Assembly: GCF_032191465.1 (NCBI RefSeq)
Contig: NZ_JAQOUE010000001.1
Location: forward strand, 1 to 64,000
Reading direction: 5' to 3'
From: Candidatus Nitronereus thalassa
GTDB lineage: Bacteria; Nitrospirota; Nitrospiria; Nitrospirales; UBA8639
Length of the DNA stretch: 64,000 bases
Below the pieces are notes generated by a model. That model saw only the letters and a program-made list of their open reading frames with translations. It was not told the origin of the DNA and ran no database searches. Of the stretch, positions 1 to 64,000 are shown piece after piece; positions within the stretch are counted from its first letter, which is position 1; each line of letters starts with the position of its first letter. The translations under genes were made by a program, and so were the position numbers.

Positions 1-16
1 TAAATTTTCCTCTTGC

Positions 17-1270
17 TTACGGCTGTCCCCCAACCGCTTGCGCTAAATTCGTCTCTGCCGCACGGAACTGTCCTAGGGAATCCACATACGAAAGTTGGGC
101 GGTGATCAGGTCATCTTGTACCACGATCAATTGCAGTAAACCGATTTTCCCCTCCCGGTAGGAAATTTCGATAAACCGGAAATTTTCATCGATTCGATCG
201 AGCACCTCGGCTTCAAATACCTCTACAGATTGAAGAGCCGCCTGGTACGCTTGAAAAGCCGTTTCCACTTCCCGCTCGATATTCCGAGTGACGGCGACAA
301 CTTGGTGCCGGCTTCGATTGAGCTCTCCACCCTGCGTGACGAGTTCGCCTTGCTTCCGATCGAATAGGGGAAGAGGAATGCTGACCCCTCCGCCCACGAT
401 TTTGCTGGCGCCTTCAGGTCCCTCGGTTTCGGTCTGATAGAAACCTTGAAACGTGGGATTCGGCACGATAAGCCGACGGGTCAGATCCATGGCGGCTTTT
501 ACCCGGGCCACCTCCCTTTTCGCGGCTATCAGATCAGGCCGCTGCGCCTGTGCACTCTGAAGAAGGTCAGGCAATAGAACGGCTTTGGGTGAATTCCGGA
601 GTTGGCCGCTCAACTCGATCGAGCGATCAGGCTCCCATCCCAGCAACCGCCGGAGGTCCACCAAGGCATTTTGGAATAAGGCTTCGGCCACGAAGGTCTC
701 CTTCCGTGACTGGCCATAGCGGATTTCCGCCAAGTTGGATTCCATAATAGGCGCCACGCCGGCTTTGAACCGCGCTTTGGAGGCATTGCGGATACGCAGG
801 TTTAATTTCTCGATTTCCTTCCTCAATTCAAGGCGTTTTTTCAAGGTGAGCGCTTGGAAGAACGCGCGTGTCACCTGCCCGGTGATAACCCGCTCGCGAT
901 CCTTGACCTGGGCTTCGACTCGGGTCACACTTCGAGTTGCCGCCTCTCTTCGGAGTCCACGTTGCCCGGCAACCTCCACTTCTTGTGACAGCGTAACCTG
1001 AAAATCCGATTCATTCCCTGATCCCGGATTATTTCGATTCCACGCCTGACCATTGAGACTTGGATTAAACCGATTGAAGAGCCGGGACCTCACTTCACGC
1101 CCTCTGGCCACTTCCACCTCTTGTCGGATAGCCAGGAGATCGGGATTGCGCTCAAGAGCAGTCTTGACAGCTTGCTCTACGGTCAACGACTCCACAGCAT
1201 CGACGGGATGACTCCCCAAGCTCAGCAAGAGAAGCACAAGGAATAGGTATCTCAATTGTTTTCGCGTCAT
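17..1270 (-). CDS. TolC/CzcC-type outer-membrane efflux protein
   Basis: The product (about 417 aa) is an outer-membrane channel protein of the OEP/TolC family, the exit duct of an RND-type heavy-metal pump. An N-terminal signal peptide (YLFLVLLLLSLGSHPVDA) is followed by the typical opening TVEQAVKTALERNPDLLAIR and long helical repeats. A longer reading frame begins at 1393, but the ATG at 1270 has a GAGGG ribosome site and puts the signal peptide at the N-terminus; the extra upstream codons lie in a repeat. The gene points off the left edge, so membrane-fusion and pump genes could lie just outside. It is only distantly similar to the two CusC-like proteins further right, so its metal may differ. 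Confidence 0.85.
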   Translation of the reverse strand: MTRKQLRYLFLVLLLLSLGSHPVDAVESLTVEQAVKTALERNPDLLAIRQEVEVARGREVRSRLFNRFNPSLNGQAWNRNNPGSGNESDFQVTLSQEVEVAGQRGLRREAATRSVTRVEAQVKDRERVITGQVTRAFFQALTLKKRLELRKEIEKLNLRIRNASKARFKAGVAPIMESNLAEIRYGQSRKETFVAEALFQNALVDLRRLLGWEPDRSIELSGQLRNSPKAVLLPDLLQSAQAQRPDLIAAKREVARVKAAMDLTRRLIVPNPTFQGFYQTETEGPEGASKIVGGGVSIPLPLFDRKQGELVTQGGELNRSRHQVVAVTRNIEREVETAFQAYQAALQSVEVFEAEVLDRIDENFRFIEISYREGKIGLLQLIVVQDDLITAQLSYVDSLGQFRAAETNLAQAVGGQP

Positions 1271-1340
1271 GATGTCTGTCCCTCGTAAGCGGCGGACCAA
1301 TCTGCAGAATGAAAATGCCTTGACCTGTCCAAACGTCTGT

Positions 1341-1430
1341 TGTAGCTGCGCCATCTCATGGCGCCTCTCTCTGGCGCGCGGGAGAGGCAGCATGAGATGC
1401 TGCAGCTACAGGAGAACGTTATTTTCTACA
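1341..1430. repeat. REP-like palindromic repeat, copy 1
   Basis: An imperfect inverted repeat with arms TGTAGCTGCGCCATCTCATG and CATGAGATGCTGCAGCTACA around a short loop, followed on the right by ATTTTCTACA. Related full copies lie at 20680-20769 and 56516-56584, and half copies at 37143-37190 and 43315-43353. It lies in the spacer upstream of the TolC-type gene. Confidence 0.85.
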
Positions 1431-1516
1431 TAAAAATGAAAGGGAAGAAATGATTTTCCCTCTTGTACCATTTCAGACTTTTGAAGATTTGTTCGAGTCA
1501 GAAACTCAAAAGGAAA

Positions 1517-1993
1517 TTAAGCGGAGAGAATTGGAGGAGCGCGAGGGGAACGTGTTGGGGGTAAACTCGAAAGTGGTGTTTTAGCGGGGGACCTGTCAAT
1601 TCGAGAAATAACAGATAAGAACGGTGTTTCCGCTTCACAAGCAACAACACCATCACTAGTTGAATCCGAAGTTGAATCCGACACACAACCTTCAAGAATC
1701 GGATCGATCGAGGAATTGAGAACAGAAAAGCTGTAGGTAGAGTGCTCAAGGCCATGTGAAAGGTGGGTTGAGGAGTCAGGAGTTCCAAACGGTTCCCCTG
1801 GTGAAAAAGAATCATGATGATGTTGATGATCTTCATAGGCACAAACGGGGGTGTTAGATAAAACCGTGTGGTAGGTTCCACCATGAGTGTGACCCGACAT
1901 CCCATGAGCATGATCGGCTTCAGGATGGATGTGAACCCAAGGTAGGATAACTACCCAAAGAATCAACCATGCTCTCAGAAACGTGTTAAACAT
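1517..1993 (-). CDS. His-rich small exported protein (CzcI/DUF2946-like)
   Basis: A product of about 158 aa. The hydrophobic N-terminus (FLRAWLILWVVILPW) is followed by a dense histidine region (HIHPEADHAHGMSGHTHGG, then DHQHHHD), and the C-terminus is rich in Pro/Arg with the end SPRAPPILSA. A signal or anchor segment plus His clusters and an RAPP-type tail recall the small proteins that accompany czc/cus efflux genes (CzcI, DUF2946); this assignment is by resemblance only. The start is set at the ATG at 1993, because the frame upstream of it is encoded by a mobile-looking 125-bp repeat. A weak ribosome site suggests the repeat replaced the native upstream region. Confidence 0.6.
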   Translation of the reverse strand: MFNTFLRAWLILWVVILPWVHIHPEADHAHGMSGHTHGGTYHTVLSNTPVCAYEDHQHHHDSFSPGEPFGTPDSSTHLSHGLEHSTYSFSVLNSSIDPILEGCVSDSTSDSTSDGVVACEAETPFLSVISRIDRSPAKTPLSSLPPTRSPRAPPILSA

Positions 1994-2012
1994 TTCTTTT
2001 ACCCAATATTCC

Positions 2013-2137
2013 TTACTAAACCTGCCAGGAAAGCCCCTTGCTTTGCATGGGGATGAATGGCAGCCCGGAGCGAACGAAAGCAATAGTTTGTTTTAGGTTT
2101 TTAAGAAGCCCCGCCCTTTGGGCGGGGAGTTTCACTT
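2013..2137 (+). repeat. 125-bp dispersed repeat with two hairpins, copy 1
   Basis: This 125-bp unit is repeated at 20840-20964 with a single base difference (CCCCTTGC here, CCCCGTGC there). It contains CCTGCCA...TGGCAG enclosing an inner AAGCCCC...GGGG hairpin, then a strong stem CCCCGCCC-TTT-GGGCGGGG followed by AGTTTCAC. It has no reading frame of its own. The layout resembles the right end and omega-RNA region of IS200/IS605-type elements, but no transposase or TnpB is visible. It sits 20 bp upstream of the His-rich gene. Confidence 0.8.
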
Positions 2138-2247
2138 TATATCTAATCGGGTTTTCCGGCTCAGTAATTTAGACTACCACACATTGTGGAATAAAACACA
2201 CAAATAAAATTCAACAAGAATGGCTGGATTTTTTGGGATCTGGCCAA

Positions 2248-2427
2248 TCACATCTCTGCCAACTCACCTGCACGAATTTTTTTCACCAATGTGTTCCAGG
2301 CCTCTTTGTTTAGCTTCGTCAAATTTCCTTCTTCCCCAATTAAAACTTCTTCTGAACTTTGGTTGAGAACAACTTCAGGGCATGCTCCACATGCTGGACA
2401 TAATGAGACTTTCTTCGATTCAATCAT
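2248..2427 (-). CDS. 59-aa Cys-cluster protein coupled to MerR
   Basis: A 59-residue protein starting MIESKKVSLCPACGACPEV, with three cysteines in CPACGAC and a charged, helical remainder ending in GELAEM. The ATG overlaps the stop of the MerR gene as ATGA, so the two should be translationally coupled. The CPACGACP motif could bind a thiophilic metal or zinc. I do not recognise a named family. The overlap, codon usage and Cys motif make it a credible gene despite its length. A plausible role is as a metal-binding or sensing partner of the regulator; this is inference. Confidence 0.75.
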   Translation of the reverse strand: MIESKKVSLCPACGACPEVVLNQSSEEVLIGEEGNLTKLNKEAWNTLVKKIRAGELAEM

Positions 2428-2852
2428 CTCACGACCCTCCTTTGTTTAGTTTTACGTTGTATTTTGGGGCAAATAGCTGATCCGCTTGGTTTGAAATCCG
2501 GTGGACACTTCTGACGCATGGCACCCACGAGCTTCTTTTCGATTTCTTTCAAGTCGGCAATCTTCCGACGAAGTCCTTGAAGGCTTTGCTTGAGTGTGTG
2601 TTGCACATGGCCGCATGGACAATGTCCCCGGTCAGCCAGGTCTAAGAAGGTTTTAATATCCTTTAGCGTGAGCCCAAGGGTTTGGGCTTTCTTTATAAAC
2701 ATCAGACGGTCAATTATGGGGAACGCATAAGTCCGATATCCTGCTGAAGTGCGTACTGGTTGGGGAAGCAATCTTACCTCCTCATAGTATCGGATGGTTT
2801 TTATGGGTACCCCCGCCTGTTTAGCGATAGTTCCAATGAATAAAGTCTTCAT
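2424..2852 (-). CDS. MerR-family heavy-metal-responsive regulator
   Basis: A 142-aa regulator. The N-terminal winged helix-turn-helix (residues 5-70, with VPIKTIRYYEEVRLLPQP and SAGYRTY) is typical of MerR. It is followed by the dimerisation helix and cysteines at residues 78, 80 (HCPCGH), 116 (KCPP) and 128. The Cys spacing is closest to thiolate sensors of Hg/Cd/Pb/Zn rather than CueR, which lacks the first pair. Its own promoter carries a 20-bp spacer with a dyad, as expected for MerR control, so autoregulation is likely. The ATG lies only 8 nt from the -10 box, implying a leaderless or nearly leaderless mRNA. Confidence 0.9.
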   Translation of the reverse strand: MKTLFIGTIAKQAGVPIKTIRYYEEVRLLPQPVRTSAGYRTYAFPIIDRLMFIKKAQTLGLTLKDIKTFLDLADRGHCPCGHVQHTLKQSLQGLRRKIADLKEIEKKLVGAMRQKCPPDFKPSGSAICPKIQRKTKQRRVVR

Positions 2853-2860
2853 ATTTTTGT

Positions 2861-2892
2861 AGTATAAACCCTCCAGCTAAGTGGAGAGTCAA
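2861..2892 (-). promoter_or_regulatory. MerR-type promoter/operator with 20-bp spacer
   Basis: Read on the minus strand: TTGACT, 20-bp spacer, TATACT. The spacer contains the dyad CTCCA-CTTAGC-TGGAG. Long 19-20-bp spacers with a central dyad are the hallmark of MerR-controlled promoters. The -10 box ends 8 nt before the merR ATG. Confidence 0.8.
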
Positions 2893-2986
2893 GGGCGATT
2901 TGGAAAATAATTTTCCCGAGGGTTTCGACATAGATTGAATTGGACTCCTTCATTTTTCCTTGCGGAAGCAGCGTTGCGGGAATATA

Positions 2987-3358
2987 ATGAAAAACAATAT
3001 GAGAAACTCACGAAGAATTTTAATAGTGTTTCTTGTTGGTCTCTTTCTTTCCCTCAGCTTCAATGCCTATGCTTGCCTTGTTCCGATTTATGGCGGCATG
3101 AAAGTGAGCCACGGGAGTGATTGCACCACCCCGGGGGAAGAACCAGCTTCGCAATTTTGTCAGGGGTTTAAATCCCTCGCGGTCCAATCCGGACCGGATA
3201 TTTCCTCTCCAGACATTCCAAATTTGGTACTTGCTGAGAAAGTTCCTTTTTTCTTTCCCGGTTTTGTTACGAGTAGTCAATTCTTACCCATAGCTACAAG
3301 AGGGCAAGTTGTGCCCCCGAAGGATACTCTTGTCCTCATTTCAGTTTTTCGTATTTGA
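2987..3358 (+). CDS. Small exported Cys/His protein upstream of cusCBA-1
   Basis: A product of about 123 aa with a signal-like N-terminus (ILIVFLVGLFLSLSFNAYA), then CLVPIYGGMKVSHGSDC, another Cys (QFCQGFKS), and a hydrophobic end (TLVLISVFRI). It shares this plan, and the position upstream of efflux or metal-regulatory genes, with the proteins at 9551 and 49994 (C-x-P...H...DC...K and a terminal L-F/I-S-V-F/L motif). All three are therefore best seen as one divergent family of periplasmic metal-binding proteins, functionally like CzcI. The ATG at 2987 is preferred over upstream starts; the ATG at 2999 is an alternative. Function is inferred from context. Confidence 0.6.
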   Translation: MKNNMRNSRRILIVFLVGLFLSLSFNAYACLVPIYGGMKVSHGSDCTTPGEEPASQFCQGFKSLAVQSGPDISSPDIPNLVLAEKVPFFFPGFVTSSQFLPIATRGQVVPPKDTLVLISVFRI

Positions 3359-3414
3359 TACCCTCCTCGTTTTCTCTTCACACCCCCTAATTTTCTGAGT
3401 TAACAGATTAAAAG

Positions 3415-3446
3415 GCAATCTTTCTGTTGTATCAGGAAAGATTGTC
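3415..3446 (+). other. Intercistronic stem-loop before cusC-1
   Basis: GCAATCTTTC pairs with GAAAGATTGT around a 12-nt interior. It lies between the small Cys/His gene and the first cusC gene. There is no T-tract, so it is more likely a processing or partial termination element than a full terminator. Confidence 0.45.
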
Positions 3447-3515
3447 GAGCCTAGTTTTCTCTATCTCCCCATTCTTTTCATAGAAGAGAAGGGCTGGTTC
3501 GGATTGGAGAATCAT

Positions 3516-4787
3516 ATGAAACCAGTAAGATTTTACTGGCAGTGGTTGTTGCTCAGCACCTTTTTGCTTGGACTGCCTTGGCCCATCTCGGCAGGGGCTC
3601 AGATTTCAAGCAAAGAGATCATACAACTTGGTCCGCTCATTCAAGAAGCGCTTGAAAACAATCCGGAATTGGTAGCGGAACAAGCCCTGGTTGAAGCGAT
3701 GATTGAGCGCGTTCCGCAAAGTAAATCATTGGATGATCCCGAATTAACCCTTAGCCTATGGAATACACCAAACTCGTTGGATGTGACACGGTCGGACCGG
3801 ACCATCTTCGGACTCTCACAACAATTTCCTTATCCCGGCACCTTATCTCAGCAGGAACACATTGCCGAGAAAGTCGTGGCGCAAGCGCAACAACGTTTGA
3901 CGGGAAAGAAACGAGAAATCATTGCGGCAGTGAAGACAGCGTATTATGAACTGTTTTATGCCCACCAGGCCATTGAGGTTCACCATCAGGAGGCCAAGCG
4001 TCTCAAGCAATTTTTTGATGCGGCGACAGCCAAGTTCCGTGTCGGCAAAGGGACCCAAGTGGATGTATTGAAAGCTCAAGTCGAACAGTCGAAGTGGTTT
4101 CAGCACCTTCCTGTTCTTGAACAGCAAAAGCAGACAGCTCAGGCTCACCTCAACACGATTTTAAATCGTGATGCTGAGGCTTCGTTGGGTGTTCCTCTCG
4201 AACCGATGAGTGAGCCCAAGACCCTTTCATTGGAGCATCTTCAAAACCAAGCTGTTCAGCAGCGGCCGGAAATCCTCGAAGCTGCGTTGGCAGTGCAGCA
4301 ATTTGATGCCACGATCAAACTGGCAGAACTCCAAACCTATCCCCACCTTCGAGTTGAGGCGCAGCGCTGGCTGAACCGCAATGAAGAAGATGGATTCGGC
4401 GGCATTGTGTCCATCAACCTTCCGTTTGCCTTTTGGACGAAGCCCAAATATGAGGCTGGCGTTCGAGAAGCCAAGGCCCACCGGGAAGTCGCACAATTCA
4501 AAAAAAGAACGTTGGAAAACCAGACGCGGTTCCAGATTCAAGACCTGATGGCACGGATAACGGCAAAGAGAAAGATTCTCGACCTGTATCAGACCACCGT
4601 TCTTCCTCAGGCCAAGCTCACGTTGAGGGCAGCTATTGCCGGCTATCGAACCGATCGCAACGACTTTTTGGATCTCATTGAAGCTGATCGGGCCTTGCTC
4701 ACTTATCAGTTGGAATTTGTCCGAGCGTTCGTGGATTGGGAACAGTTGCTGGCAAAATTGGAACGAGTCGTCGGGACGGAATTATGA
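3516..4787 (+). CDS. cusC: CusC-like outer-membrane efflux channel (operon 1)
   Basis: A TolC/OEP-family protein of about 423 aa, the outer-membrane part of a tripartite Cus pump. It has a signal peptide (WLLLSTFLLGLPWPISAGAQ), the LGPLIQEALENNPELVAEQA opening, and two long helical hairpin halves with the repeated form AKFRVGKGTQVDVLKAQVE. The ATG at 3516 has GGAGA at the right spacing, so it is preferred over the TTG at 3504. It is followed 16 bp later by cusB and then cusA. It is clearly related to the protein at 10012, sharing the F-R/K-VGKG and LNTILNR-type motifs, which suggests the two operons are paralogous. Confidence 0.88.
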   Translation: MKPVRFYWQWLLLSTFLLGLPWPISAGAQISSKEIIQLGPLIQEALENNPELVAEQALVEAMIERVPQSKSLDDPELTLSLWNTPNSLDVTRSDRTIFGLSQQFPYPGTLSQQEHIAEKVVAQAQQRLTGKKREIIAAVKTAYYELFYAHQAIEVHHQEAKRLKQFFDAATAKFRVGKGTQVDVLKAQVEQSKWFQHLPVLEQQKQTAQAHLNTILNRDAEASLGVPLEPMSEPKTLSLEHLQNQAVQQRPEILEAALAVQQFDATIKLAELQTYPHLRVEAQRWLNRNEEDGFGGIVSINLPFAFWTKPKYEAGVREAKAHREVAQFKKRTLENQTRFQIQDLMARITAKRKILDLYQTTVLPQAKLTLRAAIAGYRTDRNDFLDLIEADRALLTYQLEFVRAFVDWEQLLAKLERVVGTEL

Positions 4788-4803
4788 AAAGGAAGGTTTG
4801 GTC

Positions 4804-6153
4804 ATGAAGACGCAAGAACGCTCTCTGAACCAAATCCGTTGGATGGCCATAGCCCTCGGGATAGTGGCCCTAGTTGGGGGTGGATGGTGGGTAAACGAAA
4901 AGCTGGGACTTTACCCCCGTGGCACTGCGACAGTGATTTCTCAGCCTGGCACTCAAAACATGCCGAAGATGGCAGGCATGGAAATGAATACCATGTCAGA
5001 TCAGGCTGCTATGCAGTCTGCGCAGGCCTCACCGATGGTGTCATCTCTCAAACAACAAATGATTGGCGTGCAAACCGCACTGGTGGAGAAACGTCGTCTT
5101 TCCACGACAGTTCGAGCCGCCGGGCGTGTAACGTATAACGAACAGCACATTGCCTATGTCAATCTTCGGATTTCAGGTTGGATCGAAGGCCTTTACGTGG
5201 ATTTCACCGGCAAGGCAGTTCACAAAGGCCAGCCACTTTTTACTCTGTACAGTCCTGAGTTGGTCGCCACACAGGAGGAATATCTGCTGGCCTTGCAAGC
5301 CATAGAAGAGGTTCAAGCAAGTCCAGTCCCTGATGTCCACCACCAGGCCCAACAAGTCCTTGAGGCGGCAAGAGATCGGTTGCGCCTGTGGACGTTGACT
5401 GATGACCAGATCGAGGATTTGGAGTTTCAAGGGACACCCAACCACGCCGTGACGATATTTTCCCCCATCAGCGGCCATGTCATTGACAAAACCGCGTTTC
5501 AGGGCATGTTTGTTCAACCTGAAATGACGATGTATACCATTGCCGATCTTTCCACGATTTGGGTTCAGGCTGATGTGTATGAATATGAACTGCCTTTTAT
5601 CCAAATGGGACAATCGGCAACGTTCACCCTGGAAGCCTTCCCGGGAGAAACATTTTCCGGACGTGTGACCTATATTTACCCCTATCTCAACAAAGAGTCC
5701 CGCACGGTGCAGATACGCCTTGAATTTCCGAATCCACATATTCGGCTCAAACCTGACATGTATGGCACGGTTCTCATCCAAGTGGAGCGAGAACCCAAGC
5801 TAGCCATACCGGACCAGGCTGTGCTCGACTCGGGACTTCGACAAGTCGTGTTTGTCGCACAAGAGAAAGGGATGTTTGAACCGAGAGAGGTCACGCTCGG
5901 GCCAAAGGTGGGTTCCTTCTTCGAGGTGACTGACGGTTTGAAAGAAGGGGAGCGCATCGTGACATCCGGCACATTCCTCTTGGATTCGGAAAGCAAGCTC
6001 ATGGCCACGAGTAACATGATGGGAGCGTTGGGGATGGGCGGTGTCAAAATGGAACAGGCCCAGATGGGCGAGATGGACATGGGCAACATGAATATGAGTG
6101 GGATGGATAAGAAGATGGATATGAAAAACGCCGAAAGGAAAGCTCCCCAATGA
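4804..6153 (+). CDS. cusB: CusB-like periplasmic adaptor (operon 1)
   Basis: A membrane-fusion protein of about 449 aa of the HlyD/CusB family. An N-terminal transmembrane helix (about residues 10-30) leads to a Met-rich segment (NMPKMAGMEMNTMS). This is followed by the barrel-sandwich and alpha-hairpin region (SGWIEGLYVDFTGKAVHKGQ, YSPELVATQEEYL), a beta-barrel part (VYEYELPFIQMGQ) and the membrane-proximal domain. The C-terminal tail is again Met-rich (EMDMGNMNMSGMDKKMDM), which fits binding of Cu(I) or Ag(I). The ATG at 4804 has GGAAGG upstream. The stop overlaps the cusA start as ATGA, showing tight coupling. Confidence 0.9.
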   Translation: MKTQERSLNQIRWMAIALGIVALVGGGWWVNEKLGLYPRGTATVISQPGTQNMPKMAGMEMNTMSDQAAMQSAQASPMVSSLKQQMIGVQTALVEKRRLSTTVRAAGRVTYNEQHIAYVNLRISGWIEGLYVDFTGKAVHKGQPLFTLYSPELVATQEEYLLALQAIEEVQASPVPDVHHQAQQVLEAARDRLRLWTLTDDQIEDLEFQGTPNHAVTIFSPISGHVIDKTAFQGMFVQPEMTMYTIADLSTIWVQADVYEYELPFIQMGQSATFTLEAFPGETFSGRVTYIYPYLNKESRTVQIRLEFPNPHIRLKPDMYGTVLIQVEREPKLAIPDQAVLDSGLRQVVFVAQEKGMFEPREVTLGPKVGSFFEVTDGLKEGERIVTSGTFLLDSESKLMATSNMMGALGMGGVKMEQAQMGEMDMGNMNMSGMDKKMDMKNAERKAPQ

Positions 6154-9100
6154 TTGAACGAATCATAGGTTGGAGTGGGCGCAATGGTTTTTTGGTGGGG
6201 TTGCTGGTTCTCTTTCTCATGGGTTGGGGAATCTGGGTCGTGGCTCGAACGCCTCTTGATGCCTTGCCCGATTTGTCAGATGTCCAGGTGATTGTGTTTA
6301 CCGAATGGCCAGGTCGCAGTCCGGATTTGGTTGAGGATCAAATCACCTACCCCATTGTCACCTCCATGTTGGGAGCCCCAAAGATTAAATATGTGCGAGG
6401 ACAATCCTTCCTTGGTCTCTCCTTTGTCTACATCGTGTTTCAAGATGGGACCGATATGTACTGGGCAAGAAGTCGTGTCGTGGAATATATGCAAGGCGTG
6501 ACGGATAAACTCCCTGAAGGAGTCGCTCCCACACTAGGCCCTGATGCCACAGGAGTTGGCTGGGTCTTTCAGTATGCCCTGGTAGATGAGGGCGGCCAAC
6601 ACAGTTTAGCCGATCTGCGATCATTTCAAGATTGGTATCTGCGCTATTGGCTCCAAAGCGTGCCAGGTGTCGCAGAGGTGGCATCGATTGGTGGGTTTGT
6701 GAAGCAGTATCAAGTGCAGGTGGACCCCGTAAAACTGCAAGGGTACGGCATTGGCCTGTCCGAGGTCATCCAGGCGATCCGCCGAAGCAACAACGAGGTC
6801 GGAGGACGGGTGATTGAGGCCAGTGAACGGGAATACATGGTGCGAGGACGAGGGTATATCCGTTCCCAGGATGATCTCCGAAGCATACCCCTTGGCACGG
6901 ACCAGCACGGCACGCCGATTACCGTTCAGGATGTTGCTCACGTCACGATTGGGCCAGATATGCGGCGAGGCATCGCAGAACTGGATGGAACGGGAGAGGT
7001 GGTGGGGGGCATCGTCATCATGCGCTACGGAGAAAATGCCCTTGAAGTGATTGACCGGGTGAAACAGAAATTGAAAGAAATTAAACCGTCTATTCCCGAA
7101 GGCATTCGGGTGGTTCCCGTGTATGATCGGTCTGACCTGATCCTTCGCGCCGTCGCCACATTAAAAGAAAAGCTGATTGAAATTAGCATAGTCGTCAGCC
7201 TAGTCAGCTTGGTCTTTCTCTTTCACCTTCGGTCAGCGCTGGTGCCGATTCTTTTGCTGCCCGTAGCCGTGTTGCTGTCTTTCATTGCGATGTATTACCT
7301 GGGGATCAGCTCGAATGTGATGTCACTTTCAGGCATCGCGATCGCGATTGGGACCATGGTCGATGCGGTCATTGTCATGGTGGAAAATGCGCACCGGCGT
7401 TTAGAAGAGTGGGAGCAACAGGGTCAAATCGGGTCCCGAGAGGAAATTATTATTCGGGCGGCCCAAGAAGTAGGCAAGCCCCTCTTTTTTTCCTTGCTGA
7501 TCATCACAGTCTCTTTTCTGCCCATATTCACCTTGGAGGCACAGGAAGGACGACTGTTTAAGCCGCTTGCCTATACGAAAACGTTTGCCATGTTTTTTGC
7601 CGCTCTGGTCTCGATCACCGTGGCTCCCTTGTTGATGTGCTGGTTCATTCGGGGTCGGATTACCTCAGAACGTCGAAATCCTTTAAACCGATTGCTTATT
7701 TGGATGTACCACCCCCTCGTGAAAGGCGTGTTACGTATCCGATGGCTGGTGGTAGGACTCGCGATTGGAAGCATGATCTTGGTAGTCCCCCTCTATGAAA
7801 AGCTTGGAGCTGAATTCATGCCCCCATTAAACGAAGGCACGATGTTGTATATGCCCACATCTCTTCCGGGCCTGTCAGTTCAGAAAGCCAGTCAGATTCT
7901 TCAAACTCAGGATCGATTGTTGAAGGAGTTTCCCGAGGTGGACCGGGTGATGGGGAAAATGGGCCGGGCGCGCACCGCTACAGATCCAGCTCCATTAAAT
8001 ATGGCCGAAACCATTGTGGCATTAAAACCCCAGGAAGAATGGCGGCCAGGCATGACATGGGACAAGCTAATTGCGGAAATGGACCAGCGGGTAAAACTTC
8101 CTGGAATGCCGAACATTTGGTGGATGCCGATTCAAACCCGAACAGAAATGCTCGCCACCGGTATCCGCAGTAGTCTGGGAATAAAAATCTTAGGACCTCA
8201 GTTGGAGGCACTGGAACGGTTGGGTTTACAGATTGAAGGCCTCCTTCAATCCCTCGCCGGAACCAGGAGTGCCTATGCCGAACGGGTCACCGGAGGATAC
8301 TATTTGGACATTGACGTGAATCGCGTGGCAGCAGCCCGATACGGGTTGACCGTGGCAGATGTTCAAGATGTCATTGAATCGGCTATAGGCGGAAAAAATA
8401 TTACCTGGACTGTGGAAGGCCGTGAACGCTATCCCATTAACGTTCGGTACCCTCGCGAACTGCGCCAGGATGTTGATGCCCTCAAGCGTGTTCTCGTGAC
8501 AACACCCCAAGGAGAACATATTCCACTCGCACAACTGTCTACCATCTCTAAGACAACCGGTCCACCATCAATCAGGGACGAGAATGGATCTCTTGCCAGC
8601 ATTGTATTTGTCGATGTCGCCGGGCAGGATCTAGGAAGCTATGTCCAGAAGGCCAAGGCACTGATTCAAGAACACGTGACACTTCCAGATGGGTACTCGT
8701 TACAATGGGCAGGGCAATACCAATATCTCGAACGGGCTCAACAACAACTTCAGATCGTCATTCCCTTAACACTATTTCTCATTTTCATGTTGTTGTACCT
8801 TATTTTTCGGTCCATACCTCGCTGCCTGCTGGTCCTTCTTTCTGTCCCATTCTCCATGGTTGGTGCCATCTGGTACTTACATTATCTTGGATATAATCTT
8901 AGCGTGGCCGTCTGGGTAGGACTTATTGCTTTGGCGGGTGTGGCAGCCGAAACCGGTGTGATCATGATCATGTTTCTTGATAACGCCTGCGCTCGTCGGC
9001 AACAGGAAAACCAACTTCAAACATTGGCCGATTTACGTGAAGCCATCATTGAAGGCGCGGTGCTTCGTGTCAGACCAAAACTCATGACCGCTTCCGCGAT

Positions 9101-9284
9101 TCTGTTAGGCCTGCTACCTATCATGTGGAGTCAAGGGACGGGTGCGGATGTCATGAAACGCATCGCCGCTCCCATGATTGGTGGGATGGTGTCAACAATT
9201 ATTCTCACGCTGTTGGTGATTCCAGCCATCTATTTTCTTTGGCGGAGTTGGGGATTGAGGCAGAAAAGAGCAGATGAGATTTAG
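6150..9284 (+). CDS. cusA: CusA-like RND metal pump (operon 1)
   Basis: A proton-driven inner-membrane pump of 1044 aa, full length for the HME-RND family, with 12 predicted transmembrane segments and two large periplasmic loops. The TM4 motif reads GTMVDAVIVMVENAHRR, matching Cus-type (monovalent Cu/Ag) pumps rather than the DFG motif of CzcA. The porter loop has TEMLATGIRSSLGIKI, with a Met at the position used for Cu(I) in CusA, and ARTATDPAPLNMAET. Downstream to 9551 there is no gene; an obvious terminator is not visible. Confidence 0.93.
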   Translation: MIERIIGWSGRNGFLVGLLVLFLMGWGIWVVARTPLDALPDLSDVQVIVFTEWPGRSPDLVEDQITYPIVTSMLGAPKIKYVRGQSFLGLSFVYIVFQDGTDMYWARSRVVEYMQGVTDKLPEGVAPTLGPDATGVGWVFQYALVDEGGQHSLADLRSFQDWYLRYWLQSVPGVAEVASIGGFVKQYQVQVDPVKLQGYGIGLSEVIQAIRRSNNEVGGRVIEASEREYMVRGRGYIRSQDDLRSIPLGTDQHGTPITVQDVAHVTIGPDMRRGIAELDGTGEVVGGIVIMRYGENALEVIDRVKQKLKEIKPSIPEGIRVVPVYDRSDLILRAVATLKEKLIEISIVVSLVSLVFLFHLRSALVPILLLPVAVLLSFIAMYYLGISSNVMSLSGIAIAIGTMVDAVIVMVENAHRRLEEWEQQGQIGSREEIIIRAAQEVGKPLFFSLLIITVSFLPIFTLEAQEGRLFKPLAYTKTFAMFFAALVSITVAPLLMCWFIRGRITSERRNPLNRLLIWMYHPLVKGVLRIRWLVVGLAIGSMILVVPLYEKLGAEFMPPLNEGTMLYMPTSLPGLSVQKASQILQTQDRLLKEFPEVDRVMGKMGRARTATDPAPLNMAETIVALKPQEEWRPGMTWDKLIAEMDQRVKLPGMPNIWWMPIQTRTEMLATGIRSSLGIKILGPQLEALERLGLQIEGLLQSLAGTRSAYAERVTGGYYLDIDVNRVAAARYGLTVADVQDVIESAIGGKNITWTVEGRERYPINVRYPRELRQDVDALKRVLVTTPQGEHIPLAQLSTISKTTGPPSIRDENGSLASIVFVDVAGQDLGSYVQKAKALIQEHVTLPDGYSLQWAGQYQYLERAQQQLQIVIPLTLFLIFMLLYLIFRSIPRCLLVLLSVPFSMVGAIWYLHYLGYNLSVAVWVGLIALAGVAAETGVIMIMFLDNACARRQQENQLQTLADLREAIIEGAVLRVRPKLMTASAILLGLLPIMWSQGTGADVMKRIAAPMIGGMVSTIILTLLVIPAIYFLWRSWGLRQKRADEI

Positions 9285-9462
9285 GAAAGAAAGATTCATG
9301 TGGTATCAAAAAAATTGCGATGGTGCAAAAAAACCTGGAAGAGAAATGAGGCGTTTTGGTACGTTAGATTTTTAAAGTCTTGAGTAGAATGGCAACATTG
9401 GCTAAGGATTTTAATCACCACTTGATGTTACAACATATTGAAATGGTTCTCATGATGAACTT

Positions 9463-9478
9463 TGGCATTTTTTTTGCT
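9463..9478 (+). promoter_or_regulatory. Probable sigma-54 promoter of cus operon 2
   Basis: TGGCATTTTTTTTGCT matches the sigma-54 -24/-12 pattern TGGCAC-N6-TGCW, with GG and GC in exact register. The identical 16-mer occurs at 49909-49924. In both places the -12 GC is 71-73 nt before the ATG of a related small Cys/His protein. Identity of both sequence and distance argues against chance. No enhancer site was identified. Confidence 0.65.
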
Positions 9479-9550
9479 GAATAAATTAAACATAAGGTGT
9501 AGGCTGTCCGATTAAATAAGTAACACCGTATTTTGTCAGTAGGCATTTCA

Positions 9551-9916
9551 ATGAATAGAAAAATAATACAAAGAGTTCGGCTGATTGTTCCTTTCCTCCT
9601 CGTGGCCTTTCTGGTGTGTGGGAGTGGGTTATTCTGCCCAATGACAGAATCACCAGCAGGCACCCATCACTCCCCATCCAAATCCCACCAGTTGCCTCCC
9701 ACGCCTATCAATTCAAGTGATGACTGTCTGGATCAGTTCAAAAATGCTGAAATTCAGTCCAAAGATTTAACCTATGACGTTTTTTCTCTTTTGCAATTTA
9801 AGGGATTAGACAATATCTTCGAATCTCCTTTTTCCAATTATCTCTTCACCAGCATTGCTCCCCAAACCTCTTCCTATCCCTTGCTCTTCCTCCTCTTCTC
9901 TGTCTTTCTGAATTGA
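9551..9916 (+). CDS. Small exported Cys/His protein upstream of cusCBA-2
   Basis: A 121-aa product with an N-terminal signal segment (LIVPFLLVAFLVCGSG), then LFCPM, histidines (GTHHSPSKSH), DDCLDQFK, and a hydrophobic end (SSYPLLFLLFSVFLN). It aligns along its length with the protein at 49994 (shared FCPM, HHS, DCxDQ-K, SSYP-FLLFSV-LN). It is probably exported and metal-binding, comparable in role to CzcI or ZraP. The ATG at 9551 is chosen over an upstream TTG because the signal peptide then starts normally. A sigma-54-like promoter lies 73 nt upstream and cusC-2 follows, so it likely leads that operon. Confidence 0.7.
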   Translation: MNRKIIQRVRLIVPFLLVAFLVCGSGLFCPMTESPAGTHHSPSKSHQLPPTPINSSDDCLDQFKNAEIQSKDLTYDVFSLLQFKGLDNIFESPFSNYLFTSIAPQTSSYPLLFLLFSVFLN

Positions 9917-10011
9917 GCTCCCACTACCTAGTTCCTTGCAGGGCAATGAAACCCGTCGGGTTCTGCGTCCAGTGGTCCCATTTTTTCCACTATCAACTCA
10001 GGGTGAAGGCC

Positions 10012-11283
10012 ATGATGAGAATATATCTGCACCAGCGTTTCCACGTTCGATCCCTTGTCCTAGGGGTGCTCTTGTTCGGCGTTACGGAAATGTCAGCTCT
10101 TGCTGCGGAGCCTCCTCTCAAACTTCAAACCCTTGTCCAGGAAGCCTCTCAGCAAAACCCGGAGATCCAATCAGCTAAACAGCGATGGGAAGCGGCAAAG
10201 TCAGTTCCGTCTCAGGTCGAATCATTGCCAGACCCAATCGTGGGGTTAGCCTATCGTGGACCGGATATCATGAGAGAAGGACGCGTGGCCGTGCAGCAAG
10301 AATTCCCGTTCCCTGGGAAACTTGATCTTCGCGGAGAGGTGGCGGCCAAGGGAGCGGATCGGATTGGTGAGAGATATGAGGGAATCAAACTCCGGATTAT
10401 TGCCCAACTCAAGGAGGCCTACTTTTCTCTACACTTCGTTCACAAATCTATTGAGATCGTCAGCAAGAATATTAAAATTCTCGAAGAGTTTGAGAAGACA
10501 GCCGAGGCTCGGTACAAGGTCGGCAAGGGAATTCAGCAAGACCTGTTCCGGGCACAGGTTGAGCTTTCCAGGGAACTTGAGGAACTGACGACGCTCAACC
10601 AGGAGAAAGAGACTTTGCACGCGGACATCAATCGAATTTTGAACCGACCTCCTGCCGCCCAGTTGGGGGCACCGGAGGAGCCGCAACTCACGCCCCTTCT
10701 TTACACCTTGGACGAGTTGAATGAATACGCCACGAAAAATTCGCCGGTCATCAAGGCGCAAGGCAGGGCTATTGAACAAGGACAATCCGCGGTTGACCTG
10801 GCCAACCGGGAATTTTATCCCGACTTCTTTGTGGGCCTCGGAGCCATGCAATCATTTCGGTCAGATGAACAACAAGATGCCTTTGGAATGTTGGGAATCA
10901 AAGTTCCTCTCTACTATGCGACTAAACAGCAATTCGGGGTGAAGGAATCCCTGTCTAGCCTTGAAAGCGCACGGAAGGATCATCGGACTGCAACTCAAGA
11001 CGTTTTGTTCAGGGTAAAAGACAGCTTTGTCCGTGCCGAACGTGCGAAACGACTGGTCAAGTTGCTGGGAAAAGCCATCATTCCACAGGCTTCTCTGGCC
11101 CTGGAATCATCGATAGCCGGCTATAGTGTGGGAAAAGTTGATTTTCTCACGATGCTCGACAACCTTCTCAGGCTTCAACGGGATGAAATCGATTTGCATC
11201 GTGAAAAGGTTGCTCATGAAATCGCCATCGCCAAGCTGGAAGAGGCCGTCGCTATACCATTGCAAGGTGGAAACCATGAGTGA
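10012..11283 (+). CDS. cusC: CusC-like outer-membrane efflux channel (operon 2)
   Basis: A TolC/OEP-family channel of about 423 aa. The signal peptide (SLVLGVLLFGVTEMSALAAE) is followed by LQTLVQEASQQNPEIQSAKQ, and both halves of the helical repeat are complete (EARYKVGKGIQQDLFRAQVE). The reading frame extends up to 9913, but the paired ATGs at 10012 and 10015 next to GTGAAGG give a normal signal peptide. The stop overlaps the cusB-2 start by 8 nt. It resembles the operon 1 protein but is clearly diverged, so the duplication is not recent. Confidence 0.88.
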   Translation: MMRIYLHQRFHVRSLVLGVLLFGVTEMSALAAEPPLKLQTLVQEASQQNPEIQSAKQRWEAAKSVPSQVESLPDPIVGLAYRGPDIMREGRVAVQQEFPFPGKLDLRGEVAAKGADRIGERYEGIKLRIIAQLKEAYFSLHFVHKSIEIVSKNIKILEEFEKTAEARYKVGKGIQQDLFRAQVELSRELEELTTLNQEKETLHADINRILNRPPAAQLGAPEEPQLTPLLYTLDELNEYATKNSPVIKAQGRAIEQGQSAVDLANREFYPDFFVGLGAMQSFRSDEQQDAFGMLGIKVPLYYATKQQFGVKESLSSLESARKDHRTATQDVLFRVKDSFVRAERAKRLVKLLGKAIIPQASLALESSIAGYSVGKVDFLTMLDNLLRLQRDEIDLHREKVAHEIAIAKLEEAVAIPLQGGNHE

Positions 11284-12649
11284 ATTTAAAAAAATATCGC
11301 CTCTTCGTGAAGAGGATAATGATCGAGCTGAAACCCCGGATGACATCCGGCCATTCAGGCAGGACGAGGCGCACAGCAAACATTCCAAACGGTTCTGGAT
11401 AATCATCGGAATCATCGCCGTTGTTCTAGGCTCAGGCATTGGTTTTTACTACTGGTCCACCGGCACTGAGAAACATACTGCTCATCTTCCTGGCGGGGAA
11501 ACTCAAACCGCCAAATCAGAGCATCAGGGCATGGACATGTCTTCGACTGGCGGGGAAGCAGGCATGAAGCCAGAGGAACCCGAGTCGGTCATGATCAATG
11601 CTCGGAAACAACAGCTTATCGGGGTGAAAACCGAGAAGGCTAAATCACTGACAATCACGCACACCATTCGAACTGTAGCCCTTGTAGATGTAGATGAACG
11701 GAACCTGGAACATGTGAACATTAAGCTGGAGGGCTGGGTGGAGAAGCTGTATGTCCGCTTTACGGGGGAAGATGTCAAAAAAGACCAAATGCTCTTCGAG
11801 ATCTATAGCCCGGAGCTGGTCTCCTCCCAGGAGGAATATTTGCTAGCACTCAAGGCCGTTCGCACACTCGGAGATAGCGAATTCTCTGAAGTAGCGGACA
11901 GCGCAAGAAGGGTATTGCAATCCACCCGAGAGCGTTTTTCTCTTTGGGACATTACCCCCGATCATATTGAGGACCTAGAGCGAACAGGCAAAGTCTTACG
12001 AACCCTTCCTCTTCATGCCCCCATTTCGGGGTATGTCCTAACGATGAATGTCCGCGAAGGCGGATACATTACGCCTTCCACAGACACCTTTGTCTTGGCG
12101 GACCTCTCCAACATCTGGGTGTTGGCAGATCTGTATGAGTTTGAGATTCCCTACGTCAAATTAGGGCAGAAAGCACAAATTACCCTTCCCTATTTTCCAA
12201 ACGAAATATTCAAGGGAACCGTGACCTATATTTATCCGGTCCTTGATCCTAAAACCCGAACGGTGAAGGTCCGGTTCGAATTGCCCAATCCCGGCTGGCG
12301 GCTCAAGCCTGACATGTTTGCCAATGTGACGCTGGAAATCCCGCTGGGGGATCGACTTGTGGTTCCTAACACGGCGGTATTGGATTCCGGTACGAAGCAG
12401 GTGGTGTTCGTGGATACAGGCCAAGGGATGTTTGAGGCCAGGAACGTCACTCTGGGCGTGAGATCCCGTGAGTGGTATGAAGTGCTTGAAGGGGTGAAGG
12501 AAGGCGAGATGGTCGTCACGAGTGGCAACTTTTTGATTGATTCGGAAAGTGCCCTTGGGTCAGCAACGGGTATGATGATGCCGGGAATGGATATGGGGCC
12601 CAAAAAGGGTGACGATTCCTCGGACGCAATGTCAGATATGAAACCATAA
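11276..12649 (+). CDS. cusB: CusB-like periplasmic adaptor (operon 2)
   Basis: A membrane-fusion protein of 457 aa. It has a longer cytoplasmic N-terminus (about 45 charged residues) before the transmembrane helix FWIIIGIIAVVLGSGIGFYY. A Met/His stretch (EHQGMDMSSTGGEAGM) precedes the adaptor core (LEGWVEKLYVRFTGEDVKKD, YSPELVSSQEEYL, LYEFEIPYVKLGQ). The C-terminus again carries methionines (TGMMMPGMDMGP). The adaptor core closely parallels the operon 1 protein. It overlaps the end of cusC-2 by 8 nt and is followed by cusA-2 after 24 bp. Confidence 0.9.
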   Translation: MSEFKKISPLREEDNDRAETPDDIRPFRQDEAHSKHSKRFWIIIGIIAVVLGSGIGFYYWSTGTEKHTAHLPGGETQTAKSEHQGMDMSSTGGEAGMKPEEPESVMINARKQQLIGVKTEKAKSLTITHTIRTVALVDVDERNLEHVNIKLEGWVEKLYVRFTGEDVKKDQMLFEIYSPELVSSQEEYLLALKAVRTLGDSEFSEVADSARRVLQSTRERFSLWDITPDHIEDLERTGKVLRTLPLHAPISGYVLTMNVREGGYITPSTDTFVLADLSNIWVLADLYEFEIPYVKLGQKAQITLPYFPNEIFKGTVTYIYPVLDPKTRTVKVRFELPNPGWRLKPDMFANVTLEIPLGDRLVVPNTAVLDSGTKQVVFVDTGQGMFEARNVTLGVRSREWYEVLEGVKEGEMVVTSGNFLIDSESALGSATGMMMPGMDMGPKKGDDSSDAMSDMKP

Positions 12650-12673
12650 GCGAAATTTTGAGAATGGCTTATT

Positions 12674-15600
12674 ATGATTGAAAAGATTATCGGTGCCAGT
12701 GCGAGAAATGGCTTTTTGATCGGGCTCATGGTGGTGTTTCTGACCGCCTGGGGGATCTGGGCCATCAAAAATACCCCACTCGACGCGCTCCCGGATCTGT
12801 CTGATGTGCAGGTGATCATCTTTACCGAATGGCCGGGACGCGCCCCGCAACTCGTCGAAGACCAGATTACGTATCCCATTGTCACCACCATGCTGGGCGC
12901 TCCCAAGGTCCAAGTCGTGAGAGGGTTTTCCTTTTTTGGCCTCTCCTTCATCTACGTCATTTTCGAAGATGGCACGGACATGTACTGGGCTCGAAGTCGG
13001 ATCCTGGAGTATATGAATGAAGCGTTGAAAGCCTTGCCAGAGGGCGTCCTTCCCACCCTGGGTCCAGACGCGACTGGCGTTGGGTGGGGATACGAATATG
13101 CTGTGATCGATAAGACGGGCAAGCATGATTTGTCGGAACTCCGAACCCTTCAAGACTGGTATATCCGGTATTGGCTGAAGGCGGTTCCCGGCGTATCGGA
13201 CGTGGCCAGTGTCGGTGGGTATGTGAAGCAATATCAGGTCAATATCGATCCCAATGCCATTCTGGCTTATAACCTGCCGTTAGATTCAATTGTGAGTGCG
13301 ATTCGAATGAGCAATAACGATGTCGGTGGCCGGGTGGTGGAATTCACCGGTCGGGAGTACATGGTCTGGGGACGCGGGTATGTGCAGTCCGTGGCAGATC
13401 TCGAGCAGGTGGCCGTGGGAACGAATGCCAAAGGCACCCCCATCCTCCTCAAGGATGTGGGGCGAATCGAACTGGGTCCTGATATACGGCGGGGGCTCGT
13501 GGAACTGGATGGCGAAGGGGAAGTGGCCGGCGGTATCGTGGTGATTCGATTCGGGGAGGACACGCTTGGGGTCATTGAACGGGTCAAGGCCAAAATTCAG
13601 GAAATGACCCCTTCGTTGCCTGAAGGTGTTGAGATTGTTTCCACCTATGACCGGTCTGAATTGATTCTGCGATCCATTGATACCCTCAAGGAGAAGCTGA
13701 TCGAAGAAAGCATCATCGTCAGCTTGATCACCATTGTGTTTCTCCTTCATTTTCGAAGCGCCTTGGTCGCCATTCTGACGCTCCCTTTAGCCATCCTCAT
13801 GTCAATTACCGCCATGTACTACCTGGGCATTAGCTCAAATGTCATGTCCCTCGGTGGTATTGCCATCGCCATTGGGGCGATGGTGGATGGCCCCATCGTC
13901 ATGATCGAAAACGCGCACAAGAAGCTGCAGCATGGTGGTCCCGGAGGGGATCGTGTGAGTCTCATTATTGAAGCCGCAAAGGAAGTTGGTAAACCACTCT
14001 TCTTTTCCCTCCTCATTATCACGGTATCATTTCTACCCGTCTTTACCTTGGAAGCGCAGGAAGGACGGCTGTTCCAGCCACTCGCCTACACCAAGACCTT
14101 CTCGATGGGGTTTGCGGCGCTACTGTCCATTACTCTTGTCCCCTTATTGATGGTCTTGTTAATCAGAGGGAAAATTGTCAGTGAAGAGCGGAACCCAATT
14201 GCTCGCTTCCTCATCGCGATCTATAAACCCGTGGCCCATCTCGTGTTCCGCTTTCGGAAAACAACGTTACTCTTGGCCGTGTTGGGCTTGGTCGCCACTG
14301 GACCGACGTTTCTGAAACTGGGATCCGAGTTTATGCCGCCGCTTTATGAAGGGACTCTCTTGTATATGCCGGTGACGCTGCCGGGCGCTTCCATCACGGA
14401 AATGCAGCGAATCCTCCAGGTTTCCGACCGAATCATCAAACAATTTCCCGAAGTGTCCCAGGTATTCGGGAAGGCCGGCAGGGCTCGGACGGCCACGGAT
14501 CCCGCTCCGTTGGAAATGATGGAGACCGTGATCAACCTGAAGCCCGAAGATCAATGGCGCCCGGGAATGACGATTAATCGTTTGGAAAACGAGCTGGACA
14601 AGGCGCTGCAAATACCCGGAGTGATTAATGCCTGGACGATGCCCATTAAAGGTCGCCTCGACATGCTCTCAACCGGCATCCGCACCCCCTTGGGAATCAA
14701 AATTTTTGGGACGGACTTGGAAACCATTCAAACAATCGGCGGGGATATCGAAAATGTCTTGCGGGATGTTCCGGGCACACGAAACATCTTTGCCGAGCGC
14801 ACGGCCGGGGGGTACTACGTCTATTTCAAGGTCAACCGAGAAGAGATTGCTCGGTACGGGCTCATGGTTGGGGACGTGGAACGGGTCATCGAATCGGCAA
14901 TCGGCGGAACGAATATCTCCACAACCATCGAAGGACGGGAGCGGTTCCCTATCAACCTGCGATATTCCCGTGGATTCCGCAACACGCTGGAGGACTTGAA
15001 ACGAGTCTTAGTGTCCACACCGAACGGACAGCAGATTCCCATTACCCAGTTGGCGGAGGTCAGCCTGATCTCGGGGCCGACAGTTGTCAAAAGCGAGGGA
15101 TCGATGTTGGTCGGGTATGTCTATGTGGACATAGCCGGACGAGACCTCGGGGGCTATGTTGATGAGGCCAAAAAGATCGTGGCTCAACAAGTCCAATTAC
15201 CTAAGGGGTACTATCTGGGTTGGAGCGGGCAGTACGAGTATATGCAACGGGCCGCCGCTCGGTTGATGTATGTGGTACCCCTGACTCTCCTCATTGTCTT
15301 TTTACTGCTCTATCTCAACTTTCGGTCCATCGCCAGGAGTCTCATCGTCCTTCTCTCGGTGCCCTTTGCTGCAATCGGGGCTATCTGGTCGCTATACCTT
15401 CTCGAATACGACTTGAGTGTCGCCGTTTGGGTTGGGATTATTGCCTTGGTTGGAGTGGCAGCTGAGATTGGGATTATCATGATTGCCTATTTGGATCAGA
15501 CCTATGCCAGCTGGACTGCTGAAGGCCGGCTTACCGATATGAAAGATCTGGTCGATGCCGTCATAGAAGGGAGTACGAAGCGAGTGCGTCCCATCCTCAT

Positions 15601-15835
15601 GACCGTCGGGTCGACGATTGCCGGGTTGCTTCCCATTATGTGGACCCATGGCAGTGGGGCCGATGTCACGAAGCGGATTGCGGCCCCGATGATTGGGGGC
15701 ATGGTGACGACCTTGCTGCTCACGCTCCTGGTTCTGCCGGCTATTTACATCATTTGGAGAGGATGGGAGTTAAGGAAAAAGGCAGCCATGCCAGGGTTGG
15801 AAGAACATCCCATACCTGAACATCATGAACCTTAA
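12674..15835 (+). CDS. cusA: CusA-like RND metal pump (operon 2)
   Basis: An HME-RND pump of 1053 aa with full-length transmembrane and porter domains. The TM4 motif GAMVDGPIVMIENAHKK and the porter motif RLDMLSTGIRTPLGIKI are close to Escherichia coli CusA, supporting Cu(I)/Ag(I) export. ARTATDPAPLEMMETV adds Met residues near the substrate path. It is paralogous to the pump at 6150. The next gene (broken TPR) follows 8 bp later, with copA and copB beyond, so efflux and periplasmic copper oxidation probably form one transcription unit. Confidence 0.93.
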   Translation: MIEKIIGASARNGFLIGLMVVFLTAWGIWAIKNTPLDALPDLSDVQVIIFTEWPGRAPQLVEDQITYPIVTTMLGAPKVQVVRGFSFFGLSFIYVIFEDGTDMYWARSRILEYMNEALKALPEGVLPTLGPDATGVGWGYEYAVIDKTGKHDLSELRTLQDWYIRYWLKAVPGVSDVASVGGYVKQYQVNIDPNAILAYNLPLDSIVSAIRMSNNDVGGRVVEFTGREYMVWGRGYVQSVADLEQVAVGTNAKGTPILLKDVGRIELGPDIRRGLVELDGEGEVAGGIVVIRFGEDTLGVIERVKAKIQEMTPSLPEGVEIVSTYDRSELILRSIDTLKEKLIEESIIVSLITIVFLLHFRSALVAILTLPLAILMSITAMYYLGISSNVMSLGGIAIAIGAMVDGPIVMIENAHKKLQHGGPGGDRVSLIIEAAKEVGKPLFFSLLIITVSFLPVFTLEAQEGRLFQPLAYTKTFSMGFAALLSITLVPLLMVLLIRGKIVSEERNPIARFLIAIYKPVAHLVFRFRKTTLLLAVLGLVATGPTFLKLGSEFMPPLYEGTLLYMPVTLPGASITEMQRILQVSDRIIKQFPEVSQVFGKAGRARTATDPAPLEMMETVINLKPEDQWRPGMTINRLENELDKALQIPGVINAWTMPIKGRLDMLSTGIRTPLGIKIFGTDLETIQTIGGDIENVLRDVPGTRNIFAERTAGGYYVYFKVNREEIARYGLMVGDVERVIESAIGGTNISTTIEGRERFPINLRYSRGFRNTLEDLKRVLVSTPNGQQIPITQLAEVSLISGPTVVKSEGSMLVGYVYVDIAGRDLGGYVDEAKKIVAQQVQLPKGYYLGWSGQYEYMQRAAARLMYVVPLTLLIVFLLLYLNFRSIARSLIVLLSVPFAAIGAIWSLYLLEYDLSVAVWVGIIALVGVAAEIGIIMIAYLDQTYASWTAEGRLTDMKDLVDAVIEGSTKRVRPILMTVGSTIAGLLPIMWTHGSGADVTKRIAAPMIGGMVTTLLLTLLVLPAIYIIWRGWELRKKAAMPGLEEHPIPEHHEP

Positions 15836-15843
15836 GGAAGGAG

Positions 15844-16292
15844 TTGCGATTGATCATTCACATAATGAACTCAATAAACCGGTTATTGGTAGCGTCCCTA
15901 CTGGGTGCGCTGGCGGTAGAGGGATATGCTGGCCCATCGCATTCCACAAAAGAAGCACCGCTGTCCCCACCCAAGCATGCCAGTCCTTTGGGCATGCCAT
16001 TGATCATCGAAGGCAATCGCCTTTCTGCTGAACGCACGTGGATGGTAGCGATCGGAAATACGAAGAAGCGATTCAATCCCAGCCCAAACTCGCAGAGGCT
16101 CATTACCATCTGGGACTGACGCTCTATCGGAAAGGGTCGCTGTTAGCAGCACAACCTCACTTTATTGAAGTGGCCAATTTAGCGCCAGGCCACCCTGCGA
16201 TTTGGAATGCTCCACCATTTCGTCAATATGGAACGGTGGAACCAGAGACTCAAGAACCAGCTCAGGATGGGCACACGGGGCATCAACATTAA
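15844..16292 (+). pseudogene. Frameshifted TPR protein gene
   Basis: The first frame gives a signal peptide and the start of a TPR unit (IEGNRLSAERTWM). A second frame from about 16040 gives KYEEAIQSQPKLAEAHYHLG and the conserved tail NAPPFRQYGTVEPETQE with a His-rich end. The intact homologue at 49285-49716 runs through both parts in one frame (LEGNKLFAEHQW, then AEAHYNLALTLEEQG, then the same tail). The break lies near 16040-16055. The likely start is TTG at 15844 after AAGGAAGGAG, with ATG at 15865 as the alternative. It may be a real pseudogene or a sequencing error. Confidence 0.75.
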
Positions 16293-16358
16293 ACCCTAGT
16301 AAAAAATCTGCAGGATGAAAAAGTCAATAACCTGGAAAGAACACAACGGAGTCTTAAA

Positions 16359-18230
16359 ATGAGCAATCAAAATAATGTGGTGACACGGCGTACGTTATTG
16401 CAAGGCATCGGAGCTTTGGGACTGACCACGGCCATGGCTCGCCTCATTCCTTCATATGTCTGGGCAAGCGGGACACGGGCAACCCTTCCCTCACAGTTGG
16501 ATGGAAACGTTATGCATCTCACCATCGCCGAGACACCCTTTCAAATTGGAGAACGAACTGGAATTGCGAAAACCATTAACGGCACATTACCCGGCCCTTT
16601 GCTCCGCCTGCAGGAAGGCCAACCAATCCGCCTCAACGTTACTAACCGTTTGAGAGAAGATACCTCCATTCATTGGCATGGATTGATTCTTCCACCGGAT
16701 ATGGACGGCGTGCCGGGTGTCAGTTTTGCCGGCATCAAACCAGCTTCTACCTTTTCCTACAACTATCCTGTTCAGCAGAACGGGACGTATTGGTATCACA
16801 GTCACTCTGGGGGTCAGGAGCAGTCGGGCGTGTACGGGCCGATCATTATCGATCCGATTGAACCGGAACCATTTCACTATGATCGCGATTATGTCGTGGT
16901 GCTCTCGGATTGGACGTTCGAGTCGCCGGAAGCGGTGTTCTCCAAACTCAAGAAACTAAGCAATTACTATAACTTCCAGAAACGAACGGCTTACGAGTTC
17001 CTTTCCGACGTTGGACGCCTGGGGTTATGGCCTGCACTTCAAAATTACCTGATGTGGGATGGGATGCGGATGGACCCGACGGACTTCGCGGACGTCACCG
17101 GATATGCCTACACCTACTTGATGAACGGTCTGTCACCCTCCGGTAATTGGACAGGCCTCTTTCGACCTGGCGAGCGGGTGCGTCTGCGTTTCATTGCTGC
17201 TGGAGCCATGACCTTCTTTGATGTGCGCATTCCCGGTGTCAAGATGACGGTCGTTCAAGCGGACGGACAAAACGTCCAGCCTGTGGTGGTGGACGAATTC
17301 CGCATCGGACCGGCAGAAACCTATGATGTCATCGTCGAACCCACAGAGGCTCGGGCCTATACCCTATTTGCCGAAACCTTGGATCGAAGCGGCTACGCAC
17401 GCGGCACGCTGGCTCCACGCGCGGGAATGACCGGCCCGCTTCCCGAACGTCGTCCGAGGCCGCTCCGCACCATGGCCGACATGGGCATGGTCATGGAAGG
17501 AATGAACATGGGAAGTATGGACATGTCCAGCATGAGCAAACCCACTCATGATGGGGGGAGCCACTCAACCCATCAGGAAATGGGGATGCACGGGAACCAG
17601 GCTATCCAACATATGCCAGACATGCCCCATAAGTCAGCGAGAGGGTCGGACGATCCACAGCACGGGACGATACCCGGCAGTACGCCCGTCAGGCATGGGC
17701 CCGATCATCACGGAACCGGCAACCAATCCGTCGCAGAGTATTCGTGGAATCAAAGTGGGAACCCCGGCAGAGGGTTGGATAACAGCGAGTGGCGCGTGTT
17801 GGTCTATACCGATTTAAAAAGCCTGGAACCCTACCCCGACCAACGGGAACCGCAACGGGAGATCGAACTCCACCTCACGGGCCACATGGAGCGATATATG
17901 TGGTCGTTCGACGGCAAGAAATACTCGGACGCAAAGGAGCCGATCCACTTCCGTTACGGCGAGCGGCTACGCCTGACCTTCATCAACGACACGATGATGG
18001 AGCACCCCCTGCACCTTCACGGAATGTGGATGCACCTGGAAAACGGCACGGGAGCTTACCTGCCACGTAAGCACACGGTCGTGGTCAAACCAGCCGAACG
18101 GGTATCCGTCGCGATCACGGCTGACGCCCCTGGACGGTGGGCCTTTCACTGCCACTTGCTTCTCCATATGGAAGCGGGGATGTTCCGAATCGTGGAAGTA
18201 ACCAGCCAAGAAGCAGAGGTGCAATCATGA
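16359..18230 (+). CDS. copA: CopA-type multicopper oxidase, Tat-exported
   Basis: A product of 623 aa that oxidises Cu(I) in the periplasm as part of copper resistance. A Tat-like signal (TRRTLLQGIGALGLTTAMAR) is followed by cupredoxin domains. All copper-site motifs are present: HWHGLILPPDMDG, YWYHSHSGGQEQSG, HPLHLHGMWMH and the type 1 site FHCHLLLHMEAGM. Between about residues 370 and 470 is a Met/His-rich insert (for example MNMGSMDMSSM), typical of CopA/PcoA and thought to bind Cu(I). The stop overlaps copB as ATGA. It sits directly after the Cus pump operon. Confidence 0.95.
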   Translation: MSNQNNVVTRRTLLQGIGALGLTTAMARLIPSYVWASGTRATLPSQLDGNVMHLTIAETPFQIGERTGIAKTINGTLPGPLLRLQEGQPIRLNVTNRLREDTSIHWHGLILPPDMDGVPGVSFAGIKPASTFSYNYPVQQNGTYWYHSHSGGQEQSGVYGPIIIDPIEPEPFHYDRDYVVVLSDWTFESPEAVFSKLKKLSNYYNFQKRTAYEFLSDVGRLGLWPALQNYLMWDGMRMDPTDFADVTGYAYTYLMNGLSPSGNWTGLFRPGERVRLRFIAAGAMTFFDVRIPGVKMTVVQADGQNVQPVVVDEFRIGPAETYDVIVEPTEARAYTLFAETLDRSGYARGTLAPRAGMTGPLPERRPRPLRTMADMGMVMEGMNMGSMDMSSMSKPTHDGGSHSTHQEMGMHGNQAIQHMPDMPHKSARGSDDPQHGTIPGSTPVRHGPDHHGTGNQSVAEYSWNQSGNPGRGLDNSEWRVLVYTDLKSLEPYPDQREPQREIELHLTGHMERYMWSFDGKKYSDAKEPIHFRYGERLRLTFINDTMMEHPLHLHGMWMHLENGTGAYLPRKHTVVVKPAERVSVAITADAPGRWAFHCHLLLHMEAGMFRIVEVTSQEAEVQS

Positions 18231-19057
18231 ACACGTCTCTTCGCCCCATTCTATGGCTGGCTGTGCTAGGTCTTTGGACAGTGCTACCTGACGCCTCAAT
18301 CGTTTTCGCTCAGACCATCCCCGGGGGTTCAACTCAAGAGGAGCACACTGTACCACACGTATCACCCAAGCCTGTTTGGCCCAGTCCGGTTGCGGATCAG
18401 GAAAACCACCTGTTTTTTCTCGCCGACGTTCTCGAGTACCGTCCAAACATAGGGGGAACGGGAAGTGATAGCGATTACCGATGGGACATCGAAGGTTGGT
18501 ATGGCGGGGACTACCACCGCATCTGGTTCAAAAGCGAAGGACAGCAAAACAGTGCCTTTAAAGCAGACTACGATGTCGATTCACAACTGCTCTATGGCCG
18601 TTTCATTCAGAAGTATTACGACTTTCAGGTGGGCCTTCGCCTGGAAACGCAATCATTCGAGGGAAGCAACGTCACGCGCGGGCTGGCGGTGATCGGGCTG
18701 CAGGGCCTTGTGCCTTATAACTACGAAATCGAGTCGGCCCTCTTCATTAGTCAGAGCGGCGACGTGTCCGCCCGCTTAACGGGGACCAAAGATTTGTTGT
18801 TGAGTCAACAACTGATCCTCCAGCTTCGTCTTGAAACGAATCTTGCGATCCAACGCGTCGAACGGTTCACGACAGGATCCGGACTCAACAACCTCGAAGG
18901 GGGAGTGCGCCTGCGCTATGAAATCCGACGCGAGTTCGCGCCCTACGTGGGAGTATCCCTGGAGAGAAGTTTTGGAGAGACCGCCGCTCTCGTGCGGCAA
19001 GAGGACGGAGACCCGAGTCAGGTTCGATTTGTGACAGGCGTGCGGATATGGTTTTGA
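18227..19057 (+). CDS. copB: CopB-type outer-membrane copper-resistance protein
   Basis: A product of 276 aa with a signal peptide (LWLAVLGLWTVLPDASIVFAQ) and the CopB/PcoB barrel sequence (FLADVLEYRPNIGG, DIEGWYGGDYHRIWFK, GVRIWF at the C-terminus). Members form an outer-membrane beta-barrel working with CopA. It lacks the long Met/His-rich N-terminal region of some homologues; only a short His/Pro segment follows the signal. The ATG at 18227 overlaps the copA stop. The ATG at 19048 lies within its end, but the true gdhA start is probably further on. Confidence 0.9.
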   Translation: MNTSLRPILWLAVLGLWTVLPDASIVFAQTIPGGSTQEEHTVPHVSPKPVWPSPVADQENHLFFLADVLEYRPNIGGTGSDSDYRWDIEGWYGGDYHRIWFKSEGQQNSAFKADYDVDSQLLYGRFIQKYYDFQVGLRLETQSFEGSNVTRGLAVIGLQGLVPYNYEIESALFISQSGDVSARLTGTKDLLLSQQLILQLRLETNLAIQRVERFTTGSGLNNLEGGVRLRYEIRREFAPYVGVSLERSFGETAALVRQEDGDPSQVRFVTGVRIWF

Positions 19058-19089
19058 ATGAGAATTCTATCGCTTATGGAGAGCGCACC

Positions 19090-20454
19090 GTGACAACATT
19101 AGCCGAAGATATCCAAGCACAGATCGACCGATTCAACGCCGGCATACAGGAACGCAATCCCGCGGAGTACGAATTTCACCAGGCTGTTCAGGAATTTACC
19201 GAAATGGTCATGCCCTATGTACTGGAACATCCAAAATATAGAGATGGCCATATTCTGGAACGCATGACCGAGCCTGACCGTATCGTCATTTTCCGAGTCT
19301 GTTGGGAAAACGATGAAGGCAGCATCTGTTGCAACCGCGCCTGGCGGGTGCAATTCAATAATGCGATTGGTCCTTACAAAGGTGGCATGCGTTTTCATCC
19401 CAGTGTGACGCAAAGTGTGTTGAAATTTTTGGGTTTTGAGCAAGTGTATAAAAACGCGTTGACCGGCTTGCCGATGGGGGGCGCTAAGGGAGGCAGTAAC
19501 TTTAATCCGAAGGGCAAAAGCGACCGCGAAGTGATGCGGTTTTGCCAATCGCTCATGACGGAACTTTCCCGTCATATCGGTGAGGATACTGACGTGCCCG
19601 CCGGCGACATTGGTGTCGGGGCAAGAGAGATTAGCTACCTATTTGGTCAGTACAAACGTCTGCAAAACCGCTTTACTGGCGTGTTGACGGGAAAGGGAGT
19701 AGCCTTTGGCGGCAGCCTGATCCGTACTGAAGCCACGGGCTATGGAGTGGTGTATTTCACGAAACATATGTTGGCTCGACACCATAAAACCCTGGCTAAC
19801 AAGACCGCCATTATTTCCGGTTCGGGTAATGTGGCGTTGTATTGTGCTGAAAAGTTGGTCCAGGAGGGTGCCAAGGTATTGACCCTCTCTGACTCAAGCG
19901 GATTCATTCATGATCCGGACGGCATCGACCAAAACAAACTGGCTTGGGTTATGACCCTGAAGACGGAACGCCGAGGCCGGATCAGTGAATACACCGAACA
20001 ATATCCGACATCGACATTTTATCCGGGCCAACGTCCTTGGTCGGTCTCGGCGGACTTGGCATTCCCCTGTGCGACACAAAATGAGCTGGCGGAAGGGGAC
20101 GCAAAGCTTCTGGTGACAAACGGCATTCAACTCGTTGCCGAAGGGGCCAACATGCCCTGCACAATGGAAGCCGTCCGTTATATGTGCGAAGCGGACCTCC
20201 TATTGGCACCGGCCAAAGCGGCTAATGCTGGAGGGGTAGCGGTATCCGGTCTGGAACAAAGTCAAAATGCACAACGTCTCCCATGGACGCGTGAAGACGT
20301 TGATCATCGTTTACAGGACATCATGGCCCATATCCATCAACAGTGCGTGGTGTACGGTGAGGAAAAGGACGGGCATATAGACTATGTGAGGGGCGCGAAC
20401 ATTGCCGGTTTTGTCAAGGTCGCCGATGCCATGCTGGCGTACGGCATCGCATAA
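19090..20454 (+). CDS. gdhA: NADP-type glutamate dehydrogenase
   Basis: A hexameric-type glutamate dehydrogenase (about 454 aa) that aminates 2-oxoglutarate to glutamate in the cytoplasm. Diagnostic segments are NAIGPYKGGMRFHPS, the active-site lysine region GLPMGGAKGGSNF, DVPAGDIGVGAREI and the Rossmann motif SGSGNVALYCAEKL. Its length and sequence match the small GdhA group. A GTG at 19090 with GGAGA upstream is preferred; an ATG at 19048 in the same frame overlaps copB. It points the same way as copAB, but its function is unrelated to copper, so co-transcription may be incidental. Confidence 0.92.
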   Translation: MTTLAEDIQAQIDRFNAGIQERNPAEYEFHQAVQEFTEMVMPYVLEHPKYRDGHILERMTEPDRIVIFRVCWENDEGSICCNRAWRVQFNNAIGPYKGGMRFHPSVTQSVLKFLGFEQVYKNALTGLPMGGAKGGSNFNPKGKSDREVMRFCQSLMTELSRHIGEDTDVPAGDIGVGAREISYLFGQYKRLQNRFTGVLTGKGVAFGGSLIRTEATGYGVVYFTKHMLARHHKTLANKTAIISGSGNVALYCAEKLVQEGAKVLTLSDSSGFIHDPDGIDQNKLAWVMTLKTERRGRISEYTEQYPTSTFYPGQRPWSVSADLAFPCATQNELAEGDAKLLVTNGIQLVAEGANMPCTMEAVRYMCEADLLLAPAKAANAGGVAVSGLEQSQNAQRLPWTREDVDHRLQDIMAHIHQQCVVYGEEKDGHIDYVRGANIAGFVKVADAMLAYGIA

Positions 20455-20551
20455 GCGTATGGCATTGCAATAATGAATGTTGCCGTGCCGACAAAAAGAA
20501 TTTCAGAATTTGCTCATTGAAGAATTGAAAAGCATATAGGATTTTTTGGGG

Positions 20552-20580
20552 GGAAGCCCCGCCAAAAGGTCGGGGCTTCC
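20552..20580. terminator. Hairpin after gdhA
   Basis: A perfect 10-bp inverted repeat, GGAAGCCCCG and CGGGGCTTCC, around a 9-nt loop, 98 nt after the gdhA stop. No T-run follows on the plus strand, so it is a weak terminator candidate or a repeat hairpin. Confidence 0.5.
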
Positions 20581-20679
20581 ACGTTCGTTTCGGTGATAGT
20601 TATAGTATTTTAACTTTCAAATGAGACGAATGAAGACTACTTTTTTTCAAAAGCGAGAGGTCCCGTGTTGCCTTTCTTT

Positions 20680-20769
20680 TGTAGCTGCACGATCTCATCG
20701 TGCCCTCTTCGAGCATTTTCATGGGTCGGGGATGCAAACGAAGAGGCGGCATGAGATGCCGCAGCTACA
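20680..20769. repeat. REP-like palindromic repeat, copy 2
   Basis: Arms TGTAGCTGCACGATCTCATC and CATGAGATGCCGCAGCTACA enclose about 50 nt. It belongs to the same family as 1341-1430 and 56516-56584. Here the inner loop is longer and the outer flank differs. Confidence 0.8.
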
Positions 20770-20839
20770 AATTTCATGTCCTGTCAAAGACCAGGATTCG
20801 TACGCATATTTAAATGGAGTGTATGAACGAAAAGTTAAA

Positions 20840-20964
20840 TTACTAAACCTGCCAGGAAAGCCCCGTGCTTTGCATGGGGATGAATGGCAGCCCGGAGCGA
20901 ACGAAAGCAATAGTTTGTTTTAGGTTTTTAAGAAGCCCCGCCCTTTGGGCGGGGAGTTTCACTT
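20840..20964 (+). repeat. 125-bp dispersed repeat with two hairpins, copy 2
   Basis: The second copy of the unit at 2013-2137, with one mismatch in 125 bp. It begins TTACTAAACCTGCC and ends GGGCGGGGAGTTTCACTT. The sequence on both sides is unrelated to that around copy 1, so the repeat ends are sharply defined. Confidence 0.85.
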
Positions 20965-20994
20965 GCTATAGTGTGTCGTGGCATGTTCAGTTTG

Positions 20995-21030
20995 CCGCTC
21001 CCATTGGGAGCGGAGCCTTTTCGTTTTTAT
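20995..21030 (+). terminator. Rho-independent terminator
   Basis: CCGCTCCC and GGGAGCGG form an 8-bp stem with a short loop, followed by a T-rich stretch (CCTTTTCGTTTTT) on the plus strand. It would separate the gdhA side from the sigma-factor gene. The rest of 20455-21266 holds the hairpin and two repeats and no credible gene. Confidence 0.6.
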
Positions 21031-21266
21031 GGGGTGTCTCCTGAGCTTTGTTTTGATTTTTGCCGTACTAGCTGGTTAAGTCCGATTCGGTGAAATTTCG
21101 TCATTCGAGGAAAGTAACACTGGGGTTTAGTGACTCCTTTTGACCTGCGATTTTGCACGCAATGTTTAACAGTGTGCACTTTTCTGAGAGGCATTAAAAT
21201 AACAATTATCGAAGACTTATCATGCGATTTCTTTCCGAGCTCGACCCTAAAGAAAGGTTGATACAC

Positions 21267-21881
21267 ATGCAGGTAAATCCCCTCAACAAACCTTCGAAGA
21301 ACATAGCCCCAGCCGTAGCAGCAGTGCTCACGGAAAATCGGCAAGATTTCTTCCGGTTTCTCACCCATCGCCTGGGAAACCTGGATACGGCGGAAGAGGT
21401 CATTCAGGAATTCAATCTTCGCGCCATCAGCAGGGCCTCGGACCTGAGAGACCCGGACCGCGCCATCCCCTGGCTCTACCGAGTCCTGAACAGCACGCTG
21501 GCCGACTTTTTTCGCAGGGAAATCACCCGGCGTCAGGGTGAGGCCGAATATGCTCATCTGCAACCCGAATCTCAAAAGGCCTTTGATGTAGATACCGAAG
21601 CCGTATGCGCCTGCTTCCATGCGCTCCTCCCCGCGCTCAAACCCGAGTATTCCGAAATTCTGCAGAGAATTGATCTGGGCGGGGAATCACGTGAACACGT
21701 CGCCAAAGATCTGGGAATCACGGGCAATCTCGCCAGGGTGCGTCTGCATCGAGCCCGACAGGCTCTCAAGCGGGACCTCCTCCAAGCATGCGGGACCTGC
21801 TGCCAAAACCACGGATTTATGGACTGTGAATGTACCCATTCTAGTAATCTCGTGAATGTATCTCCGCCTCGCTCCCTTTAG
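21267..21881 (+). CDS. CorE-like ECF sigma factor with Cys-rich C-terminus
   Basis: A product of about 204 aa with sigma-70 region 2 (FFRFLTHRLGNLDTAEEVIQ, WLYRVLNSTLADFFRRE) and region 4 (YSEILQRIDLGGESREHVAK, then ARVRLHRARQALKRDL). The C-terminal tail has CGTCCQNHGFMDCECTH. Such a Cys-rich end is characteristic of CorE-type sigma factors, which sense copper, cadmium or zinc directly without an anti-sigma factor; none is seen next to this gene. A paralogue with the same tail is at 50522. The ATG at 21267 aligns with the paralogue; 21222 is an in-frame alternative. It is a candidate regulator of the metal-efflux genes. Confidence 0.85.
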   Translation: MQVNPLNKPSKNIAPAVAAVLTENRQDFFRFLTHRLGNLDTAEEVIQEFNLRAISRASDLRDPDRAIPWLYRVLNSTLADFFRREITRRQGEAEYAHLQPESQKAFDVDTEAVCACFHALLPALKPEYSEILQRIDLGGESREHVAKDLGITGNLARVRLHRARQALKRDLLQACGTCCQNHGFMDCECTHSSNLVNVSPPRSL

Positions 21882-21965
21882 CTGTAATGCGGAAGGCCAA
21901 ATTCCGTCTTTAATCTAAAACAAGAAATAAAACGTGATGAGGCCCACCATACAAGGAGCAACGCC

Positions 21966-22183
21966 ATGACATACAACATTTCATTCTTCATCCCCACCTT
22001 GATCACCACGACAGTGTTGATGAATACCTCTGCGGTTTTGGCTCACGAATGGAAGGCCTACTCGGCCAAGGGATTTTTCAAATTGACCAACTGTCCCAAG
22101 GAATAGAAAAAGAAAGTCGTGCAGCCAAAGCAAATAAACTTTTGGCTGAATCTGGGAAACCTCAAGACCCGGCCAAACAATGA
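21966..22183 (+). pseudogene. Frameshifted small exported protein gene
   Basis: After a good ribosome site (AAGGAG), an ATG at 21966 encodes a signal peptide (SFFIPTLITTTVLMNTSAVLA) and then soon stops. From 22049 another frame gives a regular helical sequence (GIFQIDQLSQGIEKESRAAK, ending ESGKPQDPAKQ) up to a TGA at 22181-22183. Together they look like one exported protein of about 70 aa split by a frameshift near 22045-22060. The downstream gene follows 17 bp later with its own strong ribosome site. No family is recognised. Confidence 0.5.
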
Positions 22184-22200
22184 GAGGAGGAAAACAGATC

Positions 22201-22617
22201 ATGGATCCACTACTTTGTAAAAAATCCAAATGTAAAAACTCGATCGTGTCCATGGCCTGGATATTGGCTGCCACCTTCAGCCTGTTACTCACTTCGCCGG
22301 TGCCGGCATCAGCGCAAGAATTATTTGTGCTGTCAACGGAATCAGGATTGGAGTTGTACCAGGCTGGAAATCTGATTGAGCCGGATTTGCCCATCAACAC
22401 ATATCACTCAGCAGTTCCGCCCAAGATAAAGGCGGGAACGTTCAGCCTTCAACCAATCTTGGTACATTCCGGCCTTCAGACAACCCTCAACGGTCGAATA
22501 CTCACAATGGCAGGCCGGATCGACTGGTATCCATCTTCAGGCGAAAATCCTTTAAGCCATGATCTTGTGGCTTCCTTGACCCTAGAAACGGCAGGTGGGC
22601 GCAAAAATGACCCGTAA
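22201..22617 (+). CDS. Hypothetical exported protein
   Basis: A 138-aa product with a signal peptide (SMAWILAATFSLLLTSPVPASAQ) and a short beta-rich mature part (LFVLSTESGLELYQAG, GRILTMAGRIDWYPSSG). The start at 22201 has GAGGAGG in front. No known domain is recognised. It follows the frameshifted exported-protein gene and the CorE-like sigma factor and may belong to that regulon, but nothing in the protein points to metal binding; only two Cys occur, both before the signal core. Confidence 0.55.
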   Translation: MDPLLCKKSKCKNSIVSMAWILAATFSLLLTSPVPASAQELFVLSTESGLELYQAGNLIEPDLPINTYHSAVPPKIKAGTFSLQPILVHSGLQTTLNGRILTMAGRIDWYPSSGENPLSHDLVASLTLETAGGRKNDP

Positions 22618-22791
22618 GATATTGGGGTGCATCGTGAAAGAGAAAAAATCCGTGGTCACCTCGGTGGTGATAAGACAGTTTTTTATTGTGCCTGGTGCCC
22701 CAAGAGCTTGCGCGGACTTTTGTGATCCAATGAATAGTTCCCTGACCGTATGAACGTTTTGCACAGGAATATTATGAAGGAGATTCACGCC

Positions 22792-23949
22792 ATGGTTGCT
22801 TCGCGGGTCAACACCAATCCCCTAGTCATGCTAAAGGAGTTCGGGCAATCTGTTTGGTTGGATTACATCCGGCGTAGCCTTATTACTAGCGGCGAGTTGG
22901 AACGTCTCGTGAAGGATGATGAGCTACGAGGTGTCACGTCGAATCCCGCGATTTTTGAGAAGGCCATCACCGGAAGCTCCGACTACTCAGAGGCACTAAA
23001 GAACATGGACATGCGGAAGGGGTTGGATGCCAAGGCCCGTTACGAACGGTTGGCGATCAAGGATATTCAAGATGCCGCCGATGTGATGCGAGCTGTGTAT
23101 GAGCGCACGAAGCGGCGAGATGGTTATGTGAGTTTAGAGGTTTCTCCACACCTTGCCCGTGACACCGACGGCACGGTTGAAGAAGCGCATCGCCTTTGGA
23201 AGGCGGTCGGGCGTAGCAATGTGATGATGAAGGTCCCCGCGACGTCAGAAGGTATTCCCGCCATTCAACAGCTCATCAGTGAAGGGATCAACGTCAACGT
23301 CACACTGCTTTTCTCCCAAGGTGCGTATGAGCGTGTTGCTGATGCCTACGTTTCGGGATTACAAAAATTAGCAGCCCGGGACGGTGATGTGAACAAAGTT
23401 GCCAGCGTGGCGAGTTTCTTCATCAGCCGAATCGATACCGCCATTGATGCGCTCATCTCAACCCGCCTCCAAGCCTCGACAGACCAAGGCGAGCAGGCCT
23501 TACTTCGAAGTCTCATGGGGAAAGTCGCCATCGCCAACGCCAAATTGGCCTATCAACGTTACCAGGAGATCTATTCCAATCCGAGCTGGGAGGCCTTGGC
23601 AAAAAAGGGAGCCATGACCCAGCGGGTTCTTTGGGCAAGCACAAGCACGAAGAATCCGAATTATCGTGACGTCCTCTACGTGGAGGAGCTGATCGGTCCT
23701 GATACGGTAAACACCATTCCCCCCGCGACATTCGATGCCTTCCGCGACCATGGACGTCCGCGTGCAAGTCTGCTCGAGAATGTGGAAGATGCGCACGACA
23801 CCATGGACACGCTCGAACGAGTTGGCATTTTCATGAAAGAGGCAACGGATACGCTCTTGGAAGAAGCGTTACGCCTCTTCAATGAACCCTTTGACAAGCT
23901 CCTGGCCGCGGTCGACCGTCAGGCCAGGAGCTCGCGTCTCTCAAGGTGA
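22792..23949 (+). CDS. tal: Transaldolase
   Basis: A product of 385 aa that interconverts sedoheptulose-7-P plus glyceraldehyde-3-P and erythrose-4-P plus fructose-6-P. It belongs to the long transaldolase type: SVWLDYIRRSLI and GVTSNPAIFEKAI at the N-terminus, DGYVSLEVSPHLA, and the Schiff-base lysine in NVMMKVPATSEG. NVTLLFSQGAYERV and SVASFFISRID complete the barrel. The ATG at 22792 has GAAGGAG at proper spacing; an upstream ATG at 22750 is less likely. It is first in a carbon operon with gnd, zwf, glk and fbp. Confidence 0.93.
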   Translation: MVASRVNTNPLVMLKEFGQSVWLDYIRRSLITSGELERLVKDDELRGVTSNPAIFEKAITGSSDYSEALKNMDMRKGLDAKARYERLAIKDIQDAADVMRAVYERTKRRDGYVSLEVSPHLARDTDGTVEEAHRLWKAVGRSNVMMKVPATSEGIPAIQQLISEGINVNVTLLFSQGAYERVADAYVSGLQKLAARDGDVNKVASVASFFISRIDTAIDALISTRLQASTDQGEQALLRSLMGKVAIANAKLAYQRYQEIYSNPSWEALAKKGAMTQRVLWASTSTKNPNYRDVLYVEELIGPDTVNTIPPATFDAFRDHGRPRASLLENVEDAHDTMDTLERVGIFMKEATDTLLEEALRLFNEPFDKLLAAVDRQARSSRLSR

Positions 23950-24057
23950 ACCGTGAAAGCGATGTGGTGCCAACAGAGAGAGAATAGTTCGATTCGCACT
24001 CTGCGGGTCCTTGGCATCAAATGTGAGCTGACAGTTTTTTAAAAAGGAGTCTTAGTC

Positions 24058-25041
24058 ATGCAAATTGGAATGGTTGGGCTTGGACGAATGGGAGCCAACA
24101 TGGTACGACGGCTCATGCGGAATGGCCATCAGTGTGTCGTGTTCGATCATAATCCGGAAAATGTGAAGCAGCTTACTCAAGAAGGCGCCACTGGGACCGG
24201 TTCGCTGGAACATTTTGTGAAGCACCTGACTAGGCCGCGTGCCGCGTGGGTCATGGTGCCGGCTGGAACACCCACCGAACACACCGTGATGGCTATCGCT
24301 CGGTTAATGGAATCGGGAGATGTCGTGATTGATGGAGGAAACTCGTATTTCAAGGACGATGTGCGGCGAGCAGAAGCCCTCAAAGAGCTGGGGATTCAAT
24401 ACATGGATGTCGGGACCAGTGGTGGAGTCTGGGGACTGGAGCGAGGCTATTGCATGATGATTGGAGGTTCCGAGCTGTCCGTCAAACGCCTTGATCCGAT
24501 CTTTAAAACCCTCGCACCGGGTCGTGGTGAAATTCCGAGGACACCCGGTCGAGAAAAAATGGGTGGCACGGCGGAGGAAGGCTACATGTATTGTGGTCCC
24601 GCCGGGGCAGGCCATTTCGTCAAGATGGTACACAATGGCATTGAGTATGGTCTCATGCAAGCCTATGCGGAAGGCTTTGACATCTTTCGTCATGCAAACA
24701 CCAAAGAACTCCCGGAAGAATTTCGGTATGACTTGAACCTCCGTGACATTGCTGAAGTGTGGCGTCGTGGCAGTGTCGTGGGATCCTGGCTGCTCGATTT
24801 AACGGCTATGGCGCTTCTGGAAAATCCTACGCTCTCTACCTACACGGGGTCTGTCCAGGATTCGGGCGAAGGGCGTTGGACCGTCATCGCAGCCGTGGAA
24901 GAAGCTGTTTCCGCTGATGTCCTCACGACTTCACTGTATACCCGCTTCCGCTCACGTCAGGAACATACCTTTGCCGAAAAGGTACTCTCTGCCATGCGGC
25001 ACAAGTTCGGGGGACATGTTGAACGACCCACTGGGGGTTAA
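24058..25041 (+). CDS. gnd: 6-phosphogluconate dehydrogenase (short type)
   Basis: A product of 327 aa that oxidatively decarboxylates 6-phosphogluconate to ribulose-5-P. The Rossmann motif [46 protein letters not shown], the substrate loop [15 protein letters not shown] and the catalytic lysine in [15 protein letters not shown] are all present. The length matches the short GndA-type enzyme, which lacks the second C-terminal helical repeat; that type is often NAD-dependent. A strong AAAAAGGAG site precedes the ATG. It lies between tal and zwf. Confidence 0.93.
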
Positions 25042-25109
25042 TCCTGAACGAAAAGTGATCAGGCCAGAATAAGGGGTTTTTTATTGTTTGAATCGAAAAG
25101 TGTGACACA

Positions 25110-26645
25110 ATGACCACAGCAGGGACAGAGATACAGGCAAGTGAGGCGGGACCAGTTGGTCCGGCGTGCGTAATGGTTATCTTCGGCGCTTCTGGAGATC
25201 TGGCAAAGCGTAAACTGATTCCGGCTATTTACAACCTTGCCAAAAGGAATTTGCTGCCTCGAGAGTTCGCCATTGTCGGAGTGGCCCGCGAGGAGATGAG
25301 CACTGATGGCTTTCGTCACAAATTCAGGAGCGAGATTCAAGAATTCGCCACTGCCTCGATTGAGTCGGACATTTGGGAGTGGATCGAGCAGCGGCTTTAC
25401 TATTTGTCCGGAGACTTCGACAATCCACAGATCTATAATTTACTCGGGGACTCTCTCGCCCATGCGGATAAACAACATGGGACACAAGGCAATTATTTGT
25501 TCTATCTCGCCACGGCGCCAAGCTTTTTTTCACGGATCATTCAACAGCTTGGCGTTGCCGGGTTAACTCATGAAAAGGATGGCTGTTGGCGACGGGTGAT
25601 TGTGGAAAAACCGTTCGGACGGGATCTTGAGTCTGCCCGCTCTCTTAATGAGGAGATCTTACAAGTCCTGCATGAGCGTCAGATTTACCGCATAGACCAC
25701 TATCTTGGCAAAGAGACCGTTCAGAACATTCTGGCCTTTCGATTCGGGAATGGCATTTTTGAACCCATCTGGAACCGACGGTACATCGACCACGTACAAA
25801 TTACCGCGTCTGAAACCGTTGGCGTAGAGCAACGCGGGGGGTACTATGAAGGGTCCGGGGCTTTGCGAGATATGGTCCCCAACCACCTCTTCCAGTTGGT
25901 GACCCTCATTGCCATGGAACCGCCCCTTTCGTTTGATGCCGATCCAGTCAGAAATGAACAAGCCAAAATCTTGCATGCCATTCCGCAACTTACTCCTGAA
26001 GAGGTTCTCCATCGTTGCGTGCGAGGCCAGTATGAAGAAGGCAAGATGGACGGCGTGCAGGTGCCGGGATACCGCACGGAACCCGGAATTGCCAGTGATT
26101 CCAATACTGAATCCTTTGTCGCATTCAAGCTGAATATCGACAACTGGCGTTGGGCTGACGTGCCGTTTTATATTCGCACCGGCAAACGTCTGGCCAAACG
26201 CATCACGGAAATCGCCATCCAGTTCCGTCGCGCCCCCTTTATGCCGTTCAGAAAAACGGCCGTGGAGAAGCTCACGCCGAATCTGCTGGTTCTCCGCATT
26301 CACCCCGACGAGGGAATCTCATTGCGGTTTGGGGCAAAGGTGCCAGGTCCTGTTGTACGTTTGGGCGCTGTGGACATGGCCTTCGAGTATGCGGACTATT
26401 TCGGGTGTACTGTCAGCACAGGGTATGAGCGGCTCTTGTATGACTGTATGTGCGGTGATGCAGCTCTTTTTCAGCGAGCCGACATGGTCGAAGCAGGCTG
26501 GAGGGTCGTGACATCAGTGTTGGACGTCTGGAAGGCCTTGCCACCTCGCTCTTTCCCCAATTATCCAGCGGGCACATGGGGCCCCCCGGAATCTGATCAA
26601 TTATTGGAGCGCGATGGCCGGCATTGGAGGTTGAACGACGAATGA
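25110..26645 (+). CDS. zwf: Glucose-6-phosphate 1-dehydrogenase
   Basis: A product of 511 aa, the first enzyme of the oxidative pentose phosphate pathway. Near the N-terminus is the nucleotide motif [16 protein letters not shown], then [11 protein letters not shown] and the active site [13 protein letters not shown], followed by the [14 protein letters not shown] and [20 protein letters not shown] regions. The length is normal for the family. Its stop overlaps the glk start as ATGA. Together with gnd and tal it gives a complete oxidative branch for NADPH and pentoses. Confidence 0.95.
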
Positions 26646-27676
26646 TTCTTGCAGGGGACATAGGAGGGACCAACACGAGGCTTGCCATCTTTGAGCCCAG
26701 AGAGGATCGGCTCAAACCGGTTGCGGCGGAAATCTTTCCGAGCCGCCAATACAACAGCCTGGATGACATTGTTGAAAAATTTCTACTTCTTCACGGATGG
26801 CCTATTACGCGGGCCTGCTTTGGCATCGCGGGACCTATCAAGCAGGGACGCTCCACCACTTCAAACCTTGCCTAGGTCGTCGATGCTGGTCGATTAGGTC
26901 GAGCGCTTCATTTGAAAACAGTGGATTTGATCAATGACCTGGAAGCCAATGCTTTTGGGATTGCTGCTCTTACGGCAGCGGATTTCCTGGTTCTTAAAGA
27001 AGGGGTTCCGGATTCTGCTGGCAACGCCGCCATTATTTCAGCCGGGACTGGTCTGGGCGAAGGCGGGCTGTACTGGGATGGCCACCAACATTGTCCGTTT
27101 GCTTCCGAAGGGGGGCATGCGGACTTCGCGCCGCGAAACGAGCTGGAGATTGAGTTGTTACGTTATTTACTGACCCTCTATCCACGCGTTAGCTATGAAC
27201 GGGTGCTGTCCGGCCCGGGCCTCTATAACATGTATCAGTTTTTTCGCTTTTTGCGCCACGGGCAGGAACCAGACTGGCTCCACGAACAGTTGCGTCAGCG
27301 GGATCCTGCTGCTGTCATTTCACAGGCCGCCCTCGAAGGGAAGTGCCAGGTCTGTGTCGAATCCCTTGATCTCTTTGTTTCCATTTATGGCGCGGAGGCC
27401 GGCAACTTGGCACTCAAAGTCATGGCCAGGGGCGGAGTCTTTGTCGGTGGTGGCATTGCGCCGAAAATCGTTCAAAAGATGAAAGGCCCGAAGTTTCTGG
27501 AAGCGTTCGTTGAGAAGGGTAGGATGAAAGCATTGCTTGATGACATACCCGTACGTGTCATTTTGAACGACAAGACAGCTCTCATTGGCGCCGCTCGTTA
27601 CGCCATACTTCGGGGTGAAGGGAAACTGTTTCTGGACAACATGGCAGGAGGCTTCGCATGCACACCAAAGCAATGA
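26642..27676 (+). pseudogene. glk: Glucokinase gene with in-frame TAG
   Basis: The frame encodes a bacterial glucokinase: GDIGGTNTRLAIFEP near the start, FGIAGPIKQG, then DLINDLEANAFGIAAL, SAGTGLGEGGLYWDG, SEGGHADFAPRNELE and a C-terminal ATP-site segment (FVGGGIAPKI). Codon 78 is TAG (26873-26875), in the same frame as the conserved parts on both sides, where the family usually has Trp after NLP; a single TGG-to-TAG change would explain it. All other parts look under selection. It overlaps zwf by ATGA and fbp by 19 nt. It may be a recent nonsense mutation or a sequence error. Confidence 0.85.
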
Positions 27677-28659
27677 CATTCAGCCGTCACATCCTGGAAG
27701 AGGCCAAAGTACAACAGGATATGACCGCAGAGCTTTCCAGTCTGCTGATGCAGATGGGGTATGTAGGCAAGATCCTTTCACGAGAGATTGCTCGTGCACC
27801 ACTGAAGGGCAGATTGGGACTTGTTGGTGAGACCAACCCCACGGGCGATGCACAAAAAAAACTTGACGTGTACACGAATGACATCATGGTTGAAGCTTTT
27901 TCCGAAACGGGCCCGGTCGCTGGCTTGGTTTCCGAGGAGTTGGAGGAATTAAAAATACTCTCCCTCGGGCGTGAGGCCAAATATATCCTCTGTACCGATC
28001 CCCTTGATGGTTCATCCAACACGGATATCAACGCGCCTATTGGGACCATTTTCGGCATCTATCGCTGTAGCGGAAATAATCACCGTGAACTGGAGCAGAA
28101 CCTCCTGAACGAGAGGATGAAACAGATTGCGGCTGGATATGTGTTGTATGGCGCAAGCACGATGTTGGTGTACACGTGTGGCCACGGTGTCTACGGCTTT
28201 ACTTTAGACTGTGATCTTGGTGAGTTCTTGCTTGTCCATGAAAATATCTCGTGCCCTGCAAGAGGCCATTATTGTAGCGCAAACCTTGGCCGCTATCACG
28301 AATGGTCTTCTGATATTCAAAATTTTATCGCGCATTTGACCGTACATGACCCTTCCACGCGACGTCCTTATTCATTGCGGTATACTGGCGCACTGGTCGC
28401 GGATTTTCATCGTAGTTTGCTTGAGGGTGGGGTTTACTTTTATCCACCCGATGCCGACCACAAAAACGGCAAACTTCGATTTCTGTACGAATGCGCGCCT
28501 CTGGCCTTTGTTGTTGAGCAAGCGGGTGGTTGTGCCAGTACAGGCACACAACGACTTTTGGACCTCAAGGTGGAGTTGCTACATCAACGAGCGCCCTTTG
28601 TGATTGGCAGCACCGAAGAGGTGGCTCTCTATGAGAAATTTTTGACCGGAGGCACTTGA
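27658..28659 (+). CDS. fbp: Class I fructose-1,6-bisphosphatase
   Basis: A product of 333 aa that hydrolyses fructose-1,6-bisphosphate to fructose-6-phosphate. The metal site ILCTDPLDGSSNTDINAPIG is intact, with VSEELEE upstream and SLRYTGALVADFHRSLLEGG and AFVVEQAGGCAS downstream. The start at 27658 is favoured by AGGAGG six bases upstream inside glk; an ATG at 27673 would give the ATGA overlap seen elsewhere in this operon. It links gluconeogenesis or autotrophic hexose production to the pentose phosphate enzymes in the same operon. Confidence 0.93.
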   Translation: MHTKAMTFSRHILEEAKVQQDMTAELSSLLMQMGYVGKILSREIARAPLKGRLGLVGETNPTGDAQKKLDVYTNDIMVEAFSETGPVAGLVSEELEELKILSLGREAKYILCTDPLDGSSNTDINAPIGTIFGIYRCSGNNHRELEQNLLNERMKQIAAGYVLYGASTMLVYTCGHGVYGFTLDCDLGEFLLVHENISCPARGHYCSANLGRYHEWSSDIQNFIAHLTVHDPSTRRPYSLRYTGALVADFHRSLLEGGVYFYPPDADHKNGKLRFLYECAPLAFVVEQAGGCASTGTQRLLDLKVELLHQRAPFVIGSTEEVALYEKFLTGGT

Positions 28660-28785
28660 GTGACTTAACAGCATCATGAAAATTTATGACGACGAGATTC
28701 CCTAATACCACCTGGCTAGAAAGCCTAGATGTTTTTAACTCACAAAGATCCCTTCAGCATACTGCGGGATACTACAAGGAGGCCT

Positions 28786-29139
28786 ATGAGCTGCAGGATT
28801 CGCATACAAATCTGGTTGACGGGAATGCTTTTTCTTCTAACCTTGACGCTGACGGCCTGCGGAGATTCGGCTCCCCCTCCACAGGCCTCTTTGATTGACC
28901 GGGCGTTGGTGGATACTTCTCTTCGAGAACAACTCATTGAACGAGGAGCCGCCGATGAAGAATTTGTCCATCAAATTTTAGAGAAGTTCAGTCTGAGTCC
29001 GGGGGGAGACGAAAAACTCTCTGAAATCCTGGCAGCACATTTCGAACACCACCCTGAAACAGGCAAAGCGGTACTCAGAAGACTGAAAACACAAAAGAAT
29101 TTTCAGAAATGGCTTATTGAAGAATTGAAGGGCGGGTAG
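28786..29139 (+). CDS. Small lipoprotein, function unknown
   Basis: A 117-aa product. The signal peptide ends in a lipobox (LTLTLTAC at about residues 17-24), so the mature protein should be a lipid-anchored lipoprotein. The rest is helical and acidic (REQLIERGAADEEFVHQILE, LSEILAAHFEHHPETGKAVL), with a His pair. The ATG at 28786 follows AAGGAGG. It starts a short rightward run with another lipoprotein and a Met-rich LTXXQ protein, so a role in envelope metal stress is plausible but not shown. Confidence 0.7.
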   Translation: MSCRIRIQIWLTGMLFLLTLTLTACGDSAPPPQASLIDRALVDTSLREQLIERGAADEEFVHQILEKFSLSPGGDEKLSEILAAHFEHHPETGKAVLRRLKTQKNFQKWLIEELKGG

Positions 29140-29210
29140 GATTGTTGTTGACGATAGTGCTTAGCTGTTCCGCCTCATGGTATCATTTGAAACGAAAAGG
29201 AAGGTTTAGG

Positions 29211-29585
29211 ATGAAACGAGCCTCGATAGGCTTTGGCCTGATGTTCATCTTATCTATGACCGTCTTGACCGGCTGTGCTTCGAGCCATCCGAAAGAGTTG
29301 GTGGAACGCAACGATCACGCTGGATTGAAAACGTGGTATCTGGTAGAGGCGGCTACGTTGCGGGGAAAGGCAGAAGAGATGCGACAAATGGCGGCTGAAT
29401 ACCGAACACATCAGACCCAATCAAACCCTACATCTGAATTAGCTCAACATTGTGAAAACTTGGTTGAGCGGTACACCAAGGCCGCGGAAGACGCCGAGAC
29501 TTTGGCCAACGTTCATGCCAAGCATCCTGTAAGTGGCCCAGGAAATACCCAGCCGCCAGAAGCTTTTAAACTGTTTTCTTTTTAA
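29211..29585 (+). CDS. Small helical lipoprotein
   Basis: A 124-aa product with a lipobox (SMTVLTGCASS) and a mature part that is almost entirely charged helix (VEAATLRGKAEEMRQMAAEY, HCENLVERYTKAAEDAETLA), suggesting a coiled-coil envelope protein. The start at 29211 has AAAAGGAAGG upstream. It lies between another lipoprotein and the Met-repeat LTXXQ protein, only 15 bp before the latter, so co-expression is likely. The family is unnamed as far as I can tell. Confidence 0.75.
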   Translation: MKRASIGFGLMFILSMTVLTGCASSHPKELVERNDHAGLKTWYLVEAATLRGKAEEMRQMAAEYRTHQTQSNPTSELAQHCENLVERYTKAAEDAETLANVHAKHPVSGPGNTQPPEAFKLFSF

Positions 29586-29600
29586 AAGGAGGAAATAACC

Positions 29601-30575
29601 ATGCGATTTTTGAATAATCTTCTTGAGCCTAAAAGAAGCTTCAGATTTACATTGGTTCTTTTCATGGTTGTAGGTCTCACACCACTTACGCCGGTATATA
29701 GTCAAAACACAATACTTGGCCCTCAACAACATCAAGGCAATCAGGATATTGATACTTCAATGACCATCAGTCAGCAGTTGGTAGAATTGCGTGGCAATAT
29801 TGCCCGCCTGGAAGCCGCGTTGGAACAAGATCACCGAGGGTCGGTGCCTTTGGCAAACACTCAGATGGGAATGGGCCCCATGGGGTGTGGAGAAGGAGGC
29901 TGCGGCTCACCCGGCTTGGGGATGAACACTGGAAAAATGAGTGGTATGGAGCAAGGCGGAATGGGCCCCATGGGAAAGATGGGAATGGGTTCCCAAAAAA
30001 TGGGCATGGGAAGCGGTTCAGGCATGCCAGGAATGGGAATGGAGAATATGGGGATGATGGGGAAGATGGGAATGGGTTCCCAAAAAATGGGCATGGGCAG
30101 CGGCCAAGGCATGCCGCGAATGGAAATGGAGAATATGGGAATGATGGGAAAAATGGGAACACGGAAAGGCCGAATGTCGGGGTCGGCCCTTCCTGGTTTT
30201 CCCGGAGCTTCCCACCTGTATCATATCGGGGCGACCGACTTTTTCTTAGATCATGGTGAGCACATCACGCTCACGTTGCAGCAAGAATCTGCCCTCAATC
30301 AAATCAAGGAACAAGCCCTGCTATCCCAAGCGACCTTTGATCGCCAACTGGAGCAAGCCGAGCAAGAGCTGTGGGTCTTGACGAGTTCGGATCAACCCGA
30401 AATGCAGAGGATCGAGCCAAAAGTCCAGCACATCGAAAAGTTAAAGGGGGATCAACGACTCGCCTTCATCCGTGCCGTGGGCGAGGCCGCCCAAGTGTTA
30501 ACCGCGCAGCAGCGACAGGTGCTGATTGGAACGGGATCGCCTCAGCCGAAGGCGCAGGGGGCTGAACAGAAATAA
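29601..30575 (+). CDS. Met/Gly-repeat periplasmic LTXXQ (Spy/ZraP-like) protein
   Basis: A 324-aa product with a signal peptide, a short helical part, then a Met/Gly-rich region (about residues 90-190). This contains two near-identical copies of a 29-residue unit (KMGMGSQKMGMGSGSGMPGM and similar), visible also in the DNA at about 29968-30155. The C-terminal half is an LTXXQ-type helical domain (ITLTLQQESALNQIKEQALL, then VLTAQQRQVLIGTG) as in Spy, CpxP and ZraP, periplasmic chaperone or metal-buffer proteins. The methionine count suits Cu(I)/Ag(I) binding. Pseudogene relics of related genes flank the next gene. AGGAGG precedes the ATG. Confidence 0.8.
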   Translation: MRFLNNLLEPKRSFRFTLVLFMVVGLTPLTPVYSQNTILGPQQHQGNQDIDTSMTISQQLVELRGNIARLEAALEQDHRGSVPLANTQMGMGPMGCGEGGCGSPGLGMNTGKMSGMEQGGMGPMGKMGMGSQKMGMGSGSGMPGMGMENMGMMGKMGMGSQKMGMGSGQGMPRMEMENMGMMGKMGTRKGRMSGSALPGFPGASHLYHIGATDFFLDHGEHITLTLQQESALNQIKEQALLSQATFDRQLEQAEQELWVLTSSDQPEMQRIEPKVQHIEKLKGDQRLAFIRAVGEAAQVLTAQQRQVLIGTGSPQPKAQGAEQK

Positions 30576-30726
30576 TTTTGCGAAGGCTGAGGATTTGGAA
30601 AAACCCTCATGAGCGAATTGGAAAAATTGGATTGATAGTCGATAATAATTGGCGAGGCATCTTGTCTAGGAAATTGGAGATGAATGACGGGTGTTCCGCA
30701 TCAAGCAAGCTGAGCAAAGGTTTTTC

Positions 30727-30804
30727 ATGTTGATGGGCGTCGATTAGCCTGATACATCATCAGAGATGCACCAAAATAGCCGAGATCGAGAAACTGTTGG
30801 ACTG
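30727..30804 (+). pseudogene. Relic of an LTXXQ-type gene, copy 1
   Basis: About 75 bp strongly similar to 33521-33600. One frame reads RCTKIAEIEKLLD before a stop and matches the KVQHIEKLKGDQ part of the neighbouring LTXXQ protein. No longer frame is open. The remainder of the 30576-30926 gap shows no gene. Confidence 0.5.
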
Positions 30805-30926
30805 ACACGAGCACAACCTCGCCGAAGAGACTGCCATCGTCTTGTGGAACGCAGTCTCGAGCAGCATGTTCGACGTGGTCCCTTCACCTGCTCAGAATTG
30901 AATGAAGCCTGGAACGAGTGTGACCT

Positions 30927-33323
30927 ATGAATAAGAATTCCATCGCATTTGGGGCGCCAGGGATTGAGCCACGCTGGACGTCCAGCGCCAAGGATGGCAT
31001 CGGCACGGCATATCACAGCAGTGCCTGCATCTGGTTCACGCTCAGCCATGGCATCATCAACGAGATCTACTTCCCCCATGTCGATACGCCCAATACGCGC
31101 GACTTGCAGTTCCTCATCACTGACGGCGAATCGTTCTGCCACGAGGAACGGCGCGATTTGCTCCACCAAACCGAATACCCGGAGCCAAATGCGTTGTTGT
31201 ACCGGCTCACCAACGCCGACCGGGCGGGCCGCTATCGCCTCGTCAAAGAAATCGTCGTAGACCCGCACTCGTCGGTGTTGTTGATGCACACGCGGCTGGA
31301 AGTCCTGGACCCGAAGCTGCGCGGCAAACTGCGACTGTATGCGCTACTCGCCCCGCATATGAAGGGCACCGGCAAGAACAACTCGGCCTGGTTGTGTGGA
31401 TTGGGTGGACGGAAGCTCATCGAGGCGCAGCGCGAGGGCGTCGACCTGTCTTTCGGGTGCGCGCCTGATTTCACGCGGCGCTCCGTCGGCTACGTCGGAT
31501 TCAGTGATGGCTGGCAGGACTTGATGGACAACTTCACCATGGATTGGGAATTCGACGAAGCCGCGGACGGCAACATCGCATTGATCGGGGAAGTTGATTT
31601 ATCGGCCGGACTGGAGTTCACGCTGGGCGTCGGGTTCGGGCGCAGTTCGCAGAGCGCGTGCGCCCACCTCCTGCAAGCGTTGGCCACTCCTTTCGCCGAC
31701 CAACGCGAGAAGTATGTTCGCCAATGGCAGCGCACTTGCGCCAAGGTCGATTTGAGCGCGCACACCAAAGACGGCGGATCGCTGATGCGCGTGAGCCAGT
31801 GTCTGTTGCTGGCGCATGAAGATAAGATTTTCCAGGGCGCGTTCGTCGCCTCGTTGAGCATTCCCTGGGGCGATACGAAGGACGACAGCGATCGCGGCGG
31901 GTATCATCTGGTCTGGACGCGCGACATGGTGCAAACCGCCACGGCACTGCTGGCCTGCGGGCAAACCGAATCGCCGTTGCGCGCTCTGATCTGGCTGGCG
32001 TGCGTTCAGGCAGCCGATGGCAGCCTGCCGCAAAACAGTTCGATTCGCGGTGAGCCTTACTGGAAAGGCATGCAACTGGATGAAGTGGCGGTGCCGATTC
32101 TGCTCGCCTGGCGCTTGCAGCAGGCGGACGCGCTCCGGCAATTCAATCCCTGGACGCTGGTCTCTCGGGCCGCGCGTTATTTGATCCTGCACGGGCCGGT
32201 GACAGCACAGGAACGGTGGGAGGAGAATTCCGGTTACTCGCCTTCGACGTTGGCGACCATCATCGCAAGCGTGGTATGCACGGCGGAATTTGCGCGCGGC
32301 AGGAAAGACCACCTCGCGGCGGACTTTCTGCTCGATTATGCGGACTGGCTTTCGGCGCACCTGGAAGACTGGATGGTCACCAGTCGCGGCGAATTGGTGC
32401 AGGGCAAACCGCGACACTACGTTCGCATCACGCCCGCCGATCCGAAACAAGCCATGGCTTCGCCGGATCCGGATCACGCTGAGTTAGTGATCGCCAATGG
32501 CGGCGGCACACATCCGGCACGGAACATCGTGGGTGGCGATTTTCTCCACCTTGTCCGGCTGGGAGTTCGCGCGGCGGATGACCCGCTGATCGTCGATTCC
32601 CTCGCGGTGATTGATCACGTCCTCAAACGCGACCTGCCGCAAGGGGCGGGCTGGCGGCGCTACAATCATGATGGTTATGGACAGAAGGCCGACGGCAGCG
32701 CTTACGACGGGACGGGTGAAGGACGCTGCTGGCCGATTCTCTCGGGCGAACGGGCTCATTACGAACTGGCCGCCGGGCGCGATCCGATGCCGATCATCGA
32801 AGCGATGGAAAAATTCGCCAACGAGGGTGGCATGTTGTCGGAACAACTCTGGGACGACGACGATTTGCCGGAGGGAAAGATGATGCGCGGCAGCCCGACC
32901 GGCGCGGCCATGCCGCTGTGCTGGTCGCACGCGGAGTATGTGACCCTGGTGCGCAGTCACAAGGATGGGGTGTGTTTTGACCGCATCGAGCCTGTGTATC
33001 AGCGTTACGCCAAAGATGGGACTGGCAGCACAATTGAAATGTGGACGCTCGCTCACCAGTCGCAACGGATCGCCCACGGGAAAACCCTGCGCATTATCAC
33101 TGGAAAGGCGGTGACGATCCATTGGAGTGCAGATGGATGGGCGACGGCGAATGACCTGGCAACCCGGGATGCGGGTTTCGGTTGCTGGTTTGGAGATCTG
33201 CCGTCGGCCCAGCTCTCGGCCGGCGTCCGCATCGTCTTCACAATTGTGTGGCAAGAGGGATGGGAAGGGAAAGATTTTCAGGTGGAGATTGCTGCCTCGA
33301 ATCAGACCCCAATAACGGGATGA
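30927..33323 (+). CDS. Glycoside hydrolase family 15 glucoamylase-like
   Basis: A 798-aa cytoplasmic protein (no signal peptide) of the bacterial glucoamylase/glucodextranase group. It has an N-terminal beta-sandwich (about 1-270) and a C-terminal (alpha/alpha)6 barrel. GYHLVWTRDMVQTA, the acid region ERWEENSGYSPSTLA and MPLCWSHAEYVTL, carrying the second catalytic Glu, are present. It should release glucose from alpha-1,4 (or 1,6) glucans such as glycogen. Base composition is clearly more GC-rich than the neighbours, with many GCG/CGC codons, and similar LTXXQ-gene relics lie on each side, suggesting horizontal gain. The ATG at 30927 is taken although a strong ribosome site is not evident. 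Confidence 0.88.
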   Translation: MNKNSIAFGAPGIEPRWTSSAKDGIGTAYHSSACIWFTLSHGIINEIYFPHVDTPNTRDLQFLITDGESFCHEERRDLLHQTEYPEPNALLYRLTNADRAGRYRLVKEIVVDPHSSVLLMHTRLEVLDPKLRGKLRLYALLAPHMKGTGKNNSAWLCGLGGRKLIEAQREGVDLSFGCAPDFTRRSVGYVGFSDGWQDLMDNFTMDWEFDEAADGNIALIGEVDLSAGLEFTLGVGFGRSSQSACAHLLQALATPFADQREKYVRQWQRTCAKVDLSAHTKDGGSLMRVSQCLLLAHEDKIFQGAFVASLSIPWGDTKDDSDRGGYHLVWTRDMVQTATALLACGQTESPLRALIWLACVQAADGSLPQNSSIRGEPYWKGMQLDEVAVPILLAWRLQQADALRQFNPWTLVSRAARYLILHGPVTAQERWEENSGYSPSTLATIIASVVCTAEFARGRKDHLAADFLLDYADWLSAHLEDWMVTSRGELVQGKPRHYVRITPADPKQAMASPDPDHAELVIANGGGTHPARNIVGGDFLHLVRLGVRAADDPLIVDSLAVIDHVLKRDLPQGAGWRRYNHDGYGQKADGSAYDGTGEGRCWPILSGERAHYELAAGRDPMPIIEAMEKFANEGGMLSEQLWDDDDLPEGKMMRGSPTGAAMPLCWSHAEYVTLVRSHKDGVCFDRIEPVYQRYAKDGTGSTIEMWTLAHQSQRIAHGKTLRIITGKAVTIHWSADGWATANDLATRDAGFGCWFGDLPSAQLSAGVRIVFTIVWQEGWEGKDFQVEIAASNQTPITG

Positions 33324-33520
33324 ACACATCAATCTGGCTGCCTGTATCGAGAGAATCTAACCATAAATATGCTTGCGATTAAAATTAAGTGGAATGCGCG
33401 TCAACATCCTTGCGACCGGAAAACCACGAATCGGAAGTTTCTTTCTAGGTGGACGCTGAGGACCAAGTAATAGACTCACCTCAATAAATTGGAAAGCCTT
33501 TTATGAAAAAGAACACAACC

Positions 33521-33701
33521 ATGTTGACGGGCGTCGATCAGCCTGATACTGCGTCAGAGATGCACCAAAATAGCTGAGATCGAGAGATTGTGGCCCGATT
33601 AACACATGAATGTCCGCCGAGCGGTGGGGAAAACCGCCAATGTCCTCACGCAGGATCAACATCGGGTCTTGCTACGAACGTTGACTCCCCATCAACAGTA
33701 A
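33521..33701 (+). pseudogene. Relic of an LTXXQ-type gene, copy 2
   Basis: One frame starts MLTGVDQPDTASEMHQ. After a frameshift another gives KIAEIERLWPD, a stop, then RRAVGKTANVLTQDQHRVLL and an end at 33701. This matches the end of the LTXXQ protein at 29601 (IEKLKGDQ, RAVGEAAQVLTAQQRQVLIG). It is thus a decayed Spy/ZraP-like gene. The stretch 33324-33520 shows nothing else. Confidence 0.7.
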
Positions 33702-33729
33702 GAACCGAACCATGAAAGGAGCACGTGCC

Positions 33730-34095
33730 ATGTTAACCAAAAGACAAGTTGTTTCAGGTATTCTTGTATGTTTCACTGTGGGTCTTTCTGCGTTGAGTTT
33801 CGCGGAAGACACGTCGCAGTCCACAATGGGGAACACCGCCAGGAAAGGGGCTGCGATGAGCCAGATGTCGCCTGAGTTGCGAAAGGACATGGCCGATATG
33901 TATCAGAAAATGGCGGATTGTTTGAGGACCGGCAAGTCGAACGAGGACTGCCAGAAACAAGTGGCAAAAGATTGTCCTGTCATCACCAAGACAGGACAAT
34001 GTCCAATTCTCGAGGGTATAGGAACCATGGGAGGTTCTCGTGGCATGGGGCCTAAGGGCATGGGATCCATGCGAGGCCCTCATAAAATGCGCTAG
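33730..34095 (+). CDS. Small periplasmic Cys/Met-rich protein
   Basis: A 121-aa product with a signal peptide (VSGILVCFTVGLSALSFAED). The mature part carries Met-rich ends (MSQMSPELRKDMADMYQKMA; GMGPKGMGSMRGPHKM) around a Cys cluster (DCLRTGKSNEDCQKQ, KDCPVITKTGQCPI). Spaced cysteines plus Met/Gly repeats suggest a periplasmic soft-metal-binding protein. The ATG at 33730 follows AAAGGAG; an in-frame ATG at 33712 overlaps that site. I know no family name for it. Confidence 0.7.
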   Translation: MLTKRQVVSGILVCFTVGLSALSFAEDTSQSTMGNTARKGAAMSQMSPELRKDMADMYQKMADCLRTGKSNEDCQKQVAKDCPVITKTGQCPILEGIGTMGGSRGMGPKGMGSMRGPHKMR

Positions 34096-34203
34096 CACAT
34101 TGTTAGGGTCGCCACTATACCCAAACTAAGCGAATGGTATCTAATCGAGAAAGATCATCGTCCTCGACGGGACACTTCTTCAAGTTGTGAAAGGAACAGC
34201 CTT

Positions 34204-34299
34204 ATGTCCACCGCCAAAACGAAGTTGGTTGAGATTCGTTCTCACGCGCCCAACGACTTCGACGCCATGAACCGCATGATCGGGGTTGCGTTGCTATGA
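34204..34299 (+). CDS. 31-aa leader-like ORF overlapping the FNR fusion gene
   Basis: An ATG at 34204 after AAAGGA opens a 31-codon frame (MSTAKTKLVEIRSHAPNDFD...GVALL) whose TGA overlaps the next gene's ATG as ATGA. It could be a translational-coupling leader or the N-terminal stump of a lost gene. There is no family match I can name. Confidence 0.4.
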   Translation: MSTAKTKLVEIRSHAPNDFDAMNRMIGVALL

Positions 34300-36359
34300 C
34301 AGGCGGCTCTCTCGCAAGATCTCACCGCCAATGCTTTCTTGCTGTCGCGGCCATCGTTGCGTGGTTTTTAATGTTGGCGGGCATGGGTTACGCGCAAATC
34401 TCGCCAGAGGAACATGCCAGCCATCATCCCAATCAAGCCATGGGCTCAGGCGGAGTAGCAAGCGCCCAAAGACAAGAGGGCGGCCCCGGCAATATGGTTG
34501 GCGGTCCTTCAGGAGGAAAGGATGGAAGCCCAGGCGGCATGATGGGCGGGGGCATGGACAAAATGATGGAGAAAATGGGTGCGCCTAAACCCAAAGCCTT
34601 ATACCCCACACTCATGAGCCTTCCTGATTTGCCTTTTGAACAACGTGCCGAGGTCCAACAGCAGGCACATGAACGCATGAAGCAGGGGACAGCCTTGATG
34701 GCGGAAGGGATGAAATCTTTATCCCAGTCGGCCTCCACAAACGATTTTTTAGCTATGCAGGTAGCCTCTAGGAAGTTGCATGAGGGGCTGTCCCAATTCG
34801 AAAGTGGTCTGGCTGCCCATCGAGCATTGGCAGAAGGCACATCCCCGCGCAATGTCGCTCTGCAATGGTTCAAGCAGGAAATGAACCTGCTTCCTCCAAA
34901 TGAGGGTAAGCAGGACCATGGGATTTTAGGATTATCTTGGTTTCATTTCTCCGTGATGCTGCTCTTGGTCGGGTTTGCCGTGGCCATGTTATTTCTCTAC
35001 TTTTTCAAAATGCGCCGGGCGGCCGCGTTACTGAATCGGCTCGCTGAAGATTCCGGCCCTGTGAATTCTCCACCAGCCGCTGCTCCTGAGAAACCTGCGG
35101 CTGCCGCCGGCGAAACGCCGTCATCTGCTGGAGAGGATATACCATCAAATTTCCAAACAACATCTGCCCGTCCGCCTACGTCACAAGAGGCGAAAAGTCA
35201 GGCAACGGCTTCTGCCGAGTGCTGCGATGACTCGACGGAGGTGTGCGCAAACGAAGAGGCCCCATCAACAGATCAACCCGATATCTCGAAGGGACTCCTG
35301 CCCGTCGCTAAGAAGAAACTCTGTAGACTTCGGGTTGCCCAAATCTACCAGGAAACTGTGGACGTCAAGACTTTTCGGCTCGTGGCCTGTCATGGAGGGG
35401 GCATTCCCTTCAGTTATCTGCCTGGTCAATTTCTCACGTTAACCATGCCGACCGGCGACAAGCCGATTCGTCGGAGCTATACAATGTCCTCTTCCCCGAC
35501 TCAAGGATACTACTGCGAGATCACGGTTAAACGTGAAGAGCAAGGTGCCGGATCGCGCTATCTACACGACGCTGTCAAGGTAAACGACACGCTTGAGGTT
35601 CAAGCCCCGAGCGGGAAGTTTGTGTTTGCCGGGAAGGAAGCGGACAGCATTGTACTCATTTCCGGCGGCGTCGGCATCACCCCGATGATGAGTATCACCC
35701 GGGCATTGACCGACATGGGTTGGAATGGTGACATCTACTTCATCGCGGCGTGCCGCGATCCCGAACACCTCATCTTCCAGTCCGAATTGAAACGGCTTCA
35801 AGCGCGTCACCCCAACTTACACATCTTTATCGCCATGAGCCGTCTGGAAAAGGATGTCGACAGCTACCATCGCGGGCGGATTGCCAAGGATTTACTCGCG
35901 CAGTGGGTGCCCGACATTGCCTCGAAATGGATTCATCTGTGCGGGGCGCCGCCCATGATGGAGGCAGTGAAGCAGATGCTGGCCGAGTTGGGCGTTCCTG
36001 GGGAGAAGGTCCACACTGAAAACTTTGGCTCGCAGCAAAAACCACAGGTTAGAGCTGCAGAACGCGAGAAAATACAAAAAACGACGCCGGTCGAGAAGGC
36101 CGGGACCGTCACCTTTCAGAAATCGGATACATCGACAGAACTCATGCCGGACGAGACGGTGCTGGAGGCGTCCGAGCGGGTCGACGTCAACATCGACTAT
36201 TCCTGCCGAACCGGCTCGTGCGGAGTGTGCCGGGTTAAACTCTTGTCGGGGTCAGTGACTATGGAGGTCGAAGACGGCCTGGATCCAGACGACAAAGCCA
36301 GTGGAATGATTCTCGCTTGTCAGGCCAAGTCCACAGGAAACGTGGCGGTCGATGCCTAG
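34296..36359 (+). CDS. Membrane flavoprotein: Met-rich exported domain + FNR + 2Fe-2S
   Basis: A 687-aa product with an unusual domain order. It starts with a signal/anchor (AIVAWFLMLAGMGYAQ), then a His/Met/Gly-rich part (residues 30-100) and a helical exported domain (100-210). A transmembrane helix follows (about 220-243, FSVMLLLVGFAVAMLFLYFF), then a Pro/Ala linker with CC and C residues. The ferredoxin-reductase module has FAD motif RRSYTMSS and NAD motif GGVGITPMMS, and a C-terminal plant-type 2Fe-2S domain has CRTGSCGVC...C. It should pass electrons from NAD(P)H through FAD and 2Fe-2S to a membrane partner, probably the protein at 36375. The start overlaps a short upstream frame. Confidence 0.85.
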   Translation: MTGGSLARSHRQCFLAVAAIVAWFLMLAGMGYAQISPEEHASHHPNQAMGSGGVASAQRQEGGPGNMVGGPSGGKDGSPGGMMGGGMDKMMEKMGAPKPKALYPTLMSLPDLPFEQRAEVQQQAHERMKQGTALMAEGMKSLSQSASTNDFLAMQVASRKLHEGLSQFESGLAAHRALAEGTSPRNVALQWFKQEMNLLPPNEGKQDHGILGLSWFHFSVMLLLVGFAVAMLFLYFFKMRRAAALLNRLAEDSGPVNSPPAAAPEKPAAAAGETPSSAGEDIPSNFQTTSARPPTSQEAKSQATASAECCDDSTEVCANEEAPSTDQPDISKGLLPVAKKKLCRLRVAQIYQETVDVKTFRLVACHGGGIPFSYLPGQFLTLTMPTGDKPIRRSYTMSSSPTQGYYCEITVKREEQGAGSRYLHDAVKVNDTLEVQAPSGKFVFAGKEADSIVLISGGVGITPMMSITRALTDMGWNGDIYFIAACRDPEHLIFQSELKRLQARHPNLHIFIAMSRLEKDVDSYHRGRIAKDLLAQWVPDIASKWIHLCGAPPMMEAVKQMLAELGVPGEKVHTENFGSQQKPQVRAAEREKIQKTTPVEKAGTVTFQKSDTSTELMPDETVLEASERVDVNIDYSCRTGSCGVCRVKLLSGSVTMEVEDGLDPDDKASGMILACQAKSTGNVAVDA

Positions 36360-36374
36360 AGCATGTGAAAACTG

Positions 36375-37139
36375 ATGAAGGAACGTGAAGCCGTCACGAT
36401 TACTGGTCTGGTACTCTTTCTGGCCCTCTTCTGGCTCGGGTTTCTTTTCCACCAGTCGCCACGGTTTGCAGGGAGTTTGTGGGGTGGGGTGTTTGGCGTG
36501 AGCGGGGCGACGCTGATGCTTGTTCCACTGGCATACCTCATCATCAAACGAGTGAAAACTTTCAAACAGGCAGTGACTCGACGTGTGTCGATGCGTACGC
36601 TGCTCGCATGGCACATCTATGCCGGTGTCGTGGGACCCATTCTCGTGCTCTTCCATACGGGCCATAAGTTTGAAAGTCCCTTAGGAATTGCCTTAACCAG
36701 CATGACAGTCATTGTCGTGTTGAGTGGATTCACCGGCCGCTATCTCATGGGTCGGATTTCTCAAGAGATTAAAGAAAAACGAACCATGCTCGACGGGTTG
36801 AACGCCTCGTACCAGGAGACGTTGCAACGGCTGCGAACCTGCTGCGCGGATAAAACGGCTCAACTCAAACCCTTTGATGGCTTTTTCTCCAGGTTGTTGG
36901 GAGGGGCATTTTTCAGTGTGCAGGAACAGGAGACGGAAACAATGTCCATCGGCCTCCGTGCCATTCGGCTTTCTGATGCGATTGCCGACCTGGAATACGC
37001 CATCAAAACGCATGACACCATCAAACACATGTTTACCTTGTGGCTGAGAATTCACATCACCTTATCCATGGTACTCTACACGCTCCTCGCCTTCCATATT
37101 TGGGCAGCCATTCACTTTGGATTGCGGTGGTTTTCATGA
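36375..37139 (+). CDS. Four-helix membrane protein, likely b-type cytochrome
   Basis: A 254-aa integral membrane protein with hydrophobic segments near residues 8-27, 34-58, 80-125 and 225-250. Histidines lie in or near helices (LLAWHIYAGVVGPILVLFHTG, RIHITLSMVLYTLLAFHIW), as expected for haem ligation. A soluble loop with CC lies between. It follows the FNR/2Fe-2S fusion after 15 bp, so it is probably its electron acceptor. The last 23 codons are repeated as a relic at 46041-46134 in front of a seven-haem cytochrome c, suggesting that such a cytochrome was once the next gene. Confidence 0.75.
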   Translation: MKEREAVTITGLVLFLALFWLGFLFHQSPRFAGSLWGGVFGVSGATLMLVPLAYLIIKRVKTFKQAVTRRVSMRTLLAWHIYAGVVGPILVLFHTGHKFESPLGIALTSMTVIVVLSGFTGRYLMGRISQEIKEKRTMLDGLNASYQETLQRLRTCCADKTAQLKPFDGFFSRLLGGAFFSVQEQETETMSIGLRAIRLSDAIADLEYAIKTHDTIKHMFTLWLRIHITLSMVLYTLLAFHIWAAIHFGLRWFS

Positions 37140-37142
37140 AAA

Positions 37143-37190
37143 CGGACTGTGTAGAAAATAACCTCTTGTCTGTAGCTGCGGCATCTCACT
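37143..37190. repeat. Half copy of the REP-like repeat
   Basis: GTAGAAAATAACCTC followed by CTGTAGCTGCGGCATCTCAC, matching one arm of the full copies but lacking the second arm. It lies just after the membrane b-type gene, at the left border of the iron-uptake block. Confidence 0.6.
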
Positions 37191-37205
37191 AGCTTGGGCG
37201 AACCC

Positions 37206-37403
37206 TTAGTTCAGGGGATCTTCCCGGTGTTTGGGCTGGTTAATGGAGCATGGTATATCCATCTGCAGTAGATGATCCCTTTTGCATCGGCGGCATTTGA
37301 CTTGTATGCCGGTCGGAAGGATCTTTGCCAAAAGGCAACCACAGGAACAACGAATTTCACTCGGGTCTTTTTCTGGAAGATTGGAATTTCCGTGTTTTTT
37401 CAC
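37206..37403 (-). CDS. Com-like zinc-ribbon protein
   Basis: A 65-aa protein with IRCSCGCLLAKILPTGIQVK followed by CRRCK, the CxC-x(n)-CxxC zinc-finger pattern of phage Mu Com and similar small proteins. Mu Com is an RNA-binding translational regulator of mom; relatives also occur outside phages. The GTG at 37403 has AGTAGGG in front. It lies downstream of tonB on the same strand with no phage genes around. Its role here is unknown; post-transcriptional control is one guess. Confidence 0.75.
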   Translation of the reverse strand: MKKHGNSNLPEKDPSEIRCSCGCLLAKILPTGIQVKCRRCKRDHLLQMDIPCSINQPKHREDPLN

Positions 37404-37486
37404 TTTGCCCTACTTAAATTTTGAAGATCGCGACAATGCCTTCTTGCTCCACGGAACGTTATACGCTGCTCAGTTCCACCTGCCGT

Positions 37487-38881
37487 TTATCTGAGCCAAA
37501 ACTTAATAGGGACTTCGATGGACAATCCCTCAAGCTCCACGGCATCCGGTGGATGAAACGGAAGGACCTTCCTAATGGTTGCCAGAGCGGCAGCGTCCAA
37601 GACGGCATAACCTGATGGCTCCGCGACTTGGAGCGACTGGAGCTCTCCATTCGGAAGCAGCGCAAACCGGACTTTCGTTGTTCCTTGCAAACCCATCCGT
37701 CTCGCACGGGAGGGATAAACCCGGGCTTGTTCGATTTCCAGACGAAGGAGCTTTAAGAAGGCCAGGACTTCAGGGGAGAGCCCTTTCGTGGGGGATTGTT
37801 TCGTTGCCGGAGCCTCCTTCCGCATGGCTGCCGTCGGCCGACTGACAGGAACATTCCTCACAAGCTCGTGGTGGGGCAGGGCCGTGACGTTGTTGACAGC
37901 CTTTTCTTCTTTTGCCGTTCTCTTTTCAATGGGAGTTGACCTCACTGTGGACGATGACTTCGTATCAATGGCTCGATGTGCAGTGAGGACATCACGGGTT
38001 TTCACCGGCCGGCTCTTGGTGAAAGACTCCTGCTTGACGACTGCGGCCATGCGCTTTGGTCTGTCCTGACGCACTGTGGTTACCGCGCGGACAGGCTCGG
38101 GAAAGCCTTCCGGTGCCGGTTTCCCTTCAACAGCCGGTGTAGTGCGCGCGACCTGAGCTGTGACAGGTGCGGCTTTCCGGTTGTCCTTGATAACAGGAGT
38201 GTGGAGTGGTGTTTGTTTGCGAGCGACTCTTGTTGGTTGCGCCTGAACGGCGAATGCTTCGCGAGCCACTGGCCGGCTCTTCGCGGATGGTGCGGATGTA
38301 GCAGTCTGGCGCGTTTTCCTGGGCACGGATTCGTTTCGAGATTGGCGAAGGGTTGTAGGGACCGCATGGGCAACGGGTCGAGCGGATTGACGAACTGGTT
38401 TGGGCATCTCCTGCTGCTGTGCGATTCGAGGGGAGGGCGTATGAGCGAGGGCTTTGATAGTCCGGGGCACAGGGGATTCGGTTTGTACTTGAGATCGATG
38501 CTGAACAGACGCCACCGATTGAATGCGTTGGGTTTGGACAATTGAGCGCGTTGGTTGAACCGATTGCCGGGTCTGTTGCCGCCGCTGCTCAACCCGGCGA
38601 GTAACAGGTTGCTGATGGTGGATGGGGCGCGCCTGAATGACGGGTTTGTTGATGGGGGCAGGCGATGATTTGCTCACGCGCTGAACCGGGGTCTCCGGCG
38701 AAGGTGGCGGGCTGACCAAGGAGACTTCCCAGCGGAAGGATTCCTTCTGAGGAGGAGGCGTGACATTGGCGGTGAGAAGGAACGCGAGACTGATAGCAAT
38801 GGCGTGAACAATCAGGGACGAACCCCACCCCTGCCAAGAGGGTGATCCTGTCCATGAAAGCTGAGAGAAAAAGCCTGTCAT
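37487..38881 (-). CDS. tonB: TonB energy-transducing protein, long linker
   Basis: A 464-aa product, about twice the usual TonB length. It has an N-terminal transmembrane anchor (SSLIVHAIAISLAFLLTANV), a very long Pro/Arg/Ala/Thr-rich region (about 55-350), and a typical TonB C-terminal domain (YPSRARRMGLQGTTKVRFAL, LPNGELQSLQVAEPSGYAVLD, VPIKFWLR). It transmits proton-motive force from ExbB/ExbD to the outer-membrane receptor. The long basic linker may reflect a wide periplasm or an extra binding role. Its upstream region shares a 17-bp box (16 of 17 identical) with the receptor gene. Confidence 0.9.
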   Translation of the reverse strand: MTGFFSQLSWTGSPSWQGWGSSLIVHAIAISLAFLLTANVTPPPQKESFRWEVSLVSPPPSPETPVQRVSKSSPAPINKPVIQARPIHHQQPVTRRVEQRRQQTRQSVQPTRSIVQTQRIQSVASVQHRSQVQTESPVPRTIKALAHTPSPRIAQQQEMPKPVRQSARPVAHAVPTTLRQSRNESVPRKTRQTATSAPSAKSRPVAREAFAVQAQPTRVARKQTPLHTPVIKDNRKAAPVTAQVARTTPAVEGKPAPEGFPEPVRAVTTVRQDRPKRMAAVVKQESFTKSRPVKTRDVLTAHRAIDTKSSSTVRSTPIEKRTAKEEKAVNNVTALPHHELVRNVPVSRPTAAMRKEAPATKQSPTKGLSPEVLAFLKLLRLEIEQARVYPSRARRMGLQGTTKVRFALLPNGELQSLQVAEPSGYAVLDAAALATIRKVLPFHPPDAVELEGLSIEVPIKFWLR

Positions 38882-38930
38882 AACCTTGCATCATCTCCAT
38901 TGGCGGCGGACATGCATCAGAAAGTTGCGG

Positions 38931-38947
38931 ACGAGAATCAACATCAT
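38931..38947 (-). promoter_or_regulatory. Shared regulatory box upstream of tonB
   Basis: ACGAGAATCAACATCAT matches ACGAGACTCAACATCAT at 41543-41559 upstream of the receptor gene in 16 of 17 bases. A second block further upstream (CTGAATG, CCGGAAATTTATG) is also shared. The box overlaps a weak Fur-like sequence. Common control of both units is likely. Confidence 0.55.
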
Positions 38948-39073
38948 CATTGAATACCATAAACAGTCATTTCTTCTGAATGTTCATTGACCGGAAATTT
39001 ATGGTGAATTGCCGGATTTTCTCTTCTAGCCCATGACGTGGAAAGTGAATCATCCCTCTCTTACAGGATAGGC

Positions 39074-39099
39074 GCGGCGAGCCTTATGTGGCTCGCCGC
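39074..39099. terminator. Hairpin after the TonB-dependent receptor gene
   Basis: GCGGCGAGCC and GGCTCGCCGC form a 10-bp perfect stem with a 6-nt loop, 9 bp past the receptor stop codon. No clear T-tract follows on the minus strand, so termination may be partial. Confidence 0.55.
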
Positions 39100-39107
39100 C
39101 GAACCGC

Positions 39108-41381
39108 TTACCACAACGCCACTTCCATGCCGCCGTACGCGAACCGTGGCATGCCGGGACGCGGCCCGTGTGGCTGCCGTGAGACAAGGTATTCCGCATC
39201 AAATAGGTTTTGCACGCCGCCAAGGACTCGGATGCGATCGGTCACCTGGTAGAAGCCTGAAATATCAGCGACAAAATAGCTGTCGGTCTTGCCGAACCGG
39301 GCATCGGGATTGCCAGTTCCATTGACCTGGCCCTCCACATTGTTGGCGCTGGTAAAGGTCTCGCTTACGTAGGTGCCTGTCAAGAAGGCGCCCCACTGGT
39401 CGGTTTCCAATCCTGTGCCGAAGGTGAACTGGACCTCGGGAATGTAAGGCACCTTGTTGCCCTTCTGGCCGAAGCTGAAGATGGACTCCGCATCGGTGGA
39501 TCTCGCATCATTCTGTTGCTCCGCGTTCGTGTAGGTCAGCGTCGTGTACCAGGGATTACGCCATGTCCAACCGTTGGCGATACCCGGGTCATACTGCGCC
39601 GAAAACTCAAGACCATAAGCATGCACCACGCCAAAGTTTTCATCGAGGCCGGTGCCGGTGCCGCCGATGTTATCGATCACGATCAAATCCTCGAAGCGCG
39701 TAAAGAAAACCACGGCCTCGGCTCCCAGGGCCTGGCGAGGATTCTTGTAGCGTGCGCCCGCTTCAACGGCCGTGCTGGTTTCTTCTTTGAGGCCGTTGGT
39801 CACTGCACCGTTAGGGCTGGGTGGAGAGAAACCGCGATGCACGCCACCGAATCCGGTCCACCATGGGTTGAATTGGTAGACCACACCCACGCCGCCAGCC
39901 ACCATGTCCTGGGTCGCAGTGCCCGAATTGGCCGGGGTGGCGACATCCTTAAAGGTTTGATCCAATCGCTCGTATCGGACACCTGGAATCACGGACCACT
40001 TGTTGATCGTAATCGTATCCTGGGCATACAGAGCGAGGGCTTTGGTTTTTTGCTGGCGGTTGCCGGCGCCGCCAGGCATGCCAAAGGTCAGGTTGGAGAT
40101 CGTGCCGGTGGCGGCTTGAGTGAAATCGTCATTTCGTTGGAAACGCCGGACCTGGTCCTGATGATAACGGATACCAGTGGAGACCTCTTGCTGCACAGCA
40201 CCCACGCCGAAGCGGTAGTAGGCGACCGATTCAATGCCCTTGGTGTAATACGAACGGTTGTTGGCGCGCACACGCAAGGTACACGCCAGATTGCCTTGCA
40301 GACACGCAAGCCCTTCACCGTTTTGCGCGCCGGCCAGCGCCGCAGACAGTCCAAGCGTGTTGCCGTTCACGTTGCGAATGTCCTGAAGCTTGTACCAATT
40401 CCGCTTGAATCTTGTGTAGTACAGCGTAGTGATGATGTCGAGATTATCCGTGGGCGCGATCCCGTAGCGCAAGTAGGTGCGCCTCTGCGTCGAGGTGATA
40501 TTATCAAAGCGCGAGGCTGCATAACGCCGGAAAGGATTCGCCTGGAAGTCGGCCTCGCTCAACCCCAGGTATGTTTCATTGGCATCCAATTCGGTTTGGC
40601 CGTACTGGAATTCCAGGCGCTGATGGAACGCTGTGGGCGGTTCCCAGGAGAGTTTGATCATCGGCTCCGGTTTGGTAAAACCGGTGTCATCGCCATCACG
40701 GAAATCCGGTGTTTGGTCGATGGTTTTGAAGCCGTCGTTCATGCGGGCATATCCCTCGAACAGAAATCCGAACCGCCCGGCTTGTGCGGTCTCGATGGTA
40801 TTGCCGACGTACGCGTGGGCGCGCAACTCGTTGAAGTCGCCGTACTGTGTTTTCAGGTACGCGGTTTTCTTAAGCGGAATCGGCGTGGCGAGATAATTGA
40901 TTACGCCGCCGGTGATGTGCGGGCCGTATTTGATTTGGCTTGATCCCTTGAGGACTTCCAGGCCGCTCATCCGTCCCACTGTGGGAGAAAAGTAGGCGGC
41001 TGGCGCGGAGTACGGCGCCGGCGCCATCAGAATGCCGTCTTCCATAATCGTGACCTTAGCGGAACGGGTAGTGTCCACACCTCTGAGACTGATATTGGGA
41101 AACAGCCCGAAGCCGTCTTCCTCCCGCACATACACTCCTGGCACCTTCCGCAACACGCGATTCACATCGTCGTAACTTTGTTGGCGAATTTCCTCCTTGG
41201 TCACCACATGGGCGGAGCCCGGCATCCCCTCGGCATCGGCCGGGCTGCCGATCACCATCACCTTGTCGAGTATGACCACGTTGGCGGTTGACTCATCATC
41301 CGTCTCTTCAGTCCACCCCTGTTGTGGAAAAAAGATAAGCGTGCCAGTCATGAACAGGGCCAGCATCGATCGTGTTCGCAT
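39108..41381 (-). CDS. TonB-dependent outer-membrane receptor (iron-chelate type)
   Basis: A product of about 757 aa. Signal peptide, then a TonB-box-like segment (VVILDKVMVIGSP) and a plug domain (GSAHVVTKEEIRQQSYDDVN, RKVPGVYVREEDGFGLFPNI, SLRGVDTTRS), then a 22-strand barrel ending in FAYGGMEVALW. The plug resembles FecA-like siderophore or ferric-citrate receptors. The ATG at 41381 has AGGAGG eight bases upstream. A Fur-like box (14 of 19) lies 158 bp upstream. With TonB, ExbB and ExbD nearby it forms an outer-membrane iron import system; the exact chelate cannot be read from sequence. Confidence 0.9.
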   Translation of the reverse strand: MRTRSMLALFMTGTLIFFPQQGWTEETDDESTANVVILDKVMVIGSPADAEGMPGSAHVVTKEEIRQQSYDDVNRVLRKVPGVYVREEDGFGLFPNISLRGVDTTRSAKVTIMEDGILMAPAPYSAPAAYFSPTVGRMSGLEVLKGSSQIKYGPHITGGVINYLATPIPLKKTAYLKTQYGDFNELRAHAYVGNTIETAQAGRFGFLFEGYARMNDGFKTIDQTPDFRDGDDTGFTKPEPMIKLSWEPPTAFHQRLEFQYGQTELDANETYLGLSEADFQANPFRRYAASRFDNITSTQRRTYLRYGIAPTDNLDIITTLYYTRFKRNWYKLQDIRNVNGNTLGLSAALAGAQNGEGLACLQGNLACTLRVRANNRSYYTKGIESVAYYRFGVGAVQQEVSTGIRYHQDQVRRFQRNDDFTQAATGTISNLTFGMPGGAGNRQQKTKALALYAQDTITINKWSVIPGVRYERLDQTFKDVATPANSGTATQDMVAGGVGVVYQFNPWWTGFGGVHRGFSPPSPNGAVTNGLKEETSTAVEAGARYKNPRQALGAEAVVFFTRFEDLIVIDNIGGTGTGLDENFGVVHAYGLEFSAQYDPGIANGWTWRNPWYTTLTYTNAEQQNDARSTDAESIFSFGQKGNKVPYIPEVQFTFGTGLETDQWGAFLTGTYVSETFTSANNVEGQVNGTGNPDARFGKTDSYFVADISGFYQVTDRIRVLGGVQNLFDAEYLVSRQPHGPRPGMPRFAYGGMEVALW

Positions 41382-41538
41382 TTCCAAAACCTCCTAATTA
41401 AGCAATTGTCCGTCGTGATGTATTTCACGACAATTTCGTTGTCAGGCTCTGGTTCGCAAAGGATCTCTGGCCATGGTGGTGAGCCGGTTGACTCCCGTTT
41501 TTCCGTTCCGTCACCTCCTTCCCCTTGGCTAGCTATAT

Positions 41539-41559
41539 GATAACGAGACTCAACATCAT
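41539..41559 (-). promoter_or_regulatory. Fur-like box upstream of the receptor gene
   Basis: GATAACGAGACTCAACATC matches 14 of 19 bases of the Fur consensus, and its right part is the 17-bp box shared with the tonB upstream region. It lies in the long 5' region of the receptor gene. Confidence 0.5.
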
Positions 41560-41790
41560 GCAAGAACAAATATCACAACCCGTGGTTTCTCCTGAATGCT
41601 TATTGTCCGGAGATTTATGTTGATTGGCCTGAAATGGAATTTGAGAAGGAGGCTGCGAAGTGTTGTTGGGGCATCAAGAACACAGGAGAGGCGGCTTCGG
41701 ATCTGTCGCTGATGCGATCAGGGCCTGTTGAATTTCTCACTCCAATAGCCAATAAAAGGTTCAGATGAGCCAAGCATCGTCGATGGGAGG

Positions 41791-41909
41791 GAATGTTCAA
41801 AAAAGTTCGTCCAGCAAGGCCGCAGCCCTTTTGGCGCGCGGAGCGTACTCATAGTACGTGAGCACGGCAAAAGGGCGAGAACGCCGCTGGCGGCTTTTTT
41901 CAACATTCC
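41791..41909. repeat. 119-bp MITE-like dispersed repeat, copy 1
   Basis: Begins GAATGTTCAAAAAAGTTCGT and ends GGCGGCTTTTTTCAACATTCC, so the ends form imperfect terminal inverted repeats. The centre is the palindrome CGTACTCATAGTACG. A second copy is at 61616-61734, and similarity continues about 60 bp to the left of both. It has no reading frame. It separates the receptor gene side from exbD. Confidence 0.8.
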
Positions 41910-41920
41910 CAATCAGGAAA

Positions 41921-42295
41921 TTACTGGCGGATCACTTCCAGGCTTACCTGGTCAAATCCGAGACCGCGAACTTGGTCCACGACTTCGACGAATCGTTCAA
42001 GAATCGTGACACGATCCGCACGAACAACGACGAGGGAGTGAGGCGGGTGTGTTTGAAGCCGACGTGTGAGTTCCTCGTGGGTCACCGGATCTTCATTCAA
42101 AAACAGTTTGCCGTTAGAAGTCATAGTGATGACTAACGGAACATCTTTCCGGTCGCCGGCTTCAGTTGCTTTGGCAAGGTCCACGGGAATCTGTCCGGTG
42201 GAAATGAACGTGGCGGTGGTCAAAACGATCACCAAGAGAACCAGCATGACATCCACGAGGGGAATGACATTGATTTGATCCATTTCATTTTGCAT
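41921..42295 (-). CDS. exbD: ExbD-type biopolymer transport protein
   Basis: A 124-aa product with one N-terminal transmembrane helix (VMLVLLVIVLTTATFI) preceded by the ExbD/TolR motif INVIPLVDVMLVLL, whose Asp takes part in proton use. A small periplasmic domain follows. It works with ExbB to energise TonB. The start overlaps the end of exbB by 11 nt; an ATG four codons later is an alternative. The 119-bp repeat lies directly downstream. Confidence 0.9.
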   Translation of the reverse strand: MQNEMDQINVIPLVDVMLVLLVIVLTTATFISTGQIPVDLAKATEAGDRKDVPLVITMTSNGKLFLNEDPVTHEELTRRLQTHPPHSLVVVRADRVTILERFVEVVDQVRGLGFDQVSLEVIRQ

Positions 42296-42710
42296 GGAGG
42301 GATGTATACTCGGTCATCAGTTCGGCCACTCGGCGGCGCAGGGCATTGTTCAATACCACACAGGGAATGGCCACAAGCAGTCCCACGGCCGTCGCTTTCA
42401 GGGCCAGACTCAAGCCAATCATGATGGTGCTGACAGCGATGGTCTTTGAGGTCCCCATCGTCTGGAACGTCAACATGATCCCCAGGACGGTCCCGAGCAG
42501 GCCGATGTAGGGGGCATTGGCTGCAACGGTGCCGATAATCACCAACCGTTTGGTGAGCGCAATCTCGAAACATTGCTGATCGGGGAATTGAGAAAGCTCC
42601 ACTCGCCGGTAGAAGAGCCACCGTTCCACAGCAACGGCTACCGCCCAGACACTCAAGGCCAGCAGCAACCCGATCACACCAAAATCGACGAGGTTTTTCA
42701 GGTTCTCCAT
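42285..42710 (-). CDS. exbB: ExbB/TolQ-type proton-channel protein
   Basis: A 141-aa membrane protein, short for ExbB, with three hydrophobic segments: VIGLLLALSVWAVAVAVERW, APYIGLLGTVLGIMLTFQTM and GLSLALKATAVGLLVAIPCV. The GLLGTVLGIM and ALKATAVGLLVAIP motifs are characteristic of the MotA/TolQ/ExbB family. It pairs with the overlapping exbD. It starts 8 bp after the stop of the small exported protein gene, so the three form an operon. Confidence 0.9.
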   Translation of the reverse strand: MENLKNLVDFGVIGLLLALSVWAVAVAVERWLFYRRVELSQFPDQQCFEIALTKRLVIIGTVAANAPYIGLLGTVLGIMLTFQTMGTSKTIAVSTIMIGLSLALKATAVGLLVAIPCVVLNNALRRRVAELMTEYTSLHAK

Positions 42711-42718
42711 ATCGGTGC

Positions 42719-43153
42719 TTACTGGAATTCGATCCGTTTCAGTTCCGTGAACGGCACTTTGATATCTCCAAAATCTGACATGCCGATGAGGCTCATCTCA
42801 CGGGCTACTGGAAATTCGCCGGATTTGCCATTGGTCAGCGTGATCGTGAGTAGCGGAGTTCCCGGAGTCTTGGCGTCGGGTGCTACGTCGATCCGTTTGA
42901 TGTTCTGGAGTTTGATTTTCACAGTGGCTTTGCCTCGCTTCACCGGGACATGCCGGATTTCATGGGGGACAAACGAGGTTTCGTCCAGCTTCTCTTCCCA
43001 ATAGAGTTTTGCGTTTTCAATCGTGGTTTCAATGCCTTCGACGTCAGTGACATGCGCGTTGAATGTCTGCTGGCCTTGGTCCTCCGCGAGTGCAGTGGAG
43101 CCGCCTAAGGCCAATCCGGCTATAAGAACCGACAAACAGAGCCGTTTGAACAT
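42719..43153 (-). CDS. Exported beta-rich protein in the exbBD operon
   Basis: A 144-aa product with a signal peptide (LCLSVLIAGLALGGSTALAE). The mature part has no cysteine and looks beta-rich (RGKATVKIKLQNIKRIDVAP, LLTITLTNGKSGEFPVAREM, IKVPFTELKRIEFQ). AAAGGAGG lies before the ATG at 43153. It is the first gene of the exbB-exbD unit and may assist the TonB system in the periplasm. I do not recognise a named domain. Confidence 0.7.
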   Translation of the reverse strand: MFKRLCLSVLIAGLALGGSTALAEDQGQQTFNAHVTDVEGIETTIENAKLYWEEKLDETSFVPHEIRHVPVKRGKATVKIKLQNIKRIDVAPDAKTPGTPLLTITLTNGKSGEFPVAREMSLIGMSDFGDIKVPFTELKRIEFQ

Positions 43154-43314
43154 CGTATGGTTCCTCCTTTTCCCTTGTTTGCTTGGGACCGTTGAAAATT
43201 TCAAAATTCTCATCACACTGGTTACCTCTGACACACTCGATGTGAGCCCCCAAAAGGACAAGGGGCTGTTTCAAACCTGTCCTGAATCTTTCCGAAGGAA
43301 GACCAGCTTGCCGG

Positions 43315-43353
43315 TTTAGAAAATAGCCATCTCCCTGTAGCTGCAGCAACAGG
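43315..43353. repeat. Half copy of the REP-like repeat
   Basis: TTTAGAAAATAGCCATCTCC followed by CTGTAGCTGCAGCAACAGG, which is one arm of the REP-like family (compare 37143-37190). The second arm is reduced. The 43154-43477 gap otherwise holds the 64-bp repeat and no gene. Confidence 0.5.
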
Positions 43354-43414
43354 AGAAAAATATACCAAATACGCTGGTGCCTCAGGGAATGTTCAACAAC
43401 CTGAAAAACATGTT

Positions 43415-43478
43415 CATTTTCTGGAAATGGACCGCGCTCCTTCTTATCAGGCTCGCGGTCCAATCGAAGGAAGAAAAT
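43415..43478. repeat. 64-bp hairpin repeat, copy 1
   Basis: Repeated at 43892-43955 with three mismatches. GGACCGCG and CGCGGTCC pair, enclosing a short interior. It lies exactly at the 3' end of the YkvA-like gene, so it may act as a terminator or mRNA-end element. Confidence 0.75.
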
Positions 43479-43774
43479 TAGGCTTGATTTCGATCCATGT
43501 CGACTTTGTTTCCGTACTCATTAAGCAACTCTGTGGGGATCAGTTTTAGCGCTATGATCACCAAAGTGGGCACAATAATAAAATCATCGATAAACCCCAA
43601 CCCAGGGATTGAATCAATAATAAGATCAATGGGCGATAAGGTATATCCAATGGCCATGGCGAGAAACCATTTTGCCAATCTGGGGACACGTCTATCTTTA
43701 ACGAGGAGTTGATAGACTTTAATTTCACGTTTAAATTTTTTAGCTACCGCCTTCACCCCCTGCCCAAAAGCCAT
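43478..43774 (-). CDS. YkvA/DUF1232 family membrane protein
   Basis: A 98-aa protein with the DUF1232 signature GYTLSPIDLIIDSIPGLGFI followed by DD, and two hydrophobic segments. The family is widespread in bacteria with no firm biochemical role; membrane association is expected. The stop codon abuts a 64-bp hairpin repeat. It lies between the exbBD operon and the peroxiredoxin-like gene on the same strand; whether it belongs to the iron system is unclear. Confidence 0.88.
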   Translation of the reverse strand: MAFGQGVKAVAKKFKREIKVYQLLVKDRRVPRLAKWFLAMAIGYTLSPIDLIIDSIPGLGFIDDFIIVPTLVIIALKLIPTELLNEYGNKVDMDRNQA

Positions 43775-43891
43775 GGCGTCTCCCTCATAAAAGTTTTTCG
43801 CATACCCATCGGCGATTTGTTACCCCTGCCTCTATTGCGGGCGTAATCCTCAAGAGCCCTGCGCACACGGCCGAACTTAATAGTCGCAGAT

Positions 43892-43955
43892 CATTTTCTG
43901 GAAATGGACCGCGCTCCTTCTTAACAGGCTCGCCGTCCAATCGAAGGAAGGAAAT
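43892..43955. repeat. 64-bp hairpin repeat, copy 2
   Basis: The second copy of 43415-43478 (three mismatches). It overlaps the 3' end of the 60-aa gene at 43921-44103, whose last residues are thus encoded by repeat sequence. Confidence 0.75.
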
Positions 43956-44103
43956 GATGATCCGTCTTCAAACAGCCCGCCAACTGGTTGATCTGGCGAG
44001 CGAATACCCGAAATTCCTCCCGTCCGAAGTGCAAAGTAAGAAATCCATATGTGAGGTGCAGGTTGCCACACCCACACACGTTCAATTTGACTGGTCTACT
44101 CAT
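43921..44103 (-). CDS. Small Cys/His protein, unknown family
   Basis: A 60-aa product with NVCGCGNLHLTYGFLTLHFG, followed by REEFRVFARQINQL. The CGCG...HL...LHF...EF pattern resembles small conserved proteins of unknown function in proteobacteria. The ATG has GAGGG upstream and lies 12 bp after the stop of the peroxiredoxin-like gene, so the two should be co-transcribed. The last 12 or so codons lie in a 64-bp repeat, so the original C-terminus may have been replaced. Confidence 0.6.
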   Translation of the reverse strand: MSRPVKLNVCGCGNLHLTYGFLTLHFGREEFRVFARQINQLAGCLKTDHHFLPSIGRRAC

Positions 44104-44115
44104 TCCCGTTTTCCC

Positions 44116-44691
44116 TCATGAAACGCTTCCTCCTGTGCATGGGCTTGGCAATATGGGAGAATCGGGTGTGTTGGTGAACTCGGAAAACGTGAGAGGCGCG
44201 ACAGCTGCTGGCTCATGGTTCATTTCGCAGGCAGGCTGGTGTGTTCCTTCCTGGCAATATTTCAGCATTTCTATCACAACCGCCATCCCACGAACATCCA
44301 ACCTATGGACCAAGCAATATCGGACGATCCCTTCCGGATCGAACACGAAACTTTGGCATCGGTCTGGAGATTTTTGACCAAATAATCCCAAACGTCGAAA
44401 AAGGCGTTTTGAAGGATCGGTAAGAAAGGGAATCCGAAGTTTGCCGATCTTTCGAATGGAGGGGTCATAACATGCATCGGGTTCCCAAAGAAAGCTCAGT
44501 AGAACGGCGCCCTGTTCAGCCACGGACTGGCTTTGTTGGTTAAGAAAAACGGCCTTGTCCAACGCCAGTCGTGGCATACAGCATACAACGCTCCATTGGC
44601 CAGTGAGTTGGGCAAGATCAAAAACAATTATTTCCCCCTCAACTATGGCCGGAATTCTGATTTGTGGGAGTGTGGAATAACCAATTCGCAT
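44116..44691 (-). CDS. Peroxiredoxin-like (AhpC/TSA) protein
   Basis: About 191 aa starting MRIGYSTLPQIRIPAI. It has thioredoxin-fold features of AhpC/TSA proteins: TGQWSVVCCMPRLALDKAVF in place of the usual F-x-P-x-C-T catalytic loop, VLLSFLWEPDACYDPSIRKI, then FLTDPSKRLFRRLGL and SFVFDPEGIVRYCL. The Thr/Pro-x-x-Thr arrangement around the peroxidatic Cys is altered to CCMP, so activity is uncertain. The ATG at 44691 with GAGGTG upstream is preferred over the longer frame to 44910. It may protect against peroxide linked to iron uptake. Confidence 0.75.
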   Translation of the reverse strand: MRIGYSTLPQIRIPAIVEGEIIVFDLAQLTGQWSVVCCMPRLALDKAVFLNQQSQSVAEQGAVLLSFLWEPDACYDPSIRKIGKLRIPFLTDPSKRLFRRLGLFGQKSPDRCQSFVFDPEGIVRYCLVHRLDVRGMAVVIEMLKYCQEGTHQPACEMNHEPAAVAPLTFSEFTNTPDSPILPSPCTGGSVS

Positions 44692-44733
44692 GGTAATCAC
44701 CTCATTCAGTAGGTTAGGGTTTATTCTTGTTGT

Positions 44734-44775
44734 TAAAGGGGCGGGGGCGCCCCGGAGAATGGAAGGCGCCCCGCC
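44734..44775. other. GC-rich inverted repeat upstream of the peroxiredoxin gene
   Basis: GGCGGGGGCGCC and GGCGCCCCGCC form a near-perfect stem around a 13-nt loop. It lies 45-85 nt upstream of the peroxiredoxin ATG, in its likely 5' region. The rest of the 44692-45133 gap shows only short palindromes such as CACGGCTCCTAGCCGTAG and no gene. Confidence 0.45.
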
Positions 44776-45133
44776 AAGGAGGCGAAGGGTTGAAATTCGC
44801 TCCCCTTTTTTCGCATGGGATTTTCGGTTTGCTATCGGGACCATGGGAAAAATCCAAAAAAGGGGTTTTGAAATCAAGCGAATAAAAATGATTCCCAATA
44901 TCATTTTCATAAAGGTAACAATTTGTTTCTCTCATTGGAATGTCCACCCTCCAGAGAAATTATGCGCAGAGAACGGATTTCAAAAGATTAATTTGGCTCA
45001 GGGAAGGAGAGAAGGATGAGGGAAAAATCGTCCACGACTTTCATTCCGAACATCATGCTTGATTCTCCAAAACCGGGTGCGCATAAGTTTGGAAGGGGTC
45101 CCTTGCTTCCAGGGTGGCAGGGGGCCACGGCTC

Positions 45134-45829
45134 CTAGCCGTAGGGGAGTGCTCTTTTGTCCGATGGGTTCCGCAGAGCGGATGAGGAAAATGCCACGGGC
45201 TCTGTCCGTGGGAATCCATGCTTACGCTGGTGAACCTGCTCCCTGTATTTCCTGGGAGAGTGGCCGGTCGCTTTCTTAAAAAAATGACTGAAGGCGAATT
45301 GGTCCTGAAATCCAAGACGTTCCGCGATATCCGCTATGGGGGCGAATCCTTCCTCCAAGAGGACTTTGGCCTTTTCCAATCGATGTCGTTTCAAGTAGCT
45401 GGAAAACGCTTCTCCCATTTTCACCTGAAAGAGTTCTGAGCAATACTTTTCTGAGTAGCCGAGAAATTTAGATAATTCCTTCAACGTGAGTCCCTTGTGC
45501 AAATTGGTGCTGATGAAGACTTCAATTTGTTGAGCCAAGTCGGGGGTAGGGCGGGGCGGGCCCTCCATCTGTCGGAGACATTCATTAAAAACGTGAGGAG
45601 CAAGGTGCTTGAGCTTTTGCTCCATTCCAACCTGCTTGACCCGTGTGGTCCAATCAGTAAGATACTGCTGGAATTCGACAATGAGGTCATTCATTATTCC
45701 ATGCGGACCAAAGGATTCCTGTGGGTAGAGTTTCCCGCGCAGCATGCCCCGCAACTCCAAATCCGATCCTTCAGAATTCAGTTTTGAGGGACCGTCACGG
45801 AACGTAGAAGGCTTGAAGAATTGTTCCAT
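45134..45829 (-). CDS. AraC-family transcriptional regulator
   Basis: About 231 aa. The C-terminal half has the two AraC helix-turn-helix motifs: KGLTLKELSKFLGYSEKYCS and IADIAERLGFQDQFAFSHFF, ending KKATGHSPRKYREQ. The N-terminal half is a short effector or dimer domain with no recognisable fold. The ATG at 45829 is preceded by AGGA; an in-frame start at 45889 is less likely. AraC proteins often activate siderophore receptor genes, which fits the TonB cluster. A Fur-boxed promoter and a terminator lie upstream. Confidence 0.85.
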   Translation of the reverse strand: MEQFFKPSTFRDGPSKLNSEGSDLELRGMLRGKLYPQESFGPHGIMNDLIVEFQQYLTDWTTRVKQVGMEQKLKHLAPHVFNECLRQMEGPPRPTPDLAQQIEVFISTNLHKGLTLKELSKFLGYSEKYCSELFQVKMGEAFSSYLKRHRLEKAKVLLEEGFAPIADIAERLGFQDQFAFSHFFKKATGHSPRKYREQVHQRKHGFPRTEPVAFSSSALRNPSDKRALPYG

Positions 45830-45897
45830 ACGAATCGTCCTAATCCCCCCTGAGTCGTTTTTTCTTGCGCGTAACGCCGCAATGGCCATGACCCGAT

Positions 45898-45935
45898 AAA
45901 AAAAAGCCCAAGGTCAGGTTCGTTGACCTTGGGCT
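45898..45935 (-). terminator. Strong intrinsic terminator between promoter and araC
   Basis: On the minus strand, GCCCAAGGTCA and TGACCTTGGGC form an 11-bp perfect stem with a 7-nt loop followed directly by nine T residues. It lies 62 nt downstream of the -10 box and 69 nt before the araC start. Confidence 0.85.
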
Positions 45936-45990
45936 CGGGGATCGCATCCCTTGGGCCTCTAAGAAAAGAGCCAGCTGATTTAATTAAATT
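45898..45990 (-). ncRNA. Candidate Fur-controlled small RNA (RyhB-like logic)
   Basis: A promoter (TTGAAA-17-TATAAT, 46025-45997) overlapped by a Fur-like box and an intrinsic terminator at 45898-45935 define a transcript of about 93 nt. Besides the terminator hairpin it has a small GGGAT-GCG-ATCCC hairpin and an A/U-rich 5' end. Size and layout are those of Fur-repressed sRNAs such as RyhB. The alternative is an attenuated leader for araC. No sequence homology to a known sRNA is claimed. Confidence 0.55.
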
Positions 45991-45996
45991 TTATCA

Positions 45997-46025
45997 ATTA
46001 TAATGAAAACCATAATCATTTTCAA
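45997..46025 (-). promoter_or_regulatory. Sigma-70 promoter overlapped by a Fur box
   Basis: Minus strand: TTGAAA (46025-46020), 17-bp spacer, TATAAT (46002-45997). GAAAACCATAATCATTTTC at 46005-46023 matches 15 of 19 bases of the Fur consensus and covers the spacer and part of the -35 box, an arrangement typical of Fur repression. Confidence 0.75.
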
Positions 46026-46040
46026 GTATGCGGAAATCTA

Positions 46041-46134
46041 CCTATCTTCTCTTCCCTTGTCCATGATATTCTTAATTTTTCTCGCCCTCCACGTTTGGGC
46101 GGCCATTCACTTTGGATTGCGGTGGTTTTCATGA
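46041..46134 (+). pseudogene. 3' relic of a second membrane b-type gene
   Basis: The frame ending at 46134 reads LSMIFLIFLALHVWAAIHFG then LRWFS and stop, nearly identical to the C-terminus of the protein at 36375 (LSMVLYTLLAFHIWAAIHFG, LRWFS). The DNA from GCCATTCAC to TTTTCATGAAAAC is identical at both sites. No start or earlier part of the gene remains. It lies 17 bp before the seven-haem cytochrome gene. Confidence 0.8.
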
Positions 46135-46151
46135 AAACTGGGTGGTGATTT

Positions 46152-46952
46152 ATGGGTAAGCTGGGAATTGTTGCTATCACGCTACTCACGATCGTAGGGG
46201 GATTAGGCCTTGTCTATACCAGCGTCGGAACCCCGATGGCTGCCAACACCTGGCAGCAATTGGTCAATCCAGGGGAACTCTCCGTTGTCCATGCTTCTCT
46301 GGAACAGAATTGCGCAGCCTGCCATACCGCGGTCATGGGAGTGGATGCGACGAAGTGCATCCTTTGCCATGCCAATGAGGAATCGCTCCTGCAGCGTCAG
46401 CCGACGGCCTTTCATGCCGACGTCAGAGAATGTCGATCCTGCCACCACGAACATCGAGGGCACGTTCGAAAGCCCTCGAATATGGATCACCGGGCTCTGG
46501 CCAAGATTGGCTTACTCAACCTCCCGAGTGATGAAAATTCATTCGGCGAAGCAGAAATGGTGCGCTGGAACCTGACGAATTGGCTTGAGCATTCAGAAGT
46601 GCTATTGCCTTCACCGCTTGCCAATCATCACGTCGCACCAGAAGAAGCCATTTTGAACTGTGCCACTTGTCACAAAAACGATGACCGGCATTTTGAACTC
46701 TTTGGCCAGGATTGTGCGGCCTGCCATGCCACCCAGGCCTGGACCCTTCCCGAATTCCAGCATCCCCCCGGTAACTCAATGGATTGCGTCCATTGTCATC
46801 AAGCGCCACCCAGCCATTATATGAAGCATTTCACCATGATTTCGCAAAGAGTGGCTGGCCAGCCACAGGCCAGAGTGGATCAGTGCTTTTTATGCCATCA
46901 GACCACCTCATGGCCGGATATTAAAAGAGCCGGGATGTATAAACATCATTAA
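46152..46952 (+). CDS. Membrane-anchored seven-haem cytochrome c
   Basis: A 266-aa product. An N-terminal transmembrane anchor (GIVAITLLTIVGGLGLVYTS) is followed by seven CXXCH haem motifs: CAACH, CILCH, CRSCH, CATCH, CAACH, CVHCH and CFLCH, with many extra histidines as likely distal ligands. It should be a periplasmic multihaem electron carrier fed from the quinone pool or from a b-type partner. It is preceded by the relic of a membrane b-type gene whose intact copy lies 9 kb away after the FNR fusion, suggesting a former FNR/b-type/c-type electron-transfer operon. Confidence 0.9.
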   Translation: MGKLGIVAITLLTIVGGLGLVYTSVGTPMAANTWQQLVNPGELSVVHASLEQNCAACHTAVMGVDATKCILCHANEESLLQRQPTAFHADVRECRSCHHEHRGHVRKPSNMDHRALAKIGLLNLPSDENSFGEAEMVRWNLTNWLEHSEVLLPSPLANHHVAPEEAILNCATCHKNDDRHFELFGQDCAACHATQAWTLPEFQHPPGNSMDCVHCHQAPPSHYMKHFTMISQRVAGQPQARVDQCFLCHQTTSWPDIKRAGMYKHH

Positions 46953-47184
46953 TCTTGGCAATATTGTATCTCCGTCCGGCCTCATTCCATGAATCGTCTC
47001 ATACGAGCGACTCTACTGAAAAGGATGTTTAATGGAGGGTATTGTTAATTTAAGTGATCTTTTTATTAAAAAACCCAGCGCCTGACCTAAAAGCGTGGGG
47101 CATCCTGTTCGAGAATAAAGAAGGGGAGAAATCTTACGCTAATTTTTTCTTGTTTTTTTTGCTCCTCTAGCCTATGTTTAACCT

Positions 47185-47439
47185 ATGTCTCGGGTATTTT
47201 TTATTGGCGTGCTCATTATTTCTCTGTTCTGCATGGGCCAGGTGATGGGAAGTCATGGCAGTTCAACGGGCCATTTCCACCATCACAGCTCGATTTTTTG
47301 TGCCACTTGCATGGGACCGGTAGATGTACGTTTTACTCCTTTCTTTTTAACTCTGGTTGGCGCCATGACGATGGCCATTCCAAAGTCACTTCCTTATTTA
47401 TCAGTGCGAGAATATTTCCGCCCTCCTCGCTTTCAATAG
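47185..47439 (+). CDS. Small His/Cys exported protein
   Basis: An 84-aa product with a signal segment (VFFIGVLIISLFCMGQVMGS), then GHFHHHSSIFCATCMGPVD with a CxxC, a second hydrophobic stretch and the end FRPPRF. It has the look of the small His/Cys proteins that accompany metal efflux genes (DUF2946/CzcI-like), but no efflux genes are adjacent. An upstream poly-T stretch resembles the promoter region of its distant relatives but lacks the -24 GG. The 46953-47184 gap shows nothing else. Confidence 0.55.
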   Translation: MSRVFFIGVLIISLFCMGQVMGSHGSSTGHFHHHSSIFCATCMGPVDVRFTPFFLTLVGAMTMAIPKSLPYLSVREYFRPPRFQ

Positions 47440-47566
47440 CTCTCCGTTCACCATTCTTAAAAAATTGTGATTGAACATCCTGTCATTCTGACCAGCGTGT
47501 CTGGGTAAATTCCAGGTGATTTGGACATCCTGTTATTACAATTTTTTGTCTCCTCAAGGGAGAGAC

Positions 47567-48679
47567 ATGATAATGCGAGGCAGAACGCTTCGGCTATTTT
47601 TCACAAACAATTGCAGATGCCTTCTTGACGAGGAACGTGGATTCTTATGTGTTGATGCTCGCCTCCTGAAGTGGGCCCTGTTTCTCGTGGGTCTGCTTAC
47701 GCTCCTGGGCCTCGTTGGGCATATTGGGCCTGAGCGGATTCTGGAGACGGCGGCAGCTCTGGGCCCCATCGCCCTTCTCATCATCTTCTTGCCCTCAGTC
47801 CTTATGTATGGACTGGATACGTTGGGATGGCGATTCACACTGAGCCGATACCTCTCTTTCCTGCCGTTCTGGCGGCTTTGTGCCGTCCGAATGGCCGGTG
47901 AAATGGTGAATATGACGACCCCCACTGCATCTGTGGGAGGGGAGCCGTTGAAAGCCTACCTGCTCAAGCGGAGCGGCGTACCGATGGAGGATGGACTTGC
48001 CTCTGTCGTCGTTGCCAAGACCACGATGACGCTTGCCCAAATCGCGTTTATTCTCCTAGGGATCACCCTGGGGATTTGGATCCTTCCGTCGTCAGGAGGG
48101 GCATGGTCATTTACCCTTCCGGTACTTGGGGCTTTAGTCAGTGTCGGCCTCTTGCTGTTTGGAATAACCGTCTTTGTCGTAATTCAACGTCATGGTTTGT
48201 TTACGAGTCTGTTGGGCCTCCTGAGAAGGTGGCGGATTCAGTTCAAGTATTTAGAAGTCCGGGAAAAAAAGCTTCTGGCTTTGGATCGATCGATCCAAGC
48301 TTTTTATATCCGTGACCGGCGTGCCTTCTTCCAGTCCACCGGTACCTTTTTCCTAGGCTGGTTGACGGAGGCCCTAGAGGTCTACGCGATTCTCTTTTTC
48401 CTGGGAGTGCCAATAGACCTTCCGACAGCCTTGGCCATTGATGCTTTGTCCACTTTTATGAAAGGTGGGACCTCTTTCATCCCCGGAAGTATTGGTGCCC
48501 AAGAAGGCGGCAATATTCTGCTGCTGGTGACCTTCGGCTTTAGCGAACTGATCGGGATCCTATTCGCGCTAGTGCGGCGCTTTCGCGAGTTGGTTTGGAT
48601 TTGTGTCGGTCTGATTTGTTTGGCAGCGATGGGAGGACAGAGCCGGGAAATGCCGGAGGCAAGTGCCAAGGGCAACTAA
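47567..48679 (+). CDS. Lysylphosphatidylglycerol-synthase-TM (YbhN-like) protein
   Basis: About 370 aa with 7-8 hydrophobic segments (WALFLVGLLTLLGLVGHIG, LGPIALLIIFLPSVLMYGLD, VLGALVSVGLLLFGITVFVV and others). It has motifs of the UPF0104/YbhN-type flippase-like family (NMTTPTASVGGEPLKAYLLK; KGGTSFIPGSIGAQEGGNIL). Such proteins act in membrane lipid or glycolipid processing; the exact substrate is unknown. The ATG at 47567 follows AAGGGAGAG; a longer frame from 47516 is less likely. It stands alone between small genes. Confidence 0.82.
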   Translation: MIMRGRTLRLFFTNNCRCLLDEERGFLCVDARLLKWALFLVGLLTLLGLVGHIGPERILETAAALGPIALLIIFLPSVLMYGLDTLGWRFTLSRYLSFLPFWRLCAVRMAGEMVNMTTPTASVGGEPLKAYLLKRSGVPMEDGLASVVVAKTTMTLAQIAFILLGITLGIWILPSSGGAWSFTLPVLGALVSVGLLLFGITVFVVIQRHGLFTSLLGLLRRWRIQFKYLEVREKKLLALDRSIQAFYIRDRRAFFQSTGTFFLGWLTEALEVYAILFFLGVPIDLPTALAIDALSTFMKGGTSFIPGSIGAQEGGNILLLVTFGFSELIGILFALVRRFRELVWICVGLICLAAMGGQSREMPEASAKGN

Positions 48680-48794
48680 TGCGGGACCCTAATATTTGGT
48701 TGACCTATTTATAGTGACAGAACGCTAGATTCAGAGGAACTAGCTCTTCATGCCCGGGACCAGAATTCCCGACGTTTTAGTGGAGGACATACTA

Positions 48795-49145
48795 ATGGGA
48801 AAACGTATGACTATACCTTGGACTGGCAACCCTATCCAGGACAAGGAAGAGAAAACCGCGAAGCCAGAGCGAACGATCATGCAAATCATTGCCGCCGAGG
48901 GCTGGCAGGCCGTGTATGCGATTAAACCTGAGACCAACCGCCATAACCCTGTCTTCGTCTCTCCCTTGGCGTGCTGGGCCTTAGTCCAGGAAGAAACACG
49001 TCGATATGTCGTGGGGTTGGATTGCACTTTATCCTACTGTAACCAAGGTGACAATTTCTTAGGCTACTTGGCTCCTGGAGAAAACCCCAAAAAATGGGAG
49101 GATACAGCAATCAGAAATCTTCATGTATACCCACAAATAGAGTAA
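48795..49145 (+). CDS. Hypothetical soluble protein
   Basis: A 116-aa product without signal or transmembrane segments. It contains IMQIIAAEGWQAVYAIKPE and SPLACWALVQEETRRYVVGL, and three cysteines. The start at 48795 has GGAGG upstream; an ATG at 48750 in the same frame would add 15 residues. It is moderately well composed with normal codon use, so likely real. I cannot name a family or suggest a function from the neighbours. Confidence 0.6.
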   Translation: MGKRMTIPWTGNPIQDKEEKTAKPERTIMQIIAAEGWQAVYAIKPETNRHNPVFVSPLACWALVQEETRRYVVGLDCTLSYCNQGDNFLGYLAPGENPKKWEDTAIRNLHVYPQIE

Positions 49146-49284
49146 CGCCTAGAAGACACCCGCCATCTATATTTTTTTGGGTATTGAGGTAGAAGAGTAT
49201 AGTTGCGATTTAAGAACGAAAGATTTAATGGAATGTCATAAAATTAAGATAAGGTATCTAAACATCCAGAAAAGGAGTTGAGAG

Positions 49285-49716
49285 ATGAAAAGAAGTGGCT
49301 TGGAATGGAAAAATTTTCTGTTGCTGATCTTGGCATTGACGTTTGTTGGGTGTGCGACGAATAGCCACCATCATGAGGAACAGACTCTTCGCCCACCGGC
49401 AAACGCTGAGCCTGTTGCAGCGCAAGCCCTTCTTGAAGGGAACAAACTCTTTGCCGAACATCAATGGACCGCCGCAAAGAGAAAATTTATGGCCGCCATT
49501 CAAGCCGAACCGACTTTGGCAGAGGCCCATTACAACCTTGCGCTGACCCTAGAAGAACAAGGTCGTCTTTCAGAATCCCGCGTTCATTATAAGAAGGCCG
49601 CGGATTTGGCCCCTGGGAATAAGGTGATTTGGAATGCTCCCCCTTTCCGTCAATATGGAACGGTTGAACCAGAGACTCAAGAAGCTCCTGCTGGCCCCAG
49701 TGGGCATTCCCATTAA
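49285..49716 (+). CDS. TPR lipoprotein with conserved FRQYGTVEPETQE tail
   Basis: A 143-aa product with a lipobox (LALTFVGCATNS) and histidines right after (SHHHEEQ). Two TPR-like helical repeats follow (ALLEGNKLFAEHQWTAAKRK, EAHYNLALTLEEQGRLSESR), then the tail NAPPFRQYGTVEPETQE and a His-containing end (GHSH). A frameshifted homologue follows cus operon 2 (15844-16292), so the family is linked to metal-resistance loci. A protein-docking or metal-binding role at the envelope is inferred. AAAAGGAG lies in front of the ATG. Confidence 0.75.
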   Translation: MKRSGLEWKNFLLLILALTFVGCATNSHHHEEQTLRPPANAEPVAAQALLEGNKLFAEHQWTAAKRKFMAAIQAEPTLAEAHYNLALTLEEQGRLSESRVHYKKAADLAPGNKVIWNAPPFRQYGTVEPETQEAPAGPSGHSH

Positions 49717-49908
49717 GAAAGTCTGGCTGCAATGCTATTGGGGTCACAATGAATTCAAAGTCTTTTTACTTCCGGGAAAGCGCAAAGAAACATATGTGGA
49801 AATTTGGGGCAACCAGTATTTTTTTATGGGGAAATTAAACCACAGGTCTGAATGCTAATTACGTGGATCATTATCTTTAATTTCCTGATTTTTTTGCTCT
49901 TTTAGTTA

Positions 49909-49924
49909 TGGCATTTTTTTTGCT
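49909..49924 (+). promoter_or_regulatory. Probable sigma-54 promoter upstream of the Cys/His gene
   Basis: TGGCATTTTTTTTGCT is identical to the 16-mer at 9463-9478 and fits the -24/-12 pattern. It lies 71 nt (from the -12 GC) before the ATG of the protein at 49994, almost the same distance as in the other copy. Confidence 0.65.
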
Positions 49925-49993
49925 TAGGGTATGTGTAAATGGGATTAGTTTTCTGGGGAAAGCCAAGACCTTTTACTAACGTGTAAAATTCCA

Positions 49994-50353
49994 ATGAATC
50001 CTCAAACGGGGAAGATGAAATTAGCGCTTACGTCTTTTGTACTCTTGGTCTTTTTGGCATGCGGGGTCACGGGCGTATTCTGCCCTATGGCCTCTTCGGC
50101 CACTGAAACACACCACTCTCAACCAGCATCTCACCATTCCACTAATGGAGATTGCCCAGATCAGCTCAAAATTTCTGAAGAGGCCTCCAAGCAATTAACC
50201 TTTCCCTTACTTCAGGTTATAGCACAGGACAAACTTGGAGATTTGTCTGACTCTTTCGAACCTCGTATCTCTAAGATTTTTTTCAAAGAAAGCATGGTCA
50301 CCCCCTCTTCCTATCCTCCCCCGTTTCTTCTCTTCTCCGTCCTTCTAAACTAA
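49994..50353 (+). CDS. Small exported Cys/His protein paired with a CorE-like sigma factor
   Basis: A 119-aa product with a signal segment (FVLLVFLACGVTGVFCPM), histidines (ETHHSQPASHHS), DCPDQLK, and the end SSYPPPFLLFSVLLN. It is a clear paralogue of the protein at 9551 that precedes cus operon 2. Here it is followed by the second CorE-like sigma-factor gene instead of a pump. It is probably a periplasmic metal-binding protein under sigma-54 control. An ATG at 50015 is an alternative start. Confidence 0.7.
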   Translation: MNPQTGKMKLALTSFVLLVFLACGVTGVFCPMASSATETHHSQPASHHSTNGDCPDQLKISEEASKQLTFPLLQVIAQDKLGDLSDSFEPRISKIFFKESMVTPSSYPPPFLLFSVLLN

Positions 50354-50521
50354 ATCCCAGCACCACCTACGAGTCAAAAAGTCCAGAAACAATTTTTGTT
50401 TCTGCGCTCTTATCTCTCGTATGAAAAATTTGAAAACACGTCAGAAGAACAATCTTCTGCTGGACTCCTCGGGCAACACCATTATCAAGGATTTAACGAC
50501 AGGCAAGCGGTCACACGAAAG

Positions 50522-51157
50522 ATGGCTCTCAGAATGAATAGCCAAAAAGGAACACCAAAAGGCGTATCCCATTTGGGGGAACACAAATTGGACCAGATTT
50601 TACAAATTGCTCTTATTCAGAATCGTAAAAAATTCCTTCAATTTCTCAACCAACGGGTCGGAAGTAAGGAATTGGCCGAGGACATACTCCAACAATTCTG
50701 CTTAAGAGCCCTCAATAAGGAAAGCGCTCTCAAAAAACCTGGCAGCGTGGTGGTTTGGTTGTATCGAGTGCTAAACAGCACGCTGATAGACTTTTATCGT
50801 CGTGAAGCAAAGAGACATCAAGGTGAGGCCGAATATGCTCGCTCTCACAATGATCATGTACAAGAATGTGATGTAAATCCTGAAACCGTTTGTATGTGCT
50901 TCTATGAGCTCATCCCAACCCTTAAAGGTGAGTATTCCGAAATCTTGCAACGAATCGATCTCAATGGAGAATCACATGCAACCGTGGCCAGGGATCTAGG
51001 AGTCACCGTCAACCTTGTGCGAGTACGTTTGCACCGGGCTCGACAGGCCCTGAAACAAGTTCTGCTGATGTCTTGCTGTAAATCCTGCCATGAGGAAGGT
51101 TTCATGAATTGTGAATGTACGCACGGAGGGAAAGAGCACTCAACCTGTATTCATTAA
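50522..51157 (+). CDS. CorE-like ECF sigma factor with Cys-rich C-terminus (second)
   Basis: About 211 aa with sigma region 2 (FLQFLNQRVGSKELAEDILQ, WLYRVLNSTLIDFYRRE), region 4 (YSEILQRIDLNGESHATVAR, VRVRLHRARQALKQVL) and a tail with CCKSCHEEGFMNCECTH. The tail aligns residue for residue with that of the sigma factor at 21267 and matches the metal-sensing Cys-rich ends of CorE-type proteins. No anti-sigma gene is adjacent. The start is placed at 50522; 50534 aligns equally well with the paralogue. It is a candidate direct metal sensor. Confidence 0.85.
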   Translation: MALRMNSQKGTPKGVSHLGEHKLDQILQIALIQNRKKFLQFLNQRVGSKELAEDILQQFCLRALNKESALKKPGSVVVWLYRVLNSTLIDFYRREAKRHQGEAEYARSHNDHVQECDVNPETVCMCFYELIPTLKGEYSEILQRIDLNGESHATVARDLGVTVNLVRVRLHRARQALKQVLLMSCCKSCHEEGFMNCECTHGGKEHSTCIH

Positions 51158-51390
51158 ATCAACTGTAATGTGGAGAGGTCTTTACCGTCTTAAGAATGAT
51201 CGGTTTTATCAAAAATCGGGTTAAAAGATTTCTGTGTGGCTATAGGGATTCAAAGTAGATGGAGATCATGGCTCAAAAAATCGCAGCAGAGTGGTCGGTT
51301 GGGCATTGGCCTTAGAGACTTGAAGGAAAATAAGGCCTTTTTCATCCCTAACATAAACATGGATTTTACCTTGAAACAGGGAGGGACATC

Positions 51391-52395
51391 ATGAATACCC
51401 CAAATAAACCTTGGTCAATTGTTCTAGCCGGCGGTGAAGGAGAGCGTGTGAGGCCATTGGTGCAATCCTGGCTGGGGCGGCACAGGCCCAAACAATATTG
51501 TACCTTTGTGGGAACCCGGTCCATGTTTCAGCATACGCTCCATCGGGCAGCCAAACTCACGACTCCCGATCGTATGGTCACCGTAGTGGCTCATGGACAT
51601 GGGAACGAACCTTGGACCCAGTTTGATGGCATTCAAGGAGGCCAAATTCTGCGTCAACCGCTGAATCAGAACACTGCGGCTGGAATATTCCTTCCTCTCG
51701 CCTACATCCGCGCGAGAGATCCGAAAGCGACGGTGGTCCTTTTTCCATCCGACCACTTTGTATACCCGGAAGACCGATTTTTAAAAGTGGTTCAGTTTGC
51801 CGTGCAGGCTGCAGAGCATCCACCCTGGCGTTTGGTCCTGCTAGGCGTTCAACCGGATCACCCGGAGCTGGAATATGGCTGGATTCAACCAGGGGCCACG
51901 CTCAATCATTCTCCTTTTGGTCAAGTACGGGCCGTACAGGCATTCCTGGAAAAACCGGATTTCGCGCAAGCCAGCCAAGCGATGGCATCGGGAGCCTTGT
52001 GGAACACCCTCATCCTGGCTGCAAAGTTGCAAAAGTTGTGGGAACTTGGCTGGTACTGTTTTCCTGAGATGATGCCTCTCTTTGAGCGGCTGTGCGAGGC
52101 CATTGGAAGCCCAACAGAAGGCGAGGTGTTGGATCGGATATATAAAGTCATGCCAGCCAGAAACTTTTCCTCAGGGTTGCTTCAACAAGTCCCTGAACAC
52201 ATAGCCATGATCCAAATGGCCGGCGTCTTGTGGAGCGACTGGGGCAAACCGGAACGGATTGTCGAGACCCTGCGGAAGATTGGAAAGGAGCCTGCGTTTC
52301 CTTTGGGACTCCTCTCAGGTCTGCCACCCGTACACGCAAGGAGTTTAAAAGTCGCCCCAATAGGGGTTTCCGTTAAGAAGCACGTCTCAGTTTAG
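51391..52395 (+). CDS. Mannose-1-phosphate guanylyltransferase-like protein
   Basis: A 334-aa nucleotidyltransferase. The N-terminal motif SIVLAGGEGERVRPLV and PKQYCTFVGTRSMFQHTLHR match the GT-A sugar-nucleotide transferase family, with QPLNQNTAAGIFLPL and FPSDHFVYPEDRF as in ManC-type mannose-1-phosphate guanylyltransferases. The length fits the short ManC without the isomerase domain. It may supply GDP-mannose, but the substrate is not certain. A TPR-independent single gene between the sigma factor and a DUF2934 gene. Confidence 0.82.
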   Translation: MNTPNKPWSIVLAGGEGERVRPLVQSWLGRHRPKQYCTFVGTRSMFQHTLHRAAKLTTPDRMVTVVAHGHGNEPWTQFDGIQGGQILRQPLNQNTAAGIFLPLAYIRARDPKATVVLFPSDHFVYPEDRFLKVVQFAVQAAEHPPWRLVLLGVQPDHPELEYGWIQPGATLNHSPFGQVRAVQAFLEKPDFAQASQAMASGALWNTLILAAKLQKLWELGWYCFPEMMPLFERLCEAIGSPTEGEVLDRIYKVMPARNFSSGLLQQVPEHIAMIQMAGVLWSDWGKPERIVETLRKIGKEPAFPLGLLSGLPPVHARSLKVAPIGVSVKKHVSV

Positions 52396-52428
52396 GAAAA
52401 CAGCAAACCTACAGTAAGGAGAATCATT

Positions 52429-52641
52429 ATGGCGAAGCAGCAACTCTTAAAAAAGAACCGTGGCAATGATGAAGTGCCAGATCCAACCCAGGGCAGTCAG
52501 GACGTACCAGGAGTCGATGATCTTCAAGTCTGCATCGCCCATCGGGCCTATGAGCTTTATGAGCAAGAAGGATGTTGTCACGGACATGACCTTGATCATT
52601 GGCTGAAAGCAGAGCAAGATGTTTTGAGCAGTAACCTATAA
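52429..52641 (+). CDS. DUF2934 family small protein
   Basis: A 70-aa protein with the DUF2934 core IAHRAYELYEQEGCCHGHDL followed by DHWLKAEQ. The family is common in bacteria and has no proven role. The unusual feature is the CCHGHD motif, where most members have a single small or basic residue instead of the Cys pair. AAGGAG precedes the ATG. It stands between the guanylyltransferase and the Rieske gene. Confidence 0.8.
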   Translation: MAKQQLLKKNRGNDEVPDPTQGSQDVPGVDDLQVCIAHRAYELYEQEGCCHGHDLDHWLKAEQDVLSSNL

Positions 52642-52762
52642 TGTAGGCAACCTGTTTCGTTTGAAGGCATGGGAAGTAAATGACGAAGAATTTTACTGGT
52701 GAAGAAGGATGAAGTGACCTCTCTTTGTGAAAAAGTAAGACATTTTTAAGAAAGGAATACTC

Positions 52763-53275
52763 ATGAACTCTTCCGAAGGCGAAGGCCGCCGAACATTTTT
52801 GGGATGGGTGAGTGGAGGTATTGCTGCGGCAATTGGCCTGGTGGTTGGAATGCCCCTCGTGGGTTACACGATTTTGCCAGCCCTGAAGCGACGAGAAGCG
52901 GAATGGAATGATGTGGGCACAGTGCAATCCCTCCAACCCGGGATTCCCAAGGAAATGGATTGCATTCATTCCATTGCCGACGGATGGCAGAAAACCGCCA
53001 CCAAAAAGTCGCTTTGGGCTGTCAAGGACGATGCTGGAGCGGTGACGGTCTACTCGCCTCTCTGCACTCACCTCGGCTGTGGCTATCGGTGGGAGGCGGA
53101 TCAGCAGAAGTTCCATTGCCCTTGCCATCATAGTTTTTTTGCCTTGGATGGGAAGGTCCTATCAGGGCCAGCGCCTCGCCCCCTGGACATACTCCCGGCA
53201 AAAATTGAAAAGGGCCGGCTGTTGGTGCTCTACAAAGAATTTAAGGCGGGGACGGCGGCGAAGATTGAATTGTAA
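52763..53275 (+). CDS. Rieske 2Fe-2S protein of a bc-type complex
   Basis: A 170-aa product. An N-terminal membrane/Tat-like anchor (RRTFLGWVSGGIAAAIGLVV) is followed by the Rieske fold with both cluster motifs: CTHLGCGYRW and CPCHHSFFALDGKVLSGPAP. It passes electrons from quinol at the cytochrome b Qo site to a c-type cytochrome. AAGGAA lies before the ATG. It is the first gene of a four-gene module with cytochrome b/c, a monohaem cytochrome c and a porin-cytochrome. Confidence 0.93.
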   Translation: MNSSEGEGRRTFLGWVSGGIAAAIGLVVGMPLVGYTILPALKRREAEWNDVGTVQSLQPGIPKEMDCIHSIADGWQKTATKKSLWAVKDDAGAVTVYSPLCTHLGCGYRWEADQQKFHCPCHHSFFALDGKVLSGPAPRPLDILPAKIEKGRLLVLYKEFKAGTAAKIEL

Positions 53276-53302
53276 TAGTCATCTTGAGGCAAGGAGGGCT
53301 GT

Positions 53303-54619
53303 GTGGGACGGCGAATTTTTCGATGGCTAGATGAGCGGTTAAACCTAGGACCGGTAAAGATCGCGCTCTTGAACGAACCGATTCCCGGGGGGGCGAGCTG
53401 GATCTACGTCTTCGGCAGCATCACGCTGTTTTTCTTTCTGCTCCAAATGGTCACTGGCATGTTTCTCGCCATCTATTACTCGCCCTCGACCGAACATGCG
53501 TATATGAGTGTTCGCTACATCATGGACGAAGTTGCATTCGGCTCATTCATCCGCGGGCTTCACCACTGGGGAGCGAGCGCCATGATGGTGGTCATTGGGC
53601 TACACATGTTGCAGGTGTTCTTGTACGGCGCTTACAAACGGCCACGTGAGTTGATGTGGATTGTCGGGGTGGTGCTGTTGATCCTGACGTTGGCGTTTGG
53701 ATTCAGCGGCTACCTCCTGCCGTGGGATCAGCGGGCCTATTGGGCCACCCAGGTTGGAATCAATATCGTGGGAACAATCCCGTTGGTTGGCGATTCACTC
53801 GTTCGAATCATCCGTGGAGGCCAAAATCTTGGCGCCATGACTCTGAATCGGTTCTATGCCCTGCACACACTCTTTCTTCCCTGGCTGGTGATGGCTTTGG
53901 TTGCCCTTCATCTTTTTGTTTTGCGTAGAGTTGGACCGGCAGGACCCTGGGATGAAGTTCGTGCAGCTCGACTCCAGGAACCTTTCTGGCCGAAACAAGT
54001 GGCCATGGATGCCGTGGCGATTGGCCTGGCATTTCTCATCGTGGTGGCCTTTGCCATCGGAAGCCCTGCGCCGCTCGCCGATCCGGCTAATCCCTCGGAT
54101 ACCAGTTTCATGCCATTACCTGAATGGTACTTTCTCTTTTATTACCAGCTTCTCAAATACTTGGAAGGTCCCTGGGAGATCGTGGGAACTCTTGTCCTTC
54201 CGATTCTGTTTTTTGCGGCTCTCTTCCTGCTCCCTTGGCTGGACCGCCGAAGAGAACGGCGGCCTTTTTCGCGATCAGTGGTGATGAGCGCAGGTGCCGG
54301 CTTTCTCGTGTTGGTTTTTACGCTCCTGACCATCTCGATCTGGGAAGTGGCGTCTCTTCCCAAAATTGATCCCTCGGTCCATCGGGGGAAAGTCTTGTAC
54401 CAAGAACTTGACTGTGCAGGTTGCCATCGCATCCATGGGGAAGGCGAGGCCTTTGCCCCGGACCTGTCCTATGTTGGGGATTATCGAGACAGGGATTGGT
54501 TGATCCGGCATTTCAAGGATCCACAGGCGGTAGTTCCGGACTCGGACATGCCGGAATACGGGCTGAATGAGCAGGAGCTGAATGACCTCACCAACTATAT
54601 GTTGGTATTGAAACGGTAA
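53303..54619 (+). CDS. Cytochrome b (b6 + subunit IV type) fused to cytochrome c
   Basis: A 438-aa product joining three parts. Residues 1-215 form a cytochrome b6-like part with the haem ligands in LHHWGASAMMVVIGLHMLQV and ALHTLFLPWLVMALVALHLF. Residues 215-350 form a subunit IV-like part with the Qo motif PEWYFLFYYQLL. The C-terminal cytochrome c domain has CAGCH and a distal Met in DSDMPEYGL. Such b-c fusions replace separate cytochrome f or c1. The start is GTG after AAGGAGG. It follows the Rieske gene after 27 bp and forms a complete quinol-oxidising complex with it. Confidence 0.93.
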   Translation: MGRRIFRWLDERLNLGPVKIALLNEPIPGGASWIYVFGSITLFFFLLQMVTGMFLAIYYSPSTEHAYMSVRYIMDEVAFGSFIRGLHHWGASAMMVVIGLHMLQVFLYGAYKRPRELMWIVGVVLLILTLAFGFSGYLLPWDQRAYWATQVGINIVGTIPLVGDSLVRIIRGGQNLGAMTLNRFYALHTLFLPWLVMALVALHLFVLRRVGPAGPWDEVRAARLQEPFWPKQVAMDAVAIGLAFLIVVAFAIGSPAPLADPANPSDTSFMPLPEWYFLFYYQLLKYLEGPWEIVGTLVLPILFFAALFLLPWLDRRRERRPFSRSVVMSAGAGFLVLVFTLLTISIWEVASLPKIDPSVHRGKVLYQELDCAGCHRIHGEGEAFAPDLSYVGDYRDRDWLIRHFKDPQAVVPDSDMPEYGLNEQELNDLTNYMLVLKR

Positions 54620-54689
54620 GGATACAGCATGGCTCGCTCACGAGGGATGAGCGATGAGAATGAAATTAGCTTTTCACAAAGGAGGCGTG

Positions 54690-55169
54690 ATGAGTAAGGC
54701 CGGCAAGATTATGAAAGGTATTCTCACCCTATCGGGTCTGGTTATGACCATGATCCTCTTCAGTTCGGGTGAGGCGCTCCCAATCTTTGGTTTCTCCGAG
54801 GATGAGAAAAAGCTTAAAGAGCACTCTGTTCAGATTCCCCCTGAATATCAAGGCAAACAAATGCCGAACGGATGGTTGACGGATCCGAAGGTGCTTGCTG
54901 TAGGAAAGGCCATTTATGAAGGCACCGGGAATTCCGACGTCAACTGCGCGGGATGTCACGGCATTGACGGCAAACCCACTAGGAAAGGAAAAGGAGCGCC
55001 CGATCTTTCCGATCCTCAAGAAGCTCAAAAAAGTAATGCCCAGTGGTTTTGGGAAATTTCTGAGGGAAAGCGTCGGACCAAAATGCAAGGCCATGCGAAG
55101 CACCTCACCGAGGAGGAGCGTTGGCAGGTGATTGCCTACATGCGGACCTTTGCTCAATCAGCAAAGTAA
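54690..55169 (+). CDS. Monohaem cytochrome c
   Basis: A 159-aa product with an N-terminal membrane/signal segment (GILTLSGLVMTMILFSSGEA) and one haem site (NCAGCHGIDGKPTRKGKGAP), with a likely Met ligand near TKMQGHAKHLTEEE. It resembles the class I cytochromes with a GxPxL motif (KGAPDLS). The ATG at 54690 has AAAGGAGG in front. It lies between the bc-complex genes and the outer-membrane porin-cytochrome, so it is a natural periplasmic shuttle between them. Confidence 0.9.
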   Translation: MSKAGKIMKGILTLSGLVMTMILFSSGEALPIFGFSEDEKKLKEHSVQIPPEYQGKQMPNGWLTDPKVLAVGKAIYEGTGNSDVNCAGCHGIDGKPTRKGKGAPDLSDPQEAQKSNAQWFWEISEGKRRTKMQGHAKHLTEEERWQVIAYMRTFAQSAK

Positions 55170-55265
55170 GTAAAGTCGGGTCTGTTTGTGGCGGAAGGCC
55201 GGTCCGCCCTCAACCATCAATGTTTACAGTGCTATCAAAACCATTTTTCATTCAAGGAGGATACC

Positions 55266-56486
55266 ATGAGAAAATTTCTGGTCACCATGCTGGCACTAGC
55301 GACGATCTGTGTCAGCCTGGCAATTCTGGTTCCACCTAATCCGGCTTCAGCGGTTCCATCTTTTTCCCGGCTGCATGGCTTGCCATGTAATGAATGTCAT
55401 TCCGCATTCCCCCGTCTCAATCCGTTTGGGATGGACTATAAGCAGCGCGGGTATCGACTTCCCGGAGAAGAGGGGCTCTTCATTTGGGATCAGAAAACGC
55501 TTCCGATTTCAGCATTAGCCGTAGGCCGACTTCGCATCAGCCATCAGGACAATCCCGTAACCGGCGCGCGAACGCGCACCCGGAGCCGGTTCGAACTCGA
55601 AGAAGTGGAGTTGATGGTTGCCGGTACTGCTGCGCCAAAAGTGGGATATTTATTGGAGTTTGCACAAGAAGTGGCTGATGGTGAGGAATTTGGCACGGAG
55701 CAAGCCTGGGTTCAATTCAGCGACCTGCTACCCGCAAGTCTCCTTAATCTACGAGCGGGAATGATGCTCAACGAATTTTATTTCATCTCCCAAAAACGGC
55801 GGTTAACATTCCAGCGATACCTTTCTCCGATTACGTTCAACGTCACTGGGGTGGAACTCAATGGAACGTGGAGACGCTTGCGATTCGCCGGGGGAGTTGT
55901 CAACGATGAGCGATCATCCAGCACGAGTACACCTCCCAATACTCCGGCAGTCAATTTGGAAACTAGATTGCAGGGCTATTACGTGTGGGGAACCTATACC
56001 ATCGCGGATCAGACTCTCGGCATCCGCTATATCAATACCAAATCCAATTCCGACAATCCTTCGCCGGTCATCGATGGCCGAAATCGTCAGCAACTGGATG
56101 CCACAGTGAATCTGTGGTTTGCCCCGGTCGAAGTGATTCTCGGGTATTTTCATAATTTTGATATAGGCGGGGTCAACAGGCAACAACGGCGAAGTTTTTT
56201 GGCGGAAGGAATCGTGGAAGTTATACCGGAAAAACTCTTCCTCGACACACGGTTTGAATTACAAGACACGGCTTTTGTGACCGGGAGTCCGAATAATCCA
56301 ACGACCGCGAATGGGACGCAGGTGACAGCGAATCTCACATACTATTTACTTCCGAACATACGGTTGATCGCCGAATTCGACAAAGTCAGCGGAGAAGGAT
56401 TGGGGGTCTTTGCGTTTGCCGGTCCCAACTCGAGTGCCACTAACAGTGAAGAAAGATATATGGTTGGTTTTCAGATAGGACTTTGA
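55266..56486 (+). CDS. Outer-membrane monohaem porin-cytochrome (Cyc2-like)
   Basis: A 406-aa product. A signal peptide (VTMLALATICVSLAILVPPN) is followed by one haem motif in a characteristic context, FSRLHGLPCNECHSAFPRLN then PFGMDYKQRGY. The remaining 340 residues are an alternating beta-strand barrel ending in a terminal aromatic-rich strand (YMVGFQIGL). One N-terminal CXXCH followed by a barrel is the plan of Cyc2, the outer-membrane iron oxidase of acidophilic and neutrophilic Fe(II) oxidisers. The match is by architecture and the N-terminal motif only. AAGGAGG precedes the ATG. Directly downstream of the bc module. Confidence 0.8.
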   Translation: MRKFLVTMLALATICVSLAILVPPNPASAVPSFSRLHGLPCNECHSAFPRLNPFGMDYKQRGYRLPGEEGLFIWDQKTLPISALAVGRLRISHQDNPVTGARTRTRSRFELEEVELMVAGTAAPKVGYLLEFAQEVADGEEFGTEQAWVQFSDLLPASLLNLRAGMMLNEFYFISQKRRLTFQRYLSPITFNVTGVELNGTWRRLRFAGGVVNDERSSSTSTPPNTPAVNLETRLQGYYVWGTYTIADQTLGIRYINTKSNSDNPSPVIDGRNRQQLDATVNLWFAPVEVILGYFHNFDIGGVNRQQRRSFLAEGIVEVIPEKLFLDTRFELQDTAFVTGSPNNPTTANGTQVTANLTYYLLPNIRLIAEFDKVSGEGLGVFAFAGPNSSATNSEERYMVGFQIGL

Positions 56487-56515
56487 GTGTGTGACCGGGG
56501 GGCCATCCGTTATCT

Positions 56516-56584
56516 CCTGTAGCTGCGCCATCTCATGGCGCCTCTGGCACACGGGGAAGCAGCATAAGATGCTGCCGCTACAGG
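56516..56584. repeat. REP-like palindromic repeat, copy 3
   Basis: CCTGTAGCTGCGCCATCTCA and AAGATGCTGCCGCTACAGG face each other around a short loop, and the right flank carries TATTTTCTA as in copy 1. It lies between the convergent ends of the porin-cytochrome and lipoprotein genes, a typical REP position. Confidence 0.8.
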
Positions 56585-56621
56585 AAGACGTCTATTTTCT
56601 AAGCAGCAGGGAGGAATATTT

Positions 56622-57479
56622 TCAAAATGAGCCAAGAATTTCTTTCCGTTTCTTCTGGTATTCCGGCTCACTGATCAGCCCCTCCTGGTGCCAGGATTTG
56701 AGCTGACGGAGTTTGTGTTCCGCTGAAGAAGGAAGGGGTTCCGAGGGTTGGGAAGGTGCTGCGATAACAGGTTCCTTGGAATCTTGTGCAGGACCCAGAA
56801 ACTGGTCGTACCCGATCAAAAGTGTCAATGGAGAGAAACTTTGGGATAAGGCGACCGATGATTCTCGATTTGTGAGAATGGTTTGATGGGGGCCTGGCAC
56901 GATGTGGAAATCTGGTTTAGCAAGCGGCTTCAGTGGCGTTTCTCTCGCTTGCTCTCTTTTTCGCTCACCTGCGGCTGGTCTATTCACGTTGGCCAGTACG
57001 ACGGCAAGTTGTGTTCCTTGTACGAACAGAGCTCCTGAGGTGATGACTGGGATGCCATCTTCTCGTGGCCGGTTCACCAAAAAGACGACCATTTCCTCAG
57101 GCTGGGCTTTGGCAAAGGCTGTCTTTATTTGAGGAGCAAGAAGCTCGGCGATGTCGGGAGGAAAGACCGATTGGGGTTGTGTGTCCTCTCGGAAGACATA
57201 ATAATCGAGCAGGCTGACCTCTTTCTGGAATTTTATGGACTGCAAAATCAGAGAAAGATCCTGTGACGTGAATTCAATAGGATGGCTATTGGGCTCGGCT
57301 CGCGTCTCTCCAGGAAATAAAGGACTGTCCAGCCTGACCATCAGAACGGGATCCTGAAAAACAGATCGGGAAAACGTAGGAGAGTTGCCGCAACCAGACA
57401 GAAGGACAGCGATGAATAAAGCGATAATCAGAAACCCCTTGCACAATGTCGTTTGGTTTGCGGCTATTAGAAATCGCAT
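56622..57479 (-). CDS. Lipoprotein with C-terminal SHOCT-like domain
   Basis: A 285-aa product with a lipobox (IALFIAVLLSGCGNS). The middle is a beta-rich domain of unknown type (TSQDLSLILQSIKFQKEVSL, MVVFLVNRPREDGIPVITSG). The last 30 residues (KLRQLKSWHQEGLISEPEYQ and KKRKEILGSF) form a SHOCT-like short domain, common at the C-terminus of many unrelated proteins. It is encoded opposite to the porin-cytochrome gene, divergent from the TrxB-like gene. Function unknown. Confidence 0.75.
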   Translation of the reverse strand: MRFLIAANQTTLCKGFLIIALFIAVLLSGCGNSPTFSRSVFQDPVLMVRLDSPLFPGETRAEPNSHPIEFTSQDLSLILQSIKFQKEVSLLDYYVFREDTQPQSVFPPDIAELLAPQIKTAFAKAQPEEMVVFLVNRPREDGIPVITSGALFVQGTQLAVVLANVNRPAAGERKREQARETPLKPLAKPDFHIVPGPHQTILTNRESSVALSQSFSPLTLLIGYDQFLGPAQDSKEPVIAAPSQPSEPLPSSAEHKLRQLKSWHQEGLISEPEYQKKRKEILGSF

Positions 57480-57556
57480 GGCGAGATTATAGGGTGGGGT
57501 AGGAAAGAGAGCAACCAGCGGTTGCGAAATGGTCTCTTGTTTAATGGTTGGGAATA

Positions 57557-58531
57557 ATGAACAAGCCTGAGCTTGAAGAACAGCGAAGCGCCGTGCCCGA
57601 ACGGGACCGATATGACCTCATTATTATTGGGGGTGGTCCAGCCGGTTTGACGGCTGCAGTCTATGCCTCGCTTCTCAGGATGCGGGCCTTCCTGGTCACG
57701 TCGAACGTTGGTGGTCAAACAGTGGAGGGATCAAAGATTGAAAACTATATGGGCTACGAGTTCATATCAGGGCAAGAACTCGTTAAGAAATTCCAAGACC
57801 AGTTGCTTCAACACAATTACCTCGATCACCGGATTACCGAAATCACGTCCGTTCAATCATTTGAAAATCACTTTCTCGTCACAGACAAAAGAGAGGCTCA
57901 GTATGAAGCCTCGGCGGTAATTATCGCCACCGGCATGCGCCGTCGTCTCTTGAATGTGCCCGGAGAAGAACGATTGCAGCGCCAAGGGGTGTTCTATCAA
58001 CACATGGAAGAAGGTGCGCTCGTTACCGGCCACGAGGTCGCGGTCGTGGGTGGCGGCAATTCAGCTTTACAGGGAGCCAGTGAACTTTCGCGGATATGTC
58101 CGAAAGTCTATGTCGTTTCAATTGGAGAGTGGACCGCCGATTTAGCCGTCCGAGAAGAAGTTGAGTCCCTCGGAAATGTTGTCGCACTGAAGGGATATGC
58201 AGTGGAAGAAATCTGGGGGGATCGACGGGTTTCTGCAGTGAAGGTGAAATGTCAGGAGACAGGAAAAGAGCGCTACTTGCAAGTGCATGGAGTGTTTATC
58301 GAGATAGGATGGAGACCCTTTGCCGATTTAGTTTCCTCGCTTGTCGATTTGAACGCACGGGGTGAAATTCAAATTCGTCCGGATTGTTCGACTTCTTGCC
58401 CTGGGATCTTTGCGGCAGGAGATGTCACCGATGCCTTTGGCAAGCGGGTCATTATCGCGACAGGTGAAGGAGCCAAAGCCGCGCTAAGCGCTCACGAATA
58501 TCTCATGAGAAGGGAAAAGGAAGGCATGTAG
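57557..58531 (+). CDS. TrxB-like FAD oxidoreductase lacking CXXC
   Basis: A 324-aa product with the full thioredoxin-reductase layout: FAD motif IIIGGGPAGLTAAVYASLLR, NAD(P) motif VAVVGGGNSALQGASELSR, and the C-terminal FAD motif CPGIFAAGDVTDAFGKRVII. At the place of the redox CXXC (after RQGVFY) it reads QHMEEGALVTG, with no cysteine pair. It is therefore unlikely to reduce thioredoxin in the usual way and may be a ferredoxin-NADP reductase-like or other electron-transfer enzyme. The ATG at 57557 is chosen; it is divergent from the lipoprotein gene and followed by a YHS protein. Confidence 0.88.
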   Translation: MNKPELEEQRSAVPERDRYDLIIIGGGPAGLTAAVYASLLRMRAFLVTSNVGGQTVEGSKIENYMGYEFISGQELVKKFQDQLLQHNYLDHRITEITSVQSFENHFLVTDKREAQYEASAVIIATGMRRRLLNVPGEERLQRQGVFYQHMEEGALVTGHEVAVVGGGNSALQGASELSRICPKVYVVSIGEWTADLAVREEVESLGNVVALKGYAVEEIWGDRRVSAVKVKCQETGKERYLQVHGVFIEIGWRPFADLVSSLVDLNARGEIQIRPDCSTSCPGIFAAGDVTDAFGKRVIIATGEGAKAALSAHEYLMRREKEGM

Positions 58532-58621
58532 GGTTGGCAGGTGAAGGTCGGCTTACGCCAATATAAGTGTTGAGCGTAGACCTTTGGTTGGATGGCTCTG
58601 ATTTGAAAGGAGGTCTTGACG

Positions 58622-58783
58622 ATGGGGCAGGATAAAGAAATGGATCGAGTGTGCGGAATGCGGATGGACATCAAGGATAACCACTTGACGAGTGTATACA
58701 AGGAAGAGACGTATTACTTCTGTTCAGAAGGATGCAAAGCTAAATTCGATCATGAACCGGAATACTATATGGAAAAGTTTTAA
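58622..58783 (+). CDS. Small YHS-domain protein
   Basis: A 53-aa protein with the YHS motif: RVCGMRMDIKDNH, then YKEETYYFCSEGCKAKFDHE and PEYYM. The four Cys positions follow the pattern seen in YHS and TRASH domains, which bind heavy metals and occur in copper-transport proteins. AAAGGAGG lies in front of the ATG. It follows the TrxB-like gene by 90 bp. A copper or zinc-binding role is likely from the family, not shown here. Confidence 0.85.
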   Translation: MGQDKEMDRVCGMRMDIKDNHLTSVYKEETYYFCSEGCKAKFDHEPEYYMEKF

Positions 58784-59026
58784 GGTCAAAAACCATAAAT
58801 GATGGATGGTGAATAGTCATGGAGCTGATGAACCAACCAAGGCAACAATTTTTTTTACGCTTTCTCGATGCTGTGAAAAGGTTTCCCCAACGATATTGAA
58901 AGCGTGTAGGTCACTGGCTAGTACAAGACCACCTTTAACTTAGGGCTGACGTTGACGACTGCCGAGTTTTTGTAATTTTCATAAGTTGTTCAACCAGCCA
59001 CTAATGGAGGGAATAAAGGCAAAATC

Positions 59027-59974
59027 ATGGGTCGATCGAAAATTACGGTAGTGGGGGCGGGCTTCGTTGGGGGTACGATTGCGCAACGTTTGGTTGAGAC
59101 TGACTCCTATGACGTGGTGTTACTGGATGTGGTCGAAGGGCTTCCGCAAGGGAAAGCGTTAGACCTTTCTGAAGCCAGTCCCATCTGCGGCTTTGAGCCT
59201 CGAATCGTGGGAACCAACCGATTCGACGATACGGCGGACTCTTCACTTGTCGTCGTGGTCGCCGGTGTTCCCCGCAAGCCGGGGATGAGTCGGGATCAGC
59301 TTCTCGAAACCAACACCCGCATTGTTCGAGCAGTCGTGCGAGATATTGTGGCTCGCTCGCCCTTAGCGATCATTCTGATGGTCACGAACCCCCTGGATGC
59401 GATGACCTATGTGGCTTACCAGGTCAGTCAATTTCCCAAGCAGCGAATCGTGGGAATGGCTGGAGTCCTGGATTCAATACGCTTTCGAACTTTTATTGCA
59501 AACGAACTCAACGTCTCTGTTGACAATGTCCAGGCCATAGTCCTGGGATGTCATGGGGATTCCATGGTTCCTCTTGTCCGTTACACGACAGTCGCTGGTC
59601 GGCCAATTGAGGAATGGATATCGAAGGATACACTCCAGGCATTAGTGAAACGGACAAGGAAGGGTGGAGGAGAGATCGTTAGTCTTCTCAAAACAGGGAG
59701 TGCCTATTATGCACCAGCCGCCTCCGTGGTGGAAATGGTTGAGGCGATATTGAAGGACCAAAAAAAGATTTTGCCTGCCGCTGCACTGTGCGAAGGAGAG
59801 TACGGCATTCATAACCTCTTCGCGGGAGTACCGGTAAAGTTCGGCTCCCATGGGGTAGAAGAAATTGTCGTTTTTGATCTGACCCCTGAAGAACAGGTAG
59901 CACTGGAGCATTCCGTCAATGCGGTGCGTGCGCAGTGCCAGAAGGTTGACCAGTTGTTGGGTTGTCAAGCCTAA
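59027..59974 (+). CDS. mdh: Malate dehydrogenase
   Basis: A 315-aa NAD-dependent malate dehydrogenase of the lactate dehydrogenase-like type. Rossmann motif [17 protein letters not shown], substrate loop [28 protein letters not shown] and the catalytic [16 protein letters not shown] are present; Arg residues at the substrate sites fit malate. It interconverts malate and oxaloacetate for the oxidative or reductive TCA cycle. TAGGG/GGAGGG lies upstream. The 58784-59026 gap holds no gene. citrate synthase follows within 24 bp. Confidence 0.93.
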
Positions 59975-59998
59975 AAAAGGCTAACTTGGAGGTGTATG

Positions 59999-61132
59999 AT
60001 GCAAGATTTTTCCCCAGGCCTGGCCGGCGTACCGGCCACGAAGTCCAAAGTCAGTTTCGTAGATGGACAAGCCGGCGTGTTGGAGTACGGTGGAATCAGG
60101 ATTGCGGATCTTGCTGAACATAGCTCCTTTCTGGAGACTACTTTCCTGTTACTCAAAAATCGACTACCCACAAATACCGAGTTTGATCAGTTCTCTGATG
60201 ATGTCGCGCATCATCGACGGATCAAGTACCGGATCACTGACCTGATCAAATGTCTCCCGGAACATGGACATCCGATGGATGCCCTGCAGGCAGCCGTGGC
60301 GGCACTCGGCATGTTCTATCCGGCCCATGATGTTTTAAACCCGGAAGTACAATACTTGTCCACGGTACGATTAATTGCCAAGGTCCCCACGATTGTGGCT
60401 GCCTATCATCGGCTTCGTCGTGGGGATGAACAAATCCAGCCGAGGGATGATCTCTCACATTCCGAAAACTTCCTGTATATGCTGACGGAGAAAGCGCCGG
60501 ATTCCTTCATGGCCAAGGTTCTGGATACCTGCCTTATCCTTCACGCTGAGCATACGATGAATGCCTCTACGTTCAGCGGTCTCGTCACCGCTTCCACTCT
60601 GGCAGATCCCTATTCGGTGGTGTCTTCTTCTATCGGAACCTTAAAAGGCCCGCTGCACGGTGGAGCGGCGCAGGAAGTGGTGGAGATGCTGGAATCGATT
60701 GGGGTCCGGGAACAGGTACGGCCCTACTTAAAGAAGAAGTTAGCGGCCAAGGAAAAAATTGTGGGTTTTGGACATCGGATCTACAAAGTGAAGGATCCCC
60801 GAGCCACGATCCTTCAACAGCTCGCGAAGCGGCTCTTTGCTCAACGCGGACCTTCTCCGCTGTATGAACTGGCCGAAGAGGTGGAACTGGTGGGGGAAGA
60901 ATTCCTTGGACAAAAAGGAATCCATGTCAACGTGGATTTTTACTCAGGCGTCCTCTACAAGACCATGGGAATCGACACGGATTTTTTCCCCGCTATCTTT
61001 GCGATAGCCAGAGTCTCTGGCTGGTTAGCTCATTGGGTGGAACAGCTTGAAGAGAATCACCTTTTCCGGCCTGGCCAGATTTATACCGGAACGCATAGTC
61101 AATCATATATCCCATTGGCCCAGCGTGGGTGA
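59999..61132 (+). CDS. gltA: Citrate synthase
   Basis: A 377-aa product of the citrate synthase family, the shorter type without an N-terminal extension. The conserved active-site regions are TLILHAEH-like (LILHAEHTMNAST), SSSIGTLKGPLHGGAAQEV, the His region IVGFGHRIYKVKDPRA and the terminal R segment. It joins oxaloacetate and acetyl-CoA. GGAGG is best spaced for the ATG at 59999; the ATG at 59996 is adjacent. In organisms using the reductive TCA cycle such enzymes may work in reverse, but direction cannot be told here. Confidence 0.92.
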   Translation: MQDFSPGLAGVPATKSKVSFVDGQAGVLEYGGIRIADLAEHSSFLETTFLLLKNRLPTNTEFDQFSDDVAHHRRIKYRITDLIKCLPEHGHPMDALQAAVAALGMFYPAHDVLNPEVQYLSTVRLIAKVPTIVAAYHRLRRGDEQIQPRDDLSHSENFLYMLTEKAPDSFMAKVLDTCLILHAEHTMNASTFSGLVTASTLADPYSVVSSSIGTLKGPLHGGAAQEVVEMLESIGVREQVRPYLKKKLAAKEKIVGFGHRIYKVKDPRATILQQLAKRLFAQRGPSPLYELAEEVELVGEEFLGQKGIHVNVDFYSGVLYKTMGIDTDFFPAIFAIARVSGWLAHWVEQLEENHLFRPGQIYTGTHSQSYIPLAQRG

Positions 61133-61284
61133 AGGAACGAAAAACGGATGTTGTCCGTAATCTCCCACATCCATTCGAAATGACAGGGTGATGAAGACAG
61201 CTAAGGTAGGATGCGCTAGGGTCGATGGGGTTTTAAACATTATCCCGATATGCGAAGCAGTCTCATCGAACAAGAACAGATTAA

Positions 61285-61311
61285 AGAACCCCGTCCAAAG
61301 TGCGGGGCTTT
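61285..61311. terminator. Hairpin after gltA
   Basis: CCCCG and CGGGG with flanking AAG and CTT form a small stem 150 bp after gltA, without a T-tract. A weak terminator candidate. The rest of the 61133-61874 gap contains the 119-bp repeat and no credible gene. Confidence 0.4.
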
Positions 61312-61615
61312 CAAAAAACCTTAAAACAACATCAGTTGCGTCGCCTCTTATTTTTCATCCCGAAGGAAGCCAACGTAATGCCAGAGAAGGGATCAGATGG
61401 TCCCACCTCCAACAGTGTGCACAAGAGAAAGTCGAAAAGGCTGGCATATGATTAATCATGGTTGTGGAAATGTTGAATAACGACTCATGTCTTTGAGAAA
61501 GCGCGGAGGCAAAAAGGAACAATTGGAAAGATTTATTATTGAGCTTCATGAATGGGGCTGTTCACGCCAATAGCGAATAAAAGCTTTAGAGGAGCCTAGC
61601 ATTATCAACGAGAGG

Positions 61616-61734
61616 GAATGGTCAAAAAAGTCCGTCCAGCAAGGCCGCAGCCATTTTGACGCGCGGAGCGTACTCTCAGTACGTGAGCACGGCAAAATGG
61701 GGAGAACGTCGCTGGCGGCTTTTTTCAACATTCC
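61616..61734. repeat. 119-bp MITE-like dispersed repeat, copy 2
   Basis: The second copy of 41791-41909, with matching ends (GAATGGTCAAAAAAGTCCGT; GGCGGCTTTTTTCAACATTCC) and central palindrome CGTACTCTCAGTACG. Similarity extends about 60 bp to the left in both copies (CCAATAGCxAATAAAAG and beyond). Confidence 0.8.
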
Positions 61735-61874
61735 TTGAATGTATTTTCGAAGGCTTGGGTATTTCCCCACATATCATGCCTATGCCTGAGAAGTTATGGG
61801 GGCCACATTAAATTAAAAGGTGGAACCCATTTGTGATGGTTCCACACTTGCAGCTTTCTTAACTAAGGGTAAAC

Positions 61875-62336
61875 ATGAAATCCAATCTTCGCAATCATAA
61901 AATCCGCCATCTCCGAATTTCCCCGCCCATTTGTGTCAGCGAAGGTTCTCTGATTCGAGACGCGATTCGTCAGATGCAAACACAGCGAGTGGGATGTGTC
62001 TTGGTATGTCAGAACGATCGGCTCGTAGGAATCATGACAGAGGTCGATGTCGTGAGAAAAGCTGAATTGGGCGAAGCCGCCTGGAATGAACCAATTCAAC
62101 AATGGATGACCCGTGCACCCGTTTCGATTGCTGCCAACGCCTCCATCTGGGATGCGGCCAAGGCCATGAAAGATGGTGGGTTTCGTCATTTGCCGGTGAT
62201 TGATGGTGAAGGGAACCCCATGGGGTTCATTTCCATCCGAAATATCGTGACCTACTTGGCGGATCAATTTCCGGACACGGTGTATACGCTTCCACCCGAC
62301 CCGGACAAAATTCCCGGAACGCCGGAAGGAGCCTGA
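61875..62336 (+). CDS. CBS-domain protein upstream of korA
   Basis: A 153-aa protein made of two CBS units: VSEGSLIRDAIRQMQTQRVG to VGIMTEVDVVRKAE, and ASIWDAAKAMKDGGFRHLPV to GFISIRNIVTYLA. Paired CBS domains bind adenine nucleotides and act as energy sensors. It ends 5 bp before the korA start codon, so the two are probably co-translated and the CBS protein may regulate or accompany the oxidoreductase. No other domain is attached. Confidence 0.9.
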   Translation: MKSNLRNHKIRHLRISPPICVSEGSLIRDAIRQMQTQRVGCVLVCQNDRLVGIMTEVDVVRKAELGEAAWNEPIQQWMTRAPVSIAANASIWDAAKAMKDGGFRHLPVIDGEGNPMGFISIRNIVTYLADQFPDTVYTLPPDPDKIPGTPEGA

Positions 62337-62341
62337 TTCCA

Positions 62342-64000
62342 ATGTCTTCCGTCGAAACCAAACAAAAACCTCAACAGGAAGTGGCCGCTATCACCATTCG
62401 CTTTGCAGGCGATTCCGGGGATGGCATGCAACTCGCAGGTGAGCGCTTTTCCGCGGAAACAGCCCTTGCCGGTAATGACCTTCGAACCTTTCCTGATTTT
62501 CCCGCAGAGATTCGCGCTCCTGCCGGAACACTCTCAGGGGTAAGCGGATTTCAAATTAGCTTTGGATCGCAGGAAGTGTATACGCCTGGGGATGCTCCCG
62601 ATGTACTTGTGGCGATGAACCCCGCTGCGTTGAAAACCAGTGTTTCCGCATTAGACCCCGGTGCTATCATTATTCTGAATGAGGATGGCTGGACGGATAC
62701 GAATATCAAAAAGGCTGGCTACGACTCCGACCCGCTTTACGATGGCAGCTTAACAGGATACCGCGTATACCCCGTCCCTATCAGTCGGCTCAATGACGAA
62801 GCGCTTCGAACATCCCCGTTGAGCACTAAGCAAAAAGGTCGATGTAAGAATTTCTTCGCGTTGGGCTTGTTGTCCTGGATGTACAGCCGTCCGGTGGAGA
62901 AGACTTTCCATTGGATTCAAGAAAAATTTTCACGCAACCCGGACATCGCAAAGGCCAATACGCAGACATTTAAAGCGGGGTACCATTTCGGGGAAACGGC
63001 TGAACTCTTTACCTCGCAATTCGTCGTGTCCAAGGCCAAGATCGCGCCTGGGTTGTATCGAAAGATTAGCGGGAATGAGGCGATGGCGCTTGGATGTATT
63101 GCCGCGGCCCAACGAGCCGGCAAGTCTTTGGTGTATGCGAGCTACCCCATTACCCCGGCCTCCGATATTTTGCACAAGTTGTCCCAGCATAAGGCCTATG
63201 ATGTGCGCACGTTTCAAGCCGAGGATGAAATCGCCGCGGTGTGTGCCGCGATTGGCGCATCCTTTGCGGGAGCGTTGGGCGTCACCGGGACCAGTGGACC
63301 GGGTTTGGATCTCAAGGGTGAGGCCATTGGGCTGGCTGTGATGGCCGAACTGCCATTGGTCATCATTGATGTCCAACGTGGGGGCCCCAGTACAGGGCTT
63401 CCCACCAAAACCGAACAAGGCGATTTGCTGCATGCCATGTTTGGGCGTCACGGGGAATGTCCCTTGGTCGTGCTTGCCTCCAAGACACCAGGAGATTGTT
63501 TCGACACCGTGTATGAGGCGTTTCGACTGGCTACCAAATACATGACTCCGGTCATCGTGCTCTCGGATGTCTATCTCGCGAATGGAACAGAACCATGGAA
63601 GATTCCCATCTTTGATTCTCTTCCCAAGCTCGATATCGTTCATCCCACAGCTATCAAAGACGATCATCCCTTTTATCCATATAGTCGGGATGAAGTGACG
63701 GGAGCGAGACCTTGGGTTATTCCGGGAACGCCCGGGCTTGAACATCGACTGGGTGGTTTGGAAAAAGAGCATTTGACTGGGAACGTATCGTACGATCCTT
63801 CCAATCATGAGCGCATGGTGAGGTATCGGGCCGAAAAAATTAACGGCGTCACCGCAGACATTCCACCGCTGACGGTTCATGGCCAACCCGAGGGTCAGCT
63901 TTTGGTCATCGGATGGGGGAGCACATATGGAGCGATCACCGCAGCCGTGTCGAAAGCTCAGGAGGAAGGATGCTCGGTGTCGGCTGTTCACCTCCGGCAT
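62342..64000 (+). CDS. korA: 2-oxoacid:ferredoxin oxidoreductase, gamma-alpha fusion subunit (partial)
   Basis: The frame is open from ATG 62342 (AAGGAG upstream) to the window edge, 553 codons, so the C-terminus is missing. Residues 1-210 form the gamma-like domain (ITIRFAGDSGDGMQLAGERF, FPAEIRAPAGTLSGVSGFQI). The alpha domain follows (GNEAMALGCIAAAQRAGKSL, YASYPITPASDILHKLS, TGTSGPGLDLKGEAIGLAV, DVQRGGPSTGLPTKTEQGDL). This is the KorA-type subunit of a two-subunit enzyme that reductively carboxylates succinyl-CoA to 2-oxoglutarate (or acts on pyruvate). The beta subunit is expected just beyond the edge. Confidence 0.93.
   Translation, partial: MSSVETKQKPQQEVAAITIRFAGDSGDGMQLAGERFSAETALAGNDLRTFPDFPAEIRAPAGTLSGVSGFQISFGSQEVYTPGDAPDVLVAMNPAALKTSVSALDPGAIIILNEDGWTDTNIKKAGYDSDPLYDGSLTGYRVYPVPISRLNDEALRTSPLSTKQKGRCKNFFALGLLSWMYSRPVEKTFHWIQEKFSRNPDIAKANTQTFKAGYHFGETAELFTSQFVVSKAKIAPGLYRKISGNEAMALGCIAAAQRAGKSLVYASYPITPASDILHKLSQHKAYDVRTFQAEDEIAAVCAAIGASFAGALGVTGTSGPGLDLKGEAIGLAVMAELPLVIIDVQRGGPSTGLPTKTEQGDLLHAMFGRHGECPLVVLASKTPGDCFDTVYEAFRLATKYMTPVIVLSDVYLANGTEPWKIPIFDSLPKLDIVHPTAIKDDHPFYPYSRDEVTGARPWVIPGTPGLEHRLGGLEKEHLTGNVSYDPSNHERMVRYRAEKINGVTADIPPLTVHGQPEGQLLVIGWGSTYGAITAAVSKAQEEGCSVSAVHLRH

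Follow-up and report, generated by a model that had tools for sequence, protein, structure and literature searches.

A putative Fur-controlled regulated terminator in the araC leader of Candidatus Nitronereus thalassa and a family of related RNA elements in the Nitrospirales

What is encoded in the short interval that separates an iron-uptake block from a cytochrome gene in Candidatus Nitronereus thalassa? The locus lies within a stretch of 64,000 nucleotides (positions 1 to 64,000 of contig NZ_JAQOUE010000001.1; hereafter the window). The adjoining minus-strand gene, which we propose to be the controlled one, specifies an AraC-family regulator (45137..45829; HTH_18, E 3.2e-21) and possesses a further in-frame start upstream at 45889. 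Beyond it, on the same strand, lie a redoxin-like gene and the genes for ExbB, ExbD, a TonB-dependent receptor, and TonB; a multihaem cytochrome c gene is found in divergent orientation at 46152. The initial annotation had favored a Fur-repressed small RNA with the logic of RyhB, and had mentioned a terminator-attenuated araC leader as the alternative. It is the latter reading that we now consider probable, and which can be extended to copies throughout the Nitrospirales: the sequence would be the leader of the araC gene heading the iron-uptake block, and would carry a Fur-controlled regulated terminator belonging to a module reused across this order.

The other two of the three genus genomes compared lack the araC gene. 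A 58-bp direct repeat (93% identical; window positions 37086-37143 and 46081-46138) brackets the whole iron block of approximately 9 kb, and its second copy encodes just the final residues (MIFLIFLALHVWAAIHFGLRWFS, 46063-46134) of the gene at 36375-37139. This flanking repeat suggests that the block is an insertion separating that gene from the cytochrome gene.

A sigma-70-type promoter, TTGAAA-17-TATAAT, is present on the minus strand at 46025-45997 (11/12 matches), exactly as first annotated, and its predicted start lies near 45990. Also borne out was the overlapping 15/19 match to the Fur consensus, which resolves into two overlapping 19-bp registers, 46023-46005 and 46017-45999, each scoring 15/19; together they form a Fur-box-like sequence (45999..46023, minus strand) spanning the -35 to -10 region. 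All Fur scores given here express agreement with the E. coli consensus and are to be read as sequence matches only. The window genome (4.0 Mb) possesses three Fur-family genes. Downstream of the promoter is a strong intrinsic terminator (45898..45936, minus strand), the stem of which (45936-45904) contains 13 pairs rather than the 11 originally counted, 12 of them Watson-Crick and one G-U, with a loop of 7 nt and a tract of eight T residues (45905-45898) rather than nine. The positions of promoter and terminator predict an RNA running from approximately 45990 to 45898, that is 93-94 nt, and the initial prediction of a transcript of about 93 nt holds. Folding of a 95-nt RNA gave -34.6 kcal/mol versus -21.4 +/- 3.3 kcal/mol in shuffles (z -3.96).

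The layout is that of an attenuator, with a promoter followed by a terminator upstream of the controlled gene, all in the same direction and with no intervening promoter. The terminator is situated 69 nt from the preferred araC start, and a promoter scan reported no match between the two; given this gap, the case against a separate araC promoter is less strict here than in the sigma-factor leaders discussed below. Elsewhere in the window, an additional Fur-like sequence, AAAAATGATTCCCAATATC (44884-44914; 14/19 against the E. coli consensus), precedes the redoxin gene at 44688. A short hairpin resembling a terminator, GCCCAAGGGTTTGGGCTTT, occurs in three identical copies (window 2672-2690, G000:C1:81686-81704, and G000:C1:3355060-3355078, G000 being the window genome); two of these are near contig ends, and the hairpin is possibly part of a repeat.

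Preceding the terminator is a 5′ hairpin (45932..45957, minus strand), the proposed antiterminator, which consists of two helices and a purine-rich internal loop. In the window copy P2 pairs GGC (45957-45955) with GCC (45934-45932), and P1 pairs GGGAT (45950-45946) with ATCCC (45942-45938). The lower 5′ arm of the terminator, GAGCCC, is common to P2 of this hairpin. Alternatively, the first block, GGCYMGA, could pair with the 3′ arm of the terminator; this pairing is perfect in the window copy (GGCCCAAGG) and was discarded, an A standing opposite a G in most copies.

Comparison with related genomes, which the initial annotation had pointed to, gave a divided answer. The DNA search found no relative of the full-length leader beyond its own genome; the terminator half with its preceding hairpin, on the other hand, recurs as a covarying RNA family. 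Two relatives matched over the terminator, in each case just upstream of their araC homologues, and twelve araC-homologue leaders, including our own, proved to share one block: GGC[CT][AC]GA, a short variable hairpin, and CCAGAGCCCA, which starts the terminator stem. A covariance model built from these twelve leaders (R1) has matches in 40 of the 49 genomes of the window's family, with up to nine per genome; the second copy in the window genome is at G000:C1:109373-109436. A further model, R2, built from 62 copies, matches 137 of 396 Nitrospirota genomes with 1-9 copies each, nearly all of them in the order of the window (Nitrospirales) and a few in other classes, and among the genome stretches examined it gave no stray full-length match that looked unrelated. 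The family consensus is GGCYMGA, a short hairpin, and CCAGAGCCC, the last being the 5′ arm of the terminator. The final 67 nt of the predicted RNA (45962-45896, minus strand) constitute a complete member, scoring 62.7 bits with R1 (E 2.2e-16, such covariance-model E-values being rough) and 59.1 bits with R2, and diverged in its first block, where it reads CCAA instead of CMGA. Weak matches on the minus strand, which stem from the near palindrome and involve the terminator half only, were ignored.

Covariation analysis reveals 142 cells changed on both sides in alignment A3 (the window's family), versus 45 in shuffles, and 123 versus 30 in alignment A6 (a second family). Both helices of the element covary, and sliding the pairing partners abolishes this signal in both alignments. 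Within the 5′ hairpin it is P1 that covaries, the support for P2 being mainly its conservation: GGC/GCC is found in 104 of 120 parsed copies and is nearly invariant, with one covarying case (GGA/TCC in one copy). The upper terminator stem varies freely and the lower 5′ arm GAGCCC is almost fixed, as would be expected if GAGCCC had a second pairing partner; a plain terminator would not need a fixed arm. The mean energies are -5.6 kcal/mol for the 5′ hairpin and -24.6 kcal/mol for the terminator half, and so weak an upstream hairpin is what one would expect of an antiterminator that needs a stabilizing factor.

We surmise the following mode of action. When iron is plentiful, Fur would repress the promoter. 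Upon derepression RNA polymerase would meet the 67-nt regulated terminator, which would form by default and release the RNA of approximately 93 nt. A bound factor would stabilize the hairpin GGC-YMGA-[P1]-YMRA-GCC and thereby hold GAGCCC, the 5′ arm of the terminator, which could then not close, and araC would be transcribed. Throughout the Nitrospirales, sigma-factor, tonB, exbB, receptor, and other genes are presumably under the control of this module as well.

The genes associated with the other copies are in keeping with such a role. Pfam analysis of the genes directly behind 85 copies identified HD/HD-GYP proteins (15), ECF sigma factors (14), TonB (13), AraC (10), MauG-type cytochromes (6), TonB receptors (5-6), ExbB (2), and redoxins (2); behind several copies there are short ORFs which, judged by eye, begin like bacterioferritin-associated ferredoxins. 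A Fur score of at least 14/19 against the E. coli consensus was found within 170 nt upstream of 40% of the copies lying outside one recurrent operon, versus 0.8% in shuffles. Inside that operon, which is named here for its 170-aa gene, the figure is 4%, and no clear Fur box was recognized in the promoters of its first gene. A TTGAC-type -35 box adjoins the Fur box in 46 of 54 copies, versus 8% in shuffles, mostly at a spacing of 21-22 nt. The conserved operon itself comprises genes for a Com-like zinc ribbon, a porin-like protein, a small lipoprotein-like protein, FMN_bind, and the 170-aa product (loci L088, L090-L094, L100-L107, and others). The last of these is membrane-protein-like (MRNFNTRFRLRDTD...) and without a Pfam match, and the operon usually ends in the RNA element.

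The leaders of the ECF sigma-factor genes, which come from the second family, display a consistent order: Fur-box promoter, a leader of about 110 nt, the element, an AAGGAG-like site, and ATG. In one copy the predicted start all but adjoins the element. Between the end of the terminator and the ATG are 28-31 nt, part of which the AAGGAG-like ribosome-binding site occupies. This leaves no space for a second promoter, from which it follows that the sigma gene can be read only through the terminator. These leaders are the strongest argument for attenuation in cis over a free small RNA.

That free small RNA, the headline of the initial annotation, would be a Fur-repressed, trans-acting RNA of about 93 nt that pairs with mRNAs in the manner of RyhB, araC having its own promoter. 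Like RyhB and PrrF, the element has a Fur-overlapped promoter and yields a short terminated RNA, and this part of the comparison stands; several copies per genome, whose terminated RNAs are predicted to measure 73-223 nt (median 134), would also suit a regulator acting in trans. Unlike those RNAs, however, it is structured and fixed in cis before iron genes, and what is conserved in it is the covarying hairpin and the terminator arm, not an exposed seed. No Rfam family reached its gathering threshold; the PrrF model scored 14.2 bits against a threshold of 90, and the sub-threshold matches (SdsR, NsiR1, ctRNA) vary from copy to copy and were taken as chance. With its position tied to the downstream genes, and with sigma leaders that have no room for a promoter, we regard action in trans as unlikely.

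An ordinary terminator of lineage-specific sequence, which might for instance end upstream transcripts and would switch nothing, was considered as well. Of 121 copies examined, about a quarter come after the 170-aa gene, sometimes with no gene to control, and some close an operon and are followed only by a convergent gene. Many copies, though, belong to the leader of the gene that follows and have a Fur promoter ahead of them, and termination as such would require no conserved GGCYMGA block and no invariant lower 5′ arm. The stem type is moreover rare in its own genome, where a loose stem pattern found just five matches, a result that also eliminated a dispersed repeat or generic terminator. 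We consider simple termination the least plausible of the readings, and very improbable.

For a regulated terminator, the question becomes which factor reads it. Peptide-mediated attenuation was rejected for the window copy, in which the segment from the predicted start to the element contains no ATG, GTG, or TTG. In the BglG/LicT type of system, the RAT is a weak, protein-stabilized hairpin with an internal loop which overlaps the 5′ arm of the terminator, as does the hairpin of the element. The RAT sequence differs from that of the element, and a CAT_RBD protein was present in none of the six genomes tested; this type was set aside. Attenuators of the ANTAR type (NasR/EutV) likewise combine a leader terminator with antitermination, and one ANTAR protein is encoded in many of the genomes. 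Their hallmark, paired hairpins with hexaloops carrying A1 and G4, is however not enriched (13% of leaders versus 17% in shuffles), and most element-bearing genomes of genus g11 have no ANTAR protein. The ANTAR protein in question is found beside aroB (L222:4004-5269 (-), L224:3694-4965 (-)) in many Nitrospirota; it appears by eye to have two GAF-like domains, and is not the reader of this element.

The main alternative to a protein is that the hairpin, with its purine-rich loop, is a metabolite or metal riboswitch which directly binds a ligand such as iron, haem, or a siderophore-related compound. The attenuator layout would be the same and the factor would differ. A conserved internal loop, a small weak hairpin overlapping the terminator, and consistent iron genes are all compatible with this proposal. 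On the other hand, the aptamer would measure only about 26 nt, and many copies have co-oriented Com-like genes as neighbors, an indication that a protein is involved; direct ligand binding accordingly strikes us as a minority prospect, on the improbable side.

These genes specify small CCCC zinc-ribbon proteins of the form RCxCGxLxAK..GIExKCxRCKR, and ORFs of this kind are found beside the element in Nitrospirota loci. Seven of the 121 copies lie 8-78 nt behind one. All seven of the 170-aa-gene operon loci with enough flank have a Com-like ORF upstream on the same strand, and for the other copies with such an ORF in the stretch examined the nearest is on the strand of the element in 44 of 44 cases, ORFs being shared by copies and these cases hence not independent. 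A background of 100 kb contained no Com-like ORF, the sample being small and the regular expression having been tuned on sight. Six of the proteins were compared with PHROG. Four matched families named "translational regulator" or "gpCom control of modification", with E-values from 2e-7 to 6e-4, a fifth gave a weak match, and the window ORF gave none. This ORF (37206..37403, minus strand; 65 aa) lies behind tonB in the same iron block and is a candidate RNA-binding partner; it has neither a Pfam nor a PHROG match. The Com-like proteins reach Pfam Zn_ribbon_Com (PF10122) only below its threshold, one compared by tblastn with phage records found no match, and a search of the PDB returned nothing significant.

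Phage Mu Com recognizes hairpins in RNA; its published target combines CC(N)2-3GAG with a second motif, GAG(N)2CC, and the GA is protected (PMC6483171). The two CC-N-GAG blocks of the element partly resemble this target, their spacer being 1 nt versus the published 2-3. The two systems differ in that Mu Com activates translation, whereas the element is a transcription terminator, and in that the element occurs at chromosomal iron genes rather than at genes for DNA modification. From the gene neighborhood and this likeness, a Com-like zinc-ribbon protein is our tentative choice as the likeliest reader. It is also quite possible, in equally tentative terms, that the Nitrospirota have a chromosomal system in which such proteins bind the conserved hairpin and switch terminators throughout the Fur regulon, with a related arrangement in phages. 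If true, this would be a new class of protein-controlled transcription attenuator, drawn from proteins so far known in Mu-like phages.

The family most likely represents a widespread, previously undescribed RNA switch of nitrite-oxidizing Nitrospira bacteria. The literature, as far as covered (few subscription journals), holds no description of the element and none of RNA control of iron genes in nitrite oxidizers or comammox bacteria, and together with the Rfam result this agrees with the earlier impression that it had not been reported. Iron control in the main nitrite-oxidizing and comammox bacteria has hardly been studied. A structured RNA that is present in 1-9 copies per genome and tied to Fur promoters and zinc-ribbon genes would add a second layer to the iron regulon and would give cellular Com-like proteins a testable function.

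Following a pattern scan, R2 scored on about a dozen phage contigs (E 5e-6 to 1e-3, again rough values), and about half of those examined clearly carry the motif at the 3′-end of a gene for a small zinc-ribbon protein. On viral contigs L236, L243, L227, L240, and L233 the zinc-ribbon genes end in ...RGQSVxRQSP, their last codons matching the RNA motif and running into the terminator. Beside several of the chromosomal copies (L091, L092, L090, L094), PEP-CTERM-like proteins (VPEPSTLLLLGSGL...) are encoded between the MauG-type gene and araC.

Follow-up and report, generated by a model that had tools for sequence, protein, structure and literature searches.

The window, the whole 64,000-nucleotide stretch analysed here, comes from a member of the Nitrospirales, GTDB family UBA8639, that is probably a nitrite oxidiser. 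Four consecutive genes on one strand encode a Rieske iron-sulphur subunit, a cytochrome b fused to a cytochrome c domain, a monohaem cytochrome c and a one-haem porin (Table 1), separated by gaps of 27, 70 and 96 bp. The sequence-only reading had described this succession and a single N-terminal CNECH in the porin; the order was confirmed by the ORF coordinates, Pfam and the sister operons, and the lone CXXCH was found as described. The identical order was observed in five genomes from two families, the window genome included. The other carriers are NPIRA02 (L065/G242), ERR2094167_bin.119 (L066), J017 (L068) and a genome of the second Nitrospirales family (G282, L034), and this repetition argues that the arrangement is not due to chance. 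In comparisons with L065 and L066, dN/dS was 0.06–0.21 across the four genes and 0.07–0.08 for the porin; all four are under purifying selection. Promoter and terminator scans gave scores no better than shuffles. The operon contains no MtrCAB-like genes, as neither a decahaem MtrA-type nor a 26-strand MtrB/PioB porin match was found in Pfam or NCBIfam.

Table 1. Features of the operon and of the associated module in the window.
Feature	Position	Strand	Details
Met-rich periplasmic Metal_resist-like protein	29601..30575	+	Pfam PF13801, E 0.00097, below cut-off
Membrane flavoprotein	34296..36359	+	Pfam FAD_binding_6, NAD_binding_1, Fer2
Polytopic membrane protein with paired His, putative b-type cytochrome	36375..37139	+	254 aa; from hydropathy and His positions
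Heptahaem c cytochrome	46152..46952	+	7 CXXCH; Pfam Cytochrom_c3_2, 7.7e-6
Rieske iron-sulphur subunit, third bc complex	52763..53275	+	170 aa; CTHLGC, CPCHHS; Pfam PF00355, E 1.9e-9
Cytochrome b fused to C-terminal monohaem c domain	53303..54619	+	438 aa from a GTG start; PEWY; CAGCH at aa 371
Exported monohaem cytochrome c	54690..55169	+	159 aa from ATG 54690; ORF opens 54654; Pfam Cytochrom_C, 8.1e-12
Cyc2-like outer-membrane porin-cytochrome	55266..56486	+	406 aa; ATG after AAGGAGGATACC; one CXXCH at aa 41

The bc complex of the operon is the third in the genome. Like other Rieske/cytochrome b (bc/b6f-type) complexes it has a c-type haem subunit, Rieske cluster boxes, a PEWY-type Qo motif and four histidines for haem b, and the histidines (87/88, 101, 188 and 203), PEWY and the Rieske CTHLGC and CPCH boxes are all intact. 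The haem-ligand spacing of the cytochrome b is b6-type. The fusion matched Pfam Cytochrome_B (1.4e-57) and Cytochrom_C (6.1e-10), as well as Cytochrom_B_C, and the Rieske subunit is 63–81% identical to those of the sister operons. We gave no weight to a Tyr-to-Phe change in the Rieske subunit as a porin-related sign, since bc copies that have no porin linked to them show it too. The ATG of the monohaem cytochrome c has a better ribosome site (AAAGGAGGCGTG) than the opening of its ORF, and the protein is 38% identical to the cytochrome c of the main bc operon.

Porin and its relation to Cyc2

This genome has a single copy of the porin. Its N-terminus is hydrophobic over residues 1–27 and continues with ASA-VP; we delimited a signal peptide (about 1–29), a haem domain (AVPSFSRLHGLPCNECHSAFPRLNPFG) and a predicted beta-barrel (about 80–406). 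As set out by Keffer et al. (2021), Cyc2 proteins have a signal peptide, exactly one CXXCH near the N-terminus, PXL after the haem site and a length of at least 365 residues, all of which were found in the window porin (CNECHSAFPRL at the haem site). The strict motif before the haem site, AXPXFAR[Q/K][T/Y], was not: the porin reads AVPSFSRLH, which keeps A, P, F and R but replaces A by S, Q/K by L and T/Y by H. Because of this departure from the strict published motif, the porin is, as judged by its sequence, Cyc2-like and not a certified Cyc2.

The porin belongs to no Pfam or NCBIfam family, and neither its sequence nor its profile gave a meaningful match in Pfam, NCBIfam or PDB sequences. 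A haem-domain profile matched (E 8e-18) Cyc2 homologues from Pseudomonadota plasmids, the references being those of Caballeronia, Paraburkholderia, Ideonella, Methylocystis and A. ferrooxidans/Acidiphilium and not the canonical chromosomal Cyc2 of Mariprofundus/Acidithiobacillus. The barrel-only profile matched those Nitrospirota proteins that carry the strict Cyc2 motif (E 2.8e-21) and had no detectable similarity to the plasmid homologues, so our claim of barrel homology is based on the strict-motif Nitrospirota proteins. In the maximum-likelihood tree the porin nested beside these proteins (support 98/83). The Cyc2 criteria also call for a 16-strand porin plugged by the haem domain; beta-dyad periodicity had a z of 2.5 over residues 75–406, with 16 peaks at an arbitrary cut-off and none in soluble controls; periodicity and homology together point to a predicted barrel. 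Of the Cyc2 plan proposed from the letters, homology to the Cyc2 group was supported by profiles and tree, but the strict motif was not preserved (FSRLH).

Porin–bc linkage and the surrounding island

Close relatives of the porin were present in 8 of the 295 phylum genomes, and nearly all copies had an operon-type cytochrome c directly upstream. The bc clade (cytochrome b/c at least 75% identical) was found in 5/295 genomes, four of which also hold a close porin (P about 1e-6 if independent), and a flavoprotein module, likewise in 5/295, was accompanied by a close porin in all five (P about 3e-9 if independent); both P values are overstated, as the genomes share descent.

G139, a genome of another family, carries the same bc clade directly downstream, on one strand, of genes for OmcA/MtrC-type, decahaem MtrA-type, MtrB/PioB-type and UspA-like proteins, a different Cyc2-like porin, a small cytochrome c and a TM-anchored cytochrome c. 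All three Mtr-type genes exceed the NCBIfam cut-offs. The bc complex is not obligatory for the porin, because in four Nitrospira genomes or MAGs (G117, G276, G260 and MAG-286) a TM-anchored cytochrome c replaces the bc genes beside it. The earlier proposal of a path from outer membrane to quinone pool was strengthened in that co-occurrence, shared gene order and G139 tie the bc complex specifically to the porin; the conduit itself we infer. Given the G139 conduit and the co-occurring module, the electron-transfer link is stronger than sequence alone had suggested.

The flavoprotein of the module comprises a signal/TM segment (10–35), a Met-rich segment, a second TM segment (209–240) and FAD, NAD(P)H and 2Fe-2S domains. 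The putative membrane b-type cytochrome, with no family match in Pfam or NCBIfam, comes after it in 5/5 module genomes and is followed by the heptahaem cytochrome in G242, G117, G276 and G260. In G276 and MAG-286 the module is directly downstream of the porin, with the Met-rich protein between porin and flavoprotein. We set aside the idea that the module lifts electrons from Fe(II) up to NAD, since these would have to run inward against the membrane potential and across a large potential gap.

Genes for Cus efflux, a multicopper oxidase and sugar catabolism also lie in the island around the operon. In 8/8 close-porin genomes, CusBA RND genes were no more than about 45 kb away from the porin or from its bc genes; CusA was at least 56% identical, and gene orders differed. 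Multicopper oxidase was found in the window, G242, G117, G276 and G260. The sugar genes of the window encode G6PDH, 6PGDH, transaldolase, glucokinase and GH15, and phosphorylase and GH57 are present in the islands.

Proposed electron conduit and rival readings

We favour, with reasonable confidence, the reading that the operon is an electron conduit spanning the cell envelope, its likeliest use being the oxidation of an external reduced metal. At the outer membrane the Cyc2-like porin, with one covalent haem in its N-terminal plug, would trade electrons with a small soluble substrate. The operon cytochrome c would ferry electrons through the periplasm, and the third bc complex, as its domains and intact ligands suggest, would join it to the quinone pool via the fused c domain. 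The external metal, Fe(II) by precedent, would be oxidised and its electrons split between oxidases and an uphill path through the bc complex. The two other bc complexes of the genome serve ordinary respiration, which we count in favour of a dedicated conduit. Against the conduit stand the deviating Cyc2 motif, the undetected similarity to plasmid-Cyc2 barrels, the dispensable bc complex, and island neighbours for copper efflux and sugar catabolism with no known iron-oxidation genes among them. Within the conduit reading, inward metal oxidation has about an even chance; outward electron disposal seems less probable, and metal detoxification less probable still. Candidate substrates are Fe(II), Mn and Cu, or an external acceptor if electrons flow outward. 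Uphill flow from Fe(II), as first suggested, is one option; the NAD(P)H flavoprotein module that co-occurs with the porin, and the neighbours for copper efflux and sugar catabolism, agree at least as well with outward flow or metal homeostasis.

Outward extracellular electron transfer under oxygen shortage, with Fe(III), Mn(IV) or a different acceptor at its end, is unlikely, though to be taken seriously. Quinol would deliver electrons via the bc complex, and NAD(P)H via flavoprotein, membrane haem b and heptahaem c, to cytochrome c and porin; the fuel would be stored glucan, routed through the island's own oxidative pentose phosphate enzymes, and the sugar and glucan genes listed above agree with such a supply. 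The residues after the second TM segment of the flavoprotein (FFKMRRAAALLNR) suggest a cytoplasmic NAD(P)H domain, from which flow along the membrane potential would be outward. The restriction of the module to close-porin genomes, its position directly 3′ of the porin in G276 and MAG-286, the Mtr-type neighbours of the bc clade in G139 and a Cyc2 isoform reportedly involved in Fe(III) reduction by acidithiobacilli (PMC10715153) point the same way. However, Fe(II) oxidation is the activity of the Cyc2 proteins tested biochemically (PMC8406198), the module is not present on J017's short contig or in G270 and G282, neighbourhood does not prove shared function, and the topology is a hydropathy prediction.

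Redox homeostasis of metals, chiefly copper, in which the island would shift the redox state of a toxic metal, whether periplasmic or at the cell surface, appears rather improbable. The porin-cytochrome would oxidise Cu(I), or the flavoprotein reduce Cu(II), feeding the Cus efflux pump and multicopper oxidase. The consistent proximity of CusBA, the recurring multicopper oxidase, the Met-rich protein and the Met-rich flavoprotein segment are compatible with this role, but copper-resistance genes are frequent island passengers, it is not obvious what the bc complex and the Mtr genes of G139 would do in copper efflux, and copper activity is known for no Cyc2 relative. That an extra respiratory bc complex and an unrelated outer-membrane protein share only a transcript is the least credible reading: no bc genes lie beside the porin in G117, G108, G276 and G260, and they occur within four genes at only about 7 of ~80 surveyed Nitrospirota porin-cytochrome loci, but the linkage needs at least three changes on the porin tree, equal to three porin lineages, against a very low background of the bc clade (5/295).

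A wider and speculative view, to which we give little credence as a whole, is that of a transferable envelope-spanning island in nitrite-oxidising Nitrospirales, with the porin wired to the bc complex and to the NAD(P)H flavoprotein/haem b/heptahaem chain. When nitrite or oxygen is missing, glucan would be burnt and electrons dumped outside, or electrons taken up from metals.

Comparison with known systems

Among nitrite oxidisers the Nitrospirales are a major group, and their Cyc2-like genes are listed in several papers with no mechanism given. The operon is probably a dedicated wire between the cell and outside metals. Its own bc complex, the Mtr-adjacent bc clade of G139 and the NAD(P)H-linked module are named partners, so electron exchange of nitrifiers with iron, manganese, copper and electrodes becomes testable gene by gene.

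Like the Cyc2 of Mariprofundus, Acidithiobacillus and Leptospirillum (Cyt572) reported by Keffer et al. (2021; PMC8406198), the window porin has a signal peptide and one N-terminal CXXCH, AxPxF and PxL flanking the haem site, more than 365 residues, a downstream beta-barrel-like region and an adjacent cytochrome c gene. It differs in its core motif (FSRLH, not FAR[Q/K][T/Y]) and in sharing an operon with a bc complex. A cytochrome c gene beside the porin is a known Cyc2 arrangement (PMC10715153). Earlier papers record cyc2-like genes for UBA8639 and Nitrospira MAGs (PMC11995701, PMC12070406) and across Nitrospirales generally (PMC9040806). These lineages are the same and the genes are of one kind with the window porin; the papers take their presence as potential iron/manganese oxidation, and in the accessible text neither the bc operon nor the island is described. 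We found no report of either in the literature searched.

The Nitrospira complex III CIII_2 of N. moscoviensis (PMC6606698) also combines a Rieske protein with a fused cytochrome b/c, whereas the window copy forms a separate clade and is linked to cytochrome c and porin, not to a dihaem c. The window cytochrome b/c is about 60% identical to the paralogue in its own genome. The MtrCAB, MtoAB and PioAB conduits are related through G139, where the bc clade of the operon adjoins such genes; unlike them, the window porin has one fused haem and no separate decahaem. With the rus and petI operons of Acidithiobacillus ferrooxidans (PMC10654088), the window shares a Cyc2-type porin and a bc-type partner complex. 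In A. ferrooxidans, cyc2 and bc1 lie in separate operons and serve one Fe(II) electron network. In the window, by contrast, the Cyc2-like porin and the bc complex are encoded in a single operon, a union of Cyc2-type porin and complex III that stand apart in the described iron oxidisers.

The bc-porin operon and its Cyc2-like porin

The sequence-only reading had placed a Rieske protein, a cytochrome b/c fusion, a cytochrome c and a porin consecutively in one operon, and the gene calls of the window bore out both positions and order. Pfam matched the Rieske protein, the cytochrome b with its C-terminal cytochrome c fusion, and the separate cytochrome c; no Pfam or NCBIfam model matched the porin. 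The bc complex has the full set of catalytic ligands. For the cytochrome c, 54690 is the likely start, preferred over 54654 because of its better ribosome site. Compared with the two nearest relatives, dN/dS of the four genes was 0.06-0.21, and therefore all four are maintained.

Features of the operon, its surroundings and a related locus (window positions unless stated otherwise)
Feature	Position	Strand	Remark
Rieske protein	52763-53275	+	
Cytochrome b/c fusion	53303-54619	+	
Cytochrome c (longest ORF)	54654-55169	+	
Porin	55266-56486	+	
Lipoprotein gene	56622-57479	minus	convergent; marks end of operon
Met-rich protein of module	29601-30575		
Module flavoprotein and putative membrane cytochrome b	34296-37139		
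Heptahaem cytochrome c of module	46152-46952		
Copper/silver-efflux island: two CusCBA sets, multicopper oxidase, CopB-like protein	17-19057		adjoins glutamate dehydrogenase and oxidative pentose phosphate genes
MtrC/MtrA/MtrB-type, UspA-like, Cyc2-like porin, cytochrome c, membrane-anchored cytochrome c, Rieske, cytochrome b/c, cupredoxin-like	L091 (G139:C70:8000-27000), 8576-18988	one strand	in a row

According to Keffer and colleagues, Cyc2 has one CXXCH, a barrel and >365 aa, with the haem site preceded by AXPXFAR[Q/K][T/Y] and followed by PXL (PMC8406198). The window porin keeps this motif frame (AVPSFSRLHGLPCNECHSAFPRL) and differs at three motif positions. In profile comparisons, residues 1-55 matched plasmid-borne Pseudomonadota Cyc2 homologues (E 8e-18), and the barrel part alone matched three strict-motif Nitrospirota proteins (L045, L046, L048; E 2.8e-21); reversed-sequence controls were negative. 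The same three proteins and the window porin clade share a 21-row group (98/83) in a maximum-likelihood tree of 83 sequences. Hydrophobicity of residues 75-406 alternates above shuffles (z 2.5), a pattern not found in soluble proteins of the window. Based on profiles, tree and periodicity, we treat the porin as Cyc2-like and a Cyc2 homologue, as the earlier proposal of a Cyc2 plan had it, yet the motif departures leave it short of a certified Cyc2.

A separate conserved locus type (L116-L136 and similar) encodes a widespread Nitrospira subfamily of 459-490 aa with the strict motif FARKY..., followed by a dihaem c gene and, two genes further, an RND-like gene (~980 aa). On plasmids of Methylocystis (L100), A. 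ferrooxidans (L104) and Acidiphilium (L105), Cyc2-family genes precede c-cytochrome genes, annotated as hypothetical; the segment is nearly identical between the latter two, pointing to its transfer.

Genomic partners of the porin

Among 295 Nitrospirota genomes, close homologues of the porin occurred in eight and the bc clade (cytochrome b/c at least 75% identical to the window copy) in five, with both in four (P about 1e-6, if genomes are independent). The gene order Rieske, b/c, cytochrome c, porin is common to NPIRA02, ERR2094167_bin.119, J017 and one genome of a second family; several Nitrospira (L035, L037, L070, L071) carry a membrane-anchored monohaem c instead of the bc genes. In the fifth bc-clade genome (G139, another family), the bc genes are preceded by a Cyc2-like porin of a different kind, a small cytochrome c and a membrane-anchored c. 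Upstream of these, on the same strand, are OmcA/MtrC, DmsE-type decahaem and MtrB/PioB genes, each scoring above its NCBIfam cut-off. The bc clade therefore accompanies two kinds of outer-membrane electron conduit. At L144 (G192:C5, another Nitrospirota family), a Cyc2-like porin with the strict motif has an unrelated Rieske and cytochrome b pair three genes downstream.

In two Nitrospira genomes (G276, MAG-286), a module of genes in the same orientation comes after the porin. It encodes a Met-rich protein, a membrane flavoprotein that combines FAD, NAD(P)H and 2Fe-2S domains, a paired-histidine membrane protein and a heptahaem c. Module genes also lie at 29.6-47 kb of the window and near the porin in NPIRA02, ERR2094167_bin.119 and G117 (Nitrospira). 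All five genomes with the flavoprotein, out of 295, hold the close porin (P about 3e-9, if genomes are independent). In 8/8 porin genomes, a CusA-type pump lies no more than about 45 kb from the porin or from the bc genes that accompany it, and most of these genomes have multicopper oxidase, glycogen phosphorylase or GH57 genes nearby; the window additionally has G6PDH, 6PGDH, transaldolase, glucokinase and GH15. Since content is kept while gene order varies among genomes, the island of operon, module, copper and sugar genes seems to have been repeatedly rearranged. Near the opposite contig end, a CusA (G000:C1:3348098-3351211) is 91% identical to that of the window; on a circular chromosome, the island may thus extend past the contig ends.

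Proposed electron path and comparison with known systems

Anatomy and co-occurrence best support an envelope-spanning path, in which electrons would run between porin, cytochrome c, bc complex and quinone. Our first choice for its direction is inward, with a soluble metal ion oxidised at the porin, because of the precedent of tested Cyc2 proteins. Outward electron disposal is a serious rival, favoured by the predicted topology of the NAD(P)H module and by the sugar-oxidation genes of the island. Metal homeostasis, to which the copper genes would point, comes third.

With its 64 kb, the window makes up the beginning of a 3.36-Mb contig. The genome totals 4.0 Mb, and its named relatives are Nitrospirales MAGs, including NPIRA02 and a UBA8639 MAG. 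The genome encodes three molybdopterin proteins of ~1150 aa from the type II DMSO-reductase group, which we take to be NxrA-like, and one cbb3-like oxidase; the host is thus probably a nitrite oxidiser.

Published accounts report Cyc2-like genes in UBA8639 MAGs (PMC11995701), in sand-filter Nitrospira (PMC12070406) and across Nitrospirales generally (PMC9040806), and there is precedent for a Cyc2 paired with a c cytochrome (PMC10715153). The open-access literature searched yielded no account of the operon that joins bc genes to the porin, of the arrangement in G139 or of the island; given this scope, the result is weak evidence of novelty. The operon copy is one of three bc complexes in the genome. 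The main complex is grouped with bd-like genes and several c-type cytochromes, which matches the CIII_1 arrangement of N. moscoviensis, and the second, a Rieske protein with a fused b/c, resembles its CIII_2 (PMC6606698).
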